IMG/VR virus record: IMGVR_UViG_3300042691_041259
Span: 1-64,000 of that record
Length of the DNA stretch: 64,000 nt
Strand: one strand, 5' to 3'
From: a virus
Part shown: positions 1-64,000 of the stretch, one piece after another
How positions within the stretch are numbered: the first letter of the stretch is position 1
Layout: every line of letters begins with the position of its first letter
Made by a program: the position numbers and the translations under genes
Notes under the pieces: model-generated
Databases searched by the model: none
What the model saw: the letters and a program-made list of their open reading frames with translations, nothing else
What the model was told of the DNA's origin: nothing

Positions 1-327
1 GACTTGTGGAAAGTCAATACCTTCATTCTTTTTAGTTGCACGGTCACGGTTATCCTGTTTAGAGTAGTAGAAATCTACCAGCCACTTTGCACAGTCATAA
101 CCTGTTTTCTCTTTGATGTTTGCATAGTCCAACTTATAGTTAGGGCTAACATTGGTATGATATTCAGTCATAGCATCCACACCCAAGTCGTGGTCCAAAG
201 AAATGTTATCAATGTTTTCCAATCCAAGTTTTTGGACAGCTTCCACAAATTCTTCGTAAGTTCGAACAATTGTCCACGCATCCTCTACGGGAGTACGTAT
301 GTCATCTAAGTAAATGTTTGATTTCAT
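1..327 (-). CDS. cREC (cyclic-phosphate-processing receiver-like) domain protein, 3' end outside window
   Basis: Translating the minus strand from the ATG at 327 gives 109 codons open to the window edge, so the C-terminus is missing. The protein begins MKSNIYLDDIRTPVEDAW and contains ISLDHDLG near residue 43 and TGYDCAKWLV near residue 80. LDDxRxP followed by SxDHDLG and a GxD/W segment is the signature I associate with the cREC domain, described in connection with RNA-repair systems that handle cyclic phosphate ends. The catalytic role is family knowledge, not shown here. The plus-strand ORF covering the same bases has no recognisable features and is a shadow. Confidence 0.6.
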   Translation of the reverse strand, partial: MKSNIYLDDIRTPVEDAWTIVRTYEEFVEAVQKLGLENIDNISLDHDLGVDAMTEYHTNVSPNYKLDYANIKEKTGYDCAKWLVDFYYSKQDNRDRATKKNEGIDFPQV

Positions 328-371
328 ATTAGTTTATATTACAAGTAAGAAAAAAGTTTTAGCGTATGTTA

Positions 372-950
372 TTACCATATTTGAAAACCTCCGCATTCTC
401 TTAAGAAACTGATGAACTTTTTGATGCGGCCTAGACTGGTAGAGTGCGCCGAGTATGCAATAGTTCCATCCTCGGTAATTACTGGGCGTGTTAACATTTG
501 CCCGTACTCAAATCCTTCGGTGATCTTATTGCCGATTGACGAGTGTATGAATGCGGAATTCTCATCAACCCAAGAACCCAAAACAATATAGATGCTATCA
601 TCGTCATCGGTAAGGTCAGGATTCTCAAGTATAAGCTGTGTGAGCTTTTCCGCCATCGCATCGGCAAGCGTATTGCAAGTCTCTTGGTCTTCAGGACCAG
701 CGCCATCATTGTAGCCAAAGCGGCTGGTGTCAATGCCAAGTCCTTTTTCCTCATTGACCGCTTCAATCAAAGAGGCAAGTGGACGCCAACCCCACCAACT
801 GTCCTGGTAGTAATCGCCTGGGTTTTCACGGTGCCAATTTCCACGATCTTTGAAGTAAGCATCGCGCTGTTCGTCTGTTGAGCTGTCCCAGTCAATCTCG
901 GGCTTTGTGCCACGCAATACTGGATTTCTTCCTGAGATATCTACTCCCAT
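372..950 (-). CDS. Conserved phage-type hypothetical protein (MGxDIxGRNP family)
   Basis: The 192-aa product starts MGVDISGRNPVLRGTKPE and has a Trp-rich stretch (DSWWGWRPLASL) near residue 50. Short proteins that open MGxDIxGxNP and then carry a WxWRPL segment recur in T4-like phage genomes, but I know no function for them. It is acidic, with a DLTDDDDS segment near residue 113, and has no signal peptide or membrane helix. Its start lies 1 base after the stop of the 91-aa gene upstream, so it belongs to the small operon beginning near 1432. Confidence 0.5.
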   Translation of the reverse strand: MGVDISGRNPVLRGTKPEIDWDSSTDEQRDAYFKDRGNWHRENPGDYYQDSWWGWRPLASLIEAVNEEKGLGIDTSRFGYNDGAGPEDQETCNTLADAMAEKLTQLILENPDLTDDDDSIYIVLGSWVDENSAFIHSSIGNKITEGFEYGQMLTRPVITEDGTIAYSAHSTSLGRIKKFISFLRECGGFQIW

Positions 951-951
951 G

Positions 952-1227
952 TTATTTAGATTTTTTGGTTGCTGGTGTAATTGCTACGACTTCTCCAAGA
1001 CTGTTCCATTCAATGGTAATTTCGTCAGTCAGCTGTGCGTCGCGTAGTTTGGCGCACAGTTCGTATTCTTCCAATTTGGCATGCTCTTCTTCCATCACTT
1101 TGAGCAACTGATTGAGCAGCTCGCCAAATTTTTCTGAGTGATTAGATTTTTTGATAGTCCTCTTCTCAGAGAGGCTAATTCCAAGGATTGCTTCTGGGGG
1201 CATGTTAGACAGTTTGTAATTGTTCAA
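952..1227 (-). CDS. Small protein with UVR-like C-terminal helix pair
   Basis: A 91-aa product with no recognised family overall. Residues about 45-70 read EEEHAKLEEYELCAKLRDAQL, spelled here as a helix with E-Y-E-x-C-A-x-L-R-D, close to the UvrB/UvrC (UVR) interaction motif ExYExAAxLRD. The ATG at 1227 lies inside the preceding 75-aa gene (23-bp overlap); an internal Met at 1203 would remove the overlap and is an alternative start. The UVR likeness suggests protein-protein contact, not catalysis. Confidence 0.5.
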   Translation of the reverse strand: MNNYKLSNMPPEAILGISLSEKRTIKKSNHSEKFGELLNQLLKVMEEEHAKLEEYELCAKLRDAQLTDEITIEWNSLGEVVAITPATKKSK

Positions 1228-1432
1228 CTTCAGTTACTATTTTGTTGGTATGTAGATACCAAGTTCTACTAATAAAAGGCTTGCCATTGATGCGGCGGTC
1301 GCCTCCCCAAGAGCGGAAGATATCCGCGGAGGTTTCGCACCAAACGTTTTTACGTATTTGAACTTCAAGTTTTGCGGTTGGATCGAAATTGATTACCAAG
1401 CCGTCTTTTGATTTGAATGAACCTTGTACCAT
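1205..1432 (-). CDS. Hypothetical 75-aa protein
   Basis: No family recognised. The product is a mixed, beta-prone sequence (LEVQIRKNVWCETS, FISRTWYLHTNKIV) with one Cys and no signal peptide or membrane segment. It is the first gene after a copy of the bipartite promoter-like element (box ends 14 bp upstream of the ATG), which supports it as a real gene and as the head of the operon running down to 372. Confidence 0.5.
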   Translation of the reverse strand: MVQGSFKSKDGLVINFDPTAKLEVQIRKNVWCETSADIFRSWGGDRRINGKPFISRTWYLHTNKIVTEVEQLQTV

Positions 1433-1446
1433 ATCAGTTAATTGTA

Positions 1447-1506
1447 TAGGATAAAAGTAATACTGTTGATTGTAAAGAGTTTACAATGATAAAGATAGTT
1501 ATTAAC
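1447..1506 (-). promoter_or_regulatory. Bipartite GTTAATAAC / GTATTA promoter-like element, copy 1
   Basis: On the minus strand GTTAATAAC (1506-1498) is followed after exactly 34 bp by GTATTACTTTTATCCTA (1463-1447), 14 bp before the ATG at 1432. The spacer holds a different inverted repeat (TTGTAAA/TTTACAA) from the other copies. Eight other elements of the same form occur in the window. Confidence 0.65.
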
Positions 1507-1510
1507 AAAA

Positions 1511-1840
1511 TTACGCCAACTGCAGAAGAGTTGTAGTAGCACGAATTTTAGGAGTTGGAAGAGCCATACCGTTAGCCGAGTATGAACCTATTACATCCGC
1601 CTCGCGAAGTACAGCGCTTTTAGCAGAGAACTTTTCAATGATGTAAGTTTTACCTGCGCAGCGCGGATCATTGATTATTACGCGATCTCCAACCTTAACA
1701 GTGGAACGAACAGCATTGCGTTTCTGACGAACTCGATCGTTGATTTCATTTACCAAGAAAGAATTGAGTGATCGTAGATCGCTATCGCTAAGGGTTGAAA
1801 GGGATTTTGCTAAAGCTGATGTAAGTTCTGAATAATTCAT
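1511..1840 (-). CDS. Hypothetical protein with KOW/SH3-like segment
   Basis: A 109-aa product. The N-terminal half is helical (LTSALAKSLSTLSDSDLRSL) and the second half contains VKVGDRVIINDPRCAGKTYI followed by AVLREA, the pattern of a small beta-barrel of KOW/SH3 type (VGDxVxI...G...VxK...AxLR). No catalytic motif is visible. It sits alone between two bipartite elements, so it is probably transcribed as a single gene. Function unknown. Confidence 0.5.
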   Translation of the reverse strand: MNYSELTSALAKSLSTLSDSDLRSLNSFLVNEINDRVRQKRNAVRSTVKVGDRVIINDPRCAGKTYIIEKFSAKSAVLREADVIGSYSANGMALPTPKIRATTTLLQLA

Positions 1841-1855
1841 ATTGTTTTAATTTGA

Positions 1856-1915
1856 TAGTATAAAAATAATACAAAAAACCCAGAGATAAAAATCTCTGGG
1901 CCTAAAGTTATTAAC
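1856..1915 (-). promoter_or_regulatory. Bipartite promoter-like element with internal terminator hairpin, copy 2
   Basis: GTTAATAAC (1915-1907), 34-bp spacer, then GTATTATTTTTATACTA (1872-1856), 15 bp before the ATG at 1840. The spacer contains a perfect 8-bp stem CCCAGAGA/TCTCTGGG (1900-1879) followed by a T run, which reads as an intrinsic terminator for the upstream secreted-protein gene ending at 1926. Confidence 0.7.
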
Positions 1916-1925
1916 AATTTTACTG

Positions 1926-3869
1926 TTAATTGCCTTTTACAAATTCTCTCTTCTCCACTTTTCCATCCGCGGTTACAACTACCAAATATACACCATCAGG
2001 TAAATTGCTGATGTCAATACTTGATTGCGAGCTTGTATAATTGGTTGACAGAACATTGCTGCCTATTGAATTGTACACGCTTACAAATTTTTGTTCTCCA
2101 GCCATTTCATCTATAATGTTGATAAATGAGTTTGCCGGATTAGGAAAGATTGTGACTGCTTTGCTCTCTTCTATTTTTACTATAGGGCGAGTAATTTCTT
2201 CGGGTTTTGTATAAGCATTACGAAGAACCGCGCCTTGATTACTTACAACGCATTCATTCATCTCTTTAATAAAGATGTAACTTGCGCTACAGAAGTTTCC
2301 ACATGCCTGAGAAGTTCTCTTAATACGGTACCATGTAGAAATTAACAAAGTGGTATCAGTAAATGAGTCTCCACTCCCGGTTCTGATTAAGTTCCAGGAT
2401 TGTCCATCCGGAGATTCAAACAACTCCCATATTGAACAGCCCGAAACTGGCTGCTCATTTGTAGAATTAAATTGAAAAGTATAATCTCCTAATGTGGTTA
2501 ATTCATAATCAAAGCCTGGATTGATTACCGCGCTCATTCCTTGAAGACGTGCTATTAGTGGTCTTGGAGAACGTTGGTATCTGTCAGGCCATGCCATATA
2601 GTTTGTAAAAGCTCCACCCAAAAGGATTTCCCATTTGCCGTTTCCGTCTGGGCTATCCTGGATTGCCATGCATCGTCCTGCGCCCTGACCATAACTATTG
2701 ACTAGTACGCCATCCCAAGATACTAAGCCTCCAAGTCCTGCTCCAACATTATTGAGAATGAACTCGGGATTGATTATGCCATCATCAAAAGCAACTACTT
2801 TAGCAACAAATTTATCAACAGGGTTTGTTCCGATTGGTCGTTTAGAGCTTGCGCCCGCAAAGTTTCCGCAAGCTACCAATTGACAGTTGTAGTAACAGAG
2901 ATCTGCTATAGGCCCATTACAACCAGCATTGTATGTAGGATCAATTACCCATTCACCATTTGGTTGCACAGTAAATTTGGCGAGGCTCTTCAGCCCCTGC
3001 GCCGAACCGATAGAGGTGAAGGCCCCGCCAATGTATGCAATGTTTTCACCAGTTGAAATACCTGCGCAATCTTGTTCTGTTACAAATATTGCATCAAATA
3101 TTGTAGCGTTTGTAATTACATTGGTAAGTCCTACAATTGGTTTCAGAGTAAATGTACTCAAATCAACCGCAGCAAGACCTACGTAAGAATTACCGCCTAC
3201 TGTGTAGTTAATGTCGCCACCAATTAACAAGTTATTGGTGCCAGGGATGCGTCGGATAAATCGAATATCACCCACTGGCAGTGCTAGAGTTTGATAAGTT
3301 GCTCCAGTACTTCCGTTGCACGAAACCAATACTTGTGTTCCTGTTACGCCAAACGCGTAGTATAGTGTTCCTGTTGTTTCATCATAAAATCCCGCTTTTG
3401 AGACCTGAATCCAACTTGGGTAGGGGCAAAGAAAGTTTGGATCTATAGATCCATCAGCCTTTACCTTACTTACAAGTCGAATCCCAGCTTCGTTGGCGGT
3501 GCTACGTCCACCTACAAAGAAACATCCATTAGGCTTTCCATCAGGAGTTCTTTCAGGCTCAATATAGCATGTTGAATAATTTTTGCTCCAAGTTGACATA
3601 TGATTTGCCATGTATGTAGCATCTTCGTTTCCCAGCAAGTCAAACTTCCTAATTTTTGGAACGTTATTCATAGCGGAAAACCCAGCATAGACAGAGCCAT
3701 CGACTACTTCTATGCCAGCACAGTTGACATACCCTGCTGCCGAAAAGGGTATGCCGTTTAAATTTGGTTGGAATGTTGTATCCAACGAGGCAGCATACTG
3801 TGCGAACAGCTGGCTGCCGAGTAATAATAGCGCTGATATAAGAAGAGCGCCTTTTCTAAATAATTGCAT
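1926..3869 (-). CDS. Secreted protein with T9SS type A sorting domain
   Basis: The 647-aa product has a clear signal peptide (residues 1-24, charged N-terminus, LISALLLLGSQLFAQ). Residues about 25-450 contain loosely repeated beta strands such as AYIGGAFTSIGSAQG and LLGGAFTNYMAW, resembling delta-60/beta-propeller repeats. The last 75 residues (AVTIFPNPANSFINI ... LPDGVYLVVVTADGK ... KREFVKGN) match the Por/T9SS type A C-terminal sorting domain, which in Bacteroidetes directs export through the type IX secretion system and is then removed. It is the last gene of an operon with the two genes upstream (20-bp gap) and is followed by a terminator. The target of the mature protein is unknown. Confidence 0.8.
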   Translation of the reverse strand: MQLFRKGALLISALLLLGSQLFAQYAASLDTTFQPNLNGIPFSAAGYVNCAGIEVVDGSVYAGFSAMNNVPKIRKFDLLGNEDATYMANHMSTWSKNYSTCYIEPERTPDGKPNGCFFVGGRSTANEAGIRLVSKVKADGSIDPNFLCPYPSWIQVSKAGFYDETTGTLYYAFGVTGTQVLVSCNGSTGATYQTLALPVGDIRFIRRIPGTNNLLIGGDINYTVGGNSYVGLAAVDLSTFTLKPIVGLTNVITNATIFDAIFVTEQDCAGISTGENIAYIGGAFTSIGSAQGLKSLAKFTVQPNGEWVIDPTYNAGCNGPIADLCYYNCQLVACGNFAGASSKRPIGTNPVDKFVAKVVAFDDGIINPEFILNNVGAGLGGLVSWDGVLVNSYGQGAGRCMAIQDSPDGNGKWEILLGGAFTNYMAWPDRYQRSPRPLIARLQGMSAVINPGFDYELTTLGDYTFQFNSTNEQPVSGCSIWELFESPDGQSWNLIRTGSGDSFTDTTLLISTWYRIKRTSQACGNFCSASYIFIKEMNECVVSNQGAVLRNAYTKPEEITRPIVKIEESKAVTIFPNPANSFINIIDEMAGEQKFVSVYNSIGSNVLSTNYTSSQSSIDISNLPDGVYLVVVTADGKVEKREFVKGN

Positions 3870-3889
3870 TTTGCTTTCTTTATTTTTGG

Positions 3890-4306
3890 TTATTGCATAT
3901 TTGTAGATATGCTAGTCGTTTGTTGCACTGAGTACATGTACGGAGAATTAGGAAAGGCCATCCAATCAAATAACTCAAAGAAACAGTAGAAGGATTTCGC
4001 CTCCTCAAAGTAAACAATGAAGTAATGAGGATCCATATTTAAGAGCTCTGATTTGTAAACTCCATCAAGTTTTTGATCAAAGAATAGTTCTGCGGATTCT
4101 TTACGTATTACAAAACGCAATGCCTCGTTCCAAACAAGCAAAGAATCTTCATAATTTTCCATTTGATAGTATTGATCCGTTCTAATTAAGTACTCACCAT
4201 CTGGAAATACATTAGTAAGATGCGGAGAAAGATAAAGCGTATACAGCTTTTGTGAATTCATCACGGATGACAATGTCATCAGTGCTAAAAGTAGCAATGT
4301 TCTCAT
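3890..4306 (-). CDS. Small secreted hypothetical protein
   Basis: A 138-aa product with a short signal peptide (MRTLLLLALMTLSSVMNSQ, predicted cleavage near residue 19). The rest is rich in aromatic residues (YYQMENYEDS, YFIVYFEEAKSFYCFFELFDW) and has no T9SS sorting domain. It lies between two T9SS-cargo genes with gaps of 20 and 17 bp, so it is co-transcribed with them. It could be a partner or chaperone of the cargo, which is inference only. Confidence 0.6.
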   Translation of the reverse strand: MRTLLLLALMTLSSVMNSQKLYTLYLSPHLTNVFPDGEYLIRTDQYYQMENYEDSLLVWNEALRFVIRKESAELFFDQKLDGVYKSELLNMDPHYFIVYFEEAKSFYCFFELFDWMAFPNSPYMYSVQQTTSISTNMQ

Positions 4307-4323
4307 TCCTGGTTAAATTATTT

Positions 4324-6225
4324 TCAACGTACCAAACAAACACTTCCACGAAAAACGTGAATGAAATTAGTTTTGTCGGTCACATATATTAAGTACTCAT
4401 AAACATCAATTTGGCATTCAATTCCATCAATTGTACCATCCCATACAGGTGGTTCTTCAGAAGTTCTATCAAATATCTTAATTCCCCAACGGTCAAATAT
4501 CATCATTCTCACTTGTTTGTAGTGTGTGCCCATGCCTGCAAACAATCCATTTATTTGGTCTTCTGGATTTGGTGTAAAAGCATTTGGAACATAAAAACTA
4601 AATACCGGCTTTATTACAACTTCACCTTGAGAATATGCAACGCATCCATTTATATTTGTGGTTTGTAGAGTAATTGTATAGTTTCCCCACTGTCCATAGT
4701 TATGTACCGGGTTGGTTGCAGTACTGTAGTTTCCATCTCCAAAGTTCCATACATAATAGGTCCCTCCAGAAGAAAGATTTGTAAAAGTTACTTCAGGAGA
4801 TAGTTCATCAGTTTCCATTGGATCCAATATAAAACCTGAGGTAGGCGTAGGATACACCGTAATGACAGCCGACGCATTCTGGGTTGTTACACAGCCAGCC
4901 ACAGATGTTACAACTAGAGTTACAACATAAGTTCCTGGCGTTGCGTATGTATGGCTTGGATTCTGTTCCGCTGAATAAGTTCCATCACCAAAGTTCCAAT
5001 ACCATGAATAACCATTGGCTGAGGTGTTGTTAAAGTTTACTACCAGTGGCTGACATCCATTAGTGGCCGAAGGCTGAAATACTGATGTGGGCATTGGATT
5101 GACGCGAACCGTATGCACCACCATGTTTGAACATCCGCTTTCTGTTGTTACTGTCAAAACAACATTGTACAATCCAGGCATTGCATAGCTGTGAATGGGA
5201 TTGATTGCGGTTGATGATTGCCCATCGCCAAAGCTCCAATAATAACTTGCCACTATTGCATTTTGAACAGATACCGTGCTGGTAAATGTTACCGGGCTTC
5301 CATGGCAGACATCAAATGCGGTAAAATCCACATTAATGATTTCAGGAAGAAGCTCGGCAACTATTTCAGCCATGCATCCGCTGTAAGAAATAAGTTGACA
5401 AGTTACGTATTGGTTTGCTTGTGGATCTACAATAATACTTTGACCAGTATCGCCGGTACTCCAATTATAGTAGGCAAATCCAGGAGGTGCTGTTAGCGTA
5501 GCAAAATCATCGTCCACACAGTACTGAACATCAATTGTTAATGGCAAACATGATATACCATCAACGTAAGCATAACCATAGTGGCCTCCGAGAGCGCAAT
5601 CACCGGTCATGAATTCCAGAGTGATTGTTGTTCCTGCATAAAAAGACAGATCCACTCCTACAGTAGTCCAATTTTTGTAAGTGATATTGATAGTGTTTCC
5701 CTGAGAGTCAATTCCTGGGCAGGCCTGGAACCCAGGAAGATTTGACTCCGCAGTTACTCGATATTCTGTACATATCACAGTATCGCCATTTTCTAAAAGT
5801 ATGCGAGTTTGAAAGTTTGGCTGCTCCCAGTCTTCGTGACCAGGGTTTTCAAAAACAACCGCATATTCATAAAGCAATAAAGGGTTATCCGGATCTACAA
5901 AGAGATCAAAACGCAAGCCTTCTGCTTCTGCGCCAACATTAGAATTTCCTAAACGAGCTGAAAAGTTTCCACCGTTAGGTGAAACTACAGGGACTTGGCC
6001 ACAAGTATTAGGATCGGTTCCATTGCCCGACATAATTGTGTGCCTTCCTGGTATGATACCATTGTTTGGTAAGTCTATCGGGCAACACGTCCCGATGGTT
6101 CCTTGCCATCCTTGAAATGTTCCCGTTTCAAAATCGACATTTCCGCATTGAGCGGCTAACGGGTTGGATAGCAATAAGAAAACCGTATGCAAAATAATTG
6201 CAACGCACCACGAATAAATGTTCAT
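4324..6225 (-). CDS. Secreted PKD-domain protein with T9SS type B (gliding-motility) C-terminal domain
   Basis: A 633-aa product with a signal peptide (about residues 1-25, ending NPLAAQ). Residues 26-235 resemble a jelly-roll binding module (VDFETGTFQGWQG ... YAYVDGISCLPL). Three PKD domains follow (about 300-375, 380-460, 465-545), each with a WxFGDGxxS motif and a Y-x-x-x-G-x-Y core. Residues 545-633 (FYVPNAFTPNPEDQINGLF ... MIFDRWGIKIFDR ... FRGSVCLVR) are the gliding-motility-associated type B sorting domain used by T9SS adhesins. A GATATATAG motif lies 67 bp upstream, as for virion genes. It heads the operon to 1926. A virion fibre is the alternative reading, but fibres do not normally carry signal peptides. 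Confidence 0.82.
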   Translation of the reverse strand: MNIYSWCVAIILHTVFLLLSNPLAAQCGNVDFETGTFQGWQGTIGTCCPIDLPNNGIIPGRHTIMSGNGTDPNTCGQVPVVSPNGGNFSARLGNSNVGAEAEGLRFDLFVDPDNPLLLYEYAVVFENPGHEDWEQPNFQTRILLENGDTVICTEYRVTAESNLPGFQACPGIDSQGNTINITYKNWTTVGVDLSFYAGTTITLEFMTGDCALGGHYGYAYVDGISCLPLTIDVQYCVDDDFATLTAPPGFAYYNWSTGDTGQSIIVDPQANQYVTCQLISYSGCMAEIVAELLPEIINVDFTAFDVCHGSPVTFTSTVSVQNAIVASYYWSFGDGQSSTAINPIHSYAMPGLYNVVLTVTTESGCSNMVVHTVRVNPMPTSVFQPSATNGCQPLVVNFNNTSANGYSWYWNFGDGTYSAEQNPSHTYATPGTYVVTLVVTSVAGCVTTQNASAVITVYPTPTSGFILDPMETDELSPEVTFTNLSSGGTYYVWNFGDGNYSTATNPVHNYGQWGNYTITLQTTNINGCVAYSQGEVVIKPVFSFYVPNAFTPNPEDQINGLFAGMGTHYKQVRMMIFDRWGIKIFDRTSEEPPVWDGTIDGIECQIDVYEYLIYVTDKTNFIHVFRGSVCLVR

Positions 6226-6291
6226 AGTTAAGCAAACTTCTTTTGAATAAGTAATTAAATATGAGTCTTATAGACTCTACAATGTTACAGT

Positions 6292-6300
6292 CTATATATC
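6292..6300 (-). promoter_or_regulatory. GATATATAG late-promoter-like motif upstream of the T9SS-cargo operon
   Basis: GATATATAG on the minus strand, 67 bp before the ATG at 6225. The same nonamer stands upstream of seven other minus-strand genes or operons, nearly all for virion proteins. The rest of the 6226-6452 divergent gap is AT-rich, contains short open stretches without coding character and presumably also holds the plus-strand promoter of the subtilisin gene, which I could not pin down. Confidence 0.5.
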
Positions 6301-6452
6301 ACAGTGATTCTGGGCCGAGTGTGAATTTTACCCGTAGAATATATAGAATGCGTAAACAAACCTCCACCCGAGGTTATACTTATATCTTTTTAATGCACTT
6401 TTATCTTGTGCAAAACCTACACTTTTTTCAACCTCAAAAAACAAAAAAACAA

Positions 6453-8717
6453 ATGAAAAAACTACTTGGCTTAGCCATTGCTTTGTTTGTCACATTCAGT
6501 TCCCTGGGACAGGACTATTCAAAGGAAGCAAATTATCACTATCTGCTTACGCCCAAACCGGGAAAGAAAGCAGATGACTTTAAATCCTTTATGGATCAAC
6601 CAGACGTAAAAATGCTCAAGCATCTAGACAAAGTAAATGTCTATATTGTAGAGCATAAAGGCGACCGTAAGAATTTTGAAAAGAGAGCAAAAGACTCTGG
6701 ACATTTTTCTATTGTTGAACGCGATAGCTTATACGAGGTTCAGCACGACTATATTCCAAATGATCCTCAATTTGCAGCGCAGTGGCATTGGAGAAGTTTA
6801 ACTGATAAAGATATTGATGCTGATGAGGCATGGGATCTTTTGCTACCATCAAACCAGCCAACAATAGTTGCTGTGTTGGATGGAGGAATTGAGCTTCTTC
6901 ACGAAGATCTCTTTTCTAACATTGTAACACCTTTTAACGCGGTAACTAATGCATATTCAAACGGTGAATTTGTAAATGCAGAAGACAAACATGGAACTGC
7001 TTGTAGCGGAGTTATTGCTGCAATTTCTAACAATTCAGTAGGCATCTCGGGTATTGGTAATAACAAAGTAAAAGTTATGCCTATCAATATCATGAGTGCT
7101 GTTAATGTAGGAGGATCGTTTTCAACTTCTTCACTGATACAAATAAACGCTGTTAACGCAGCAATTGCGCAAGGCTGTGCTGCTATTTCAATGTCATACG
7201 GAGGCAGCGGATATAGCGCAACTCTTGAGCAAGCATTTCAAACCGCAAAAACTCAAGCTCGTGGGGGAAAAGGTATGGTCATCTGCGCCTCTTCTGGTAA
7301 TGGGTCTTCAGGAACTGCACAACAATATCCTGCATGGTATTCTAACGTTTATGGGATTGGAGCTACTACATCAACAGACTTGAGATCATCTTTTAGCAAC
7401 TTTGGAAACATTGTTGATATCAGTGGTCCTGGTTCATCAATCCTTTCCACTGACAGAAATGGCGCAAACGGTTACAGCACGTCTTCAAACTACGCAAGCG
7501 TAAGCGGTACATCATTCAGTTGCCCATTGGTTGCTGGAGCAGCTGCATTGATTGCGTATCAAAATCCCAGTTTAACAGAAGCTCAAATTTGGCAAATACT
7601 TGCAACCACTGCTGAAAAGGTAGGTGGCTATACATATGCAAGTAATACAGCATGGCCTTTAAGTACGAGATGCCCAGAACTTGGATATGGCAGAGTTAAT
7701 TTAAAGTCTGCCATTCAAGCAGCGGGTGGAAGTACACCTCCACCCCCACCTCCGGTTGCTCATAATATCGTAATTACTAATTGCACTGTAAGCAATAATA
7801 CTCCTAACATTGGATCAACAGTTACTGTGTCAATTACTCAAGGAACCACGGCGCCAACTGCTTTGGCAGTTGCTCCAAAAGTTCAATATCGATTGTCAGT
7901 CGATAACTCATGGTCTAATGACGATATCATTCTAGGATCTGACACTTCTTTTATAGGTGGCGGAGTGACAAACCAAATTGAAACTCTTGCGTTCAATGTA
8001 GGAAATACAGCAGGAACACGTTACATTTTGTCAAGAGTTAATTTTGACGCCGCGGTTACAGAAACTTCATCAACCGACAATACTTGTTCCTTGATGATTA
8101 ACATTACAAATCCAGGAGCGAGCGGAACTGACGCGGAAGCTTTTTGGCTTCTACCATCGGTTACAACATGTAACAATTCAGTTAGTGTAGGCTACCGTTT
8201 TAAGAATGTTGGTTCAACTACAATTACTTCTATGACATGGAGATTGACTTGGGAAATTTGCCCTAACGGCGAACCAGGAATTCCTGCATATTACACTTGC
8301 ACAAACAATCTTAGTAGCTCAATGTTTGGAGGATTCAATATTGCGCCAGGCGCGCTTTCGCCTTCAACATACTATCAAGGTCTTTGCTTAATGAATTGCC
8401 CTGGAGCTACTAGCGGAACCACATATAATGTATTTCAAAATGGTCAAACCCGCTTAAGAAAGGTTGAAATTTTAACTGTCAATGGCGTGGCTGACGCTAA
8501 TGTGGCAAACAATTCTGATCTATTACCTATCACTAAAATTGCTTGTACTACTGCAAGCGTTGATGGAGTAGAACTCACAGAAGAACCGAAGATTAAGATC
8601 TTCACAATTACAGGAAGACCTTTGAGAGCAAAGACTATTGAAGAACTTCCAAGTGGAATGTATATCATTCACTTAATCTATAAAGATCGCACAGAAGTAA
8701 CAAAGTTTGCTAAGTAA
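6453..8717 (+). CDS. Secreted S8 (subtilisin-like) serine peptidase with T9SS type A-like C-terminus
   Basis: The only plus-strand gene. I start it at the ATG at 6453, which opens a signal peptide (MKKLLGLAIALFVTFSSLGQ) after an A-rich leader; the in-frame extension to 6261 is not signal-like. The 754-aa product has the full S8 triad: Asp143 (VAVLDGGIE), His180 (DKHGTACSGV) and Ser354 (SGTSFSCPLVAG), with Asn283 as oxyanion residue (SSGNGSSG). A Pro linker (PPPPPPV) near 430 leads to a beta-rich CARDB-like region, and the end (IKIFTITGRPL ... LPSGMYIIHL ... EVTKFAK) resembles a short type A sorting domain without the usual PNP start. It is likely an active extracellular protease. It ends at its own terminator. 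Confidence 0.88.
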   Translation: MKKLLGLAIALFVTFSSLGQDYSKEANYHYLLTPKPGKKADDFKSFMDQPDVKMLKHLDKVNVYIVEHKGDRKNFEKRAKDSGHFSIVERDSLYEVQHDYIPNDPQFAAQWHWRSLTDKDIDADEAWDLLLPSNQPTIVAVLDGGIELLHEDLFSNIVTPFNAVTNAYSNGEFVNAEDKHGTACSGVIAAISNNSVGISGIGNNKVKVMPINIMSAVNVGGSFSTSSLIQINAVNAAIAQGCAAISMSYGGSGYSATLEQAFQTAKTQARGGKGMVICASSGNGSSGTAQQYPAWYSNVYGIGATTSTDLRSSFSNFGNIVDISGPGSSILSTDRNGANGYSTSSNYASVSGTSFSCPLVAGAAALIAYQNPSLTEAQIWQILATTAEKVGGYTYASNTAWPLSTRCPELGYGRVNLKSAIQAAGGSTPPPPPPVAHNIVITNCTVSNNTPNIGSTVTVSITQGTTAPTALAVAPKVQYRLSVDNSWSNDDIILGSDTSFIGGGVTNQIETLAFNVGNTAGTRYILSRVNFDAAVTETSSTDNTCSLMINITNPGASGTDAEAFWLLPSVTTCNNSVSVGYRFKNVGSTTITSMTWRLTWEICPNGEPGIPAYYTCTNNLSSSMFGGFNIAPGALSPSTYYQGLCLMNCPGATSGTTYNVFQNGQTRLRKVEILTVNGVADANVANNSDLLPITKIACTTASVDGVELTEEPKIKIFTITGRPLRAKTIEELPSGMYIIHLIYKDRTEVTKFAK

Positions 8718-8740
8718 GATTTTTATTTAAGAAAAGAAAG

Positions 8741-8762
8741 AGGGGGCGAAAGCCCCTTTTTA
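8741..8762 (+). terminator. Intrinsic terminator after the subtilisin gene
   Basis: GGGGC, GAAA loop, GCCCC (8743-8756) followed by TTTTT. On the minus strand the same stem is followed by a T-rich stretch (CTCTTTCTTTTC), so it may also stop transcription from the 8760-9035 gene, whose stop codon overlaps it. Confidence 0.8.
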
Positions 8763-9035
8763 TTGTGTAAACCAGTCGCTTAAAAAACTGTAAAGCCGAA
8801 GAGTGTTTGGCTTTGCTGCTTGATGCTGTTCGGTGTAAACCCAAGAGTTTTCACGGCTGTCCCTGACCGTTATTTCTCCATCAAGGAAAGAACAAAAGTC
8901 TTTAATACTAAAGACTTCCACGAGTTCATTCCACTGATCGTAGATTGCAATCCCGGTATCTTTGCTAACTGCCCACAGAACTGGGCCTTCAAAATTGAGC
9001 AGCGTTATGCTGTCGTTTGACTTTCTGTTGTTCAT
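8760..9035 (-). CDS. Hypothetical 91-aa protein
   Basis: No family recognised. The product is soluble, with a WAVSKDTGIAIYDQW segment near residue 21 and a FSIKDFCSFLDGEITVRDS segment near 42. It starts 3 bp after the thymidylate synthase stop, so it is the last gene of that operon, ending at the bidirectional terminator. Confidence 0.5.
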   Translation of the reverse strand: MNNRKSNDSITLLNFEGPVLWAVSKDTGIAIYDQWNELVEVFSIKDFCSFLDGEITVRDSRENSWVYTEQHQAAKPNTLRLYSFLSDWFTQ

Positions 9036-9038
9036 ATT

Positions 9039-10208
9039 CTAGTTGCTAAGAGGAGCTTTAATGGCGGGATGCGACTGATAGTTTTCAATGATGAAATCAT
9101 CAATAGCAAATCCTCTAAGATTTGTTTTCAGTGGACCAATGCCACATTCACCGGATTCAGTTTGCCAAAATTCTGTATTGACGCTGAGCTTAGGCAATTC
9201 ATAAGGTTCTCTACCAATTTGTTCCTTTGCCTGTTCAATGTGGTTACTGTAGATGTGGACGTCGCCCAAATTTCCAATCAATTCATCAGGTACCATGTTG
9301 ATTTCTTTAGCAATGATTTCAAGTAGCAAACCATAACTCGCAATGTTGAATGGTAAACCTAAAAATGTATCTACTGATCTTTGATTCCACATTAGAGAGA
9401 TCGCTCTGGTTGGAGCATTAAATTTCTCAAGAACTTCAGCAACATTACCTTCCCATCCTAATCTATCAAAAAACTTAGGCATTTGTTGACTTCTATTTTT
9501 GATGACCCAATCTCTACGTTCACCGCTATTCAACTCTCTTGTATAAACTTGAAATCCATAATGACAAGGTGGAAGAACCATTTGGTCTAATTCACCTACA
9601 TTCCAAGCCGAAACCATTAGTCGTCTTGAGTCTGGATTTGTTTTGAGTTCAGAGATTAGGTTTGCGATTTGGTCTATATTATTACCAAAAGGCATATATT
9701 CACCATTAGCGGATATTTTATTTCTCCAACTTCTCCATTGCTTACCATAAATTGGACCTAATTCACCCCGCTTCTTAGCAAACTCAGAATCAATTTTAAT
9801 TCTATCTATAAAAGATTCTTTATCTAAATAGTCGAAACCCTCTAACCCATTTTCTTTGTGAGAAAGTATCACTGATTTTTGATAGTTCTTATACGCATCA
9901 CCATCCCAAATATGACAATTATTATCAACAAGGTATTTGATGTTAGTATCACCTCTCAAGAACCATAACAACTCAGTTACCATTGTTTTCCAAGCCATCT
10001 TTTTAGTTGTAAGCAATGGAAAGCCATCTTGCATATTATGTCTGATTTGTCTTCCAAATACTGATAATGTGCCTGTACCTGTTCGGTCTTTCTTTTCTAC
10101 TCCATTGTCTAGAATATCTTGTAGTAGGTCTTGGTAATCTAAATCTAATTGATTACCTACATGCTCATAAGCACCATTAGGTCCAATTTGAAAATCGTCT
10201 GATATCAT
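9039..10208 (-). CDS. thyA: Thymidylate synthase
   Basis: A 389-aa enzyme that would methylate dUMP to dTMP with methylene-tetrahydrofolate in the cytoplasm. The folate/phosphate-binding start (DRTGTGTLSVFGRQIRH, 41-57), the GPIYGKQWRSW block (151-161), the catalytic Cys215 in PPCHYGFQVY and the RRLMVSAWN and RSVDTFLGLPFNIASYG blocks are all present. It is about 100 residues longer than typical bacterial ThyA because of inserts near 110-148 and in the RELNSGERRDW region around 225-260. With dCMP deaminase and guanylate kinase elsewhere in the window it forms a phage nucleotide-supply set. It lies oddly between secreted-protein genes. Confidence 0.95.
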   Translation of the reverse strand: MISDDFQIGPNGAYEHVGNQLDLDYQDLLQDILDNGVEKKDRTGTGTLSVFGRQIRHNMQDGFPLLTTKKMAWKTMVTELLWFLRGDTNIKYLVDNNCHIWDGDAYKNYQKSVILSHKENGLEGFDYLDKESFIDRIKIDSEFAKKRGELGPIYGKQWRSWRNKISANGEYMPFGNNIDQIANLISELKTNPDSRRLMVSAWNVGELDQMVLPPCHYGFQVYTRELNSGERRDWVIKNRSQQMPKFFDRLGWEGNVAEVLEKFNAPTRAISLMWNQRSVDTFLGLPFNIASYGLLLEIIAKEINMVPDELIGNLGDVHIYSNHIEQAKEQIGREPYELPKLSVNTEFWQTESGECGIGPLKTNLRGFAIDDFIIENYQSHPAIKAPLSN

Positions 10209-10214
10209 AACTTT

Positions 10215-10475
10215 CTATTGTTTCGGTGTTATTGTTATTGGATTGTTTCTCCAAAATTCTTTACCCTCTGCGCTTTTATTAAAGAACATAAAAAATTCTC
10301 CATACTTGCTTTTTACTTTTTCCATTTTTTCAATGTTGATTTCATCACTATCTCTAAAACTTATAGCAATATTAGCAAATGGATGTAACACGCCATCAAA
10401 ATCTTTGTATGTATATGTTAATAGTGTGACAGGTAGTTCGCACTCACTCTTGATTTGTTGATAAAGTTCATTCAT
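10215..10475 (-). CDS. Hypothetical 86-aa protein
   Basis: No family recognised. Residues 16-40 (VTLLTYTYKDFDGVLHPFANIA) look beta-rich and the rest is charged and helical. It is six bases upstream of thyA, and both genes share an almost identical 20-bp leader (CGAAAYAATAGAAAGTTATG), so they probably use the same initiation signal and are co-transcribed. Confidence 0.5.
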   Translation of the reverse strand: MNELYQQIKSECELPVTLLTYTYKDFDGVLHPFANIAISFRDSDEINIEKMEKVKSKYGEFFMFFNKSAEGKEFWRNNPITITPKQ

Positions 10476-10502
10476 AACTTTCTATTATTTCGTTGTTGTA
10501 CG

Positions 10503-12311
10503 TTATCGTATTAGTGTTACTATTCCACTTTGTTCTTTGTTAAATCCATCACGGTCTCTATATTTTACAACCCAGTTGTATGTATCAGTGGGTGGGTAAT
10601 ATCCGGTTCCGGAATCGCCGGTCCAAATAAGATTTGAAGATTCGTATATTGGTGCACCCCAACGATTAAAAATTGTCATTTTTGGATAGTACGCAGATAA
10701 AGCCGTTATCCTAAAAACATCGTTAATTCCATCACCGTTTGGTGTAAAAGAGTTTGGAGCATAAAATCTTTCGCAAGAAGTTGTGCTTATACTTATTTCT
10801 TGTGTGCTGCTTTGACAGCCTATTTCATCAATTCCATAAACACCTATGACATAGGTATTTGTGGTATCATACCATTCTACTGTAAAAACATTTCCATCTG
10901 TACTTTGTAATGAATTGTCAATTGACCAATAATATGAAAAGCTTCTGATATCATCTGCAACATATCTTTGGCTTGGCGAGTCCAAGCAGAGATCCAGCTC
11001 TTGTTTTGTATAACTTATGTTAGGCGCCTGGTATAAAGGCTCTACCGTTACATCAATACTTTTGCTAACATCGCATCCGTAAATGTTGGTGAGATACTCA
11101 GGCCAATAAACTCCTGGCTGGGAGCCTACAAAAACGTTTCCGTTTACATAGTCTCCAGTCCAGATTCCGCCTATAGGAAGAGCGCTTAAATTGGCTGATT
11201 GATTATAGCAAATTCTATAGGAGCTGCTGATTTCAATTTCAGGAACAACCAGTTCCACGTCGCAAGTTTTAAGTGTGCTTTCGCATCCTTGCGGCGTAAT
11301 CTCTTGGACAGTGATTGTGTATGTTCCGGGAATCTCCCCCCAGAGTATTTCACAGTTTGATGTTTGATCCGTGGTAACTAGGCCTCCGCCTGACAGATGC
11401 CAATCGTAAATAGAGAACTGGCTTCCTGTGACTGCGTAACCAACCTCGGATCCTGTACAAGTAGTATCAGGACATGGTATTAGATTGTGAGTAATATCTC
11501 CCATACTAAAGTATCCGCAAGAGCCATCATCACAGCCTGCCAGTATATCAAAATTGCAAGCACCTGGATCTGTGCATCCACCATATGTACAACTGCCATC
11601 ATCGCAAAGAGCGGCTGGGTTAAAGTTGCATGCAATTGGATCTATGCAATCGGGAAAAGAGCAGCTTCCGTTATCACAGTCCGCTGCAGGATTGTAATTA
11701 CAAGCTGTGGCATCGGTGCAGCCCGCGGTAAGGCAGCCAATTGTTCCGCCAAAAATAGGAAACTCCGGATCGAAGCACATTTCAGTTCCCCAACTACCCA
11801 TACTACCATCAGCAAATGGTGTAACGCCAATTGTTAGATCAAGCGGAACACCAACATTTGCCACAGTCAAAGAAGCACAAAAATTCCAAATGCAATCACC
11901 CATCATACAGTAGTCTCCCCAGTCATTTCCGGGATTTCCATCGGTTGGACCGGTAGGGCCTTCAAAGAAATAACCAGGTCCTGCGGTAATTCCTGTTGCA
12001 TCGGAAGTAACGTTGTCTACCCATAGCCAAGTTCCACTAGCATCGCCATCAGCATCGGAAGGCGGACTAACTGGAACCACGGATTCCCAGCCTTCGCCAA
12101 GGGTTAAACCAAATCCTTCAAACCAATTGGATCCTTGAGCATTTCCATTCCACCCATCTTGGGTAACACAAAGTTCCACTACCGTACCTGGTGGGTACGT
12201 GTTATCAGGGTTTGGTGGAGTGTCGAGTACAAAGGACAGATTCCCTGAGCACTGTGCACAACTGACCAGGCAGGAAATTGTGAGTCCTACCAAAAGAATT
12301 AGTTTTTTCAT
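10503..12311 (-). CDS. Secreted Cys-rich-repeat protein with T9SS type B C-terminal domain
   Basis: A 602-aa product with a signal peptide (MKKLILLVGLTISCLVSCAQ, cleavage near residue 20). The N-terminal 190 residues are an unrecognised beta-rich module. Residues about 195-272 hold three repeats of the type GCTDxxACNYNPxAxCDxGSC, common in secreted proteins of marine Bacteroidetes. Ig-like segments follow, and the last 88 residues (FYAPNSFTPNGDGINDVF ... TIFNRWGAPIYES ... KEQSGIVTLIR) are the gliding-motility type B sorting domain recognised by T9SS. This is the clearest of the four sorting domains here. The upstream genes are a membrane-anchored protein and a nuclease-fold protein. Function outside the cell is unknown; adhesion is the usual inference. 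Confidence 0.85.
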   Translation of the reverse strand: MKKLILLVGLTISCLVSCAQCSGNLSFVLDTPPNPDNTYPPGTVVELCVTQDGWNGNAQGSNWFEGFGLTLGEGWESVVPVSPPSDADGDASGTWLWVDNVTSDATGITAGPGYFFEGPTGPTDGNPGNDWGDYCMMGDCIWNFCASLTVANVGVPLDLTIGVTPFADGSMGSWGTEMCFDPEFPIFGGTIGCLTAGCTDATACNYNPAADCDNGSCSFPDCIDPIACNFNPAALCDDGSCTYGGCTDPGACNFDILAGCDDGSCGYFSMGDITHNLIPCPDTTCTGSEVGYAVTGSQFSIYDWHLSGGGLVTTDQTSNCEILWGEIPGTYTITVQEITPQGCESTLKTCDVELVVPEIEISSSYRICYNQSANLSALPIGGIWTGDYVNGNVFVGSQPGVYWPEYLTNIYGCDVSKSIDVTVEPLYQAPNISYTKQELDLCLDSPSQRYVADDIRSFSYYWSIDNSLQSTDGNVFTVEWYDTTNTYVIGVYGIDEIGCQSSTQEISISTTSCERFYAPNSFTPNGDGINDVFRITALSAYYPKMTIFNRWGAPIYESSNLIWTGDSGTGYYPPTDTYNWVVKYRDRDGFNKEQSGIVTLIR

Positions 12312-12316
12312 TCAAT

Positions 12317-12637
12317 TTAAAATTTGTGATTGAAAGGGACTGCGTTATAGAATTCTACGCTATCGCCTACATTGTAAGTTTTGTAGGAATAGAAAGGAAT
12401 TCCACAGTCGGATATGTACAATCTATGAAGTGGCGGATTAGTGTCGCATTCCTCAATTGATACTACACAACAATTAACGTAATTGTTGCTGTCGGGAATT
12501 GTAAGACTCCAATCTTGCTTAGGAGGATTTTCCTTAAAGACGGTTTTTTCATCAGGTTTCTTGCGGATTGCAATAGCTGATATCCAAATGGATGCAATTA
12601 AACCAGCCATGGCAATAATAGATCTTCTGCTACTCAT
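12317..12637 (-). CDS. Membrane-anchored small protein
   Basis: A 106-aa product with one N-terminal hydrophobic segment (IIAMAGLIASIWISAIAI, residues 7-24) after a positive start (MSSRRS), then a hydrophilic part with paired Cys (NCCVVSIEECDTN). It probably stays anchored with the C-terminal part in the periplasm. It is 5 bp upstream of the T9SS type B cargo gene. No family recognised. Confidence 0.5.
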   Translation of the reverse strand: MSSRRSIIAMAGLIASIWISAIAIRKKPDEKTVFKENPPKQDWSLTIPDSNNYVNCCVVSIEECDTNPPLHRLYISDCGIPFYSYKTYNVGDSVEFYNAVPFNHKF

Positions 12638-12641
12638 TTTT

Positions 12642-13121
12642 TTATAGATATGAAGTTGACAATTGTTTTAACGTTTTTAGTAATTTTGGATCTTCCACAC
12701 GACCAATAATTTTCATGTACGATTGATTTCTTGGTATACAAACCATTTCACGGCCATTGGCAACAAATCTTCGATGGCACTTAAATTCTTGAGTACTGTC
12801 AAGTTCATATATGCAACCTTCATTTGGATCCTGATTCTTGGAAAGTGGCACTGCCAAAAAGTAAACCCGGTGGCTGTTGCAAATTTTCTTTAACTGTGAT
12901 GGACTGACTGCAAAAGAGTCTTCTACCAAAAAAGGAACTTGAGTCTTTACCTCAATTCTCAGTCCGTCCATTAGCATATCTTTCTCAGAATCAAAAGGAT
13001 CCAGAGACTCTTCCACTATATGGCCTTGCTTTCTAAGCAAATGAGCAACAATTCTTTCACCGGTCATACCAAGCATGACCTTCTTTACATCAACGGTCTG
13101 TTCTTTCTTTACAGTTGCCAT
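12642..13121 (-). CDS. Putative PD-(D/E)XK-fold nuclease
   Basis: A 159-aa protein. GMTGERIVAHLLRKQGHIV (18-36) followed by SEKDMLMDGLRIEVKTQVPF (45-64) gives Glu22, Asp48 and Glu57-x-Lys59, the spacing of the PD-(D/E)XK nuclease fold used by restriction enzymes and resolvases. The rest is not recognised. The start codon overlaps the upstream stop as TAATG. A non-specific phage DNase, a resolvase or a restriction-like enzyme are all possible; no target-recognition domain is visible. Confidence 0.55.
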   Translation of the reverse strand: MATVKKEQTVDVKKVMLGMTGERIVAHLLRKQGHIVEESLDPFDSEKDMLMDGLRIEVKTQVPFLVEDSFAVSPSQLKKICNSHRVYFLAVPLSKNQDPNEGCIYELDSTQEFKCHRRFVANGREMVCIPRNQSYMKIIGRVEDPKLLKTLKQLSTSYL

Positions 13122-13324
13122 TATTTTGCAAAGTGGTTATACACACTTGAAATTCCTTTGAAGACGCCAACGGTAAGTCCAATAAACATGGAAACGGGCC
13201 AAATAATAGAAGATATAACCGCGGCAGGCATAGACATTTCTTCGCCTGGCTTAGAGTTATAGTTTAACATAATAAGCGACATAAAGGTCGCAAAAAAACC
13301 GAGAATGTAAGTTAGGAGGTACAT
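13121..13324 (-). CDS. Small two-helix membrane protein
   Basis: A 67-aa product with two hydrophobic segments, YLLTYILGFFATFMSLIML (2-20) and AAVISSIIWPVSMFIGLTVGV (34-54), joined by a short acidic loop. A role in lysis (holin-like) or in membrane modification is conceivable, but nothing here decides it. The TATAAATA sequence at 13344-13351 lies 20 bp upstream of the ATG. Confidence 0.5.
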   Translation of the reverse strand: MYLLTYILGFFATFMSLIMLNYNSKPGEEMSMPAAVISSIIWPVSMFIGLTVGVFKGISSVYNHFAK

Positions 13325-13343
13325 AGTTTCTTTTATTTTTTGC

Positions 13344-13351
13344 TATTTATA
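13344..13351 (-). promoter_or_regulatory. TATAAATA, T4-late-promoter-like motif
   Basis: An exact TATAAATA on the minus strand, 20 bp before the ATG of the 67-aa membrane protein at the head of the 13324-to-10503 gene run. T4 late promoters use this octamer with gp55, and a gp55 homologue is encoded at 60436-60873. Confidence 0.35.
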
Positions 13352-13354
13352 CGG

Positions 13355-13846
13355 CTAAGAAAAGTCAGTGCTTGAGCAGACTCTTAGTCCATCAATTTCA
13401 TTGTCATAATGACTATACGAAAGGCTATAATTAGGATGAGTCTCTTGCATTTTCCGAATATAGTCAGGCCCAACAAAATGTCCGTCAGGGCACCAGTTAA
13501 GAGCCATAGAGATAAATTCTTCGCAACCCATTTCTGCACCGTATTCGTCAACTATTCGTCCGGCTTTTATGAATTCAAAAAGTTCTTCACGGTTTGAGTA
13601 GTATTTGTTCTTATGAAAGTTCCAGAGAAACTGCCAGCCCATGCTGCGTTTTCCCAAGTGAATCAAGGACTCCTCAGTAAAACGATCCCAAGGATTAGAC
13701 ATATCCCAAGAATCCTTGTCCTGTGTTCCAAATCCGCTCATAACTTCTCGGCCTGATGCGCCCAACTGCTGGACTTCTTGGAGAAGGGTTTCCTTTCTTT
13801 GTAGAATTTCCACCTCCGTCGGTATACGGTAGTAGTTGGTTCCCAT
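13355..13846 (-). CDS. Conserved phage hypothetical protein (MGTNYY family)
   Basis: The reading frame is open to 13948, but I take the ATG at 13846, which gives MGTNYYRIPTEVE and overlaps the upstream stop as TAATG, as in several gene pairs here. The 163-aa product contains HLGKRSMGWQFLWNFH, a combination (MGTNYY... then H-G-K-R-S-x-G-W-x-F) seen in small phage proteins without known function. Cys and His residues (CEEFISMALNWCPDGH) could bind metal, which is inference. Confidence 0.55.
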   Translation of the reverse strand: MGTNYYRIPTEVEILQRKETLLQEVQQLGASGREVMSGFGTQDKDSWDMSNPWDRFTEESLIHLGKRSMGWQFLWNFHKNKYYSNREELFEFIKAGRIVDEYGAEMGCEEFISMALNWCPDGHFVGPDYIRKMQETHPNYSLSYSHYDNEIDGLRVCSSTDFS

Positions 13847-14202
13847 TACGCCCTGTTGAAAATGGTTTGACGATATTTTGGAACTGCATTGATGAGAGTG
13901 ATAATCTGTTCGTCCATCCCCATTGGCCAAGTAGCAGGGTTTCCCCATAGCATGCCACTGTCGCGTTGATTAAGCTGATACGCTTTATATGAAGGTCTAT
14001 ACCAAGAGCCGCTTTGTACATGACGGCGAACATAGCCAGACTCATGAAGTGAATAGTAAACTGCTGCAACTGGATCCCATAAACGGATGGATCCGCGCTT
14101 ATGCATTATTTCTGTGGTAACGTCTACCAGGTTCATGGAAATGCAAAGTGATTCAATTGCTTTGCGGTGCTTCTTTTCAATAATAGTGTACTTGTAAGCC
14201 AT
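13846..14202 (-). CDS. Hypothetical 118-aa protein
   Basis: No family recognised. A basic N-terminus (YTIIEKKHRKAIESL) is followed by an aromatic-rich middle (LHESGYVRRHVQSGSWYRPSY). It is the first gene after the 24-bp-spacer version of the bipartite element and is translationally coupled to the MGTNYY protein. Confidence 0.5.
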   Translation of the reverse strand: MAYKYTIIEKKHRKAIESLCISMNLVDVTTEIMHKRGSIRLWDPVAAVYYSLHESGYVRRHVQSGSWYRPSYKAYQLNQRDSGMLWGNPATWPMGMDEQIITLINAVPKYRQTIFNRA

Positions 14203-14220
14203 AATTTTATTTTTTTGTTA

Positions 14221-14269
14221 TATGTAAAAATAATACAAAAGTTTCACATCTGAAAATTTAGTTGTTAAC
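14221..14269 (-). promoter_or_regulatory. Bipartite promoter-like element, copy 3 (24-bp spacer)
   Basis: GTTAACAAC (14269-14261) then 24 bp then GTATTATTTTTAC (14236 downward), 18 bp before the ATG at 14202. The spacer is exactly 10 bp shorter than in the other eight copies, one DNA helical turn. GTTAACAAC also encodes the last residues (VNN) of the upstream HAD gene, whose stop follows immediately. Confidence 0.6.
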
Positions 14270-14770
14270 ATCATACGGAGGATATAGACACCGTTCAGCT
14301 TTTTCAATAAAGCCATTTTGACCAAACCCCATACGATAGTCTGTCTGGATAAACCGGCTTCCCAGTTCCGAGAGATCCGTATCATCTACTGCGCACCAGG
14401 TTGCAACTGTGTTTATGAGAAGCCACTCCCGGATTTCCCGAACTCGTATGCTTTCAGGGCTTTCGCCAAATCTTTCAGGTGGCAACTGTGGCGTAAACGA
14501 AATAGGAGATTTTGCCACCCCATTGATTTTGAATATGAGATCACATGTGTCTTGCGAAAAATGCTTACGCCAATCGGAAGAGAGAACAATATTCATCTCG
14601 GCATTCATCAGCAAAAAGCGATTGAAAGCAATAACGCATTTTTCATCAAACATATACGGAACGCCAAGACCATAAGCATGCCGATCACGCTTCCACAGAT
14701 TATCTCGGTTTGTATGAAATTGCTTAGGAAGAGCAAGCACACCATCTATGTCAAGGAATACAACTTTCAT
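14258..14770 (-). CDS. HAD-superfamily phosphatase, Swiss-army-knife RNA-repair type
   Basis: A 170-aa protein starting MKVVFLDIDGVLALP, giving the HAD nucleophile and acid Asp7 and Asp9. VLSSDWRKHF (about 62-71) supplies motif II Ser and motif III Arg/Lys, and WCAVDDTDLSEL (about 126-137) the motif IV acidic pair. The short cap-less form with SSDWR is what I associate with HAD domains of RNA-repair proteins, which remove end phosphates. It is coupled to the upstream 78-aa gene by a TAATG overlap. A nucleotide phosphatase is the alternative. Confidence 0.7.
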   Translation of the reverse strand: MKVVFLDIDGVLALPKQFHTNRDNLWKRDRHAYGLGVPYMFDEKCVIAFNRFLLMNAEMNIVLSSDWRKHFSQDTCDLIFKINGVAKSPISFTPQLPPERFGESPESIRVREIREWLLINTVATWCAVDDTDLSELGSRFIQTDYRMGFGQNGFIEKAERCLYPPYDVNN

Positions 14771-15006
14771 TATTCAACTATTTTTCCATACCATTCGCAA
14801 TTTGTACAACTTTCTTTCATAGGATCAAATTCTTTTCCAAAAGGATTGCAGTAGGCAAGCCTAAAATCAATTTCTGCACCATCGCTCCAATTACTAGAGT
14901 CTTGATTATTTGCCATAGGAACTTCGGCAGGTATCGCCCAGCAATCCCAAGCGGTAGAGAATTCAACAAGCCATTCTCCATTTCTATTTGTGAGCGTTCC
15001 TTTCAT
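14770..15006 (-). CDS. Hypothetical 78-aa protein
   Basis: No family recognised. It is Trp-rich (WLVEFSTAWDCWAIP) and ends ESCTNCEWYGKIVE, with a CxxC pair that might bind zinc. It overlaps the heptosyltransferase stop by 4 bp and the HAD start by 1 bp, so the three genes are translationally coupled. Confidence 0.5.
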   Translation of the reverse strand: MKGTLTNRNGEWLVEFSTAWDCWAIPAEVPMANNQDSSNWSDGAEIDFRLAYCNPFGKEFDPMKESCTNCEWYGKIVE

Positions 15007-15887
15007 TTAGGCAGTAACGGAGTTAACGCAGAAAAAACCTCTTCAGGAGTAATTGTTGTTGTACATTCAAATTGTTTTGGTGTTCCTTTATTTACCGGGC
15101 ACCAAAACCAGTCTCCTGGATTGAACATGTATTTGATATCATTTATACAACCATGACAAACACTTTTATTGATCAATCGAATAGTGTCCTCGGAAAACTC
15201 GTTGTCTTCTGACGTTATTCCGGATATCATAACAACCGGCTTTCCGATTGCATGCGCAACCCAAGAAAGACCGCTGCTTAGACCAATAAAAAATTCCGAG
15301 TGATGAATATAATTGGTCATCTGTTTAAGGTTCATTCCATGCTTTTTTACGCATGATTTTGGAGCCTGATTCCAATTGCCTTCAGATCCAAAGCTTTCAT
15401 GAACATCAATACAAACCGGGGTCAAACCAGCATTTCTTAGCATTTTGCATAATTGATCCCAGCCGCCACCAAAATTCCAATGCTTTGCCTGAGCTGTTGA
15501 ATGCATAGAAAAGCAAACGTACTTTGCCTTTATAGGTCTTTCTTCTACAAACTTATCAATTTTTGGACGTTTCCAATCGGTTATTCCTAATTGCTTTGCA
15601 TACCCTGACATTAACGGTTTCTCAAACTTGTAAAAAATCTCTTTGTACTCATCATACACGGTAGAACCAAGAGACCACTTATTTGTATGCGGATCATGTA
15701 TCGGTTTTGCAACGTGAGGATAGATTTGAGAAATCATTGGATAACTCTTTTCAAAGTGTTCTGCCTCAAGATTGCAAATCGCATCAACTTCTTGATCGGT
15801 GATTAGCCTAAAAGCATCAATAACAGCCATTGCACCGATAGTATCTCCAAGAGAGGATGACGCTATTTTTATGAGTACCTTTGGCAT
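15003..15887 (-). CDS. Glycosyltransferase resembling autotransporter heptosyltransferase (TibC/BAHT)
   Basis: A 294-aa GT9/GT-B-like enzyme. The N-terminus MPKVLIKIASSSLGDTIGAM is the heptosyltransferase nucleotide-sugar start; FIGLSSGLSWVAHAIGKPVVMISG (200-223) is the donor-binding block with the GLSSGLSW motif. Four cysteines, C244-X2-C247-X15-C263-X11-C275, match in kind the iron-binding cluster I recall for TibC. That family O-glycosylates Ser residues of bacterial surface proteins. Here it could modify a phage protein (the Ser/Thr-rich collagen-like fibre is an obvious candidate) or a host surface protein. It starts 3 bp after the upstream stop. Confidence 0.75.
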   Translation of the reverse strand: MPKVLIKIASSSLGDTIGAMAVIDAFRLITDQEVDAICNLEAEHFEKSYPMISQIYPHVAKPIHDPHTNKWSLGSTVYDEYKEIFYKFEKPLMSGYAKQLGITDWKRPKIDKFVEERPIKAKYVCFSMHSTAQAKHWNFGGGWDQLCKMLRNAGLTPVCIDVHESFGSEGNWNQAPKSCVKKHGMNLKQMTNYIHHSEFFIGLSSGLSWVAHAIGKPVVMISGITSEDNEFSEDTIRLINKSVCHGCINDIKYMFNPGDWFWCPVNKGTPKQFECTTTITPEEVFSALTPLLPK

Positions 15888-15889
15888 GT

Positions 15890-16489
15890 TTATTTGTAGA
15901 TCTCAATAAGTTCTCGCAAATTGCTGTTGATAGCCATCATGTCGTGGTGGATCTTATCCAGCTTTTCATACAGCTTATTGTAAGAGGCTGACATCTTAGC
16001 GGACTTCTTTTTCTTCTTTTTCTTTGTATCAAAATGAACCGGGCCATCGTAATTGTCAATTTCTTTCTTCAGGCTTTCATACGATTCAGAAATAGAAGAG
16101 TTCCCAGCCAATCTGCCCCAGTCAATTGCTACAGGAACATCAACATACTCGAGTTCATTTGCAAGGTCATTCAGGATTTGACGGCGGTCTTCGTTAGTTC
16201 CAGCCCAGCCTGTAATGATTTGCGCATGACGAGTAGAGAACCACAATGGTATGTGCTTGAGAACCCGCCATTCTCCACGAGAAACATTCTCAATGAAGTT
16301 GCAATTCTTTAGCATAGTCTGATATGAGCGATTGCGGTAGAACGGATCGCGGTTCCATAGAGTCTTTTTGATTTTGCGAGCACCGGGTGATGTAGCATCG
16401 AGCATATCGGCTACTTTGTAGGTTTTACCTACGGGAACTGAGTTGATGTAGGAAACTACTTTGTCGAACAGGGAATTTTCTTTTCTCAT
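15890..16489 (-). CDS. Putative winged-helix protein with Lys-rich linker and coiled-coil tail
   Basis: A 199-aa product. Residues 1-85 (LFDKVVSYINSVPVGKTYKV ... LWNRDPFYRNRSYQTMLKN ... ENVSRGEWRVLKHIP) look like a winged helix-turn-helix. A KKKKKKKSAK stretch near 156 precedes a helical C-terminus (NKLYEKLDKIHHDMMAINSN). It would suit a nucleic-acid-binding protein. It is the first gene after bipartite element copy 4. Confidence 0.5.
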   Translation of the reverse strand: MRKENSLFDKVVSYINSVPVGKTYKVADMLDATSPGARKIKKTLWNRDPFYRNRSYQTMLKNCNFIENVSRGEWRVLKHIPLWFSTRHAQIITGWAGTNEDRRQILNDLANELEYVDVPVAIDWGRLAGNSSISESYESLKKEIDNYDGPVHFDTKKKKKKKSAKMSASYNKLYEKLDKIHHDMMAINSNLRELIEIYK

Positions 16490-16505
16490 TTATATTTTAT
16501 TTAGA

Positions 16506-16565
16506 TAGGATAAAAATAATACAAAAGTTTTACAAAGTAAAATGTTTTTGCCAAAAGTTATTAAC
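16506..16565 (-). promoter_or_regulatory. Bipartite promoter-like element, copy 4
   Basis: GTTAATAAC (16565-16557), 34-bp spacer, GTATTATTTTTATCCTA (16522-16506), 16 bp before the ATG at 16489. The TAA stop of the upstream 71-aa gene lies inside GTTAATAAC. The spacer has a weak TTTTAC/GTAAAA stem. Confidence 0.7.
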
Positions 16566-16776
16566 AATCTTCAAGCACGGTAAATTCTACGTCCATTACG
16601 GACTGGCAAAAAAGGAAATGCGTTGAGTTCTTGAGAACATGATCCGCTCCCAAATGCTCTTTCCAGCCATTAAATGCCTCGGCCACTATGCTTCCGTCTT
16701 TCCTCATAAAATTGTGATGAGGAACCGAGCGAATTACCAAGTAAAATTTGTCGCCGTTCTGATAGAGGGTCTTCAA
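16561..16776 (-). CDS. Hypothetical 71-aa protein
   Basis: No family recognised. The product (DKFYLVIRSVPHHNFM near the N-terminus, ending DVEFTVLEDC) looks like a small alpha/beta protein. It follows the 31-aa membrane peptide gene by 12 bp and is the last gene before element copy 4. Confidence 0.45.
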   Translation of the reverse strand: MKTLYQNGDKFYLVIRSVPHHNFMRKDGSIVAEAFNGWKEHLGADHVLKNSTHFLFCQSVMDVEFTVLEDC

Positions 16777-16788
16777 CAGTCTGACTTT

Positions 16789-16884
16789 TTAGACGGTACC
16801 TACGAATGAAAGTACCGTGAGTAATAACGCAAACCATGCAACAATAAGGCCTGCATACATTAGATTTTCTTTTGTCTTGCTCAT
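16789..16884 (-). CDS. 31-aa single-pass membrane peptide
   Basis: Read directly from the minus strand: MSKTKENLMYAGLIVAWFAL and on to SFVGTV, then TAA. After a positive start, residues 9-29 form one hydrophobic helix. The start codon overlaps the stop of the 54-aa gene (ATGA). Small single-pass peptides of this kind are common in phage genomes; function unknown. Confidence 0.5.
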   Translation of the reverse strand: MSKTKENLMYAGLIVAWFALLLTVLSFVGTV

Positions 16885-17045
16885 GAGTTAATTTTTAATT
16901 TTTTGTTATGTTTTCTTAAGTGAACAATATATGTGCTGTGTTCTCTCAGCAGCTTGGCTTGACTTATGAGTGAAGCCTCGAGCTTCTTGACGCGCTCTTC
17001 CATAAGAGCGAGCTTAATTTCTAATTCTGATCTCTCGTTTTTCAT
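16881..17045 (-). CDS. 54-aa coiled-coil peptide
   Basis: Read directly: MKNERSELEIKLALMEERVK continues into a heptad-rich helix (KLEASLISQAKLLREH) and a basic tail (RKHNKKLKINS). It overlaps the genes on both sides by 4 bp (ATGA), a strong sign of a translated operon. Function unknown. Confidence 0.5.
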   Translation of the reverse strand: MKNERSELEIKLALMEERVKKLEASLISQAKLLREHSTYIVHLRKHNKKLKINS

Positions 17046-17173
17046 GGCAATGGCCCAAGCGTTTTTGAGCGGCTTTTTTCCACGCCTGTTTCAACTTGCT
17101 TACAATAGTTGGTTAACATTTTCCAAACTTTTGGAAGGCAACTTTTGTAGGTGGATTTTTTTGGTTGTTTCAT
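17042..17173 (-). CDS. 43-aa basic peptide
   Basis: Read directly: MKQPKKSTYKSCLPKVWKML through TGVEKSRSKTLGPLP. It is basic, with two Cys. A GAATATAAAA sequence precedes the ATG by a few bases. It heads the chain of three overlapping small genes down to 16789. Function unknown, and as the shortest-supported member it is the least certain. Confidence 0.4.
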   Translation of the reverse strand: MKQPKKSTYKSCLPKVWKMLTNYCKQVETGVEKSRSKTLGPLP

Positions 17174-17225
17174 TAAATTTTATATTCAACAAGTGAAAAG
17201 AGTTTCAGCTTTAATAACTTATGAT

Positions 17226-17255
17226 AAAAAAACCCAGAGGCTATAAGCCTCCAGG
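17226..17255 (-). terminator. Intrinsic terminator
   Basis: Minus-strand stem CCTGGAGGC, loop TTATA, GCCTCTGGG (with one wobble) followed by seven T. It follows the small membrane-protein gene ending at 17267 and separates it from the small-peptide operon. Confidence 0.75.
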
Positions 17256-17266
17256 TCATTTACAAA

Positions 17267-17509
17267 CTATGTTTTCTTACGCGTACCTTCTCTGTTCTCT
17301 CTCTTCAATAAAAAAAAGTATAAGCAGAAGAAGAGGATTGAGACGGAGTAAAAGATAAGATCTGTTACGAGAAATGAGTTGGTCAATTTCAGAACAAGAG
17401 CAAATAGTACGTCGAAACCAAGAGGGTTGAAGAACGTTGCTATTAGAAGTGCTATTGTTGAGGGTCGCGGACGGGGAAGGCTCAGTCTCTTGCGTGATTG
17501 TACTGTCAC
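17267..17509 (-). CDS. Small two-helix membrane protein (GTG start), overlapping a second frame
   Basis: Two frames overlap almost completely here. I prefer the 80-aa frame from GTG at 17509: after a basic N-terminus it has STIALLIATFFNPLGFDVLF and SVSILFFCLYFFLLKRENRE, typical of small phage membrane proteins. The competing frame (17277-17519) has the better start (ATG, MDNCDSTITQETEPSP) but a less natural C-terminus. GTG starts are used elsewhere in this genome. A frameshift joining the two, or a sequence error, is also possible. Confidence 0.45.
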   Translation of the reverse strand: MTVQSRKRLSLPRPRPSTIALLIATFFNPLGFDVLFALVLKLTNSFLVTDLIFYSVSILFFCLYFFLLKRENREGTRKKT

Positions 17510-17569
17510 AGTTATCCATGTGGTATAATTTTTTAATTTGCCTAATTGCGGTTAACTTGGTTAATTAGA

Positions 17570-17578
17570 CTATATATC
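17570..17578 (-). promoter_or_regulatory. GATATATAG late-promoter-like motif
   Basis: GATATATAG on the minus strand, 51 bp before the ATG at 17519, within the gap after the 104-aa gene ends at 17577. It would drive the small membrane protein. Confidence 0.45.
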
Positions 17579-17891
17579 AAAAAACTTCACCGGACTGGAG
17601 ATAATTTAGCTCCCTGCGATACATACAAAGTCGGTAAGTCTGTTCACGAGTGAGTCGGCCCGCCTGAACTTTTATTTTAGCGCTTACCTCTTTTTTCAGA
17701 CCTTCAATGCTACTATAAACATTTTTCATCTTTTCTCGAGGAGTAAGATCATACAAATACTTTGATCCAATTTCAGCTGGATCAATGGCGTCTTCAACAA
17801 TTTCATTTTTGAGACTTGGAGTTTCATTATTGATGTAGTCCAAGAATTTTTGCAAAAGAGATTCTTTTTTTTCTACTGTTAGGTGTTTCAT
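17577..17891 (-). CDS. Hypothetical 104-aa helical protein
   Basis: No family recognised. Charged and helical throughout (VEKKESLLQKFLDYINNE, EGLKKEVSAKIKVQAG), soluble. It lies 8 bp downstream of the AAA ATPase and is probably in its operon. Confidence 0.5.
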   Translation of the reverse strand: MKHLTVEKKESLLQKFLDYINNETPSLKNEIVEDAIDPAEIGSKYLYDLTPREKMKNVYSSIEGLKKEVSAKIKVQAGRLTREQTYRLCMYRRELNYLQSGEVF

Positions 17892-17899
17892 ATAATTGA

Positions 17900-19300
17900 C
17901 TATTTGAATCCGATAGAATTACGTTTGCCTTCTTTATACTCGTGAGTGATTACGTTCTTGGCCTTGTTATTATTGTAAAACTCAGCCAGCGTAATAGGGT
18001 ATTTTCTTAGTTCAATGTCCGGAAGTTCCATACCTAAGGCGTTTGCCAGGTTTTCAGTCTGCAGCTCGTCCATTCTCTTAAATTCTTTTCGAGCAATCAA
18101 TCGGCCTGGGCGCAAGAGAGCGGGATCAATTTTGCTGATTTCAATGTTGAAAGTTGCAATTACCATCAGTCCAAGGATGTCATTAAGAATACCGTCGGTA
18201 ATGTTAAGCAAATTGCTAATACCAGTGCTTCGTCCATCAACACCACCACTACGGCTTTCAAGAAGTGGTTCGGCATCCTCAATCAGCAGAATACAATCCC
18301 GGTGTTCTCCCATAATCCAATCACTAATAAAGTTGATCATTGCAGGTTCTGCCAGAGATGCGGACACTGCGGGTGGCGAGTAGAGCACTGCCTTATCAGC
18401 TCCACAGAGTTCTTTTAACAAGTGACGTATGTACTGGGTCTTTCCCGTACCAGGATCTCCATGGAAAAGAACCAAGCCTTTGCTGTCCTCGTCCAAACGC
18501 TTCATTAGAGTATTATGGAATTCTTCAAATCCTTCTCCGTAATGAAGGTCAGGCAAAATAAAAGAAGTGTTAGCTTCTGATAGCGAAAACGATTTGATGT
18601 CGTAGCTTCCATTTCGTGTAACAATAATGCTTACTTCCGCGTCTTCATTTTTTCTGGGCTTTTCAATGCTTTCCAGAAATTTAATGAGATCCTCTATAGG
18701 TTCTGCATTCCAGAGTGGGCTGGTCCTGGCTGGTGTAAACATTGTGATGGAGTCAACTTTCATGGAGTCTCCTTCCGTCATTTTATAGTTTTTGTTAGGA
18801 GTTAACGAACCCGGAAAACTTTCAGTGTCAATCTTCTTGTAGTTCTTTTTTCTTTTTGAAGATTCCAAAGACCAGTCCGGCCACATTTCAATCATATACC
18901 CTGGAAGATCTTTATTGAGAAAAAAGATTTGAGTAAACCTCTCCATTTCTTTTGTTCTATAAGAGGAATTATTCCAGGCAATTGTCCAACCTTTGCTTGC
19001 AAGGTACTCAAAAACTTTTACATAGCTTGTTTCTCCTTCAGCAGTGACAATTTCCAATACCGATGGGTCTGGAAAATCTGGCCACATACCAAGGTAGCAT
19101 TGCATAGGATTTGCTGATTGCAGTGAACGCGGCTTACCGTATTCACGCAGCATACTTTTTTCTGATGAAATATGTCCATCATATATTAAGGGGTATTCTC
19201 CTTCCATCTCTTTTCTTAGATTAGCAAATTCGTTTTTTGAGTTAATGCCAAGTTCTTTGGCAAGCTCCTTTATTTCTTTTTCCTTTAATCTTTTTCCCAT
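17900..19300 (-). CDS. AAA+ ATPase (BCS1-like core)
   Basis: A 466-aa protein. The C-terminal half is an AAA+ module: Walker A GDPGTGKT at 281-288, Walker B CILLIEDAE at 336-344, a sensor region (LMVIATFN) and the ALLRPGRLIARKEF block with an arginine-finger-like Arg. The N-terminal 250 residues are unassigned, with a MWPDFPDPSVLEIV segment repeated in outline as MWPDWSLESSK near 140. Phage AAA proteins of this type are widespread without a settled role; remodelling of a protein complex is the likely activity. It follows UvdE by 5 bp. Confidence 0.8.
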   Translation of the reverse strand: MGKRLKEKEIKELAKELGINSKNEFANLRKEMEGEYPLIYDGHISSEKSMLREYGKPRSLQSANPMQCYLGMWPDFPDPSVLEIVTAEGETSYVKVFEYLASKGWTIAWNNSSYRTKEMERFTQIFFLNKDLPGYMIEMWPDWSLESSKRKKNYKKIDTESFPGSLTPNKNYKMTEGDSMKVDSITMFTPARTSPLWNAEPIEDLIKFLESIEKPRKNEDAEVSIIVTRNGSYDIKSFSLSEANTSFILPDLHYGEGFEEFHNTLMKRLDEDSKGLVLFHGDPGTGKTQYIRHLLKELCGADKAVLYSPPAVSASLAEPAMINFISDWIMGEHRDCILLIEDAEPLLESRSGGVDGRSTGISNLLNITDGILNDILGLMVIATFNIEISKIDPALLRPGRLIARKEFKRMDELQTENLANALGMELPDIELRKYPITLAEFYNNNKAKNVITHEYKEGKRNSIGFK

Positions 19301-19305
19301 GTTGT

Positions 19306-20280
19306 TTATATTCCGGCGCTTGTGATTGTTTTTTCCGTGTTAACAACAATTTGTGGTCGTGGTCCGCTCTTCCAGTATTCCAACACCGATTGTTCCTTGG
19401 CCTTTGATTCACACATAAACCAGCCGCCTGTGCCCCAGTCCTCTAGTTCATTGTAGATGTAGTCGGCATGCGCCACTGATTTAGCGCCTGAGTTTTCATA
19501 CAGCTTCATGGACGAAGACCAGTGAATGACAAGCGGAGCGTCCTTCCATGTAGAGGAGGCAAGGTTTGCTGCTTCATAAGCGCTAAGGCCACCGGTACAG
19601 AAAGTGTGGTGAAAGATATCAAAAGTAATAGGGACACCTACCTTACAGTGTACCCGATCATAGAGTTCTTTTACGCTGTACATGTTGGCCTTGTCGTCGT
19701 TTTCCACCACCACGCGCTTGCGGCAATTCTCCGATAGCTTAAGGAAGTTACTACACCAACGCTCGGTTGCTTGTTCTTTGTCTCCATATGCTCCACCAAT
19801 GTGAATGTTCAGCGGATTCCAATGGCTGGGTTCAAATCCCATTTCGTCAAAGATTCGGCTGTGCTGTTCAAGGTCACGGATGGACTTGACAACTGTGCTA
19901 GGGTTTGGCGACGCCAGAATTGTAAAGTGACTTGGATGAAATTCCAATCGTTGGCCAGTCCCGCCTGCTCGTGTGGCTGCTTTACCGATTCGTCGAAGAA
20001 CCACCTTAATTTCTTCCCAATCAGGTAGGTCTTCAAATTCATACTCAGTCATCCATGGAAAGAGTCCTGAGGAAATACGGTAGAATTTGAAACCGTTCTG
20101 TTCATTCCAATGGACAATCCGCTCCAGGTCCTGGACATTGGCAAGTGCCAGCTTGCTGATGTGAGCCAGGCCTTTAGTTTCATAGGTCCGTTTGATAGCA
20201 TCACGGTTGGTCATGATTCCCTGTGAAGCCAAGGATGTGTTGATGCAGGCATAGCCTATGCGCTGTTCGTATGGAATCAT
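19306..20280 (-). CDS. uvdE: UV damage endonuclease (UvdE)
   Basis: A 324-aa TIM-barrel endonuclease that nicks DNA 5' of UV photoproducts. RIGYACINTSL (7-17), FYRISSGLFPWM (about 65-76), RLEFHPSHFTIL (His ligand), LNIHIGGAYGDKE, VVVENDDK (Glu ligand), ITFDIFHH (Asp/His ligands) and APLVIHWSSS (His ligand) are the conserved metal-binding blocks of this family, all present. It overlaps the upstream 102-aa gene by 4 bp (ATGA). It lets the phage repair UV damage independently of the host. Confidence 0.92.
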   Translation of the reverse strand: MIPYEQRIGYACINTSLASQGIMTNRDAIKRTYETKGLAHISKLALANVQDLERIVHWNEQNGFKFYRISSGLFPWMTEYEFEDLPDWEEIKVVLRRIGKAATRAGGTGQRLEFHPSHFTILASPNPSTVVKSIRDLEQHSRIFDEMGFEPSHWNPLNIHIGGAYGDKEQATERWCSNFLKLSENCRKRVVVENDDKANMYSVKELYDRVHCKVGVPITFDIFHHTFCTGGLSAYEAANLASSTWKDAPLVIHWSSSMKLYENSGAKSVAHADYIYNELEDWGTGGWFMCESKAKEQSVLEYWKSGPRPQIVVNTEKTITSAGI

Positions 20281-20585
20281 ATGAGCGTACAGATTGGAAT
20301 GTTTACAAAACCCGAGTTTACATATCGGTGAGGCTCCTGGACAATCCCGTTTTTTACCAGGAAGTCAAGCATTCCCACGTTCTCGGAATAGTCTTTGACA
20401 GCGACCTCGTTCTCCGCAAGTCCCTCAATCCAGGTAGTTGCTGTTGCAAACGGAAACCCGTCCTCAGCATCGTTAAGCTGGATGGCAGTACCGCCGTTTC
20501 GATATTCGGCTTTGGATACCGTAACTTGGTATTCCTTTTGAAATAATTTGTAGGTCATAGAGTGACCACTGGTGTTATCTGACAT
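20277..20585 (-). CDS. DUF4313-like small protein
   Basis: A 102-aa product. The pattern TAIQLNDAEDGFPFATATTW, then ENEVAVKDYSENVGMLDFLV, then a C-terminal GFVNIPICTL resembles the small DUF4313-type proteins of Bacteroidetes mobile elements and phages; this is from memory and uncertain. An internal Met (MTYKLFQKEYQ, residue 10) is an alternative start. It is the first gene after bipartite element copy 5 and is coupled to uvdE. Confidence 0.45.
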   Translation of the reverse strand: MSDNTSGHSMTYKLFQKEYQVTVSKAEYRNGGTAIQLNDAEDGFPFATATTWIEGLAENEVAVKDYSENVGMLDFLVKNGIVQEPHRYVNSGFVNIPICTLI

Positions 20586-20609
20586 TTTGTATATAGTTTA
20601 CTATTTAAT

Positions 20610-20669
20610 AAGTATAAAAGTAATACAAAGAACCCAGAGAAAAAAATCTCTGGGCCTTTAGTTATTAAC
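20610..20669 (-). promoter_or_regulatory. Bipartite promoter-like element with terminator hairpin, copy 5
   Basis: GTTAATAAC (20669-20661), 34-bp spacer, GTATTACTTTTATACTT (20626-20610), 24 bp before the ATG at 20585. The spacer repeats the CCCAGAGA/TCTCTGGG stem (20654-20633) seen at 1879-1900, followed by TTCTTT. Confidence 0.7.
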
Positions 20670-20674
20670 ATTAT

Positions 20675-20974
20675 TTAATTTGGGCAAGGATCCCATGGTG
20701 GGTACCGATCCGTACCAGAATTTTCTACATATTGGATGCTAGTTCCAAACGGACTAACAAGTTCCACAAATGTAGGAGTTCCGGTATAAGTGCAAATTGA
20801 AATTTCTCGTGAAGCGGGTTTCATGTCAAGTAAGATCTGCCGGTTCTCTCCAAGCACTTTTAACTTTATGTCCTCAATTGAGAGGTCATCATTGATTTTT
20901 ACGATAACGCAATTCTTGGCAGTAGCTGTTGCGCTCCAGTCTGTTGATAGAGGTTTAACGTGCATTGCTTTCAT
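20675..20974 (-). CDS. Hypothetical 99-aa protein
   Basis: No family recognised. Beta-rich (NCVIVKINDDLSIEDIKLKV) and ending in a Pro-rich tail (YPPWDPCPN). Its start overlaps the SmpB end by 20 bp in another frame, which is unusual but consistent with coupled translation; a later start (Met4) would shorten the overlap. Confidence 0.45.
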   Translation of the reverse strand: MKAMHVKPLSTDWSATATAKNCVIVKINDDLSIEDIKLKVLGENRQILLDMKPASREISICTYTGTPTFVELVSPFGTSIQYVENSGTDRYPPWDPCPN

Positions 20975-21395
20975 ATCTTATTTCTCTTTGTGCTTCGCGT
21001 TTCTTAGCGTCTTCCCGTTTATCATAGTCTTTCTTTCCGCGGGCAAGCGCGATGCAGAATTTTATGCGGCCTTTTACTGATTTGATGTGTGTAACTATAA
21101 TGGTCGTACCGCTGACCAAGTTTTTCTGTAAGCTATTAAGCTGGTGCCGATGCAGTAAGAGTTTTCTTAGCCGCTGTGGCTCATGTACATAGTTTTGATC
21201 TACTGGGGTGACTGTCATGGACTTAAGCCAAAGCTCGCCTTTGTCAAAATAGCAATACGCGTCCACCAAAGACACTTTTCCTACTTTAATGCTTTTTACT
21301 TCGCTACCAAGGAGAGCTGCTCCAGCCTCATATTCTTCCAGGAAATGGTAGTCGTGACGAGCTTTTCGATTCTGTATGTTGACTGCTTTTTCCAT
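20955..21395 (-). CDS. smpB: SmpB, tmRNA-binding ribosome-rescue protein
   Basis: I start at the ATG at 21395 (MEKAVNIQNRKARHDY), giving 146 aa, a normal SmpB length; the longer frame runs back into the promoter element. NRKARHDYHFLEEYEAGAAL, LGSEVKSIKVGKVSLVDAYC and ELWLKSMTVTPVDQNY are signature blocks of the OB-fold, and the Lys/Arg-rich tail (KKDYDKREDAKKREAQRE) is the part that enters the ribosome. SmpB brings tmRNA to stalled ribosomes. No tmRNA gene is visible in this window, so it would work with host or distant phage tmRNA. Confidence 0.93.
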   Translation of the reverse strand: MEKAVNIQNRKARHDYHFLEEYEAGAALLGSEVKSIKVGKVSLVDAYCYFDKGELWLKSMTVTPVDQNYVHEPQRLRKLLLHRHQLNSLQKNLVSGTTIIVTHIKSVKGRIKFCIALARGKKDYDKREDAKKREAQREIRYESNAR

Positions 21396-21413
21396 AGACC
21401 GTATTAAAATTGT

Positions 21414-21473
21414 TAGTATAAAAATAATACAAAAAGTCCGCAAAAGAAAATTTTTTGCTAAAAAGTTGTTAAC
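21414..21473 (-). promoter_or_regulatory. Bipartite promoter-like element, copy 6
   Basis: GTTAACAAC (21473-21465), 34-bp spacer, GTATTATTTTTATACTAA (21430 downward), 18 bp before the smpB ATG at 21395. The spacer contains a GCAAAA/TTTTGC stem. The stretch from 21474 to 21560 upstream holds no gene I can see. Confidence 0.7.
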
Positions 21474-21560
21474 ATAGAAAACTTTTTTCCAGAGGTGTAT
21501 AAAAAGAGTATCAGAAGAGCGAGGAGTTAGACTTACTTAAGAGCACACTAGGCTTAAAGA

Positions 21561-22022
21561 TTACTCCGCCATGCGACGGCTTTCTGCCAGCCAGGTTTCA
21601 TAGCTCAGAACTCGCAGAGACTCATTGCTAATTTTAGGAACCACTTTGTTTACGTCAATTCCACCGGTGGCTTCAACCTCTTCGCCGTGCTCAATATATT
21701 TGAGAGCTGATGATGGATCGATTAGCACCTCTTCGCCTTCGTCAGTTAAGATCTTATAGGAGACAATTTCTCCATTCTGACGATTGATTTGTAAGACTTT
21801 CCCTTTCACAGACTTGTCGCTATTCACAACATCACCTTTAACAGCGTTACCAACTTTAATTGAGTTGATCTCTGCTGAGCCGTTCTTGGCAAAAGGCTTT
21901 TGTTCGAGCCTACCGTCTACCGGAAGAATCTGTACTTTAAATGCAGGATTGTTGGCAACCAATGGAGTCATTAGCGACCCGTTACCACTACCTACGTTTC
22001 TATTGGATATCGTTATTGGCAT
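21561..22022 (-). CDS. Hypothetical protein with SH3-like barrel segment
   Basis: A 153-aa product. Residues about 52-110 (INSIKVGNAVKGDVV, KGKVLQINRQNGEIVSYKIL, EEVLIDPSSALKYIE) look like a small beta-barrel, similar in pattern to the junction of the two ORFs near 61420. The C-terminus LSYETWLAESRRMAE recalls endings of phage head scaffold or core proteins, but this is weak. It overlaps the UVR-motif gene upstream by 23 bp. Confidence 0.45.
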   Translation of the reverse strand: MPITISNRNVGSGNGSLMTPLVANNPAFKVQILPVDGRLEQKPFAKNGSAEINSIKVGNAVKGDVVNSDKSVKGKVLQINRQNGEIVSYKILTDEGEEVLIDPSSALKYIEHGEEVEATGGIDVNKVVPKISNESLRVLSYETWLAESRRMAE

Positions 22023-22446
22023 CTTTGTTCCTATTATTTATCTCATCCCGAAGTTGCGCAGCGTACTCATAGTTCTCACTTTGAAGAGCTTTTTCTAACG
22101 CAACTTTAAGTTCCTCACAAGAGGTTGTAATTTCGGTTGACTGGGAATCTTCAAAAGAAAAATCCGCCAACCTAAAAATAACTCGCACATCCCCGGTTGC
22201 TTCGCGATCCCAAAAGATCACCCAACTGCCATAAGAAATGTAGTCCAGATTTTCATCAACCATGTGCTGAAAAATTGAGCTCAACTCAGACTTCAGTTCC
22301 GGTATTGTAGGCGTTTTGTAAACGATTTCTTTGTCGACTTTGTATTCCCATCTTATTCCAAGCTTTGCATGGTAAGTTTTAATTTTTCTCCAGTCAATTG
22401 ACTCGAGAACTCTGCTAATGGCCTTGTTGCAATTTTTCATGGCCAA
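22000..22446 (-). CDS. Hypothetical protein with C-terminal UVR motif
   Basis: A 148-aa product. The C-terminal residues 110-140 (CEELKVALEKALQSENYEYA then AQLRDEINN) match the UVR motif ExYExAAxLRDxI of UvrB/UvrC closely. The N-terminal part (SRVLESIDWRKIKTYHAKLG, YGSWVIFWDREATGD) is unassigned. The motif suggests binding to a UVR-type partner; no nuclease residues are visible. Confidence 0.5.
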   Translation of the reverse strand: MAMKNCNKAISRVLESIDWRKIKTYHAKLGIRWEYKVDKEIVYKTPTIPELKSELSSIFQHMVDENLDYISYGSWVIFWDREATGDVRVIFRLADFSFEDSQSTEITTSCEELKVALEKALQSENYEYAAQLRDEINNRNKDANNDIQ

Positions 22447-22464
22447 ACCGTTATTTTAAGTTGC

Positions 22465-22968
22465 TCAGTTGGGAGCGTATCCTAAGAAGGCACCAGATAC
22501 TACATTTGTAATCACACCAATTTGAAAGTAGTAAACTGCCCCAAGGACCAATACTCCATCGGGTATTGATACAAGAGTACCTGCTGTATCATAAAACTCC
22601 AGGGTTGTATCCGTTGCATCTACACAAACAATTGCCTGAATCGCCTGGTCTTGACCTGCACAAGGCTTTGCCTTGTCGTAGTACACAAAATTTGCTTTGG
22701 GAGAATTGTACGTTAGCGGAAACACACCTTCACCGGTTTGAAAATTGATAGTTCCCGCGGCTGCTGATGTTATGGTGTTTTCAGCAGCCACCCCGCCTCC
22801 AACCACCGCAGGGTTTGCAATTCCCGCAATTGCAGAAACCACGCTAGGCGCTACATTTACAATCGAATTATTTCCAATAACTAAATCTCCTATGAATGAG
22901 ATTGGTGGGTTTGATGAAGGCCGAAAGTCTCCGTTTACTAAAGGCCAAAATTTCTTTCCTATTACCAT
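22465..22968 (-). CDS. Putative virion surface protein, paralogue A
   Basis: A 167-aa product that begins MVIGKKFWPLVNGDFRPSSN and ends AVYYFQIGVITN...FLGYAPN. Both ends are shared with the gene immediately upstream (22983-23690), so the two are tandem paralogues with different middles. The sequence is rich in small residues and beta strands, with no signal peptide. A decoration or fibre-associated protein is the best guess, from context and composition only. Confidence 0.5.
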   Translation of the reverse strand: MVIGKKFWPLVNGDFRPSSNPPISFIGDLVIGNNSIVNVAPSVVSAIAGIANPAVVGGGVAAENTITSAAAGTINFQTGEGVFPLTYNSPKANFVYYDKAKPCAGQDQAIQAIVCVDATDTTLEFYDTAGTLVSIPDGVLVLGAVYYFQIGVITNVVSGAFLGYAPN

Positions 22969-22982
22969 GTGTTTTTTCGTTT

Positions 22983-23690
22983 TTAGTAAGGCGCATAACC
23001 TATGTAATCGCCAGGAGTCGCTACCGTTACATCACCAATTTGAAAATAGTAGACTGCTCCAGGTACAAGCGTGCTAGCCGGGAATACTACCGTGGTTCCT
23101 GAAACATCAATAAATTCAAGAGCCCCGCTATTGAGGCAAAGCACGGCCGCAATTGCCTGATCTTGCGCCGCGGCTGGAAACCTGCGATCATAATATATGA
23201 AATTTGCTTGAGGATTTACACCTGGCATAGGATCAGTAAGCGTTACGCTGCCACCTTCAACCTCAACTGTATAGCTGGATCCGGCAGCCGTTGCTGTTGC
23301 ATTGGCCGATAGAGTTACTGTAAGCAGAATAGGATCTATGGCTAAGATGGTAGTAGCCAACGGTATTCCCGGTCCTGTGATAGCGCTACCAATGCTTACA
23401 GATGTAGCAATACCACTAACATTGCTGATTGTATCGCTGCCATTATTGGAATCCCCGGTAAACGATGTAGTGTTTTGAGTCAGAGCAGTTACCAAGTTAT
23501 TTGCTGCAAATCCCGAGCCAACAACAGCTAAATTGATTGCGCCAATGGTATTCATATTGGCAAACGCACTTTGAGATATTCCGCTGATTGTGTCAGTTCC
23601 GTTTGTCGTTCCTATAAAGCTTATAGGTGGATTTGATGAAGGCCTATAGTCTCCTACCTCAAGTGGCCAGAATTTTCTTCCTATTATCAT
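22983..23690 (-). CDS. Putative virion surface protein, paralogue B
   Basis: A 235-aa product, MIIGRKFWPLEVGDYRPSSN to AVYYFQIGDVTV...YIGYAPY, parallel to its neighbour. The insert near residues 85-145 (GSAITGPGIPLATTILAIDP then LTVTLSANATATA) is the GxxVxGxGIPxGTxVxxI motif that occurs in many viral and bacterial surface proteins and again in the gene at 63058. It suggests module exchange between surface proteins. Confidence 0.5.
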   Translation of the reverse strand: MIIGRKFWPLEVGDYRPSSNPPISFIGTTNGTDTISGISQSAFANMNTIGAINLAVVGSGFAANNLVTALTQNTTSFTGDSNNGSDTISNVSGIATSVSIGSAITGPGIPLATTILAIDPILLTVTLSANATATAAGSSYTVEVEGGSVTLTDPMPGVNPQANFIYYDRRFPAAAQDQAIAAVLCLNSGALEFIDVSGTTVVFPASTLVPGAVYYFQIGDVTVATPGDYIGYAPY

Positions 23691-23707
23691 TGTGCTATAC
23701 TTTTGTT

Positions 23708-24868
23708 TTAACTAACAATAATCGCCACAAATGGGATATCATAGTTTTGTGTATTGTGAATCCACACAGTATCTGTGTAGAAATAGTCCGTATCATAAAC
23801 GTCTTGTCCTCCGCTAATAAAGAGCATTTCACCAGCGGTTTTCCAATCAATGGCAGCTGGCGCGTATTTCTTAATCAGCTGATCCGTTCCGGAGCCTGTT
23901 CCAACTCCTTGCTTATCCACTGTGATGTTATACCCATCAATTGCTGTTACGTATGTGTATGGGTTGTCAGTTACTGCATCGATAGTTACCATATCACCTA
24001 CTTCTAGATGGTAAGCTGCAGAATTGCCTGCTGTAAGCCACTGAAAAGTTTGTGTTCCATCAAGATTCTGTTGACCAGGATCTGCAGCATCCGCATTTAC
24101 TATTATGCCTGTGAGATTAGCTCCATCCTGCTTTTTTGTATAATCATTGTTCCATGCCCATTTGAAGTTCTTTACGTTTGATAGCAAATCTCCTGAAGGA
24201 TCGGTACAACAATTACAGCTACATGTTTTTGAATCCACTCTTGCATAGTCCGCATAGAGAAAAATTGCACGGACCCTGCCTTCTGGATATTTATAGTCTC
24301 CTTGCACCAAGTTTCCTGGATGCTCATACGGTCCAGTGGCTGCGCCTGTAGAATCGTATTCCAGAATGTATTTGTATTTTGTACCTTTGGTCTTTGCTGA
24401 TACTGTAACTTCGGAAAGCTCGTTATCGCTGTACTCCGCAGTAATTAAAGCAGCTAAATCCACGTTTGCTGTTAATTCAGTAGCAAACGCCGTAGGGAAA
24501 TCCGCGTATGCTTCAACCAAAGCGTCTACTGTAAATGTGATTTGCTCGAGTTGCACACCATCTTCATCATACATTGTAAAAATGTGTGATGTGCCATCAG
24601 TAACGCCGGCATCTGTGTAGATGAATTGGTACTGCTCGTTAAGTTCCCAGTAAGCTGCAATTCCAGCAATATCAAGTTTCTTTATCTTACCCGACTTTAC
24701 TGTGAATTTTACCTCGGAGTAATTTGTTAATGGAATGAAAAAATTGCTTAGGTCAAATGCAAACATTGTGGTAATACCTTTTACCACACCCAATTTTTTA
24801 CACTCGGTAAAACGGAGTGCAAGAATGCTATAATCAGGAGGACATACTAGTTTGGGTTTTACTGACAT
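23708..24868 (-). CDS. Putative structural protein
   Basis: A 386-aa beta-rich product without a recognised family. A Cys cluster KTCSCNCCTDPSG lies near residue 220. The C-terminal part (EVGDMVTIDAV, YNITVDKQGVGTG, DTVWIHNTQNYDIPFVAIIV) looks like a virion surface domain. It stands first in a run with the paralogue pair, 10 bp from the upstream membrane protein gene. Confidence 0.45.
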   Translation of the reverse strand: MSVKPKLVCPPDYSILALRFTECKKLGVVKGITTMFAFDLSNFFIPLTNYSEVKFTVKSGKIKKLDIAGIAAYWELNEQYQFIYTDAGVTDGTSHIFTMYDEDGVQLEQITFTVDALVEAYADFPTAFATELTANVDLAALITAEYSDNELSEVTVSAKTKGTKYKYILEYDSTGAATGPYEHPGNLVQGDYKYPEGRVRAIFLYADYARVDSKTCSCNCCTDPSGDLLSNVKNFKWAWNNDYTKKQDGANLTGIIVNADAADPGQQNLDGTQTFQWLTAGNSAAYHLEVGDMVTIDAVTDNPYTYVTAIDGYNITVDKQGVGTGSGTDQLIKKYAPAAIDWKTAGEMLFISGGQDVYDTDYFYTDTVWIHNTQNYDIPFVAIIVS

Positions 24869-24878
24869 CTCGTATAAG

Positions 24879-25610
24879 TTAGTTTACACCAGGCATTACC
24901 TGGGGGTTGCCGGGTCTTCTTCTCGGCTTATTTTGAGGAGCTTCCACAATTGGCTCTATTTTTTCTACAGGCTTTATCTTAGGCTCTTTCTTTTTTCTTG
25001 GTTTCTTTTTTAGAGAATCCGTAGGATTTTTTAGAGGCTGCTGTATTTCTTCTGTCACCACTGGAAGATCTGGTTCTTCTAATGTAAAGACAATCTCAGG
25101 TTGCTTTTCTACCGCTTTCGGTTCTTCCGGTTTGGTTTCTATTACAACCTTTTGGGGAGTCTCCTCATTTTTTAATTCATTAGGACGTATGTAGTCCACC
25201 AATGACTTAATAAAGCCAAGAGCAATCAGAGGGAGAATTGCACCGCTAATAATTGATAGCACTCTCTTTTGGTAAATTAGCTCTTCCTCGTTTAAACCAA
25301 AAAGTTCAACCCACCCTTGGAAATCATGTAGATGCGTATATGCATAGAAAGTATTTCCCATCATCTGCATACATGCAAGAATAATAAAGACTCCCCATAC
25401 CATCCATTTTGACATTTTCTTTAGAGCAATCAAGGCTGCAAGTGAAGCAGCGGCTCCTATTTCAAAGGCAATAGCAAGAGATATTGCAAGCCAATCCGGA
25501 TTGCTTAGTTTAAAAAAGTCAATTACGTGAATTGTAGATATAAGACTAACTACAATGTATAGTGACACAAATGTACCTATTATGAATCCGTTTGTAATTT
25601 TGTTATTCAT
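24879..25610 (-). CDS. Four-helix membrane protein with long charged cytoplasmic tail
   Basis: A 243-aa product. Hydrophobic segments are at about 8-30, 42-63, 69-90 and 118-138. The C-terminal 95 residues are rich in Pro, Glu and Lys (PEEPKAVEKQPEIV, KKKPRKKKEPKIKP), probably disordered. A GATATATAG motif lies 27 bp upstream, so it may be expressed late. Function unknown; anchoring of assembly or lysis factors is conceivable. Confidence 0.55.
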   Translation of the reverse strand: MNNKITNGFIIGTFVSLYIVVSLISTIHVIDFFKLSNPDWLAISLAIAFEIGAAASLAALIALKKMSKWMVWGVFIILACMQMMGNTFYAYTHLHDFQGWVELFGLNEEELIYQKRVLSIISGAILPLIALGFIKSLVDYIRPNELKNEETPQKVVIETKPEEPKAVEKQPEIVFTLEEPDLPVVTEEIQQPLKNPTDSLKKKPRKKKEPKIKPVEKIEPIVEAPQNKPRRRPGNPQVMPGVN

Positions 25611-25636
25611 CTAATCAAAAGTTTATTACATTCTAA

Positions 25637-25645
25637 CTATATATC
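25637..25645 (-). promoter_or_regulatory. GATATATAG late-promoter-like motif
   Basis: GATATATAG on the minus strand, 27 bp before the ATG at 25610 and directly after a terminator, the arrangement expected of a promoter. Confidence 0.55.
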
Positions 25646-25652
25646 CACACAT

Positions 25653-25680
25653 AAAAAAGGAGAGGACCTAAGTCCTCTCC
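25653..25680 (-). terminator. Intrinsic terminator
   Basis: Minus-strand stem GGAGAGGAC, loop TTAG, GTCCTCTCC followed by six T. It ends the transcript carrying the 103-aa spanin-like gene. Confidence 0.85.
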
Positions 25681-25709
25681 TGAGATGTCGCAAAAAGATG
25701 TGAGATGGC

Positions 25710-26021
25710 TTACTTTTCGAGCGACTTGATCTCTTGATCGTATTCATTCATACGATCGTCTGGCCGAACTGCAGTTCTCACTACAGCATTCCAATCATAA
25801 AGAGTTCTTTTTGAAGAACGAAGACCTTCTATTTTGGTAAGACGTTGAACATCCTCAGTTGTTGGTCTTTGCGAAACCACCACCTGTAGGCTGTCTACTT
25901 CGTTCTTTAGACGAGTAATTTTTTTGCTGGTTGAGCAGCTATTACAAGTACTCAGCGTTGTCATCAACAGGATAACAACCAACAAAATTATTGGAGCCTT
26001 TGGATTATTGAGCAGGTTCAT
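25710..26021 (-). CDS. Single-pass coiled-coil protein, spanin-like in layout
   Basis: A 103-aa product with one N-terminal hydrophobic segment (IILLVVILLMTTLSTC, 11-26), a Cys-rich juncture (CNSCSTSKK) and a helical, charged remainder (ITRLKNEVDSLQVVV). This is the layout of inner-membrane spanins, but a lipoprotein start at the Cys is also possible. The family is not identified. Its start overlaps the end of the upstream gene by 17 bp. Confidence 0.4.
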   Translation of the reverse strand: MNLLNNPKAPIILLVVILLMTTLSTCNSCSTSKKITRLKNEVDSLQVVVSQRPTTEDVQRLTKIEGLRSSKRTLYDWNAVVRTAVRPDDRMNEYDQEIKSLEK

Positions 26022-26565
26022 GTTCCATTTCCATTTTTTGGCCTACTGGCATTTCTTCAAAGTCAGCACCGGCTTCAAGTGAACCTTGGCGCATCATCAA
26101 ATCATTTACCTTTTCACGGTCAGCTTTTACTCGTGAAAGCGCTTCGCCAACTGGCTTGATTAAATGATCGTGGAAATATGTAGCCTTTTCCAAACCTACA
26201 CCTTCTACTTTGTTGATGAAAAACCACAGAGCTTCAAGAGGCAATACTTGCAAAAAGAGTTCTTTACCTTCTTGCGCTTTATCAATAGCCTTTTGAATTT
26301 CTTTTGTCATTTCAACAATACCTACCGCCTCGGTAAATTTCCACTGTGCTTCGTTCTTTACAAAGTCCAACAGTTTTTGGCCAGCTGCCGCGCCGCCTTG
26401 AACAATATAGTACTTGGTTTCAATTTCCTTGTGACGTGAGTCAATTTCTTTTTGGAGCTCAGCAGCCATTTGTGCACGCTCCTCTTTAGAAAGTTTTGAG
26501 ACTGGAGTTTGTCCGTCAGATTTCATTACTTTCATTGTGGGAATTTCGGTTTCTTTCTTTGACAT
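26005..26565 (-). CDS. Hypothetical helical protein
   Basis: A 186-aa product, almost wholly helical (KEERAQMAAELQKEIDSRHK, ALSRVKADREKVNDL) with a hydrophobic middle (LPLEALWFFINKVEGV) and an acidic tail. No family recognised. Its leader carries GAATATAAC about 20 bp upstream. Confidence 0.45.
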   Translation of the reverse strand: MSKKETEIPTMKVMKSDGQTPVSKLSKEERAQMAAELQKEIDSRHKEIETKYYIVQGGAAAGQKLLDFVKNEAQWKFTEAVGIVEMTKEIQKAIDKAQEGKELFLQVLPLEALWFFINKVEGVGLEKATYFHDHLIKPVGEALSRVKADREKVNDLMMRQGSLEAGADFEEMPVGQKMEMEHEPAQ

Positions 26566-26610
26566 AATAGTTGTTATTTATGGTGTTATATTCTTGTGAT
26601 GTAAAAAGTT

Positions 26611-27024
26611 TCAAAAAAACAGAGACATTATTTCGTTCCAATATGCAGAGAGCAAAATTGTTCCAGTAATAATACAGAAAAGCCTACTGATGACTCTCCA
26701 AAGCGTAAACCATTTGAAAATTTGGTAATACACTACTAAATGAGAATCTGTATCGGGAATTTTTTCCACAGACACAGACATTACTTCAGCCAGCCCCATT
26801 GATGCTATGTATTTGTTAACCGGCCCTAGGCGATCCAACATTTTCATAGTGATCATTTGCTCATCATCACCCTTGTCGGCTGTTGTTGGATTAAGCACTG
26901 TATAGATTCTGTAGAGCCAATCATGACGCAGACCAAACCTCATCCAATCTGGGGAATTTCTACGTGCTTTTACCTCTTTGCGAATAAGATAGAAAGCTTT
27001 TACATCAAAAAAGAATTTTCTCAT
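26611..27024 (-). CDS. Hypothetical protein with C-terminal membrane helix
   Basis: A 137-aa product: a basic N-terminus (YLIRKEVKARRNSPDWM), a soluble middle, then WFTLWRVISRLFCIITGTIL as a probable membrane segment near the C-terminus. It overlaps the sigma factor stop by 4 bp (ATGA), so it is translated together with it and might act on the sigma factor; anti-sigma function is only a suggestion from position. Confidence 0.45.
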   Translation of the reverse strand: MRKFFFDVKAFYLIRKEVKARRNSPDWMRFGLRHDWLYRIYTVLNPTTADKGDDEQMITMKMLDRLGPVNKYIASMGLAEVMSVSVEKIPDTDSHLVVYYQIFKWFTLWRVISRLFCIITGTILLSAYWNEIMSLFF

Positions 27025-27644
27025 TCTCCAATTTTTTGTTGTTCATACGACTTAATCACTTCTGGATACTTTTCCAATAGAGACTTTCGAAGTAACTCGC
27101 GGCCTTTACGAATGCGAGTCCTAACAGTGTTTTGTTTCCACCCGAGTTCTACAGATATATCCTCGTATTTTTTCTTTTCAATTTCGCGTTTTTCCATAAC
27201 CACTCGGTAGGTTTCAGGAAGATTAGAAATTTCCTCAATTGCAAAATCATATAGAAGATCTGCTGCGTGAAGATTCTCAGGTTCAACCTCGTATCGAGGT
27301 ATTTGCAATCCGGTCTTAGAATCCATATTTACTCCGCGTTCTTCCATTGCTTGAATTGAATAGTTTCTGCGAGTATGACGAAGCATAAGTAAAGCCTCGT
27401 TACGAGCTATACGATAGATCCAAGTACTGAAATTCCAATACGGATCATACATATGTATTTTAGTCCATACCTTAGCAAATGTATTCGCCATGGCTTCTTC
27501 ACGATCATCGGAAGACGGCAATAATTCTCTGAGGTAATAATTGATACTTGGCTTCATTCGGTGATAAATTCGATTGAAGTCGCTTTCAGATCGGCTGTTA
27601 AAAAAAGCCATTCCTAATTCTTGCAGTGCAGATGTTTTATTCAT
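27021..27644 (-). CDS. ECF-type sigma-70 family RNA polymerase sigma factor
   Basis: Start taken at the ATG at 27644 (MNKTSALQELGMAF), since the longer frame (MYYFYP...) is translated promoter box; 207 aa. Region 2 is ANTFAKVWTKIHMYDPYWNF then STWIYRIARNEALLML, the core-binding and -10-reading part; region 4 is a helix-turn-helix (YEDISVELGWKQNTVRTRIR). Region 3 is absent, as in ECF sigmas. It is expressed from bipartite element copy 7 and would redirect host RNA polymerase to a phage promoter class. Confidence 0.88.
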   Translation of the reverse strand: MNKTSALQELGMAFFNSRSESDFNRIYHRMKPSINYYLRELLPSSDDREEAMANTFAKVWTKIHMYDPYWNFSTWIYRIARNEALLMLRHTRRNYSIQAMEERGVNMDSKTGLQIPRYEVEPENLHAADLLYDFAIEEISNLPETYRVVMEKREIEKKKYEDISVELGWKQNTVRTRIRKGRELLRKSLLEKYPEVIKSYEQQKIGE

Positions 27645-27658
27645 TAGTATTTTTTTGT

Positions 27659-27718
27659 TAGGATAAAAATAATACAAAAAAACCCAAAAGTAAAATCTTT
27701 TGGCTGAAAGTTATTAAC
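27659..27718 (-). promoter_or_regulatory. Bipartite promoter-like element with terminator hairpin, copy 7
   Basis: GTTAATAAC (27718-27710), 34-bp spacer, GTATTATTTTTATCCTA (27675-27659), 14 bp before the sigma factor ATG. The spacer holds a CCAAAAG/CTTTTGG stem followed by seven T, terminating the dCMP deaminase transcript. Confidence 0.72.
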
Positions 27719-27722
27719 AAAA

Positions 27723-28187
27723 TTATTTTATCTGGTTGTAGTAGTCTTCGTAAAGCTTTTCAATGTTTCCTGACAAAACTCCGTAATTTTCTAACATTGA
27801 AAGATGAGAGGTCTCACGGTATTCTTTTATCCAATAGACCCATCTAAATCCTGCGTTGACTAATACCTTTGAACACACGCTACATGGTGAATGCGTAAGA
27901 ATTACAATATAGTTTTCGGGATCATGTTCCCGAAACTTTGCTATCATATTTACTTCAGCATGTATGAATCCTGAACCGCCAGGTTCAAGTGACTCTTCCT
28001 CTGTTCCGGTTCGAGGATTGACAGAAGCGCCAGGGTAAGAACCATTGTAGCCAAAGGAAGCAATTTTTTGAAATTTCCTATGGACTGCAATGGCTCCTAC
28101 CTTTAATGTGGACGCTGTCGAGAGTTCTGAAATGTGCTCCAATATAGAGACAAAAGTGTCTACTTTTTGTATAATTCTTGGAGTCAT
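27723..28187 (-). CDS. dCMP deaminase
   Basis: A 154-aa zinc deaminase that converts dCMP to dUMP, the substrate of the thymidylate synthase at 9039. The zinc site is His76-Ala-Glu78 (FIHAEVNM) and Pro101-Cys102-x-x-Cys105 (SPCSVCSK). KVGAIAVHRKFQKIASFGYN near the N-terminus is the usual substrate-binding block. It is close in arrangement to T4 cd, slightly shorter. It ends at the terminator inside copy 7. Confidence 0.92.
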   Translation of the reverse strand: MTPRIIQKVDTFVSILEHISELSTASTLKVGAIAVHRKFQKIASFGYNGSYPGASVNPRTGTEEESLEPGGSGFIHAEVNMIAKFREHDPENYIVILTHSPCSVCSKVLVNAGFRWVYWIKEYRETSHLSMLENYGVLSGNIEKLYEDYYNQIK

Positions 28188-28193
28188 TTAATC

Positions 28194-28493
28194 TTAGGCT
28201 GTTTGCTCTTCAGCCACCTGGGCTTTAGCCGGTTCTTCTGATTGTGGGCCTTCTGTTTCCGTTACTTCGTTTACCAATTTAGGCATTGCTTCAAAAATAT
28301 GAGCAACATCACGGTACGACATTTCGCCAAGGAAGCCAACAATGGCATTCGATTCGCTTTCGGTGTAAACATTGCCTTCACGCTTTACAAGCTTCATGAT
28401 TGCATGTACTTGTGAAAAACTTAATTTTGTCAACGCTTCGGTTGCCATAGCCTTAAACTCAGGCTTAAATTCAAATCTACGTTCTTTATTCAT
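28194..28493 (-). CDS. Hypothetical 99-aa protein
   Basis: No family recognised. Helical N-terminal 75 residues (ALTKLSFSQVHAIMKLVKRE) and an acidic, Ala/Glu-rich tail. A TATAAACA sequence within GAATATAAACA lies about 20 bp upstream. It is 6 bp from the dCMP deaminase start, so co-transcribed. Confidence 0.5.
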   Translation of the reverse strand: MNKERRFEFKPEFKAMATEALTKLSFSQVHAIMKLVKREGNVYTESESNAIVGFLGEMSYRDVAHIFEAMPKLVNEVTETEGPQSEEPAKAQVAEEQTA

Positions 28494-28518
28494 ATCGGTT
28501 TTTATTTATGTTTATATT

Positions 28519-29052
28519 CTAAACGTGCAAAAAGTTTTCCTGTCGCATGAGAATTTTTATCAATTCTTCATATGATTCTTCAGTACCATCAATACAAAAG
28601 TCCCAGTCTTTGAAACCTTCAAAGTCTTTTTCATCTGCCACGAATCTTCTTAAGGATTCTGTTGGATCATCACCTCTCTTTTGGATTCGTTCATAGCGAA
28701 TCTCGAGAGGAGTGTCCACATATACTACAAATAGATGATCACGGCCTATGAGCTTTCGGTATTTCTGAAGACCGCGTGGAGTAACGATTGAAAGATTGGT
28801 TCTGTTATACTCCTCTTTTGTTATTCCATAATACCAGTCATTAAATACGTCGTACTCAAGCATACTATCGTCCTCAATACTTTTTTCAAATGCGCCTTCG
28901 GAAACAAAATAGTAGTCAACACCATTAACCTCATAGTTTCTTGGATCTCTTGATGTTGTAGTTATGGCTGACCGCGTAAGACCTTTTTCCTGTAGCATTT
29001 TTGAAAGGGTGCTTTTCCCTGAACAAGATTTACCAATTAAGATTACTCTCAT
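28519..29052 (-). CDS. Guanylate kinase-like P-loop kinase
   Basis: A 177-aa nucleotide kinase. The P-loop is GKSCSGKST (7-15). TTTSRDPRNYEVNGVDYYFV (32-51) matches the GMP-binding block of guanylate kinases (TTTTRxPRxxExxGxDYxFV), and SIVTPRGLQKYRKLIG with FVVYVDTP follows. It probably phosphorylates dGMP or GMP and completes the nucleotide-supply set with ThyA and dCMP deaminase. It overlaps the upstream membrane-protein gene by 4 bp. Confidence 0.85.
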   Translation of the reverse strand: MRVILIGKSCSGKSTLSKMLQEKGLTRSAITTTSRDPRNYEVNGVDYYFVSEGAFEKSIEDDSMLEYDVFNDWYYGITKEEYNRTNLSIVTPRGLQKYRKLIGRDHLFVVYVDTPLEIRYERIQKRGDDPTESLRRFVADEKDFEGFKDWDFCIDGTEESYEELIKILMRQENFLHV

Positions 29053-29363
29053 TTTTTTTCCTCCGGCTTCTTAATGTACGGATCCACTAGGAACATTGAT
29101 AACGAACGGATCCCTGCCAAGATGCCGGCAGTTTGCCAAAAACTAACGGTTGGAAATTGGAATGCCAAAACACAGCAATGCCAACCTAACCATATCAATC
29201 CGGCCAACGCCGCTAGTTTTAGTATTGCTAATGTGATAGTTCCCATAAGGCTGCCAAAAGCATATGCAGCATCAATGGTACCCACGCTTTTTTCTTTTTT
29301 CATTTCATCAATTTTATTTCTAACGCGATCTGTTAGAATGTTGTCTATATTATTGTAATCCAT
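29049..29363 (-). CDS. Two-helix membrane protein
   Basis: A 104-aa product with hydrophobic segments near 41-72 (ITLAILKLAALAGLIWLGWH) and 74-96. The termini are charged. The ATG is preceded directly by TATAAATATC (motif at 29366-29373). No family recognised. Confidence 0.5.
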   Translation of the reverse strand: MDYNNIDNILTDRVRNKIDEMKKEKSVGTIDAAYAFGSLMGTITLAILKLAALAGLIWLGWHCCVLAFQFPTVSFWQTAGILAGIRSLSMFLVDPYIKKPEEKK

Positions 29364-29365
29364 GA

Positions 29366-29373
29366 TATTTATA
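29366..29373 (-). promoter_or_regulatory. TATAAATA, T4-late-promoter-like motif
   Basis: GAATATAAATATC on the minus strand ends 2 bp before the ATG at 29363; the identical 13-mer recurs before the gp44 gene (51164-51171). So close to the start codon it may be a translation-initiation leader instead of a promoter. The remaining 29374-29528 gap has no gene; it contains the inverted repeat CTCTATGATATAGAG (29435-29449). Confidence 0.3.
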
Positions 29374-29528
29374 TTCTAATGGGTGAAAAAAGTTCTCCAA
29401 AAATATAAAACAAAAATAGGTTCTGACATGTATGCTCTATGATATAGAGTGATCATAGATCAACTTTAAATAGTGTGTAATATGAATCTTTAAACGGTAT
29501 TGCCAAATGTCACAGAATGACACCGGTG

Positions 29529-29723
29529 TTACTCATCTTCTGGGAGATCCAGACCGGCATCCTTAATGCCAGGTTTAAAGTGATTAGTCATATTATGAAA
29601 ATACGACTTTGTAAGCGCAAACCCTTTATCGCCTTTTGCAGGCTTTACCAGATATTTAGGAGGAGGCCAATTGTCCGTGCTGGATTTGTCAAACTCCTCA
29701 AATGTTTTTGTGTATTTACTCAT
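29529..29723 (-). CDS. Hypothetical 64-aa protein
   Basis: I start at the ATG at 29723 (MSKYTKTFEEFDKSSTDN); the longer frame upstream is the wrong frame of the coiled-coil gene. The product is soluble with a Pro-rich segment (NWPPPKYLVKPAKG) and an acidic end. It overlaps the upstream gene by 8 bp. No family recognised. Confidence 0.45.
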   Translation of the reverse strand: MSKYTKTFEEFDKSSTDNWPPPKYLVKPAKGDKGFALTKSYFHNMTNHFKPGIKDAGLDLPEDE

Positions 29724-30045
29724 GATTATTTCGTGGAATTCTTTTCCTAGTTTCTGAAATACTCTTTGCAGCCTCCAATTCTTTTTTCTTAGCAAGCAGC
29801 TCGTTCTTCTGCATTTCAAGTTTTGCAACTCGAATGTCGAGATCATAGATCTGTCTGCCAATCCCGTCCTTTTCTCGGGAGGCGGTGTTTCTTTTTTCCG
29901 CAAGTTCTTCTATCAGAGCTAACAGCTCTGCGTTACCTGCTATTGTTTTGTCAGCCTGCTGCTTTTCGTTGTCAAGAGGCTTATCGGCTTCTTTAACCGC
30001 TTGCTTACCAGACTTCCAGTCTTTAAAATTAGTGAATCTTGCCAT
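29716..30045 (-). CDS. Coiled-coil protein
   Basis: A 109-aa product. MARFTNFKDWKSGKQAVKE is followed by a long heptad-rich helix (ELLALIEELAEKRNTASREK, IRVAKLEMQKNELLAKKKEL). It lies 27 bp downstream of the tape-measure candidate, so a tail-assembly role is possible. No family recognised. Confidence 0.5.
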   Translation of the reverse strand: MARFTNFKDWKSGKQAVKEADKPLDNEKQQADKTIAGNAELLALIEELAEKRNTASREKDGIGRQIYDLDIRVAKLEMQKNELLAKKKELEAAKSISETRKRIPRNNHE

Positions 30046-30072
30046 TTGTTCTATTTATTCATTAAGTGTTTA

Positions 30073-33000
30073 TTACATTCGTGTACCCGGTTCAATGCTA
30101 GTAATATGAACATCCATACTTGTTGGGAATTTTATCGCGCTGGCGATAGCATTTGCAAGCTTTACATAATCAATTTGCGGCTGTGGAGGCGGAACATTTT
30201 TGCCTGCTGTTTGCTTTTCAATTGCTGTTTTCTTTTCAGCAAGAGAAGGGCCTTTTGCTGCGCCAACTGCCGTATTAACTACGCCCGTGTTATCTGCCGA
30301 ACCGTAGGCCGCATTGATTGCATTATTTGCTGTAGTGACATTTGCTGCAAAAGTTGTTGGATTTGCAGTGCTTAGAGTCAACAATGAAGTAGTCCATTCT
30401 TTAAATGCAAAAATACCGTCAGGCTGCATAAGGCTAAAGTTCTCCGCAAAGACTCTCATGTCTTTTGCCATCTTACCAAAAGAATTGGTAAACTTGGTAA
30501 ACGGATCTGCTGCTTCAGCAAGCCTTAAGATTTCATCAGTAAACTGTTTTAAGTGCGACCTCTTCTGCATGTCCTTTGGGTTCATGGTAGTAATAGTAAA
30601 CAGACCGTTGAACGCAGTTTTAGAATCTTCACCAAATTGCTTTGGGTTAGCGCTAAGGAACAATTTCATATAATCCGGGAACTTTAATAAGTTTTCCAGA
30701 GTTTGGTTCATTAAGGCAGAACCTGTAAGGGTTGATTGAATCTGCTCAGGAGTATTGTCACGTGTGTACGTTGAAACTATTGAAGTTACGCTATACTTTA
30801 AGTGTTCTCCTATACCCCAAAGAGCGCTGTTCTTATACTCGGAATACAGTCCTCCGCCTAAACTGTCAACGCTAAACAATTTAAAGAAAGCATTATAGAG
30901 ACCGTTGGCCGATTCCTCAAGAGCTAATGCAAATGTTTTTGCGGCATTTGCAGCATCGGTAATTTGTGAAGTGGTATTTACTACTCCAAAAGTTTGAACC
31001 AGACGGCCTACCAAGTTTTCTATGCTTGTGGTTACACCTATAAGTCCGCTGTTTACGCCATACGCCTCTTTATAGAAAGGCGCGCCTTCCATATCCACTT
31101 TAAACAGACTTTGATAACCAGAAGAAACATAATCAGCAAAACTTTTAAACGCTTCTCCAAATGTTTTGAAGACGTTAAAGTCGCCGATAAGCTTTAGGTT
31201 ATTTCCTATTGAAAGGCTTAGTCCCGCGGTTGCAGCATTGATTCTCCAGGTTAAAGTATCCAGATTCTTATCCTCTAGACCCGACTGGATTTCTGCAAAT
31301 TTCTTCATTGGATCTGTAAAGCCTCCCAAAAATTTGCCTATCAGCTCGGGATTTTCTCCCAATGATTCGTTTAAGCTTTCAATCTGACCCAGAACAGTTT
31401 CATTGGAAATTGCACCAAGAACTCGTGTAATTACTTGTCCGATTGTTGTAACAACATCATCAAGTCTTACAAAGTCATTTTCATAATAAATTGGCTTTCC
31501 ATCCTTGTCATACCCTTTAATCTTTTTGATCTTATCAGGGTTAGAAAAAATGCTAAGCGATTCTGCAACGCTTCCAAGTATGGATCCAATAACGTTGCCA
31601 ACTCCGGTCATCTGCTCAGGATCGCCCTCGTAATCTTCAAGTTTTACAGAGGCATCAGCAAATGCAAACATCAACTGCTGCATTGCACTTGCAAAGTTTC
31701 CAATAGACTTTGTTCCATCTATTGGCGTTCCATACAGCGGACGTCCTTGTTTATCATAACCTGTGATAACTGGAATAGCGGACAGATTAGCAAAAATACC
31801 AATGCCACTTGCAACCTTGGAAATTATTTCGCCAAGTTGCACTCCAAGAGCAATACCTTTTTCTACTGGTGAAGAACCCGTGTATTCACCAGTTAGCATT
31901 TTCATAACCGATCCTCCAATAGAGAACGGCTTGCTGTCGGTGATGTATTCACCAAGAGTTATGAATGGCTTAATTATTGAAAGTTCGCCGTCTGTTCCAA
32001 AAAGCTGCTGGAATTGTTTAACCGCTTCTGCTACGTTTGCTTGAGTAGCCTCATATAAAGGCTGCCCGTTTTGATCATAGCCAATAAGTTTTGGAATACT
32101 TTGAAGAGAAGCAAACGAACCAATTCCTTGAGCTACTGATGATAACACTGCACCAATTTGTCCCGCGGCTGAAATGCCTCGTTCAAATGGAGTAGCTCCT
32201 AAATTTACTCCAGTAATTAGAGAAAGTAGCGATGGAATGGATGAATTTTTCTCTGCTATTCTTAAGAACGGATCAATAATAGAGCTGTCGCCTTCGCCAA
32301 AAAGCATTTTGATATTTTCTAATGCCCTTTCAACATTGGCGGTTTCTGATTTAGAATAGATTGGCTGGCCTTTAGAATCATAGCCTATTACTTTTGGGAT
32401 ATTCTGTAAATTAGCAAATGCTCCAATTCCTTGTGCAATACTGGACAATACTTTTCCAATATCGCCAGCCGCAGAAATACCTCGTTGGAATGGGGTTCTG
32501 CCAAAGTCATTTCCAATCAAAATGCTTAGTAACGATCCTTGTCCGGCTCCAACCGCAGGATTATTTGCAAGATCTATAAACGGCGCAACTACACTGTATT
32601 CACCGGTAACGGATAGCGCTTTGTTAATGTTCTTTAAAGCACTGTCCAGATTAACCTTTTCAGTATCCGAAAACTTAGGATTCCCTTCCTTATCGTAACC
32701 GATAAGCTTTGGAATGTTTTCCAAATTAGCCCAAGCGCCTACGCCTTGTGCAACATTAGATAAAACCTTACCAATATCCGCTGCAGCAGAAATACCTCGC
32801 TGGAATGGAGTTCTTCCAAAGTCGTTTCCTACCAAAATACTCAGTACCGATCCTTGGCCTGTGCTAAGAACATCGGGATTTTTTCCAAGATCAATAAACG
32901 GTTGAATGATTCCTGGCATATATCTTATGATATTATCCAGTGCCTTTTCAACGTCAGCAGTTCGACCTTCATCAAATATCGGATTGCCGTCCTTATCGTA

Positions 33001-36000
33001 ACCTTTAAGTCTTGGTATGTTTTGTAAGTTAGCCCATGCACCTACGCCTTGTGCAACAGAAGAAAGCACCCTTCCAATTCCACCAGCAGCAGAAATACCA
33101 AGTTCAAATGGTGTTTTTGCAAGGTCAGTTCCTACCAAGAAAGAGAGAACCGATCCTTTAGAGGTTGATGTAAGATTTGCACGATTTGATAGATCAATAA
33201 ACGGATCAACCAATGAAGGCAAATACTCCTTGATATTTTCCAACGCTGTTTGCGCATCCACAGTTCGACCTTCATCAAATATCGGATTGCCATCTTTATC
33301 ATAACCTTTAATGGCTGGTATTTGGCTAAGGTTTGCCCATGCACCAACCCCTTGTGCTATGCTACTAAGAACTGGTCCAATCATTAAGGCGGTTGCCATT
33401 GCAAAAAACAATGTGGATCCAGTTACTGCACCGGTTGCTAGCGCTTTAACAGATCCAAAGAATCCGCCACTTGTATTTTCCGCTCCTATAAAGTTAAGGA
33501 AAGCGTCTTTAATTCCGCCTAACAAAGTATTAAGTTGGCCACCTACGTCTGATCCCGGTGGAACATTTTCCATAAATGTTTTCACACCCATTCCAATGCT
33601 GGTCAAGGCAAGTCCGGCAGTAGCCATAGCAACTGCTCCTAAAATAATTAGAGGAGAGGCCAAACCGGCCAGTGCAAAGATGCTTCCAAAACCAATAAGA
33701 TAACCAAGAGATCCTCCCATGATGGCAAGGCCACTAATAAACGAATTAGCAGTAATGGACAATCCTTTTTCCTTCTCGGTAACGCCTGAGTATTTTTGAA
33801 TTACCCCCAAGTACTTGTCAAGTCCCATTCCAAATACAGCAAGTCCTAAACCTACTGCCATGTAAGCAAGAGCACCGAGTGCTATGAAGACGGGTATTCC
33901 AAATTCAATTTGGCCGGCAAGAGCAAAGATGGTTCCATAAAGTATTAGTGACATTGCGCCAACTGCAATAAGTCCTAATCCAACAAGCATTGAGCCAACG
34001 GTTTCCCAAGGGCTTCCTTTAAGTTGTGTACCGCCCATAACACCTTGGCCACCAACTCCCATAACCTTTGCAATTCCTGAAAGATAAACGGTAAGACCTA
34101 AACCAAATACCGCAAGACCTAATCCAATTGCAGCGGCTGCTATAGCGCCGCCAATAATCTCAGTCTTAAACATACCAAGAATAAAGAAGGTGGCAGCCGA
34201 AACCGCAATAACTGACAAGGCAATAAGTCCGCCTTTTACAAGATCTCCACCCGATGCTATATCAGCAGCTTTTTTCAGCGAGAATACTAGAGCAAGTACT
34301 CCTAATCCTAGCGATGCCATGCCTAAAGCCATCCACATTGCAGCTTGTGAACCTTTTTTGATAGTGTTATCAAAGGCTCCTAACAGTGCAAACGCTGCTC
34401 CAAATGCTACCAATGATCCTACTATCTTAAGTAGGTCAGGCATTTTTACAAATGAAAAGACAAATGACGCTCCAAAGACGGCAAGCGTAAAGATGGCTAA
34501 TCCCATAGCCATATTTTTTACTACGCCTGTTCCTTTTTTGATCGGGTTTTCCATGACTCCTACTAGTGCAAATGCACCGGCAACTAGAGCCAGACTGATG
34601 GTTAATTTAAGTATTCCTTCAATCGGAACAATGGTCATTACAAAGGCGGATGCTGCCAGGGCTAGCGTAAATAACGCAAGCCCTTTTGCCATACCTCTAA
34701 TAGTATCAACTCCTTTATCAATTTGAGTTTGCGCTTTACCTATTAAAAAGAATGTCAGGCCGATGGCAGCCATTGTAATAGTAAGCTTTAAGATACCTTC
34801 TAATGGAATAATTGACATAACTGCAGCGGAAGCTGCCAATGCAAGTGTAAATATTGCAAGGCCTTTAGCCATTCCTCTGATTGATTCAGTTCCTTTGTCT
34901 ACGTCTTCTTTACGTTTACCAAGGAAGCTAAAGAACGCTCCCATTGCAAATGCCAAGATTGCAAGTTTTGCAATTCCAGCGAAGTCAACAAAATTCATCG
35001 CTATACCTGCAACTATTGCTGCAAGTGAGAAAAGCGCTAAACCTTTGGCCATTGCCTGAGTGTTTTCAGCACCTTTCTTAACGTCATCAGCAAACTGCGT
35101 TGATCCCAAAAACTTAAAGAAAACGCTAAACGCCAACAGAGTGCCAGCCATCATAGCAAGACCTGATACGCTAACAAATTTATCAAATGCAACGGATGCT
35201 GCTACTGCAGCAAGCGTAAATAATGCTATGGCTTTACCCATGCCCATTACATTTTGATGGCCTTTTTCTACGCTAGTTCCAAATTCACCCGAGCCAAGAT
35301 AACCCATTACCTTTCCCATTAGGAATACGCCTGCGGATAAAGCCAAGATTCCGGGTATTCCGAATGCTACCATTGCAGTGCCAGAAACTATAACCGATAA
35401 GGTAAACCAGGCAATTGCTTTGCCCATACCCTTTAAATTTGCGTTTCCTTTTTCTACCGCCTCACCAGTAGTAGCGCCTCCTAAGTTTTCATAAACTTTT
35501 GTAAGAGCCGATATTGAAAGAGCTATAGTTGCAACGCCTAAAAGAATAAGTGGAGCTAGCGGCGCAATAAGAGCAAACCCAAGAGTGCTTTTTGCTAGTC
35601 CTGCAATTTGTTTGAAATTCTCATTTCCATCCTTAATCTGCTTTTCTGTTTTTGGATTGGCTAATGAGTCATAGATCTTCATAAAGGTTACAACTGCAAG
35701 AGCGGTAAACGCTGCACCTATTACTGCTAATGGACCAAGTGGCGCCAGTAACGAAAGGTACAGCATGCCTTTTGCAATCTTTCCAATTTCTATAAAGTTG
35801 GAATTACCTTGCTTTATGTTTTCTGTAGTTTCTTTTGAACCCAGAACCGTGTATATCTTATTAAACGCTGTAACTGTTAGGTATATGCCAGCCACAGAAA
35901 TTGCCATAATTGGAATGAGCGGCGCTATGAGGGTAAGCCCAATAAGATTTTTAATTAACTTCTTAGTAGAAACTCCTAAGCCTTCCGCTACTGCTAATCG

Positions 36001-36777
36001 GTTCTTTTGTTCTTCTTCATCACCTAATTTTTGATAAATTGCATCAAGGCTACTAATGGAAAAGGCAATTACTCCAAAAGATAACAAAAGAAGTGGAGCA
36101 ACAGGAACAAGCAATAGCGTAAGCAGCAAGCCGCCTACTAAAGATGCAAGCCCGCCTCCTAAAGTTTTAAAAGATTCTCCAATCTGTCCGGCCTTTGCAA
36201 AAAACCCTGAGTTTGGAGATGTGCTACCACCGGCAGCTCCACCAGCAAGCTTTTTCTCAATCCTCTGTAGAGTTGCTGCTGATTGCATCATACTCTGCTC
36301 AATTGACTTAATGTTTGCGGATAAGTCTCCTAAATTAACAGACTTGGTGCGAATATCTTCCTGCTTTTTCTCAAGTTCCTCACGCTTTTTCTGGTCCTCT
36401 TCCAGAAACTTTAAAATGTCTTTGAGAACAATTACAGATTCGGCATTTCTAGCAGGTTCTTCTCTTTCTCTTTGAGGTTTTGAAGACTCTGTAAATTTAT
36501 CTAAAATAGCTTTTTGTATGGATACTTGATTTGCAGAGATTTTTGTCATCTCTTTCATTGCATCAAGTTTTTCCTTTGAAATCGCGTTTAAATTTTGAAG
36601 CTCTTTTTGCATTTCTGCAAAACCGGCAGTTTTTGAGTTTTCTCCAGTTTGCTCCTTTTCAGCAACGGCCTCTTTTTCTTTAAGCGACTCTGTTCTTTCG
36701 GATTCGATCATCCGAGAAAGAATTGCTTTCTGTACCGATAAAATTTCTCCTAATAGAGCGGTGTCCCGTGCTGCCAT
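30073..36777 (-). CDS. Putative tail tape-measure protein, 2234 aa, repeat-rich
   Basis: Position (after tube and chaperone genes), size and composition suggest the tape measure, which sets tail length and is injected with the DNA. Residues 1-200 are a Glu/Lys-rich coiled coil. About 205-1150 hold many hydrophobic hairpin repeats with the recurring phrase GMAKGLALFTLALAASA, roughly 60-75 residues apart. About 1160-1760 hold seven repeats of about 100 residues, each with GYDxxGxPxx and ISAAGxIGxVLSSVAQGVGAWANL-like segments. The C-terminal 450 residues are not repeated. T4 gp29 has about 590 residues, so this is several times longer. A giant membrane-active structural protein of another kind is the alternative. 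Confidence 0.6.
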   Translation of the reverse strand: MAARDTALLGEILSVQKAILSRMIESERTESLKEKEAVAEKEQTGENSKTAGFAEMQKELQNLNAISKEKLDAMKEMTKISANQVSIQKAILDKFTESSKPQREREEPARNAESVIVLKDILKFLEEDQKKREELEKKQEDIRTKSVNLGDLSANIKSIEQSMMQSAATLQRIEKKLAGGAAGGSTSPNSGFFAKAGQIGESFKTLGGGLASLVGGLLLTLLLVPVAPLLLLSFGVIAFSISSLDAIYQKLGDEEEQKNRLAVAEGLGVSTKKLIKNLIGLTLIAPLIPIMAISVAGIYLTVTAFNKIYTVLGSKETTENIKQGNSNFIEIGKIAKGMLYLSLLAPLGPLAVIGAAFTALAVVTFMKIYDSLANPKTEKQIKDGNENFKQIAGLAKSTLGFALIAPLAPLILLGVATIALSISALTKVYENLGGATTGEAVEKGNANLKGMGKAIAWFTLSVIVSGTAMVAFGIPGILALSAGVFLMGKVMGYLGSGEFGTSVEKGHQNVMGMGKAIALFTLAAVAASVAFDKFVSVSGLAMMAGTLLAFSVFFKFLGSTQFADDVKKGAENTQAMAKGLALFSLAAIVAGIAMNFVDFAGIAKLAILAFAMGAFFSFLGKRKEDVDKGTESIRGMAKGLAIFTLALAASAAVMSIIPLEGILKLTITMAAIGLTFFLIGKAQTQIDKGVDTIRGMAKGLALFTLALAASAFVMTIVPIEGILKLTISLALVAGAFALVGVMENPIKKGTGVVKNMAMGLAIFTLAVFGASFVFSFVKMPDLLKIVGSLVAFGAAFALLGAFDNTIKKGSQAAMWMALGMASLGLGVLALVFSLKKAADIASGGDLVKGGLIALSVIAVSAATFFILGMFKTEIIGGAIAAAAIGLGLAVFGLGLTVYLSGIAKVMGVGGQGVMGGTQLKGSPWETVGSMLVGLGLIAVGAMSLILYGTIFALAGQIEFGIPVFIALGALAYMAVGLGLAVFGMGLDKYLGVIQKYSGVTEKEKGLSITANSFISGLAIMGGSLGYLIGFGSIFALAGLASPLIILGAVAMATAGLALTSIGMGVKTFMENVPPGSDVGGQLNTLLGGIKDAFLNFIGAENTSGGFFGSVKALATGAVTGSTLFFAMATALMIGPVLSSIAQGVGAWANLSQIPAIKGYDKDGNPIFDEGRTVDAQTALENIKEYLPSLVDPFIDLSNRANLTSTSKGSVLSFLVGTDLAKTPFELGISAAGGIGRVLSSVAQGVGAWANLQNIPRLKGYDKDGNPIFDEGRTADVEKALDNIIRYMPGIIQPFIDLGKNPDVLSTGQGSVLSILVGNDFGRTPFQRGISAAADIGKVLSNVAQGVGAWANLENIPKLIGYDKEGNPKFSDTEKVNLDSALKNINKALSVTGEYSVVAPFIDLANNPAVGAGQGSLLSILIGNDFGRTPFQRGISAAGDIGKVLSSIAQGIGAFANLQNIPKVIGYDSKGQPIYSKSETANVERALENIKMLFGEGDSSIIDPFLRIAEKNSSIPSLLSLITGVNLGATPFERGISAAGQIGAVLSSVAQGIGSFASLQSIPKLIGYDQNGQPLYEATQANVAEAVKQFQQLFGTDGELSIIKPFITLGEYITDSKPFSIGGSVMKMLTGEYTGSSPVEKGIALGVQLGEIISKVASGIGIFANLSAIPVITGYDKQGRPLYGTPIDGTKSIGNFASAMQQLMFAFADASVKLEDYEGDPEQMTGVGNVIGSILGSVAESLSIFSNPDKIKKIKGYDKDGKPIYYENDFVRLDDVVTTIGQVITRVLGAISNETVLGQIESLNESLGENPELIGKFLGGFTDPMKKFAEIQSGLEDKNLDTLTWRINAATAGLSLSIGNNLKLIGDFNVFKTFGEAFKSFADYVSSGYQSLFKVDMEGAPFYKEAYGVNSGLIGVTTSIENLVGRLVQTFGVVNTTSQITDAANAAKTFALALEESANGLYNAFFKLFSVDSLGGGLYSEYKNSALWGIGEHLKYSVTSIVSTYTRDNTPEQIQSTLTGSALMNQTLENLLKFPDYMKLFLSANPKQFGEDSKTAFNGLFTITTMNPKDMQKRSHLKQFTDEILRLAEAADPFTKFTNSFGKMAKDMRVFAENFSLMQPDGIFAFKEWTTSLLTLSTANPTTFAANVTTANNAINAAYGSADNTGVVNTAVGAAKGPSLAEKKTAIEKQTAGKNVPPPQPQIDYVKLANAIASAIKFPTSMDVHITSIEPGTRM
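31480..33330 (-). repeat. Seven ~300-bp internal repeats of the tape-measure gene
   Basis: Seven in-frame repeats, each coding for a GYDxxGxP decapeptide (KGYDKDGNPIF, IGYDKEGNPKF, IGYDSKGQPIY, IGYDQNGQPLY, TGYDKQGRPLY and so on) at about 100-residue spacing, with flanking SSVAQGxGAxANL segments. The two copies nearest 33000-33300 are almost identical, suggesting recent duplication. Confidence 0.8.
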
Positions 36778-36797
36778 CCAGACTAATTATACTTTTT

Positions 36798-36806
36798 CTA
36801 TATATC
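36798..36806 (-). promoter_or_regulatory. GATATATAG late-promoter-like motif upstream of the tape-measure gene
   Basis: GATATATAG on the minus strand 21 bp before the ATG at 36777, directly downstream of a strong terminator; this terminator-then-motif order supports a promoter. Confidence 0.6.
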
Positions 36807-36815
36807 AATAGAAAC

Positions 36816-36848
36816 AAAAAAAGAACCTGGCATAAACCAGGTTCTTTT
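36816..36848 (-). terminator. Intrinsic terminator
   Basis: Minus-strand stem AAGAACCTGG, loop TTTATG, CCAGGTTCTT followed by a T run. It ends the tube/chaperone transcript and isolates the tape-measure gene. Confidence 0.88.
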
Positions 36849-37115
36849 TTAAAATTTCATATTACCAAAGTTTGGCATTTTACCGCCAGATGAGAGCCCC
36901 TTAAACATGCTTTGCTGCTGATTCATCATGCTGCTCATGTTCGGCATACTGCCTTGGTTTTCTTCTTCTTTCTTCCTTCGTGTATTTTCTTCTTCTACTT
37001 TTTCTTTATGAATTTCAAGTAGGACTTCCGCCCTCCAAAAATCCATTCTGTCTAATTCACTTGGCTGAAGCCTGAGAGTCTTTAGTAAGACGTACTCAAC
37101 CTCACACCAATTCAT
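36849..37115 (-). CDS. Putative second tail-assembly chaperone subunit
   Basis: Start taken at the ATG at 37115 (MNWCEVEYVLLKTLRLQPSE), inside the last codons of the upstream gene (14-bp overlap, +1 frame); the frame is open to 37187. The 88-aa product continues MDFWRAEVLLEIHKEKVEEE and a Met/Gln-rich tail (MSSMMNQQQSMF). A short overlapping ORF between tube/chaperone and tape measure matches the usual chaperone pair of long-tailed phages (gp26/gp51 in T4). Reinitiation is the simpler mechanism; a +1 shift would give a fusion. Confidence 0.55.
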   Translation of the reverse strand: MNWCEVEYVLLKTLRLQPSELDRMDFWRAEVLLEIHKEKVEEENTRRKKEEENQGSMPNMSSMMNQQQSMFKGLSSGGKMPNFGNMKF

Positions 37116-38049
37116 CAAGGATATCTGGAATAAGGAAAATAGATTTGACCCCTCCGCGAAAGTTGAGAGGCACTGAGTCCTCCGCACCCCGCTCGTTTAC
37201 ATAACGTACTTCAGGATTGATAGAACTTGCCAGCATTGAAGTGATCTTTTCCATCAAAGAGATTTTTTGAATTGACCATGTAAGAGATTCTTGCAAAGTG
37301 GATTCATATTCTCTTTCAGTTAATCCTTTCCACTCGGGAAACAGGAACGGCGCATACTTTAAAAAAGCTTTGTCAAACTGTTGTTGTCTTTGAGCTTTAT
37401 TCTTTGCGTAATTCTTAATAAAAGTCATTACGCCAAGACTTGGGAAGTGAAGTTCAAATTTTTCGCCGTTCTTCATTTGGAAGATAAATGATCTGCTGTC
37501 CGGATTATAGTACTTCATCAGTGTTTCATCCGGGTTAAAGTAGTTAAGAACATCTTTTGTAATCTCAATTTTGTCCTCGGTGCCATCTTCATTTTGGAAA
37601 GTTGTATAGAGACGGTTTTCTCCATTCTTAAACGTGAAATCACGAATTGCAAAAAGAATGTAAAAACGGTCAATCTCTTTCAAATCTTTGAAATTGGCTG
37701 GACGGCCTGCCATACGAATACGGCAGCATCGCTCAATTACAAAGTTAAGCATGTCATCAATACCTAACGCATCATTTTCATCAATAGTAGACCAATGACG
37801 GATTTCTGCAACAGAAGCTGCGCGAATTGCAACCTCAGATCCTATTGGGTAAAATAGTCCTTGAGATGGCAGGTTCTCAAGCGGTAGGTTTTTCCAGCCG
37901 ATGTCTCCTGACAGTGGTGATTCTTCAGGCTGGGCAAACTTTTGAGCTTTACCTAGCGAAGTTAATTTTGCAACTGGCTCTGAACCTTCAGCCTGTTCCA
38001 CTAATTTACGTGCTTCCTCTTCGAAAGCATTATTTGTTTCTTCAGTCAT
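37102..38049 (-). CDS. gp26-like baseplate hub / tape-measure chaperone
   Basis: A 315-aa product. After an acidic N-terminus, LPLENLPSQGLFYPIGSEVA (about 53-72) is the LPSxGxxYP block typical of T4 gp26-type proteins (T4 baseplate family), followed by EIRHWSTIDENDALGIDDML and a helical remainder. In T4 the family helps assemble the baseplate hub and tape measure. It lies between tube and tape-measure genes, the expected position for a chaperone. Confidence 0.65.
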   Translation of the reverse strand: MTEETNNAFEEEARKLVEQAEGSEPVAKLTSLGKAQKFAQPEESPLSGDIGWKNLPLENLPSQGLFYPIGSEVAIRAASVAEIRHWSTIDENDALGIDDMLNFVIERCCRIRMAGRPANFKDLKEIDRFYILFAIRDFTFKNGENRLYTTFQNEDGTEDKIEITKDVLNYFNPDETLMKYYNPDSRSFIFQMKNGEKFELHFPSLGVMTFIKNYAKNKAQRQQQFDKAFLKYAPFLFPEWKGLTEREYESTLQESLTWSIQKISLMEKITSMLASSINPEVRYVNERGAEDSVPLNFRGGVKSIFLIPDILDELV

Positions 38050-38106
38050 GCTTTTTATATTTTTGTTTTCTTATATAACCGGGTTTAAAAAAGTTTTGAT
38101 TTTTGC

Positions 38107-38135
38107 AAAAAAAAGGTCTCCGAAGAGACCTTTTT
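38107..38135 (-). terminator. Intrinsic terminator with UUCG tetraloop
   Basis: Minus-strand stem AAAAGGTCTC, loop TTCG, GAGACCTTTT followed by T. It stands just after the tube gene; the stable UUCG loop makes this one of the clearest terminators of the window. Confidence 0.88.
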
Positions 38136-38154
38136 ATATGTTTTGACTTTCTGA

Positions 38155-38718
38155 TTAGAGAATAGTTTCTTCCCAGTAGTCTGCGCGAAGTTGGAATCCA
38201 GTGATACGGAAGATTTCGTTATCATTGAAGTCCGCGTTTGCTGGCATTGGTAATGCCACCATTGGGAACACCTGAGCGAAACGAACCTGACGGTAGATGT
38301 CACCTGCTTTGTTAAAGAAGTTGACGATCATTGGTCCACCCATGTAGTCTCTTTTCAGACCCATGCGGCCAGTCAGTGGATCGTAGATCAGATCACACCA
38401 TTTACGGAGTGCTTTGTAAACGTATGCCGAGTTGTTATCGTCAAGGTTGATTTCAAAGTCGAGCGTAAGATCGACTGAGGTATCACCTGCGATAGAACCA
38501 CCAGCGAATGAACGTCTTGCAGATTTATATTTCTGCTCAACCAATGCTGGCATCTTATTGATAGCGATTCCATCTACTTTTAACACTTGCTCCATTACCA
38601 AGTCCCAACCACCTACTGCGGGAGGGGGAGTAAGGAGTACCTCGAACTGGGCAATGTAGAGAGGCTCATACTTTGCCATAGAGGCTTTCGAATTTCTAAA
38701 ATGCGGTAGTCCTGCCAT
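38155..38718 (-). CDS. Tail tube protein (gp19-like)
   Basis: A 187-aa product, close to T4 gp19 in length (163 aa). APLYIAQFEVLLTPP-type start (MAKYEPLYIAQFEVLLTPPP), KYKSARRSFAGGSIAGDTSV, a DLTLDFEINLDDNNSAYVYK block, and the YDPLTGRMGLKRDYMGG and FRITGFQLRADYWEE segments match T4-like tubes, which stack as hexamers to form the DNA conduit. The internal Met14 (MAKYEP) is an alternative start. It follows the sheath gene by 41 bp and ends at a terminator. Confidence 0.88.
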   Translation of the reverse strand: MAGLPHFRNSKASMAKYEPLYIAQFEVLLTPPPAVGGWDLVMEQVLKVDGIAINKMPALVEQKYKSARRSFAGGSIAGDTSVDLTLDFEINLDDNNSAYVYKALRKWCDLIYDPLTGRMGLKRDYMGGPMIVNFFNKAGDIYRQVRFAQVFPMVALPMPANADFNDNEIFRITGFQLRADYWEETIL

Positions 38719-38759
38719 TGCTTTATTTTTTTATTTTTCTTTCTTTTGAATTATTTTGA

Positions 38760-41700
38760 TTAGCCAGCTACGAATCCACCTGAAGAAATTGTTCCAGTCT
38801 TCAAGATAGTGATTCTGTTGATGAATTTCTGCAGACCGCGTGATGGCTCGATTCCAACGTCGATGATACCGAAGTTTTGGTCGATCACAGCAGCGCTGTT
38901 GTTAGTTTCATCCATGATTACCTGGTAATCATAAATTCCTCCTGCATTTCTTACAGTGTCGAGGTAGTTTTCTACAATTGTACGAATCTCAAGACGGGTT
39001 GATGCGTCGTTAAATTCGAAGAGGTATTGAGCAAGTACGTCCTCAATAGCTTCAGATACAGTGATCAGAAGATCTCTAACGTGAAGGTTATTGAAAGCGG
39101 ACAGTGTTGTTTGATAAGCTGTCTGGTTAGCGAAGATCATTGGTCCAATTCCTTTCACAGTTACGATTGGGTTGATACCAAATGGCTCGAGGTATTCACG
39201 ATCCTGAAGCAAGTACTCAAACTCGAGACCTGCAAACTTTGGATTTGAGATAACCCCGCGACGTGGACCAGCAACGATTGAGTAAGGAAGACCTTGAATG
39301 AACTTTCTTACAAAGTTGTTAGATACGTCAGCCGCTGGTGGAATGCTCTTATTGGTGTTATCTTCACGAATAATGATATTCGGAGAGAATACGCCAATGA
39401 ACTTAGCACCATTTTCTTCATCAGGCAGAGAGAATCTAAAGCTTGGTCCAAGGCTAAGGTTACCACCTTCCGCGATATACGATGTATTCAAGGTTGGTCT
39501 TGGGTTACCCGCAGCTGGATCTGGAAGTTCGGTGAACCTTGGATCAGTGCTAGCAATGAACTGCTTGATTGATGGAGCGTTAAGAATTGCCATACATTTT
39601 TGACGATCTCTTGCAAGTCTTGCCAAGATAGATTTCGGTCCCATCTGTGGAGCGATACCACCATTAAAGGTATCAATCACATAACGGAAGGAAATAATAT
39701 CGCGGCTAGCGAGTGTCTTCGCAATGTTGGTATTCTCAAGTACACCATAGATTTTGTCAATCTGTGCGTCAGTGTTGTTTGGCAAATGGTAGTCGTTAAG
39801 GACGTAACCATTCAACAAAGTAAACTGCAGACGATCACAGAAAGTTTGGATCGGAGTGTACTTAGTAATAGTGTTTGTGGTAAAGTCAACCGCAGGTACA
39901 TCAAGTACAGTGTATTCGTATGTTACCACACCAGTTGAAGGATTTACCTTCTTGATTTTGTCAGTAATACGAGTCAATCTTGGAGTAGCCGAGTTATCTA
40001 CAATCAGATCGCCAACTGTAAGGTTAACAGAATCTGCTGCAGAAACCTGGAATTTCTTACCGCCAGATGAAAGGGTACCAATGATTGTAATGTTAGAACT
40101 GATGTTCTTTCCGGTTGCAGAGTAGAACGCCAAGTAGTTTTCCTCGGGAATTGCGTTATCAAACACGGTTCCATCAATGTAAGTTTCATCAAGAACTGCG
40201 TATGTAGCACTAGCACGTGTTACCAAATCGGTAGCGGTGTACTGTGTTACACGACAGCCGCTGAGACCGTACGCAATTTGCGAGTATACGTCCACAGAAC
40301 CTGTAGCCGCACCTTTGCTCCATCTTTTGGTAATACCAAGGTAGTTGAATTCCGAAGCACCGGTATCGTACTTTACGCTATCTCCATTAACAACCAAGTT
40401 TTGGTTAACGTTAATGTTCAGCTTAGAACCAGGATACGCTTCAACGTATTTCAAATCAAAAAGACCTGCGCCTTCTACATATTCGCCAGTAGCGTCGGAC
40501 TCCATGGTAAATGAAATACCGGATTGAACCAATTTTACCACAAAAGTATCTGCGCCCGCGCCAAGGTCACCGGTTCCAAGAGCCACTGTATTTGCGCCAA
40601 GTCCAGATACGAAAGCAACTTGTGCAACTCGAGCACCTGCCGCACTTCCAGTGTAAGTGATGTTTGTTATGTAAAACGGACCAGCACCGATAAGAACATT
40701 AGCCGATACAAAAGGTGTAATTGAGCCATTTTGATACAGTTCAACTTCTACTGAAGAGTAAATTTCACCAGTGCTATTGTCTGAAGGTACGCCAGCTGCA
40801 ACAAAAGTATTACCAATTCCGTCAAATGATTCCACGGTAGTGGTAGGATTGATTGCAAAAGTCAAGCTGTCTCCAAAGTCAACGCTGTCAAGAGTCAGAC
40901 CCAGGTTAGGAACCAGGCTATTTGCATTTACATCAGGAATTGCGGCAGGAACGTTTAAAAGATCTCCTTTAAAGAGAGTTACTTTGATATCGGTAGCCTG
41001 TACTACAGATTCAAAATCTGCAATGTCTAGACCGAGTGTTCCCCACTTATTGAAGTAATAAGGAGCGGCGTCATAGATGCCAGAAACTCCAGAGTCTTCA
41101 ACCGTGATAATGCCGCCGGCGTAAGAGGCTACTTGATAGTACTTTGCAAAGCCGGGAAACTGTACCAGGATAAAGTCTACATTTACGCCTGCAACAGGAG
41201 CGGCAGGTGTTAGCGTAGTGTCAGCTTCATCCTTAAATGTTCCTACTTCAATTTCGTTAGCTGTGCCAGGAATCAAAGTAGCTGTGGTAGTACCAATGAT
41301 GTTATCAAAGTAACCAACTTTCTTGTGAAGCGGTGAGCTCAATTGAATTTGCAATTCTGTGCCAGTGTCAATTACATTGTCAACTTTCACATAGTCATCA
41401 GGGCTTTCAGTAGCAAACGTGTTTACACCGTAAGTCTTGAATATAGTGTTATTTGAAATGTTATCTACCAAAAACTGGTATTGCGAAGGCAAGAACACTG
41501 CATCAGCTGGTTCAGGCTTAGGGATAACCAAAACGTTGTTAAAGTTACCGCTTCTGCCTCCAAATGGCTGTGATTTAACGTAGATCTGAACTGTTGAAGT
41601 TAACAGACCAGCACCTGCGCCATCATAGATAGTTACGCCATTATCTGGAGAATTTGCTGGATCCAAATCATCAGTTCCAACATATTCAAGAACATTTTTG

Positions 41701-42710
41701 ATTGGCGTGTTGTATGAAAGGAAGTCAATTACATCATCAGAAGTTCCAATCAGTTTATTACCGATTGTATCAATCTTGTGAATGCTGTTTAAGTAGTCTT
41801 CAATCTTTGTATTATTTACAGCAATGAAAACACCGGTAAGACCGATAGCAGCATTTACCAAGTTCTCAATGTATTGGTTAGTTCCTGCGTTGTCTACGAA
41901 GTCTGGGATGATACAACCAGTAAATGATCCTACCATTGTTACTCCGTCCAAAGAAAGGAACGCGTCCAATTTATCAGTACGAATACCGCGAAGGTCAAAG
42001 TACTTTGAGAATGTTGGGTCCTGAGTTAAAACTCCCAAGTTTGTCCAGTCGCCTTCAACGATAATCAAATCGAGGAAGAAGTCAGACAAGTAGTCATTTT
42101 CACCCATGTAGTCAGGAACATTACCAAGACCATAATAGTCTTTTGCTGGAATGTTGTACTGCGTAGCATTAACCGACTTGCGAACGATAATTGAAAGAGG
42201 AGCTTGTGAAAGGTTTACTACAGTGAACAGATAGTCTTTGTTGAGTGGAGTTGCATCCTGAGTTGCAATCACGTACTCTGTGTCTGGGAACCAGAAGCGC
42301 TCTTTGTTGTAGAACGATGTTACCAAAGCTCTGGTAACAGGTCCATTGCTTTCGTCGGAAGCAAGTGCAAAGCTGCGATAGTTAGTTGTGTCTCCGCCTT
42401 CGCTGATAGGTGTGCTCTTCAGCGGCATGAGATTCAGTGCAAAAATTGGACCTACTGATAAGCAGATTTCCATTGCACGGTGGAAGAAAGATCCACGCTT
42501 TTCTAGGTATGCATCAATTAAACCGAAGGTTCTGCGGCATGTGTTAACATCCCTTAAAAACACCGGTGCATTGATAGGACCTATTCGGGAGAATCCAACC
42601 ACCAAACGGATAGTTTGGGTAGTTACTACAATTCTCTCCGAGGAGTCGAATTCTACAGTGTAGACTCCTGACGCCTTAAATTTGTTTAGGTCAAGACTGA
42701 TTTTAGCCAT
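38760..42710 (-). CDS. Tail sheath protein (gp18-like), enlarged to 1316 aa
   Basis: The contractile sheath. The N-terminal part (VYTVEFDSSERIVVTTQTIR and RLVVGFSRIGPINAPVFLRD) and the C-terminal part, roughly 970-1316 (GGIAPQMGPKSILARLARDR, VKGIGPMIFANQTAYQTTLS, VSEAIEDVLAQYLFEFNDAS, PSRGLQKFINRITIL), match T4-like sheaths, which are about 660 aa. The extra length lies in the middle, about residues 370-960, a beta-rich region that reads like several Ig-like domains and would project from the tail surface. A GATATATAG motif lies 37 bp upstream. Located between terminase and tube, as in T4. Confidence 0.9.
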   Translation of the reverse strand: MAKISLDLNKFKASGVYTVEFDSSERIVVTTQTIRLVVGFSRIGPINAPVFLRDVNTCRRTFGLIDAYLEKRGSFFHRAMEICLSVGPIFALNLMPLKSTPISEGGDTTNYRSFALASDESNGPVTRALVTSFYNKERFWFPDTEYVIATQDATPLNKDYLFTVVNLSQAPLSIIVRKSVNATQYNIPAKDYYGLGNVPDYMGENDYLSDFFLDLIIVEGDWTNLGVLTQDPTFSKYFDLRGIRTDKLDAFLSLDGVTMVGSFTGCIIPDFVDNAGTNQYIENLVNAAIGLTGVFIAVNNTKIEDYLNSIHKIDTIGNKLIGTSDDVIDFLSYNTPIKNVLEYVGTDDLDPANSPDNGVTIYDGAGAGLLTSTVQIYVKSQPFGGRSGNFNNVLVIPKPEPADAVFLPSQYQFLVDNISNNTIFKTYGVNTFATESPDDYVKVDNVIDTGTELQIQLSSPLHKKVGYFDNIIGTTTATLIPGTANEIEVGTFKDEADTTLTPAAPVAGVNVDFILVQFPGFAKYYQVASYAGGIITVEDSGVSGIYDAAPYYFNKWGTLGLDIADFESVVQATDIKVTLFKGDLLNVPAAIPDVNANSLVPNLGLTLDSVDFGDSLTFAINPTTTVESFDGIGNTFVAAGVPSDNSTGEIYSSVEVELYQNGSITPFVSANVLIGAGPFYITNITYTGSAAGARVAQVAFVSGLGANTVALGTGDLGAGADTFVVKLVQSGISFTMESDATGEYVEGAGLFDLKYVEAYPGSKLNINVNQNLVVNGDSVKYDTGASEFNYLGITKRWSKGAATGSVDVYSQIAYGLSGCRVTQYTATDLVTRASATYAVLDETYIDGTVFDNAIPEENYLAFYSATGKNISSNITIIGTLSSGGKKFQVSAADSVNLTVGDLIVDNSATPRLTRITDKIKKVNPSTGVVTYEYTVLDVPAVDFTTNTITKYTPIQTFCDRLQFTLLNGYVLNDYHLPNNTDAQIDKIYGVLENTNIAKTLASRDIISFRYVIDTFNGGIAPQMGPKSILARLARDRQKCMAILNAPSIKQFIASTDPRFTELPDPAAGNPRPTLNTSYIAEGGNLSLGPSFRFSLPDEENGAKFIGVFSPNIIIREDNTNKSIPPAADVSNNFVRKFIQGLPYSIVAGPRRGVISNPKFAGLEFEYLLQDREYLEPFGINPIVTVKGIGPMIFANQTAYQTTLSAFNNLHVRDLLITVSEAIEDVLAQYLFEFNDASTRLEIRTIVENYLDTVRNAGGIYDYQVIMDETNNSAAVIDQNFGIIDVGIEPSRGLQKFINRITILKTGTISSGGFVAG

Positions 42711-42746
42711 TCTTACTACTCTTTATTTTATATTGGTTCGGTTGAT

Positions 42747-42755
42747 CTATATATC
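42747..42755 (-). promoter_or_regulatory. GATATATAG late-promoter-like motif upstream of the sheath gene
   Basis: GATATATAG on the minus strand, 37 bp before the sheath ATG at 42710, in the short gap after the terminase stop. Confidence 0.6.
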
Positions 42756-42767
42756 AAGGTGCCTTTA

Positions 42768-44633
42768 CTAAAAACCACCAAATCCACCGCCAACTGACTT
42801 AGTACCGCGTTTTATCTGTAGCTTCTGCTGTGCCTTTATCTGCTCAGCCATATCGCGAACGCTATCGGCCACGCTTGAATCCAAGTCTTTGAGTAGTTGA
42901 AAACCGTCAGGCATTTCGTCAGCCCCGCCGCCTGCCTCAATGGTTTTATCAATTTCCCGCTTAACTGTTTCGTCAATTCCATCATATATGTCTTCTACCA
43001 TATCATAAAAGTCGGTAGTATCAAAAAGACTTACCGTATTCACACATGACATTGCAACATCATCATTACCTATTTGCGAAGAGTAACTGCCAGTAGAATT
43101 GATACCAAAAGATGCAAGTTCTACTACTGTGCGCTCTTCGGTGATAAGTATTTTTTTCATAGATACAAGGCCTCGCAGCTCTCTGCAAAAGATTTCTTTA
43201 TTATCCTTTTGCATCTTTACGCCAGGCTTAAGTATTGGAGCATTAATGCTATGCTTTGTATGTAGGAATGTTTCAGGAAAGAAGTTGCGGTTTCGACCAA
43301 CTCGTTCAAATACCAGGTTTCCTTTAAAATTGATTTCCATTACGGTCTTTACGTCCTCGGATTCAAATACCTCAAACATTAAGGTCTCAAGCACTCTTGA
43401 CAAGTCTTCTACTGATACTGTGTTAGAGCGAAAAAGCCCAACTTGCCGCAGTCGAAAGAAGCCAGTTTCATCTCGCCAGTCCCTAACCTTTCTTATCATG
43501 GCTTTTGACTGTGGTTCCATTTTAAATATGTTAATGACACTAAAATCTCTTCCTACGCCATCCCCAATATCTACCGCTAACACAAATTTTTCTCCTTTTT
43601 CAACAGATGCCGGATCAAAATCAGGGTGCCAAGTAACGTCTTTGTAAAACTCAGGATCGCTGAAAAACGCGTCATGTTCTTTGTATACATACTTCTTTGA
43701 AATGCGATTAAGATACTCAAGAACACTTCCTGGAAGGAGCAATCTCGATGATGCCAAGAACTGATTTCCATATTCCTGATTAAAGAGCTCTTCGCTTCCA
43801 AGGTTTGCAATTTCTTGACGTTTCCAGTTGTCATCTCTTCCAGGTACCTGCCACCAGTCCACTCGTATCGGATGGTAGCTGTTCTTTCCTTCCAGCGCTC
43901 CGGTATACAACTCGTAAAAGAGGTTCATACCATTTGGTGTTGAAGATATAATGATTCGCGAGATCTTGGAAGATGATAGCGTTGGATAAATTGATCGATA
44001 GAATTGCGATAAGAAGTTTGGGTGAATATGTGCAAACTCATCCGCGTACAGCAAGTGAATGGTAAAACCGATAGCAGCAGTTTTGGTAGTTGCTTGTGAA
44101 TAGAGTCGACAGCCATTGTCAAACTTCATACCAGTAGCTCCGCTGGTACCAACGCCTGGCTTAATAAAGAATGGTAAGTTTTTAATGATCACTTTCACTT
44201 TGTCCACAATTTCAGTAGTGGTTGCCATTTTGTTAGCCACAATCATTACGTTTCGATCATAGTGAAAACACAAATACCAGGCAATAAAGATGGATGATGT
44301 AACAGTTTTACCAATCTGTCGAGAAGCGAGCATGATGACAAAACGATTGTCCTGAAAGTCTTCCAACATATCCTCTTGATAAGGACGCAGAGTAATCTGC
44401 TGAACCCCTTCATCCGTCATGGAGTAGCAGAATTTATTGGCAAAATACACTACATCATTTGCACACTTTGCCAAATCCTCAAGCTCTTCTTTGGTATATT
44501 CAAATACTATGTTGGCAGCCTTTAGTTCTGGGTTACCTTCATAAAAAGCCGAATTGTCTGTTGGTAGACCGTTCTCAAGTTTTCTTATTTCTTCATTGAT
44601 CCTTTTAGTCGACCATACCTTCCCCTTCGCCAT
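42768..44633 (-). CDS. Terminase large subunit (gp17-like)
   Basis: The DNA-packaging motor. I prefer the ATG at 44633 (MAKGKVWSTKRINEE) to the one at 44654; both overlap the upstream gene. The ATPase half has Walker A SRQIGKT (residues 104-110 from this start) and Walker B HLLYADEF; IIISSTPNGMNLFYEL is the coupling motif. The RNase H-like nuclease half has LAVDIGDGVGRDFSVINIF and an ISS/GxNDDVAMSC block near residue 550. About 620 aa, like T4 gp17 (610). It lies between the gp16 candidate and the sheath. Confidence 0.95.
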   Translation of the reverse strand: MAKGKVWSTKRINEEIRKLENGLPTDNSAFYEGNPELKAANIVFEYTKEELEDLAKCANDVVYFANKFCYSMTDEGVQQITLRPYQEDMLEDFQDNRFVIMLASRQIGKTVTSSIFIAWYLCFHYDRNVMIVANKMATTTEIVDKVKVIIKNLPFFIKPGVGTSGATGMKFDNGCRLYSQATTKTAAIGFTIHLLYADEFAHIHPNFLSQFYRSIYPTLSSSKISRIIISSTPNGMNLFYELYTGALEGKNSYHPIRVDWWQVPGRDDNWKRQEIANLGSEELFNQEYGNQFLASSRLLLPGSVLEYLNRISKKYVYKEHDAFFSDPEFYKDVTWHPDFDPASVEKGEKFVLAVDIGDGVGRDFSVINIFKMEPQSKAMIRKVRDWRDETGFFRLRQVGLFRSNTVSVEDLSRVLETLMFEVFESEDVKTVMEINFKGNLVFERVGRNRNFFPETFLHTKHSINAPILKPGVKMQKDNKEIFCRELRGLVSMKKILITEERTVVELASFGINSTGSYSSQIGNDDVAMSCVNTVSLFDTTDFYDMVEDIYDGIDETVKREIDKTIEAGGGADEMPDGFQLLKDLDSSVADSVRDMAEQIKAQQKLQIKRGTKSVGGGFGGF

Positions 44634-45276
44634 AAGTGTCATCCATATTTTCAAGTTTTCCAGTAGCCCGCTTTTCTGGGACTACTTGTCGAATAGATTC
44701 AATCAGACCGCGAGTACCACGAGTTTGCATTGGATTTGCTCCCGACACTTCTTCATGATCCGTGTCAGTAGTTTCTGCTGCTCTGAGTTGATAATCGTTC
44801 TTTAAGTTTTTATAGTTGTTTTCCATAATGATCATAAACTGTGCAAGATGCTTTACAATTTCCATTTTGGATCTCTGTAAAGAAGATAGCACTTCAAAAG
44901 TTCTCGGATGCAGATTGCCGTTATCAATCTCTTCCAGAAGTTTAATGATGGCATGCTCAGCAGTTCTCATCTGAAATAGTAGATTGGAAATTGTTATGTG
45001 ATCGACCGCAGTCTTTTGTTTCACATAAGGAATTGTTTCAATAATCTTTTCGTCTAAGTAAAAATTGGCTACTGAACTGACTATTTCTTCAGCAGAATCT
45101 TCGCATTCAATTTTTACATTATGGTAGTCAAGAGAAGAAATTGGTCGGCTTGGAAGAATATCGCTTGCCTGAGCCGTTAAAGACTGAATAGCTTGTGTGT
45201 CCTCCGAAATGAGCTTCTCCAACTCTTCTCGTAATAACATCTGTTCTTTTTTCTCGGGATCAATTTTTCTAGGCAT
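44605..45276 (-). CDS. Probable terminase small subunit (gp16-like)
   Basis: A 223-aa product from the ATG at 45276 (MPRKIDPEKKEQMLL); a Met 18 bp upstream is possible. Helical and acidic, with TISNLLFQMRTAEHAIIKLL in the middle and NMDDTYGEGEGMVD at the end. Assignment rests on position directly upstream of and overlapping the large terminase, as gp16 in T4, and on the helical composition; sequence similarity alone would not settle it. Confidence 0.55.
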   Translation of the reverse strand: MPRKIDPEKKEQMLLREELEKLISEDTQAIQSLTAQASDILPSRPISSLDYHNVKIECEDSAEEIVSSVANFYLDEKIIETIPYVKQKTAVDHITISNLLFQMRTAEHAIIKLLEEIDNGNLHPRTFEVLSSLQRSKMEIVKHLAQFMIIMENNYKNLKNDYQLRAAETTDTDHEEVSGANPMQTRGTRGLIESIRQVVPEKRATGKLENMDDTYGEGEGMVD

Positions 45277-45277
45277 A

Positions 45278-47344
45278 TTACTTTGTTTTTGCAATCCATG
45301 GAAGTCTTAGGCGCGGTAAAGCGTTGTCGATTACGATTGCGAGTTGCGAATCCTCCACTATGTTTTGATTTAGCAGAGTCATTTGTTTTTCTGTGTCGTT
45401 TTCAATAGAATCAAATAACCTAATGTTTGTCATTACAAGAGGTGTTCCTAATAATCGATAGCTTCTCCATTTGTCGTCGGTTACTGTGTAATCGGCGGCC
45501 GGGACTTGAATGGCTGATGCATATATATTTTCTAAATCGGTAGTGTTGATTGGTGTTGGATCGTTGTCAATCCATTTCCGCGTCCACACATTCAGTGATA
45601 CTTGTCCAAATTCATTTGATATGTTAAGGAATATTGCGTACCATTGGTTTACTGCTAAATTTTGTGGCAGAATAAAGTATTTTTTTGTTTCATTCAAATA
45701 GAGCTTTATGTAGCGGCCTGCTATAAGTGAAAGGTGCCAACCCTTATTAACATCCGGATCAAACCCATAGAACAAACACTTTTCATATGTAAGTTCAGAT
45801 GTAAATGTTCCTACAGTTTGCCAACCAGAGTACTGTGCCTGGAGGAAGGTATAAATTTCAATTGGTATCAATACACGATGAACATATGTTGAAACAGTGG
45901 AATCCCAAGATCCATAGAAAGAAATTCCATTTGGCCTTGTGAATTTTATCAAATCATCTCCAGAAAACTTTCGAATAGCATTTATTGTAAACTGTACCAA
46001 TGCATGAGTTGCAGTAATGCTAACAACTGTAAACGGACCTTGTACCGGATCTCTTGGTATAACATATCCTGGATCAACATCTTTAAACCATGCAAGAAAC
46101 GCGCGGTTTTCCGTAATGCCAAAATCTACATTCGATTTGTAAAGAACTGCGGTTCGTGAAGCCGCGCCGCCACTAAAATAGTTAGGAATATACGTATTTG
46201 CAACATATGTATTAGAGGTTGGATCTACGTTTGTGGCTTGCCCACCAATAGTAGTTCTTAAGTCGTATTGCGAATTTGATACAAGAGTGTAGTAATTAAG
46301 GAACCTCTCCTCGGTAATAATCAAATCATCATTAATGTATGCTCGGATTGGATCGTAATCCTTTGATCCAATTTTAGGATCGTATTGCTGTGGCTTAGTC
46401 TTTTCTAATGCGTCAGCTAACAATTCTTCACCAAAAAGCTCCTCGGTGTTTCGAGAAATTGATTCCAAAAAGTCTTTATGATCTTGTGTTTCTGAACGGT
46501 TTGATTTTGGAGCGTATTTCATTAAAGCAACTTTCCAATAAACCGGCTTCTGCATAAAGTCACGAAATAGGTAAGAACTCTGAACTTCATAAATCCTATT
46601 AGTAAGAGGAAAGTATATGATGTCTCTTTTTTGTGGAGCAGACCCTACGCCAAAAATGTCTTCAAAATAGGCTTTATCAATGTGGACTTCAAATGGCATT
46701 TCAAAGTCCAATCCCATTGGACCAAAATTGATTTTGTTATCCGGAAACTCGTTGTTTGGAACTAGTACTTTAATACAGCACGGATCATCCACATCATAAA
46801 GAGTCCATTCTTTTAAAGTGACGTCTCTTCCATTTAGCAATGGAGTGGCCTTTGCGTATTCTACACTGTGGCCAAAGAGTTGATTGATAGTAAAACTTAA
46901 GCTCTTATAGAGAGAAACTGCCGGGTTAACTTGGTATGGTCTAAAGCTAAAGTTTTCAATCTTTGTAAGAGATGTAATGTTGCCACATTGGCAAGCTGAT
47001 GCAACTGGAACAAATCCCAAAAACTTATCTTGCGCAATAGGATCCTGTTCATATTTTACTGCAATGGAGTTTACCATCACTGGGCCTCCTGAAAGCAGAG
47101 TTATTCGAAAGTCAATCCAGAGCTCATTGTTTGGATCAAGAAGAATGTCCTGTAAATTTTCATCAGTAAGTTCAATCCAAGCAGTCTTAATTTGATTAGT
47201 CTTTGACCAACGAAATTCAAGCTTTACTGTACCGGCGCCGGAAGAATCATAAGTGTACCCGGTCAGCTTTGTGACATAATTGATAGATTGGTTGTAAGAG
47301 ATCTTTGCAAAATCACCTATCTGACTGAGAGTAGCTAATATCAT
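45278..47344 (-). CDS. Virion structural protein (neck/tail-completion candidate with LamG-like end)
   Basis: A 688-aa product. Residues about 200-300 (EMPFEVHIDKAYFEDIFGVG, KRDIIYFPLTNRIYEVQSSY, KPVYWKVALMKYAP) resemble T4-type neck proteins, where a DIIYFPLTNxxYE strand recurs. Residues about 490-640 (FYGFDPDVNKGWHLSLIAGR, YFILPQNLAVNQWYAIFLNI) look like a LamG/concanavalin fold. It is the first gene after a GATATATAG motif and precedes the terminase pair. Which neck or tail component it is remains open. Confidence 0.55.
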   Translation of the reverse strand: MILATLSQIGDFAKISYNQSINYVTKLTGYTYDSSGAGTVKLEFRWSKTNQIKTAWIELTDENLQDILLDPNNELWIDFRITLLSGGPVMVNSIAVKYEQDPIAQDKFLGFVPVASACQCGNITSLTKIENFSFRPYQVNPAVSLYKSLSFTINQLFGHSVEYAKATPLLNGRDVTLKEWTLYDVDDPCCIKVLVPNNEFPDNKINFGPMGLDFEMPFEVHIDKAYFEDIFGVGSAPQKRDIIYFPLTNRIYEVQSSYLFRDFMQKPVYWKVALMKYAPKSNRSETQDHKDFLESISRNTEELFGEELLADALEKTKPQQYDPKIGSKDYDPIRAYINDDLIITEERFLNYYTLVSNSQYDLRTTIGGQATNVDPTSNTYVANTYIPNYFSGGAASRTAVLYKSNVDFGITENRAFLAWFKDVDPGYVIPRDPVQGPFTVVSITATHALVQFTINAIRKFSGDDLIKFTRPNGISFYGSWDSTVSTYVHRVLIPIEIYTFLQAQYSGWQTVGTFTSELTYEKCLFYGFDPDVNKGWHLSLIAGRYIKLYLNETKKYFILPQNLAVNQWYAIFLNISNEFGQVSLNVWTRKWIDNDPTPINTTDLENIYASAIQVPAADYTVTDDKWRSYRLLGTPLVMTNIRLFDSIENDTEKQMTLLNQNIVEDSQLAIVIDNALPRLRLPWIAKTK

Positions 47345-47379
47345 CCGTTCTTTTCTTTTTGTGCTTTTATAGCATATAG

Positions 47380-47388
47380 CTATATATC
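47380..47388 (-). promoter_or_regulatory. GATATATAG late-promoter-like motif
   Basis: GATATATAG on the minus strand, 36 bp before the ATG at 47344, heading the structural-protein and terminase run. Confidence 0.6.
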
Positions 47389-47408
47389 AACCAAGAAAAG
47401 CTAGATGT

Positions 47409-47822
47409 TTAGTTCTTTTCAATAAGCTTTTGCAGCTGTGCGAGTTCTTGAATAAACGGTTCGCCAAACATTTTCATGGCCTCTTCTACATCGCGACGAG
47501 AACACATATTCTTTTGACAGTAATACCGAATGGTCGTGTCATTGACTGGCTGTGCAGCGGCTTTCTTTTCCTTTTCTTTCTTGGTCTTTACAAACATCCA
47601 GGAAGGAGTGCGGCTAAACATTTTGCCAACCGTGTCAGCCCAATATGTAACCGCATTCCCTGGATGTATTTTGGTATGGTTAAGAAACTGCGCCTGCACT
47701 GGATATTTGATAGCCATGAAACGATTCACCATAAAGTTATGTCTTCCACGTTCATGCAAAGAAGTCTTATTAAACTCGTCTCGCTTGGAGAACATTGAAT
47801 TAAGAAGGTCGAATAGTTCCAT
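47409..47822 (-). CDS. Clamp-loader small subunit (gp62-like)
   Basis: A 137-aa product. MELFDLLNSMFSKRDEFNKT followed by HNFMVNRFMAIKYPVQAQFL is the pattern of T4-like gp62 (LFxxLNxI ... FNPFMxNRFLS), the subunit that joins gp44 to load the sliding clamp. It is somewhat shorter than T4 gp62 (187 aa) and has a Lys-rich segment KTKKEKEKKAAA. gp44 is encoded 2.4 kb upstream in the same direction, which supports the call. Confidence 0.6.
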   Translation of the reverse strand: MELFDLLNSMFSKRDEFNKTSLHERGRHNFMVNRFMAIKYPVQAQFLNHTKIHPGNAVTYWADTVGKMFSRTPSWMFVKTKKEKEKKAAAQPVNDTTIRYYCQKNMCSRRDVEEAMKMFGEPFIQELAQLQKLIEKN

Positions 47823-47831
47823 AGTTATATT

Positions 47832-48044
47832 TTATTCAGTGTCTTTTGAAAGTTTCTTTACATCGGAAAATTTTGCCACCCATAGGTAAAAAACAAAAAG
47901 TCCAATCCACCAATCAAAATCTACCAAGTCTCTGATAGGTGTTTTTGTAAATAGTGAATAGCCCAGGACCAAGAATCCTGCTAACATAATTGCGATCTGA
48001 ATAACTATAATAGCCCAGATCAATGCTGCTTTTAATTTGCTCAT
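47832..48044 (-). CDS. Small two-helix membrane protein
   Basis: A 70-aa product with hydrophobic segments ALIWAIIVIQIAIMLAGFLV (7-26) and WWIGLFVFYLWVAKF (45-59). It lies between the exonuclease operon and the gp62 gene. Function unknown. Confidence 0.5.
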   Translation of the reverse strand: MSKLKAALIWAIIVIQIAIMLAGFLVLGYSLFTKTPIRDLVDFDWWIGLFVFYLWVAKFSDVKKLSKDTE

Positions 48045-48050
48045 AAGAAT

Positions 48051-48401
48051 CTATTTTTGATTGTAAATGTTTCTAAGTTCTAATACTTCTTCAGCGGTTT
48101 CGTATTCTTCAATGCTGGCAAAGTATTCCTCGCACTCTTCCAGGTTTCCCAAGATATCCTCGTCATGTATACTGATGATTGCAATAAGACTATTCATTTC
48201 ATCCAGAATAGGTGAGTCTTCGTGTATTTCTGCTACCACCACTTCTTCCAAGTCTGGTTCTTCAATAAGTTCTCGACAAGCAAGCATTGTGCATCTTAAA
48301 ACGGTATCTCTATTTGAGTCCATCCATTCTACTATATGTTCATCGATAGTTTCGGTGAGACTGATATAGATTTTTAACGGTATGCTTAGTTCGTTTTTCA
48401 T
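48051..48401 (-). CDS. Acidic small protein with UVR-like C-terminus
   Basis: A 116-aa, strongly acidic product. Its end, ECEEYFASIEEYETAEEVLE then LRNIYNQK, follows the spacing of the UVR motif (ExYExAxxLRxI), less exactly than the copy at 22000-22446. It overlaps the exonuclease stop by 4 bp (ATGA). No catalytic residues visible. Confidence 0.45.
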   Translation of the reverse strand: MKNELSIPLKIYISLTETIDEHIVEWMDSNRDTVLRCTMLACRELIEEPDLEEVVVAEIHEDSPILDEMNSLIAIISIHDEDILGNLEECEEYFASIEEYETAEEVLELRNIYNQK

Positions 48402-49510
48402 TTGCCTCCTAATGCTTTAAATATATCTGCTTCAAATGTTTTTCCAGCGCTAATGAATTTTGATCCATCAAGTAGAGCATGCATATCATATGTTCGCGCA
48501 GATAGCGTCTTACGAGTAAGAAGCGATTGCAGATGCGGTTTAAATTCTTCCTGAATTGAAGCAGGAATTACGCGTTCATCCAGAAATACAAGCTGCGTAT
48601 TCCTTTCCAGGTTATGCTTGATCAAGTCGGGTGCAGGATTCTGCTTTACCACTGCGTTGATTGCATTGGCAATTTCTGCAGAACGGCTTGGAAGATCCAT
48701 GATATCTGTTAGCGGTTTAACGCTGGTAAGTATTTCCCAGATTCTAGCGCATTTGGCTGGAGTAATGCGGAATGTTTTGCCATCCTTTTGCCAAGTATAG
48801 ATTGGTGGAACTGCGTCGCCAGCATCTCCCATGATTACCTTTTCAAATACAATATAGAAAGGATCCACTTCCTCAATCTCAATAGAATTTAGTGCATCCT
48901 GTATAAGATCTTTGCCACGGTTCATATAGGTATCCGCATTAAAGATATCCACGCTATCAGCAGTAATCCACTTCTTGAAACCGTTAGGAGCGGTGATTTT
49001 GCGAGTCTTAGTATTTGGGTTATAGACTACGGAGAAGTTGCCGGATTCTTTCATAATTACCGTTTGGGTAAGGTCCCGGTCGCCTGTGATTACTACCACA
49101 TCCATTCCATTTTCCACGAGTGCTTTAGACCACAGAGCCATAAGATCATCGCCTTCCGCCTTTTCCTGACGGGAAACTACGAAACCACGTGACATGAGGA
49201 TCCGTGAGAACTCATTCATTACATTATAGAAGTTATCCCAATTGACTTTGCTCTCGTCCTTTTCGCGATGACCTTTGTAAGAGCCATCCTGAATTTCAAT
49301 GTCCTTTCTCCAGGAGCGAGAATCAATAGTAAAGATCACATGATCCGGATTTCCAAACTGTCGAATTGCATATGACATATCGGTAGCAATCTTACGTATG
49401 AACATTGCTTGATCCTTCTCGTCTTCCAACAGTTTGTCGCTGCTTCCATAAGATGAAAAAACGAATAGGGATTTGTAAAAGAGATAGTTTCCGTCGAAGA
49501 TTAGTACCAT
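48398..49510 (-). CDS. rnh: 5'-3' exonuclease / RNase H (T4 Rnh-like, FEN family)
   Basis: A 370-aa FEN-type nuclease that would remove RNA primers from lagging-strand fragments. Conserved metal-binding acidic blocks are present in order: IFDGNYLFYKS (4-14), FTIDSRSWRKDI with YKGHREKDES, EKAEGDDLMALW (about 117-128), VVITGDRDLTQ (about 138-148) and MGDAGDAVPPI (about 238-248). It is the first gene after bipartite element copy 8, near the clamp-loader genes. Confidence 0.9.
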   Translation of the reverse strand: MVLIFDGNYLFYKSLFVFSSYGSSDKLLEDEKDQAMFIRKIATDMSYAIRQFGNPDHVIFTIDSRSWRKDIEIQDGSYKGHREKDESKVNWDNFYNVMNEFSRILMSRGFVVSRQEKAEGDDLMALWSKALVENGMDVVVITGDRDLTQTVIMKESGNFSVVYNPNTKTRKITAPNGFKKWITADSVDIFNADTYMNRGKDLIQDALNSIEIEEVDPFYIVFEKVIMGDAGDAVPPIYTWQKDGKTFRITPAKCARIWEILTSVKPLTDIMDLPSRSAEIANAINAVVKQNPAPDLIKHNLERNTQLVFLDERVIPASIQEEFKPHLQSLLTRKTLSARTYDMHALLDGSKFISAGKTFEADIFKALGGK

Positions 49511-49525
49511 ATATTATTTTGTTTT

Positions 49526-49582
49526 GATAAAAATAACCAAAAGAATTCAAATCTGAAAACATTTGGTCATTTAGTTGTTAAC
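49526..49582 (-). promoter_or_regulatory. Bipartite promoter-like element, copy 8 (variant box)
   Basis: GTTAACAAC (49582-49574), 34-bp spacer, TGGTTATTTTTATC (49539-49526), 15 bp before the exonuclease ATG at 49510. The box differs at its first bases from GTATTA, yet spacing is unchanged. GTTAACAAC again codes for VNN at the end of the upstream gene. Confidence 0.6.
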
Positions 49583-49831
49583 ATTCTGTGGATTCCATTT
49601 TTTAACGGCTTCATCCACGCTTTTCTCTAGGTGTTCCCGTAATTTAGGTACGCCTTCGGTAGTTGGTAGGCAGCCTTTGAAAACTACTTGGCGGCTAAGG
49701 CTACCATCATTTGCTACATAATACATGTAGACTCGTGTGCCTACCTTAATGATTTCAAATTTCTTGGGATGCAAAAAGCTATACTTCTGTAGCATATACG
49801 CTTTAAGATCCTCAGTTCTCTTGATTGTCAT
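49571..49831 (-). CDS. Hypothetical 86-aa protein
   Basis: I start at the ATG at 49831 (MTIKRTEDLKAYMLQKYSFL), which overlaps the KTSC gene by 20 bp; the frame open to 49918 is the wrong frame of that gene. The product has FEIIKVGTRVYMYYVANDG (beta) and a helical end. It ends in VNN, encoded by the regulatory motif. No family recognised. Confidence 0.45.
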   Translation of the reverse strand: MTIKRTEDLKAYMLQKYSFLHPKKFEIIKVGTRVYMYYVANDGSLSRQVVFKGCLPTTEGVPKLREHLEKSVDEAVKKWNPQNVNN

Positions 49832-50198
49832 CGACTTTTTGGAATTTTTTAGAATTACGAATGTTTGCCAGGAAATGCTTTCCTTGAGATTCTGCATCGC
49901 AAAACTCTTTGTAATCATTGAAACTTACTTCCTCGTACATGTACTCTTGGTGATTGTTAAATTCTACAGTCAGCACCTCCTTATCATAGTTGTAGGTGGT
50001 AGAATGTATTAAGGAAGAATCCCATTCACGCTTTTCAAGGGTTCCTTTTGTGGTAAGTTCTCCTACCACTTCGTTGTAGGCTTTTTCTGCTTTGTTTTTT
50101 TGTTCCATCATTAAATGTTTGTATTTGTCCATTCTTTCTAATACTTCTTTATGTATGCCACGATTGTGTGCATCAAAGAGAATTTTTTCTATGCTCAT
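49812..50198 (-). CDS. KTSC-domain protein
   Basis: A 128-aa product. Residues 60-122 (SSLIHSTTYNYDKEVLTVEF, YMYEEVSFNDYKEFCDAESQ, GKHFLANIRNSKKFQKV) match the KTSC domain (S-S-x-I-x-x-x-x-Y...L-x-V-x-F...Y-x-Y-x-x-V...G-x-x-F-x-x-x-I), small and of unclear function, often next to nucleic-acid enzymes. The N-terminal part is helical. It overlaps the gp44 stop by 4 bp. Confidence 0.75.
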   Translation of the reverse strand: MSIEKILFDAHNRGIHKEVLERMDKYKHLMMEQKNKAEKAYNEVVGELTTKGTLEKREWDSSLIHSTTYNYDKEVLTVEFNNHQEYMYEEVSFNDYKEFCDAESQGKHFLANIRNSKKFQKVDDNQEN

Positions 50199-51145
50199 GA
50201 ATTAAAGATCATTTGACAGTTGAATACCGCGGAAAGCATGGTTACGCACGGATCAATTACATGAACTCTTTGCGCTTGGTGGTTTGCCACGGTAATGAGT
50301 ATTTGCGGAATTTTTGCAATCTTGGTAGGGTGGTTATCACGTATGTATTCCGGAAGTTCCGTACCTAGCGCAGAAAGAACCTCATCCACTTTGCTGCTGT
50401 AGTTGGTCATCAAAAACTTGTAATTTTCGTATGCATCAGCCGACTTGGTAACTAGTTCAAATACATCGCGAAACGAGTAGTTAAGTTTCTTTACGTCCTC
50501 TGCCTCAATCTGTGTTACGCCTTGTACCACAAAAGTTTGGATCTTATTAACGATGGAACGCATATCCGGAAAGTTGCGTTTTACAAATTCACCTAAGGCT
50601 TCCTTGCTGATAGTAATACCCGACTTTTGAAAGATTGCGTAAGCACGTTTTGCAAATTCCACCATTACTTCTTTTTCTTCCTCTTTGGAAATGGTATCAA
50701 AGTTAATGCAAGTGAAACGCGATTGTACTGGATCCGGAACTTTGTTGATGTAGTTACAGGTTCCAATGAAACGGGCAGTGCTTGCAAACTTTTCAATGGT
50801 AGCACGAAGGGCTTTATAGAATTGGTCAGAAGCGCCATCCATCTCATCAAGCAAAACTACTTTGAACTGCTCGGCTCCATCAAGAAGACTAATGGTAGAA
50901 CACCAATTAGTAATCTTTTCGCGAATTACGTCCACTGAACTTTCATCAGATACGTTAATGTATAAGGTCGGGTACTGCTTAGAAAGTACCTTTGCCAGGG
51001 TAGTTTTGCCTAATCCCGGAGGACCATAGAATAAGTAGTTCTGATGAAGGGTTCCATCGCCAATAGCCTTACGGATTCGCGAAGGTAAAATTGTTTGGTC
51101 CAAACTTTGCGGACGGTACTTCTCGGTAAAAAGTTCTTGAATCAT
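50195..51145 (-). CDS. Clamp-loader large subunit (gp44-like AAA+ ATPase)
   Basis: A 316-aa protein, like T4 gp44 (319 aa). EKYRPQSLDQTILPSRIRKA opens the AAA+ fold; Walker A GPPGLGKTT at 41-49, Walker B VVLLDEMDG at 96-104, sensor 1 RFIGTCNYINKVPDPVQSRF with an SRFTC motif corresponding to the SRC arginine finger. It loads the sliding clamp onto primed DNA together with the gp62-like protein at 47409. A GAATATAAATATC sequence lies 18 bp upstream. Confidence 0.93.
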   Translation of the reverse strand: MIQELFTEKYRPQSLDQTILPSRIRKAIGDGTLHQNYLFYGPPGLGKTTLAKVLSKQYPTLYINVSDESSVDVIREKITNWCSTISLLDGAEQFKVVLLDEMDGASDQFYKALRATIEKFASTARFIGTCNYINKVPDPVQSRFTCINFDTISKEEEKEVMVEFAKRAYAIFQKSGITISKEALGEFVKRNFPDMRSIVNKIQTFVVQGVTQIEAEDVKKLNYSFRDVFELVTKSADAYENYKFLMTNYSSKVDEVLSALGTELPEYIRDNHPTKIAKIPQILITVANHQAQRVHVIDPCVTMLSAVFNCQMIFNS

Positions 51146-51163
51146 TCGTGATTTGATTTATGA

Positions 51164-51171
51164 TATTTATA
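51164..51171 (-). promoter_or_regulatory. TATAAATA motif upstream of the gp44 gene
   Basis: GAATATAAATATC on the minus strand, 18 bp before the gp44 ATG, identical to the sequence before 29363. A T4-late-type promoter ahead of a replication gene would be unexpected, so it may be a different promoter class that shares the octamer. Confidence 0.35.
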
Positions 51172-51185
51172 TTCAATGAGTATAC

Positions 51186-51734
51186 TTAGTTTTCTTCAAA
51201 AAACTCGGGGTGATCTTTCTTTTCTTGAGCGAGACCTTTTTTGTAGAATTCGTCTTCAATGCGGTCGGCCATGTCTTGGAGTCTCTTATCAGCATGAATG
51301 CTGATGCGCAAGTCGTACCAATTCCATTTGGTTTTCCAGTCTATGAAACGGTAGCCTTTGGTAAGTTCTCTGTGAAGATTGTGTAGCTTTCGATTACGAA
51401 CTCGCACAATTGATTTATCATTGCCAAAGACTTCTAGAAAGCGCAGGAACCACCTTGGGCACCAAGCCGGTTTTGCTTTTTTGTCCATTTCCAAAATCAG
51501 CGGGCGAATCACCTCAGAGCACTGCCCGTTGTCGGACGTGTATATGTTGCCAAGGTAACTGTACTTCTCGTTGAAGTTTTTTGGAAAAAAGATTTCGCGA
51601 AGGTCAGCCCACTGGATATCACGAGTGTGAATGATTCCTTTTTTGCGACCTTTCCAAAAAAGCAGGCTTTGTGCAAAATTGGTGGCCCTCTCTTTAAACG
51701 GCCGAGGCGTTGGTGTAAATTTAGATTTCTTCAT
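51186..51734 (-). CDS. Conserved phage hypothetical protein
   Basis: A 182-aa basic, aromatic-rich product (NFAQSLLFWKGRKKGIIHTR, WCPRWFLRFLEVFGNDKSIV, WKTKWNWYDLRISIHADKRL). It has no membrane helix or known motif. It overlaps the upstream small gene by 14 bp. Confidence 0.5.
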   Translation of the reverse strand: MKKSKFTPTPRPFKERATNFAQSLLFWKGRKKGIIHTRDIQWADLREIFFPKNFNEKYSYLGNIYTSDNGQCSEVIRPLILEMDKKAKPAWCPRWFLRFLEVFGNDKSIVRVRNRKLHNLHRELTKGYRFIDWKTKWNWYDLRISIHADKRLQDMADRIEDEFYKKGLAQEKKDHPEFFEEN

Positions 51735-51933
51735 TGATAGGAGAGTTTACGTCTTGCCAAAGACGGTTTAAGAATTCTTTTGGAACCTCGGGTCCGATCT
51801 CACCGGAAGAGGTAAGCATCATTAGTCTTCTGACGAAGCGAATGCGAGCAGCAGCCAGTTCCGGGTTGTGATTGATTTCGATCAGCGCATCAGAAAGATG
51901 CGAATTGATTACCATGCTGATTTTGACTTCCAT
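51721..51933 (-). CDS. Hypothetical 70-aa protein
   Basis: Start at the ATG at 51933 (MEVKISMVINSHLSDALIEI); the extension to 51966 (MYYFYT...) is translated promoter box, as for the ECF sigma gene. Helical (ELAAARIRFVRRLMML). First gene after element copy 9. Function unknown. Confidence 0.5.
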   Translation of the reverse strand: MEVKISMVINSHLSDALIEINHNPELAAARIRFVRRLMMLTSSGEIGPEVPKEFLNRLWQDVNSPINEEI

Positions 51934-51947
51934 TTGTTTTAATTTGA

Positions 51948-52007
51948 TAGTATAAAAATAATACAAAAAGGTGGAAGAAAAAAATCTAGAGGCTGATAGT
52001 TATTAAC
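51948..52007 (-). promoter_or_regulatory. Bipartite promoter-like element, copy 9
   Basis: GTTAATAAC (52007-51999), 34-bp spacer, GTATTATTTTTATACTA (51964-51948), 14 bp before the ATG at 51933. The spacer contains an imperfect stem around AGATTTTTTTCT, weaker than copies 2, 5 and 7. Confidence 0.7.
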
Positions 52008-52012
52008 AAAAA

Positions 52013-52705
52013 TTACACCACGCTACCAGTACCCATGTAGGTCCAGCTTGTGCCAGCAAGGTTACCTCTCCAAACTTTACTGGTTGTAGAAGCTGATTGC
52101 GCTACGGATGGGGAATCAAAAGGACCAGCACTATTTTGAAAATTGGTTTTTGCTCGAGTTTCAATCCATTGATACAGGTTGTCCCTGTAAAAGTTTAATA
52201 ACCATGTTGAAGGTAGAGTCTCACCAGACGGGCCGCTGTACGCATAGCCAGAAACTTGAATAATTTTTACAAAACTTTTGTTTCCGCTGCTACCGGTTTG
52301 GTAGTATATGTTATGCACATCTCCATCATCATTGGTCACCGGGCTGCCAATGGCAGAAGGCTTAAAAAATAGATCTCCTGGATTAGAGGTATAGTATTTT
52401 ACTACACCAGTTGCAGATCCTGGTGCTGATGGACCTGCTATAGAAAAATACACACCAGGGTTTGCTGGGTCTGTAAAATATATGAAACTGTTGGTTCCAA
52501 CATACAAATTTGTGGAAGATATATTTTCAATTGAAAAAGAAACTGGAAGCACTATAGCAGTAGTAGTAGAGTTGAATTCAGCGAAAGGAGTATCATAACT
52601 ACCGCTATATGTAGTGTATCCTGCATAAGAAGGCCAACCAAGCGTGGAAGCGCTAAAGTTCCACCCATCAGAGGAATTCATAAAAGATACTGGGTATACT
52701 ATCAT
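52013..52705 (-). CDS. Putative fibre-associated or adhesin protein
   Basis: A 230-aa product rich in Ser, Thr, Gly and aromatic residues (GWNFSASTLGWPSYAGYTTY), with beta-rich segments and no signal peptide (MIVYPVSFMNSSDGWNFS). It follows the collagen-like fibre gene by 5 bp. It reads like a fibre tip or receptor-binding subunit; this rests on position and composition. Confidence 0.5.
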   Translation of the reverse strand: MIVYPVSFMNSSDGWNFSASTLGWPSYAGYTTYSGSYDTPFAEFNSTTTAIVLPVSFSIENISSTNLYVGTNSFIYFTDPANPGVYFSIAGPSAPGSATGVVKYYTSNPGDLFFKPSAIGSPVTNDDGDVHNIYYQTGSSGNKSFVKIIQVSGYAYSGPSGETLPSTWLLNFYRDNLYQWIETRAKTNFQNSAGPFDSPSVAQSASTTSKVWRGNLAGTSWTYMGTGSVV

Positions 52706-52710
52706 ACAGC

Positions 52711-55700
52711 TTAATAATTTTGAACGTATGATCCATAGTAAGATGTTCCATCGTACACAAAGGTATAGATGTCAGTCTTATTGACAGTAGGTGTCATGGT
52801 AGGTGTTACGCCACCTGCCCAAATCACTGTTCCTGGCCATGTTACTGTGAAAGAAGAACTTGCGTTCTGCTTTATTATGAATATGTAGGTTCCGCCTGCA
52901 TTTGGATTTGTAAACGCAAATGTGGTTGAAGCGTTCAGCGTATATGATTGAACGTTTCCACTATCAAAGTCAACAGTGGTAGAGGCTGTAGTGTTTCCGT
53001 TGGCATCAATTACTACGTATGCTTGTCCTGTGACTGCCGCCTTTCCGGTAAGAGAAAGAACGTTTCCGTCAAATGTAAGGTTAGTTTCTGCATTAAGAAC
53101 TCCGGATGTTCCTGTTGCGGATAAGACTCTGTTATCCGCATCATTATTAACAGTTACCAAACCGCTGGTTCCAGAGCTTCCGCTTGAGCCAGATGTTCCA
53201 CTAGAGCCAGATGTTCCGTCAATTCCACTGGTCCCACTTGAGCCAGAGGTTCCGTCAATTCCACTGGTCCCACTTGAGCCAGATGTGCCTGATCCACTAG
53301 TGCCACTTGTTCCGCTTGAGCCAGAGGTTCCAGAGCTTCCGCTTGTGCCAGAGGTTCCTGAGCTTCCACTAGTTCCATTTATTCCAGAAGTTCCGCTTGA
53401 GCCAGAGGTTCCTGAACTACCGCTTGTTCCACGGGTTCCGCTTGAGCCGCTTGAGCCAGATGTTCCGCTTGAGCCAGATGTTCCGCGTGTTCCGCTAGTA
53501 CCGCTCGAGCCAGATGTTCCACTTGAACCATTTAATCCAGGAGTCCCTGGATCTCCTGGATTTCCAGAAACTCCGCTTGTCCCGCTTGAGCCAGAGGTTC
53601 CAGCCTGTCCCGTAGTTCCCGATGTTCCACTTGAGCCAGAGGTTCCGCTTGAGCCAGAGGTTCCGCTTGAGCCAGAGGTTCCTCGAGTACCGCTAGTTCC
53701 ACTTGATCCCGATGTTCCCGAAGATCCTGTTGTTCCACTAGTTCCTGAGCTTCCACGAGTTCCACTGGTTCCTGAACTTCCACTAGTTCCGGAAAAACCA
53801 GAAGTTCCCGAGCTACCGCTTGAGCCAGAAGTTCCGCTTGAGCCAGAGGTTCCTGAGCTTCCATTAGTACCGGATGTTCCCGAAGATCCTGTTGTTCCAC
53901 TAGTTCCCGAGCTACCGCTGGTCCCGCTTGAGCCACTGGTTCCTGAACTACCGCTTGTTCCGCTAGACCCGCTAGTACCATCTATGCCACTGGTTCCGCT
54001 AGTACCATCTATGCCACTGGTTCCACTAGAGCCGGATGTTCCAGAAGTTCCGCTTGAGCCAGAGGTTCCGCTTGAGCCAGAGGTTCCGCTTGAGCCAGAG
54101 GTTCCTGAACTTCCACTAGTTCCATTTATTCCAGAAGTTCCACTTGAACCAGATGTTCCTGAGCTTCCGCTCGAGCCCGATGTTCCGCTTGAGCCTCTAG
54201 TTCCAGAAGTTCCGCTTGAGCCAGATGTTCCGCTAGAACCAGATGTTCCAGAACTTCCACTAGTTCCATTTATTCCAGAAGTTCCACTTGAACCAGATGT
54301 TCCAGAACTTCCACTAGTTCCATTTATTCCAGAAGTTCCACTTGAACCAGATGTTCCGTCAATTCCGCTGGTTCCGCTGGAACCAGAGGTTCCATGTGTA
54401 CCAATACCGCTAGTGCCGCTTGATCCAGAGGTTCCGCTGCTTCCACTAGAACCTGAGGTTCCCGAGCTTCCGCTGGTTCCACGCGTTCCACTAGTTCCCG
54501 AACTTCCGCTAGTACCGCTACTTCCACTGGAACCGGAGGTTCCGCTTGAACCTCGGGTTCCCGAGGTGCCAGAACTACCACTAGTTCCGTGTGTACCAAT
54601 ACCACTAGTTCCGCTAGAGCCAGATGTTCCGCTAGAGCCAGATGTTCCGCGTGTTCCACTAGATCCAGAAGTACCACTAGTGCCACTTGATCCAGAGCTT
54701 CCGCTGGTTCCGCTTGATCCTCTTGTTCCTGATGTACCGCTGCTTCCGTTGGTTCCGCTTGAGCCAGAAGTACCGCTTGAGCCAGAAGTGCCGTGAGTTC
54801 CAATTCCGCTAGTTCCGCTTGAACCGCTCGAGCCAGAGGTTCCGCTCGTACTGCTACTTCCACTGGTACCGCTAGTTCCATCAATACCTGAAGTACCCGA
54901 TGTACCATCAATACCGCTAGTTCCGCTGGAACCTGAAGTTCCGTGAGTTCCAATTCCGCTTGTACCGCTGCTTCCGCTTGTTCCGCTTAAGCCAGATGTT
55001 CCTGAGCTTCCGCTTGTTCCGCTTGAGCCAGATGTTCCTGAGCTTCCACTAGTTCCACGTGTTCCACTAGTTCCTGAGCTTCCGCTAGTTCCCGAGCTTC
55101 CACGTGTACCGCTAGTTCCCGAACTTCCACTAGTTCCATGAGTACCGATACCACTAGTTCCACTAGATCCAGATGTTCCTCTAGTTCCGGAAGATCCACT
55201 AGTTCCTGAGCTTCCACTAGTTCCACGTGTTCCACTAGTTCCTGAGCTTCCGCTAGTTCCCGAGCTTCCACGTGTACCGCTAGTTCCCGAGCTCCCACTA
55301 GTTCCGCTTGAACCAGCTGTTCCGCTTGAGCCAGAAGTTCCGGAGCTTCCACTAGTACCGGATGAACCTGAAGTTCCGCTTGATCCAGACGTTCCTGAGC
55401 TTCCGCTGGTTCCATCAATACCGCTGGTTCCTGAAGACCCATCAATACCGGATGTTCCCGAGCTTCCGCTGGTTCCTTCGGTTCCGCTAGTTCCCGAGGA
55501 ACCGCTTGTTCCATCAGTTCCGCTTGTTCCATCAGTTCCCGAGGAACCGCTTGTTCCATCAGTTCCGCTTGTTCCATCAGTTCCACTAGTACCGTTAATT
55601 CCTGAGGTTCCGGAAGTTCCGTCAATTCCTGAGGTTCCACTGGTTCCGTCAATTCCTGATGTTCCGCTTGAACCGGAGGTTCCTTCAGTACCACTAGTTC

Positions 55701-57111
55701 CTGAAGATCCGCTTGTGCCATCTGTTCCTGAAGAACCACTAGTGCCATCTGTTCCTGAAGAACCACTAGTACCATCTATGCCGCTGGTTCCGGAAGTTCC
55801 ATCAATTCCTGAGGTTCCGCTGGTTCCATCAATTCCACTGGTTCCTGAAGACCCACTTGTTCCTTCAGTACCGCTAGTTCCGCTAGTTCCATCAGTTCCG
55901 CTGGTTCCGCTAGTTCCATCAGTTCCGCTGGTTCCATCAATACCTGAAGTTCCGCTAGTTCCGTCAATTCCTGAGGTTCCACTGGTTCCGTCAATCCCTG
56001 AGGTTCCGCTAGTTCCATCAATCCCTGAGGTTCCGCTAGTTCCATCAATACCGCTGGTTCCACTTGATCCGCTAGTTCCATCGGTTCCGGAGGTACCGTC
56101 AATACCGCTAGTTCCCGAAGTTCCATCTATTCCGCTGGTTCCCGAAGTTCCATCTATTCCGCTGGTTCCGGAGGTACCGTCAATACCGCTAGTTCCAGAG
56201 GTGCCATCAATACCGCTAGTTCCCGAAGTTCCATCTATTCCACTGGTTCCACTGGTGCCATCAGTTCCCGAACTACCGCTTGTTCCACTGGTGCCATCAG
56301 TTCCTGAACTGCCACTAGTACCATCGGTTCCAGAAGTTCCATCTATACCACTTGTTCCGCTAGTTCCGTCTATGCCACTAGTTCCAGAAGTCCCATCTAT
56401 CCCAGAGGTTCCCGAGCTTCCACTAGTGCCGCCGCCTGCCGCTCCAAATAAATTTACTTCCCAACTTGTATGACTGCCAATACCAGAAGATGATGTAACA
56501 TCCACGGAAAGGCTTCCTGTAAGCGGATTATATGTTGTTACAGATCCTTGCATATAAGATGAAGGAGTACCTGTAAGAGCAATTATGACAGACTGTGAAG
56601 TTGAATATGCTAATCCCGGATCAACTGTTAGAGAAATGATCCCGGTTCCTATAGTTAAAGGACTGGTTGAATTTGTTTTATATTTGTCTCCGCTTAAACC
56701 CGAGCTTCCGCTGGTTCCATCAATACCTGAAGTTCCACTAGAACCTGAAGTTCCACTGGTACCTTCAGTACCTGAAGTTCCACTAGAGCCACTGGTACCA
56801 GAAGATCCTGAACTACCCGAAGTTCCGGAGGTGCCATCAATTCCGCTTGTTCCGCTGGTTCCGTCTATACCTGAAGTTCCTGAAGAGCCTGAAGTTCCAT
56901 CAGTTCCCGATGTGCCTGAAGATCCTGAAGAGCCCGATGTCCCTGAGTTTCCTGAAGATCCTGAAGTTCCGCTGCTACCACTGCTTCCTGCGGTTCCAGA
57001 AGTACCTGCTTGTGCCAGCGCTTGAAGATAAAGAAGGTTATCATCCATCTCGCGGATGGTAAGCTTACTTCCTTTTGCGTTGGGACCGTATTCTCTTGTG
57101 ATTAATGGCAT
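52711..57111 (-). CDS. Collagen-like Gly-X-Y fibre protein, 1466 aa
   Basis: Residues 1-36 are a non-repeat head (MPLITREYGPNAKGSKLTIR and on). From about 37 to 1310 almost every third residue is Gly, in triplets GTS, GSS, GID, GTR, GTD and GIN, interrupted once by a normal segment at about 140-225 (LTIGTGIISLTVDPGLAYST and on). The C-terminal 150 residues (LNAETNLTFDGNVLSLTG ... YTFVYDGTSYYGSYVQNY) form a beta-rich trimerisation/tip domain. Phage fibres often use Gly-X-Y triple helices; here Pro is nearly absent and Thr/Ser fill X and Y. A GATATATAC motif lies 22 bp upstream. The Ser/Thr density makes it a plausible glycosylation target. Confidence 0.88.
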   Translation of the reverse strand: MPLITREYGPNAKGSKLTIREMDDNLLYLQALAQAGTSGTAGSSGSSGTSGSSGNSGTSGSSGSSGTSGTDGTSGSSGTSGIDGTSGTSGIDGTSGTSGSSGSSGTSGSSGTSGTEGTSGTSGSSGTSGIDGTSGSSGLSGDKYKTNSTSPLTIGTGIISLTVDPGLAYSTSQSVIIALTGTPSSYMQGSVTTYNPLTGSLSVDVTSSSGIGSHTSWEVNLFGAAGGGTSGSSGTSGIDGTSGTSGIDGTSGTSGIDGTSGTDGTSGSSGTDGTSGTSGSSGTDGTSGTSGIDGTSGTSGIDGTSGTSGIDGTSGTSGIDGTSGTSGIDGTSGTSGIDGTSGTDGTSGSSGTSGIDGTSGTSGIDGTSGTSGIDGTSGTSGIDGTSGTSGIDGTSGTDGTSGTSGTDGTSGTSGTEGTSGSSGTSGIDGTSGTSGIDGTSGTSGIDGTSGSSGTDGTSGSSGTDGTSGSSGTSGTEGTSGSSGTSGIDGTSGTSGIDGTSGTSGINGTSGTDGTSGTDGTSGSSGTDGTSGTDGTSGSSGTSGTEGTSGSSGTSGIDGSSGTSGIDGTSGSSGTSGSSGTSGSSGTSGSSGTSGSSGTAGSSGTSGSSGTSGTRGSSGTSGSSGTSGTRGTSGSSGTSGSSGTRGTSGSSGTSGIGTHGTSGSSGTSGTRGSSGTSGSSGTSGTRGTSGSSGTSGSSGTSGSSGTSGLSGTSGSSGTSGIGTHGTSGSSGTSGIDGTSGTSGIDGTSGTSGSSSTSGTSGSSGSSGTSGIGTHGTSGSSGTSGSSGTNGSSGTSGTRGSSGTSGSSGSSGTSGTSGSSGTRGTSGSSGTSGSSGTSGIGTHGTSGSSGTSGTRGSSGTSGSSGSSGTSGSSGTSGTRGTSGSSGTSGSSGSSGTSGSSGTSGIGTHGTSGSSGTSGIDGTSGSSGTSGINGTSGSSGTSGSSGTSGINGTSGSSGTSGSSGTSGSSGTSGTRGSSGTSGSSGSSGTSGSSGTSGINGTSGSSGTSGSSGTSGSSGTSGSSGTSGTSGSSGTSGIDGTSGTSGIDGTSGSSGTSGSSGTSGSSGTSGSSGTSGTTGSSGTSGTNGSSGTSGSSGTSGSSGSSGTSGFSGTSGSSGTSGTRGSSGTSGTTGSSGTSGSSGTSGTRGTSGSSGTSGSSGTSGSSGTSGTTGQAGTSGSSGTSGVSGNPGDPGTPGLNGSSGTSGSSGTSGTRGTSGSSGTSGSSGSSGTRGTSGSSGTSGSSGTSGINGTSGSSGTSGTSGSSGTSGSSGTSGTSGSGTSGSSGTSGIDGTSGSSGTSGIDGTSGSSGTSGSSGSSGTSGLVTVNNDADNRVLSATGTSGVLNAETNLTFDGNVLSLTGKAAVTGQAYVVIDANGNTTASTTVDFDSGNVQSYTLNASTTFAFTNPNAGGTYIFIIKQNASSSFTVTWPGTVIWAGGVTPTMTPTVNKTDIYTFVYDGTSYYGSYVQNY
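53160..57000 (-). repeat. Tandem Gly-X-Y coding repeats (9-bp and 18-bp periods)
   Basis: The DNA is a mosaic of 9-bp units (plus-strand form CCRCTNGTTCC and variants) coding Gly-Thr-Ser, Gly-Ser-Ser and Gly-Ile-Asp. Larger blocks are repeated, for example in the stretches near 54200-54360 and 55000-55300. The repeat creates long spurious ORFs on both strands and is a likely site of length variation and of assembly error. A non-repeat interruption lies at about 56430-56690. Confidence 0.9.
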
Positions 57112-57120
57112 TTGTAGTCC

Positions 57121-57594
57121 TTATTTTCGAGCGTATATATCATTAAAGGTATCAGTTTTTTCTATCACGGACCACGTCATATCGGAAAGAAGTTTTACTG
57201 ATGCAATAAAAATAATATCTTGGCGGTTCCACGCCAAAGGCTCAATCATAGAAAGAAATGTTGTTCCGTTTTCTCTAGTATATAAGTAGTATGTGTGTCC
57301 ACATTCAGGTTTAAACCGCAGTTCTGCCTGGTAGATTATGATAGAAATAAGTGCTCTTTCTTCCAGCTCCATGTACTGCTTTTTAAGCAGTTCTACTTGT
57401 TGGAGTATTTGAGCCTTTTGTGCTTCCACTTGCTCACTCATAGCAGTCATAGACTTGCTAAGTATTGCACCCATTTCATTAGGTCTAAAAGAAGGAGCCC
57501 CTATGGTGTGGCCATAGGGGAGCAGTCCTGGAAATATCGGTAATTGATTTTCGTCTTTTTGAGTAGGATCCATTTCAAAAGAATTAGATTCCAC
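57121..57594 (-). CDS. DUF2452-family protein
   Basis: A 157-aa product. LPYGHTIGAPSFRPNEMGAI (25-44), a helical middle (QILQQVELLKKQYMELEERA), then IYQAELRFKPECGHTYYLYT, and VKLLSDMTWSVIEKTD match the DUF2452 family of Bacteroidetes. Function unknown. It overlaps the portal gene end by 11 bp. A strong hairpin (see findings) lies within it. Acquisition from the host is plausible because DUF2452 is mainly a cellular family. Confidence 0.7.
   Translation of the reverse strand: MESNSFEMDPTQKDENQLPIFPGLLPYGHTIGAPSFRPNEMGAILSKSMTAMSEQVEAQKAQILQQVELLKKQYMELEERALISIIIYQAELRFKPECGHTYYLYTRENGTTFLSMIEPLAWNRQDIIFIASVKLLSDMTWSVIEKTDTFNDIYARK
57133..57141 (-). promoter_or_regulatory. GATATATAC late-promoter-like motif upstream of the collagen-like fibre gene
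   Basis: GATATATAC on the minus strand, 22 bp before the ATG at 57111, inside the last codons of the DUF2452 gene. It differs from the other copies only in the final base. Confidence 0.5.
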
Positions 57595-59188
57595 CCATGC
57601 CTGAAGCTTGTTGAGCCGCTTTCAAAATAGCGTCATTTTTGATTTGAGCTTCTTCTTTGTACGCTTCGTTACGATCCATTTCCAATTTGGTAAGTCCTAA
57701 GTATTTTTCAATCAAGAATCTTGGATCAAAGTATGGAACTTGCTGCATCATACCTGAAGGATCCGGCACATTCTCAGTAATTCCCATCATGGTTTGAATT
57801 ACGCTAGATCTCTTATCCATTACTTCCATTTCTTTCATTTCCTCAAACATATTGTCTGTACGGAATTTCAGAGCTAGGGCAGACTTAAATAATTCGTCCT
57901 CGGCCAGATCTGGATGATTAAGACCGATTTGTATGAATACCGGTTTGATAAGAATTTCTTGGAACATTGAACGTAAACGATTGATAAAGCGTGCAAACCT
58001 TATTTCGTCTCGAGCCATTCCGTCAGAACTAATGCTGAATGATCCGCCATCTTGAGTTCGGTCAAACCGCGAAAACGGAATTTTTGAGTCAACCTTCAAC
58101 TTATCTTCAAAGTATTTCAATGCGTCAGTATCACTTAGATCATAGCCGTCTCCACCGATAGTTTCAATCTCAGGCTGTTCGCCATTCTTGGATGGAAAGA
58201 GATAGTTTTTATAGAACTGCATTGCAGGCTTTCCGTTTACCGTCATCTCGCCAGAATCATAGTTAAGAGATACGTCTTCCTTATAGATGGCCATCATTTC
58301 TGCCAAGCTTTCTTTAGCCTTTTGAGGCGACTTGGTTCCGATAGGTACTACCATCTTTAATCGGAAACTTGAGTTCATAATGTTCCAAATAACACGGCTG
58401 TTCTCCATAATACGGAGAAGATTAAAGCTTCTTACCAATCTTTCTGTATACGATACGCGACCTGTGAAGTTACCTTTGGCATATGATATGTAAATGATCT
58501 GTGAATCGAGGAGGACTCGTTTCATAGCAGGAATGTCTTCGTACTGTACCCAGATCTTACGGTATACGTTGTCCCCAGATTTTTCCACGCCTGGACGAAG
58601 TGAAGTGGCATCAAGTTCTTTAAAACCAATAACGTTCTTTCCTTCAGGATCATAAATAATTTCAAATGCAAGGAATCCATCAATCAGCAATTGTCTGAAA
58701 TAACCCCAAGCATCGTGACCTTCATTAAAGTGAAAGTGAGCATAAATCTTTCTAAAGGCAGTTCCAATCTCATCCACAATTTCTTTGGAAGTATCAGGAT
58801 CCAGAATGCCTTTTAACAAAGAGGTGTCCACTTCCGCAAAATAGTTTGAATCATCAAATACAATTGCTTCATCAGCCACTGTATCAAGAATGAATTCAAT
58901 TTCAGGGTTCATTGAAAATTTTCTCAAATAGTCCCGACGAGACTTATAGTCTTTGTCAAAGAACGCAATGAATTTTTTCTGACCAACATCGGTCAGTGCT
59001 AGCGAGTAGAGAAACTCTTCAGGTAGATACCCTTGAAGTCCAAACTCAGCCTCGGTTACACCGACTGCTCTTGATTGCTTTACTACCATATCCTCGTACT
59101 TCATTCCGAGAGCTGATAGAGTTTTTAAGCTTTTTGATATTTGGCCAAATATAGGATTGACTCCTACTCTGTCAATAAAACCTGCCAT
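57584..59188 (-). CDS. Portal vertex protein (gp20-like)
   Basis: A 534-aa product (T4 gp20 has 524). SRRDYLRKFSMNPEIEFILD followed by TVADEAIVFDDSNYFAEVD, then DAWGYFRQLLIDGFLAFEII, a long central domain and KVDSKIPFSRFDRTQDGGSF are portal blocks of T4-like phages. It forms the dodecameric ring through which the terminase packages DNA. It follows a 242-aa gene of unknown function and the gp4-like gene. Confidence 0.92.
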   Translation of the reverse strand: MAGFIDRVGVNPIFGQISKSLKTLSALGMKYEDMVVKQSRAVGVTEAEFGLQGYLPEEFLYSLALTDVGQKKFIAFFDKDYKSRRDYLRKFSMNPEIEFILDTVADEAIVFDDSNYFAEVDTSLLKGILDPDTSKEIVDEIGTAFRKIYAHFHFNEGHDAWGYFRQLLIDGFLAFEIIYDPEGKNVIGFKELDATSLRPGVEKSGDNVYRKIWVQYEDIPAMKRVLLDSQIIYISYAKGNFTGRVSYTERLVRSFNLLRIMENSRVIWNIMNSSFRLKMVVPIGTKSPQKAKESLAEMMAIYKEDVSLNYDSGEMTVNGKPAMQFYKNYLFPSKNGEQPEIETIGGDGYDLSDTDALKYFEDKLKVDSKIPFSRFDRTQDGGSFSISSDGMARDEIRFARFINRLRSMFQEILIKPVFIQIGLNHPDLAEDELFKSALALKFRTDNMFEEMKEMEVMDKRSSVIQTMMGITENVPDPSGMMQQVPYFDPRFLIEKYLGLTKLEMDRNEAYKEEAQIKNDAILKAAQQASGMGGI

Positions 59189-59207
59189 GCTTTTTTTGTT
59201 TTGTTAT

Positions 59208-59936
59208 TTATCCTCTTCTATTGTTATACTTTCTCTTGTCTTCTGGTCTTAACAGCGGAGGCTGCTTTCGTATTAGATTTCTCCGCTCTAATAAGTACTC
59301 TTTATGTATCTCGCCAAGAGACTTTCCTACAATATCTTTTGTCTGTATGAAAGGGATCCATTCCCAATCATCATATTCCACAATAACATTTTGGCTCATA
59401 TTTTGGCCAACTATGTAATTGCGCATCGCAAACTGATAACCAATTTGTCCTACTTTATTAAAGATCTTAAAGGTCTGTACTATGTCTTGCAATACTATTA
59501 AGGCTCTTTTAATAAAGGTAACCTGGTCAGTTTCGCTGGTTTTTTTATACGCCTGATCCAGATCGCCTTTTACCGAATTGTAATAGTATTCTAAAGTATT
59601 TACTCTGGCTATTTCCGGTAAAAAGTTTAAATTGATGCCTGTCACAATTCGATTTCCAGTGCTTTCAGCCATCCACTCTCCACAGCAAAGTATGATAGGA
59701 CGCTTATCATAGTAGTCCAAAATTTCTTTGTATACCGGATCATATCGAAAGGTGTAAATCTTTCCAGGTATGAATTGTCTTAAAGACTTTCCTTTAAGAC
59801 GTTCTGTTGAATCAAGGAATCCCTTGTCAACAAAAGGATCTTTAAAGTACTTGTTAAAAAAGTATGGATAAGCTTCCTTTTTCATTTGAGGACGCTCTTT
59901 CATATTTTTTTGATACGCCTTTGCTGGACTAATCAT
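59208..59936 (-). CDS. Conserved hypothetical virion-assembly protein
   Basis: A 242-aa product. IPGKIYTFRYDPVYKEILDY, then RPIILCCGEWMAESTGNRIV and TGINLNFLPEIARVNTLEYY, form a pattern I have seen in T4-like phage proteins of unassigned role. The C-terminus (LEYLLERRNLIRKQPPLLRP-like) is basic. It is coupled to the gp4-like gene by TAATG and precedes the portal gene by 19 bp, so a head or packaging role is likely. Confidence 0.5.
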   Translation of the reverse strand: MISPAKAYQKNMKERPQMKKEAYPYFFNKYFKDPFVDKGFLDSTERLKGKSLRQFIPGKIYTFRYDPVYKEILDYYDKRPIILCCGEWMAESTGNRIVTGINLNFLPEIARVNTLEYYYNSVKGDLDQAYKKTSETDQVTFIKRALIVLQDIVQTFKIFNKVGQIGYQFAMRNYIVGQNMSQNVIVEYDDWEWIPFIQTKDIVGKSLGEIHKEYLLERRNLIRKQPPLLRPEDKRKYNNRRG

Positions 59937-60439
59937 TAGGAATTAACTCTTTTGAACAGAAACTCCTCAGTAACAATGATGAAGTTCTTATTATTAAGCC
60001 GGGCAAACTCTTGCGCTGCTTTAAATTTTGCCCGGTTTACCAACCAATCTGCTGCCATTTTATTGTATTCCTTTAGTCTCTTTATAGTAGTCAGACCTTC
60101 TTTCATTGAAGGCTGCTTTAAAGATTTTGAAGGTTTGATTTCTACCAGGTATTCAACTGGGCCATCCGGCTTTTGCAACTTCATATAAAAGTCTACAAAA
60201 TAACTGTGTTCCCTATTGTCCAAAGGACTAATGTATGGGATCGGAACTGGCTCAGAAGACCAAGAAATAACTTCAGGGGTTGAGTCGCAATATTTGCAAA
60301 AACGATACTCCCAAGAAGAACGATAAATGATTTTTGATGGATCACCTATATACTTCTCAGGAATGTTAGGCACAAAATAACCCTGCCGAAAACGGCTTCT
60401 CTTATGAGGTGGATTTGTTTTGTTGGTTTTTGCTCTCAC
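59936..60439 (-). CDS. Head-completion nuclease (gp4-like)
   Basis: A 167-aa product starting with GTG, in a GTGA overlap with the gp55-like stop. GYFVPNIPEKYIGDPSKIIY, then RSSWEYRFCKYCDSTPEVIS, then WSSEPVPIPYISPLDNREHS and YFVDFYMK...EYLVEIKPSK match T4 gp4 (gp50), a head-completion protein with a TnsA-like PD-(D/E)XK fold (Glu43, Asp and EIK residues). It trims or seals the filled head. Confidence 0.85.
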   Translation of the reverse strand: MRAKTNKTNPPHKRSRFRQGYFVPNIPEKYIGDPSKIIYRSSWEYRFCKYCDSTPEVISWSSEPVPIPYISPLDNREHSYFVDFYMKLQKPDGPVEYLVEIKPSKSLKQPSMKEGLTTIKRLKEYNKMAADWLVNRAKFKAAQEFARLNNKNFIIVTEEFLFKRVNS

Positions 60440-60873
60440 AGTGTAAACACATTATCGTGACTGAGCGATACTTTTTCTCCAGCAGACAGCGGATGCAATT
60501 TACGCCATCCTTTTGCAAAGCCGTTTTTGATCATTTGCGTAAAATATGCAAAAGGATCTTTTGATTTTTCTGGATTGTAACTTCTCCAGTAACGTACCAC
60601 GTCCATCATTGCAAAAGCAATACAGTCTTTTCGATCTTCTTCATCACGATATCTCAATTTTTTAGAAGCTTCGCGAGCCATAGTCTGAAACATCTCAATT
60701 GCTCGAGGAGTCAGCGCATCTTTTTCGCGAGACCTTAAAACTTCTTCTCGAAGTTCTTTGGGATCAACGTAATAGTTTGATGGATTCTTTTTTACGCGGC
60801 CGGTGTTGCTGCGTTGGATGTCTCCCTTTCCTTCTCCAGGGAGTTCTTGTAGGTTGTTAGTTCCGTTATGCAT
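60436..60873 (-). CDS. Late-transcription sigma factor (gp55-like)
   Basis: A 145-aa product. NPSNYYVDPKELREEVLRSR, EMFQTMAREASKKLRYRDEE, DRKDCIAFAMMDVVRYWRSY and NPEKSKDPFAYFTQMIKNGF, then AKGWRKLHP, match T4 gp55, the small sigma-like factor that reads late promoters (TATAAATA in T4) with the help of the sliding clamp. It overlaps the upstream gene by 82 bp, unusually far; no later Met gives a complete gp55. It would be the natural reader of the GATATATAG or TATAAATA motifs in this window. Confidence 0.85.
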   Translation of the reverse strand: MHNGTNNLQELPGEGKGDIQRSNTGRVKKNPSNYYVDPKELREEVLRSREKDALTPRAIEMFQTMAREASKKLRYRDEEDRKDCIAFAMMDVVRYWRSYNPEKSKDPFAYFTQMIKNGFAKGWRKLHPLSAGEKVSLSHDNVFTL

Positions 60874-61421
60874 GAGTCTATTGCTTCTGATGAGAATGAA
60901 GTTCCTTCATCAACGGTTATTTTAAGTTCTTGAAGTTGCGCAATAGCGTTTTCGACTTGAACCAACACGTTGTCCATTTTACCGGTTACTTCATCTGGTT
61001 TGTTTTCATCTGTTTTCGGATTGTTTTTTATATCCGTTTCAGAATTGTATACACCAGCTTCAAAAAGTTTTACGTCGGACTTCTTAACGCTTGCCAACTT
61101 CTTATTAGGCAATATGATATCCACATTTTCGTTGTCGGCTTTTGATGTGTAGTCAAGAGCTTTAATCTGGACTTCGGTTCCAGCTGGAACCCCTTGTACC
61201 GCAACGCTAAGTTTTGCTTTTACGTACCCCTCTTGTTTTTCCTCTTTAATAGCAACGGTCCCGCCATCCCCTTGTGAATTGATTTCAACAGGATTGCCGG
61301 ACTTTGCTCGATGCTTTTTGTCTAGGGGCTGAAGGAGTTTAGCCTCTACTTTAGAGGTATCTCCTTTATCATCGACTACAGTAATGATTCCACCAGCGGA
61401 GTCAACCGCGGTAATGTTCAC
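60792..61421 (-). CDS. Virion-associated hypothetical protein, possibly the frameshifted end of the upstream ORF
   Basis: A 209-aa frame from GTG at 61421 (MNITAVDSAGGIITVVDDKG), which overlaps the upstream TGA as GTGA. The start is preceded by nine A. The first 35 residues look like the second half of a KOW/SH3-like barrel whose first half (GFNVGDTATLGKKK) ends the upstream ORF. The rest has a Gln/Glu-rich helix (NVLVQVENAIAQLQELKITV). It may be expressed alone by GTG start, as a -1 frameshift extension, or both. Confidence 0.55.
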   Translation of the reverse strand: MNITAVDSAGGIITVVDDKGDTSKVEAKLLQPLDKKHRAKSGNPVEINSQGDGGTVAIKEEKQEGYVKAKLSVAVQGVPAGTEVQIKALDYTSKADNENVDIILPNKKLASVKKSDVKLFEAGVYNSETDIKNNPKTDENKPDEVTGKMDNVLVQVENAIAQLQELKITVDEGTSFSSEAIDSCITELTTYKNSLEKERETSNAATPAA

Positions 61422-61430
61422 TTTTTTTTT
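61418..61430 (-). other. Candidate -1 ribosomal frameshift site (A AAA AAG)
   Basis: Minus strand: nine A, G, TGA at the end of the 524-aa ORF. Codons are GGA AAA AAA AAG TGA. A -1 slip on A AAA AAG would continue as GTG AAC ATT ACC, exactly the frame of the next ORF, giving a product of about 733 residues. A single missing A in the sequence would produce the same appearance. Confidence 0.5.
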
Positions 61431-62992
61431 CCTAGCGTAGCGGTGTCGCCTACATTAAAACCAAGGCCTTCAGATACTGTGGTGGCTGCGGTTTCAGCGT
61501 TGGCAAGCTTAGCGTATTCAGACTTAAGAAAATTGATCTCTTCATCAATTGCAGAGATGAGATCTTTTACCTCAGCCTCTTCGCTCATTCCGTCAGGAAG
61601 ATTTTCAAGCTTTGAACGTTGCTCAGTAAGATGAGCTATTGACTGTACAAATTCTTCTTTAAGTGTAGACATCTTTTTCAATTCCTTTTCCTCCTCATTT
61701 AAGAGTTCGGCAAATGTAGAAGAAATGTCAGTCTTCATGAATTCCATTACAAGATTCTTGGTTTGAGTAGCATTGCAATCTGTGTAGAATACGCTTTCAT
61801 TCATCAATTTGTTTGACTTGTTGATGAAGATATTTTCTCCCAAGAAGAATAGTGTCATTGATTTGCCAGCGTCAGACTTTGATGTGATAGTCTTGGCAAA
61901 ATCCATTTCAAAAATATTGTTCCAGTTTTCAGAGATAGCAAAAATAGCATTAATGTTTTTGCTTTCAGTCATTCTGAATACTCCAGCATTAAGATATACT
62001 TTATGAATGTCTTCTTTATTTACAACCTTTCCATTGATCTTTACTTGAGACTCGCTGATTTCAATCACTTTGTCTCCTGAGTATAACTTAATCAAGCCTT
62101 CAGCCACAATTACGTTATCCCAGGTAAGAATATCAGCTACTGCTTTGAAAGATTCTGGAAGAGCTGTTATCTCATCGCTTGATGCAATGGCAATAGAATT
62201 ACCTTCTTTTTTGTATACTTGTGAACCTGCAAGGAAAAACTCGCTGGATTCTGCTATGAAAACTGGTGAATATACTCGGTTGATATTGCAGCTAGTATCG
62301 CTTGCTGCTATATGGAAAGCTCTTTCAGATTCAGAAAGAAACTTATGCAGATTTTTTACATTTGGATCAAATAAAAACTGTGAAGCCTTTTCCATGAGCT
62401 TTACTCTTGAAGAAGAATTGCGATTGTTCAAATACTCATCTAATTGAGCAGACATTGCTGGCATTAAATAGTTTGAAGTAGAACGCTTAATGTTTTCTAC
62501 AATTTTGTAGATTGTAATTTCTTCACGGAATTTCTCAGAATTCTCTGTCAATGATTTCAAACATTCATTAACAGTAGGATCCCAGTTAAATGGTGTGAGG
62601 GAAGCGATAACGCTTTCAATAATCATCCATTCTGGTTGTGCAGTCACAGCTTTAAGCTTTTCAAACATATATGAGAAAGCTGGATGCTTTGAGATCTCAG
62701 ACTCGCCAATAACAGCAAATGTCTTCTTTACTCCGAGATTGTTTAAGTTTTCGATTCTCTTTTCGATAACGTTCATTGAAATGAACTGCTTTGCAGACTC
62801 ATCCTCAATTTTTGACAGACCTTCAATAAGTGTGTTCAAAATATCTGCCTCAAGAACTGAGTTTTCTTCTGCAGAAATAGCATAGGCGTTATTGCTGTCG
62901 ATTCGACGGATAGCCTCGTTGCATGCATTAAGTACTGCGGTTGACGTTGTTTTGGTCTGCAGTGTTTCAATTCTATTTCTTAGTGTAGACAT
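61418..62992 (-). CDS. Virion-associated hypothetical protein (524 aa) ending at a slippery run
   Basis: A helical, acidic 524-aa product without a recognised family. Residues 1-230 are helical; about 250-400 have beta features (VYKKEGNSIAIASSDEITAL, KVIEISESQVKINGKVVNKE); 430-500 form coiled coil (LTEQRSKLENLPDGMSEEAE). It ends GFNVGDTATLGKKK at GGA AAA AAA AAG TGA. A GATATATAG motif lies 31 bp upstream. Position near portal and gp4 genes suggests a head or internal virion protein. Confidence 0.5.
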   Translation of the reverse strand: MSTLRNRIETLQTKTTSTAVLNACNEAIRRIDSNNAYAISAEENSVLEADILNTLIEGLSKIEDESAKQFISMNVIEKRIENLNNLGVKKTFAVIGESEISKHPAFSYMFEKLKAVTAQPEWMIIESVIASLTPFNWDPTVNECLKSLTENSEKFREEITIYKIVENIKRSTSNYLMPAMSAQLDEYLNNRNSSSRVKLMEKASQFLFDPNVKNLHKFLSESERAFHIAASDTSCNINRVYSPVFIAESSEFFLAGSQVYKKEGNSIAIASSDEITALPESFKAVADILTWDNVIVAEGLIKLYSGDKVIEISESQVKINGKVVNKEDIHKVYLNAGVFRMTESKNINAIFAISENWNNIFEMDFAKTITSKSDAGKSMTLFFLGENIFINKSNKLMNESVFYTDCNATQTKNLVMEFMKTDISSTFAELLNEEEKELKKMSTLKEEFVQSIAHLTEQRSKLENLPDGMSEEAEVKDLISAIDEEINFLKSEYAKLANAETAATTVSEGLGFNVGDTATLGKKK

Positions 62993-63022
62993 GTGCCTTA
63001 TTTTGTTTTTATTTTCTTCTAA

Positions 63023-63031
63023 CTATATATC
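63023..63031 (-). promoter_or_regulatory. GATATATAG late-promoter-like motif
   Basis: GATATATAG on the minus strand, 31 bp before the ATG at 62992, in the 65-bp gap after the upstream gene. Confidence 0.6.
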
Positions 63032-63057
63032 TCTCCCTTTTAGCAATCTATGAAACA

Positions 63058-64000
63058 TTACTTGACAGTTATGTGACCATCGATAAGCCCGCCTTGTATT
63101 AAAGTCAAAGGCGAGGATAAGTTAGCGTTGTTTGTTATTTGTATTTCGTTAGTTGCTTCCATTATTTGCTCAACAGTACTACCGATAGGAATACCAGCTC
63201 CTACAACAGGCATACCTATATAGATACCAAGAGCGTCAAGGTTGCCCGCTATTGATATGTTTGGTATAAGATTTGTGAGCATATTTGACCCGTTAGTGGT
63301 CTGTGCCTGAAATTCTATAGGCTTTCTTAAAATTTGCGAGACGCTTTCATTATTTGCGTCCTCTATCAAAAGCTCAAATTTGTTTACCGGAGTAGGATCA
63401 AAATCTGCGCCAACCGCATATACGGTAGATCCTATTATCGTGCCAGCAACTACGTTTGGCGATATTGTTGGCGCTATAGTTGCATGAGACGTATCATTAA
63501 CTATAATGCTATCCGTTCCCAGGTATGTATAACCTCCATTAAGAACTATGATATTTTCTACGTTTCCAAGAGCATTGATGATTGCTCTTAACGAAGCGCC
63601 CTGTCCAGATTGCGTGCTTACAAAAGCTTTTGTTGTTTCTGGTTTGGTTTCCGCTCCACTTGTGTTAAAGAATGGGATGTTCCATGTATAAGACCCAGAG
63701 TTTTTTAGATTTTTGACAATTGGAATCCAATCTGGATTGCCCACTCTTCTATAGTATATGTTAACTCTGGTAATAGGGCCTGTGTTTGTCCATGAAATAA
63801 TCGATTGGCCGGAAGAAAAGTAAATTTCACCATGGCTTGGCGAAGTGATTTCAAATCTTGGAAGATTGTATTTTTCATCAGATTTCCACTCAATGTTTGG
63901 TCCGCCTGGGTAATTCATACGGTTTCCGCCAAATCTTTCCGTAGTTGGATCGGTAACTGGGAAGTATGTTTCCAATTGCAATGGAACGTTGAAAGCAATT
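63058..64000 (-). CDS. Putative virion surface protein with Kre9/KNH-like Ig domain, 5' end outside window
   Basis: The frame is open through the right edge of the window, so the N-terminus is missing. About 50 residues in from the edge, FEITSPSHGEIYFSSGQSII then SWTNTGPITRVNIYYRRVG and GSYTWNIPFF match the Kre9/KNH-like Ig fold that binds or spans surface polymers in Bacteroidetes proteins. Near the C-terminus, LGIYIGMPVVGAGIPIGSTV is the GxxVxGxGIPxGTxV motif also found in the gene at 22983. Likely a virion surface or fibre component; it ends just before a GATATATAG motif. Confidence 0.55.
   Translation of the reverse strand, partial: IAFNVPLQLETYFPVTDPTTERFGGNRMNYPGGPNIEWKSDEKYNLPRFEITSPSHGEIYFSSGQSIISWTNTGPITRVNIYYRRVGNPDWIPIVKNLKNSGSYTWNIPFFNTSGAETKPETTKAFVSTQSGQGASLRAIINALGNVENIIVLNGGYTYLGTDSIIVNDTSHATIAPTISPNVVAGTIIGSTVYAVGADFDPTPVNKFELLIEDANNESVSQILRKPIEFQAQTTNGSNMLTNLIPNISIAGNLDALGIYIGMPVVGAGIPIGSTVEQIMEATNEIQITNNANLSSPLTLIQGGLIDGHITVK

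Follow-up and report, generated by a model that had tools for sequence, protein, structure and literature searches.

A conserved A_AAA_AAG slippery site and a probable programmed -1 frameshift near head-assembly genes in a large uncultivated phage

In Escherichia coli, A_AAA_AAG is the shift site of dnaX, where it is very shift-prone (PMC5009743, PMC4066793); the heptamer lies in frame, with a hairpin downstream and a zero-frame stop nearby, and the shift gives the short form of the protein. Phages offer further examples of genes with two products. In structural proteins such as those of T3/T7 gene 10, Lactobacillus phage A2, and the Listeria phages A118, A500 and PSA, some of the product is extended by C-terminal domains through a shift located at the gene's 3' end, and in related proteins the domain is encoded in frame. 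In the lambda G/GT tail assembly chaperone, a -1 shift takes place near the 3' end of a small gene located between the major tail protein and the tape measure. Slippage can also occur during transcription: nine-A runs slip, and the dnaX gene of Thermus thermophilus uses one (PMC5009743), while Citrobacter tssM uses a run of 11 (PMC4256274). In both of the latter genes, at least nine A's placed just before a stop lead to two length variants.

The locus described here lies within a window of 64,000 nucleotides (positions 1 to 64,000 of the 202,505-bp IMG/VR record IMGVR_UViG_3300042691_041259), and all of its parts are on the minus strand. A zero-frame ORF of 524 codons (61418-62992) ends CTA GGA AAA AAA AAG TGA, exactly as the original prediction had read it. 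Its last codons hold a run of nine A's (A9, 61422-61430) followed by G (61421), so that the heptamer A_AAA_AAG (61421-61427; class described in PMC5009743 and PMC4066793) is in the zero frame and the stop codon TGA (61418-61420) is directly 3' of it. A slip of one base back enters a second ORF of 209 codons (60792-61421) at a GTG codon (61421-61419). The predicted entry point is thereby confirmed, as is the length of the long form, since 524 and 209 residues make 733. Such runs are rarer in this DNA than dinucleotide shuffles predict: it is the single A9/T9 run in the 64-kb window, where the shuffles give 8.0 ± 3.9, and no other A9G occurs in the entire record. The one other A9 of the record, at 195147, lies outside any long gene; an inverted repeat adjoins it, and it resembles a terminator. 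Against a codon-aware null the contrast is smaller, as 1.3 ± 1.0 A9 runs are expected when 22 ORFs are recoded synonymously; thus, the mere presence of the run is unremarkable, and it is its conservation that is remarkable. A run of eight A's before ATGA (29059-29052) was considered as a second slip site and rejected, since it merely separates GGAGG from the ATG start codon in front of which it lies, that of a guanylate kinase gene.

This organization resembles E. coli dnaX in its in-frame heptamer, in the nearby zero-frame stop and, for the closer relatives of the window sequence, in a candidate downstream hairpin at similar spacing. Unlike dnaX, it belongs to a phage gene, the shift leads to the long form, the A run is longer (A9), the hairpin is missing in some lineages, and there is no conserved Shine-Dalgarno-like stimulator upstream. 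As in the phage structural proteins mentioned above, domains would be added at the C-terminus of part of the product and a related protein has them in frame, but here the shift falls inside a small barrel rather than between domains. Moreover, the -1 product has no Pfam Ig match and is thus not Ig-like by Pfam. Lambda G/GT likewise has its -1 shift close to the 3' end of an assembly-region gene, but the gene order differs: the product here, of 524 residues, is much larger, has no sequence match and is encoded beside genes for gp55-, gp4-, gp2- and gp20-like proteins. The position of nine A's just before a stop is shared with T. thermophilus dnaX and tssM; in contrast to these, the run ends in an in-frame AAG and is followed by a covarying hairpin in the closer relatives. 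A literature search retrieved no report of recoding in this protein family.

An alignment with related phages, which the original prediction had proposed as a check, finds the split conserved in six lineages. Homologues of the zero-frame ORF were identified on 11 viral contigs (L001 to L006, L014 to L017, and L020; L017 and L009 are the same contig). Ten of them reach and carry the junction, and in the eleventh, L016, the gene is continuous. Together with the window, the ten fall into lineages of 35-89% identity to the window protein: the window with L001, L002 with L003, L017, L020, L004 to L006, and L014 with L015. In all six there are exactly nine A's and then a G, the A_AAA_AAG is in frame, a zero-frame stop follows at once or one codon on, and the -1 frame holds a homologous ORF in the same place, with a length of 208-209 or 154 codons. 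The junction reads GGA AAA AAA AAG TGA in the window and L001 (89% identity) as well as in L002 and L003 (64-65%), and GGA AAA AAA AAG TAA in L017 (64%) and L020 (62% over the 47 residues available). In the most divergent lineages, both at 35% identity, it reads CTA AAA AAA AAG GTA TAG (L004 to L006) or TTA AAA AAA AAG GCA TAG (L014 and L015). Around the run, 14 to 30 of 47 third codon positions differ between lineages; based on codon usage, the chance of finding GGA, CTA or TTA followed by AAA-AAA-AAG in all of them is p ~4e-7, a rough value that assumes independent lineages. The stop is itself preserved: among the sequences of the first group, a conserved Val is followed in the -1 frame by N, S, T or K, always with a codon that starts with A. 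This suggests that the short form, too, may be under selection. In L004 (6001-8352) and L014 (6001-8307), a helical domain is duplicated at the N-terminus, and the fetched stretches hold 784 and 769 zero-frame codons, respectively.

The frameshift is not universal: in the Prevotella Lak homologues a single frame encodes a very long, acidic tail, and A/T runs of at least six are absent around the place of the junction. The homologue of the Prevotella Lak megaphages is 26% identical; in Lak-A2 and Lak-B1 (L011 and L013), where TAG is read as Gln, the protein bears a highly Asp-rich C-terminal tail of ~1000 residues. The more distant relative L016 (IMG/VR 3300042691_053612) encodes the protein as a single ORF of 825 residues, in the same gene order as the window (a relative of the gene at 63058-63981, this gene, sigma factor, gp4 and portal). 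Similarly, the metagenomic phage LR756500 has a continuous ORF in the same neighborhood with a similar C-terminal domain.

The original prediction held that the junction splits one KOW/SH3-like barrel, and L016, continuous and syntenic, bears this out. A single local alignment to L016 takes in residues 1-619 of the joined window protein and runs across the junction at residue 524 (E 2e-65), and therefore the split barrel (61323-61456, minus strand, half in each frame) is considered real. A joined profile, built from the last 35 residues upstream of the junction and the first 60 downstream, matches residues 488-575 of L016 with a score of 15 bits; with either half by itself, no stretch scores above 6.3 bits. 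Alignments that placed the separate zero-frame and -1 pieces on L016 misplaced short pieces and were left out. AlphaFold models of the two halves, predicted separately, are of modest confidence (pLDDT 74.8 for the short form, with its last 17 residues below 50, and 64.3 for the -1 part), and they have strands on both sides of the junction at low confidence. The model of the -1 part contains strand groups of SH3 size. SH3 domains are among its Foldseek matches and are the best small-domain folds, with probabilities up to 1.00, although E is above 0.1 and none is significant. The proposed likeness to the protein encoded at 21561-22022 turned out to be weak: that protein is the best non-self match among 278 ORFs, but with E = 1.8.

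Downstream of the run, a candidate stimulatory hairpin (61394-61411 in the window, minus strand) begins 6-9 nt 3' of AAG in five of the six closer sequences (window, L001, L002, L003 and L017). Its stems are CCGCGG/CCGC(T)GG, CCGCAG/CTGCGG, CTGCGG/CCGCAG and CAGCAG/CTGCTG, with compensatory changes at two stem pairs that join third codon positions. Across the six aligned sequences, 94.4% of the stem is paired, against 25-56% for slid controls, and its covariation is 0.411 versus 0.172 ± 0.079, a level that 10 of 500 shuffles attain. The folding energy is below that of synonymous recodings with p = 0.07 in L001, 0.019 in L002, 0.004 in L003 and 0.01 in L017; the window hairpin is bulged (p = 0.17) and that of L020 is weak (p = 0.48). 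The same comparison yields no downstream hairpin beyond expectation in L004 or L014. Upstream of A9 no structure exceeds expectation, and inspection of the junctions by eye identified no conserved GGAG/AGGA Shine-Dalgarno-like stimulator, an optional element, at the usual distance.

Several explanations without any slippage were considered. The dN/dS of the -1 ORF is 0.054 between the window and L001 and 0.107-0.135 with L003 and L002, so it is under strong purifying selection. These values, together with a frame that is open for 154-209 codons in every lineage, speak against a fixed frameshift mutation after which the truncated protein alone is made and the -1 ORF decays; the existence of the continuous L016 would fit such a history, which is nevertheless scarcely credible. 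The continuous relative would equally fit a one-base homopolymer error in the assembly of what is truly one gene, and homopolymers are error-prone. The original prediction regarded this as the main alternative, but it is effectively excluded by the conservation: A9 is found in independent contigs of six lineages, including three near-identical ones (L004 to L006) and the pair L014/L015, and behind it the stop is kept in all, in the first group by the A-starting codon after Val. A further possibility is that of two ordinary genes with a four-base GTGA overlap, the second translated by termination-reinitiation. A GTG does lie exactly at the junction in the window, L001, L002 and L003, with AGGA or TGGA just upstream, yet outside these four sequences the explanation is contradicted. 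In L017 and L020 the codon is GTA, and the first 98 and 102 codons of the -1 frame, respectively, include no ATG, GTG or TTG, so that in these lineages the -1 ORF is reachable by slippage alone; in L004 and L014, where the codon is GGT or GGC, none of the three is present at the junction either. Thus, the GTG of the window is not what the family relies on. Considering also that the second ORF would start in the middle of a barrel, two separate genes are very improbable.

The alternative of most weight concerns the machinery that slips. RNA polymerase may add or drop A's on A9, and normal translation of the altered mRNAs would then give the long form. All lineages have exactly nine A's, one of which is the wobble base of the preceding Gly or Leu codon and is not required for A_AAA_AAG, and runs of this kind are used by T. 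thermophilus dnaX and tssM as described above. The extra A can also be explained by tandem ribosomal heptamers, A_AAA_AAA and then A_AAA_AAG. The run always ends in G, completing A_AAA_AAG, though this G also opens the next -1 codon. The covarying hairpin is located downstream, where it would not yet have formed while the polymerase is on the run, and therefore points to the ribosome; the region upstream of the run is without structure above expectation. We consider polymerase slippage unlikely overall, but it remains a serious rival, particularly for L004 and L014, because these lineages of 35% identity have no hairpin. Programmed frameshifting to a long form, as in the original prediction, is strongly supported by the conserved run, stop and -1 ORF, by the two lineages without a start codon and by the continuous L016; what slips is most likely the ribosome rather than RNA polymerase.

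Our preferred reading, with a probability of about 0.74, is that of one gene with two products, in which dnaX-like -1 ribosomal frameshifting on A_AAA_AAG would give forms of 524 and 733 residues. Most ribosomes would stop at the TGA or TAA behind A9 and release the 524-residue protein, and a fraction would slip back one base on the heptamer and continue to 733 residues, aided in the closer relatives by the hairpin. The ribosome, rather than RNA polymerase, would thus be what slips, and the short form would presumably be the more abundant one. In the long form the SH3/KOW-like barrel would be completed, with another barrel-like domain and a helical hairpin added. This reading assumes that A_AAA_AAG is slippery on Bacteroidota ribosomes. 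The two forms may take part in building the head or neck, in a fixed proportion to each other. A more speculative extension, which we regard as doubtful, is that the shift falls inside the barrel on purpose: the short form would have an unpaired barrel edge, short and long forms (or a partner) would complete the fold between subunits, and frameshifting would set the ratio of open to closed subunits in head or neck assembly.

The two ORFs had been called virion proteins, a designation that should be read as putative. Neither matches anything in Pfam, PHROGs or PDB sequence searches, the short form has no Foldseek match with E below 0.001 and hence no structural relative, the -1 ORF had no hit among phage records, and two scans of genome contigs yielded none. 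The neighborhood itself is one of head assembly. The next genes downstream, all on the minus strand and in conserved order, encode a gp55-like late sigma factor (phrog_234, 60436-60873), a gp4-like head-closure protein (59936-60439) and a gp2-like DNA end protector (59208-59936), and the T4-type portal protein gp20 is at 57584-59188. From this position, a role in head or neck assembly appears plausible. As called, the sigma ORF shares 82 bases (60792-60873, minus strand) with the terminal part of the -1 ORF. Its start may lie further in, because in L004 and L014 the homology to the gp55-like sigma factor begins at residue 34. Adjoining the portal gene is a 1466-residue fiber made mostly of collagen-like repeats (52711-57111, minus strand).

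As for the host, three window proteins (1926-3869, 4324-6225 and 10503-12311, minus strand) have the C-terminal signals of Bacteroidota type IX secretion (T9SS; PF18962 once and PF13585 twice, one protein with PKD repeats), and the portal is closest to those of LR756500 and Lak phages. Taken together, these features indicate that the host is probably a member of the Bacteroidota. The signal-bearing proteins are phage-encoded and apparently exported via the T9SS of the host. No lysyl-tRNA synthetase or DnaK was identified in the record, either of which would have linked it to the published moraphages. Two other genes of the window stand out. An 818-residue subtilase (Peptidase S8, 6261-8717) is the sole long plus-strand gene among minus-strand genes, and the tail sheath (38760-42710, minus strand) has 1316 residues, much more than usual, with its C-terminal third alone matching sheath families.

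In conclusion, the conserved programmed frameshift of this phage gene adds a new and well-supported example to a known class, and represents a deeply conserved recoding site adjoining the head-assembly genes of Lak-related large phages. Gene callers would give two unrelated short genes at such a locus, and thus the long protein would likely go unnoticed throughout this phage group. The lineages with a hairpin, those without it and those with a continuous gene form a natural series in which the gain and loss of frameshifting may be studied. Given the probable Bacteroidota host, the site would also allow ribosomal shifting on A_AAA_AAG in that phylum to be tested against the use of the A run by RNA polymerase.
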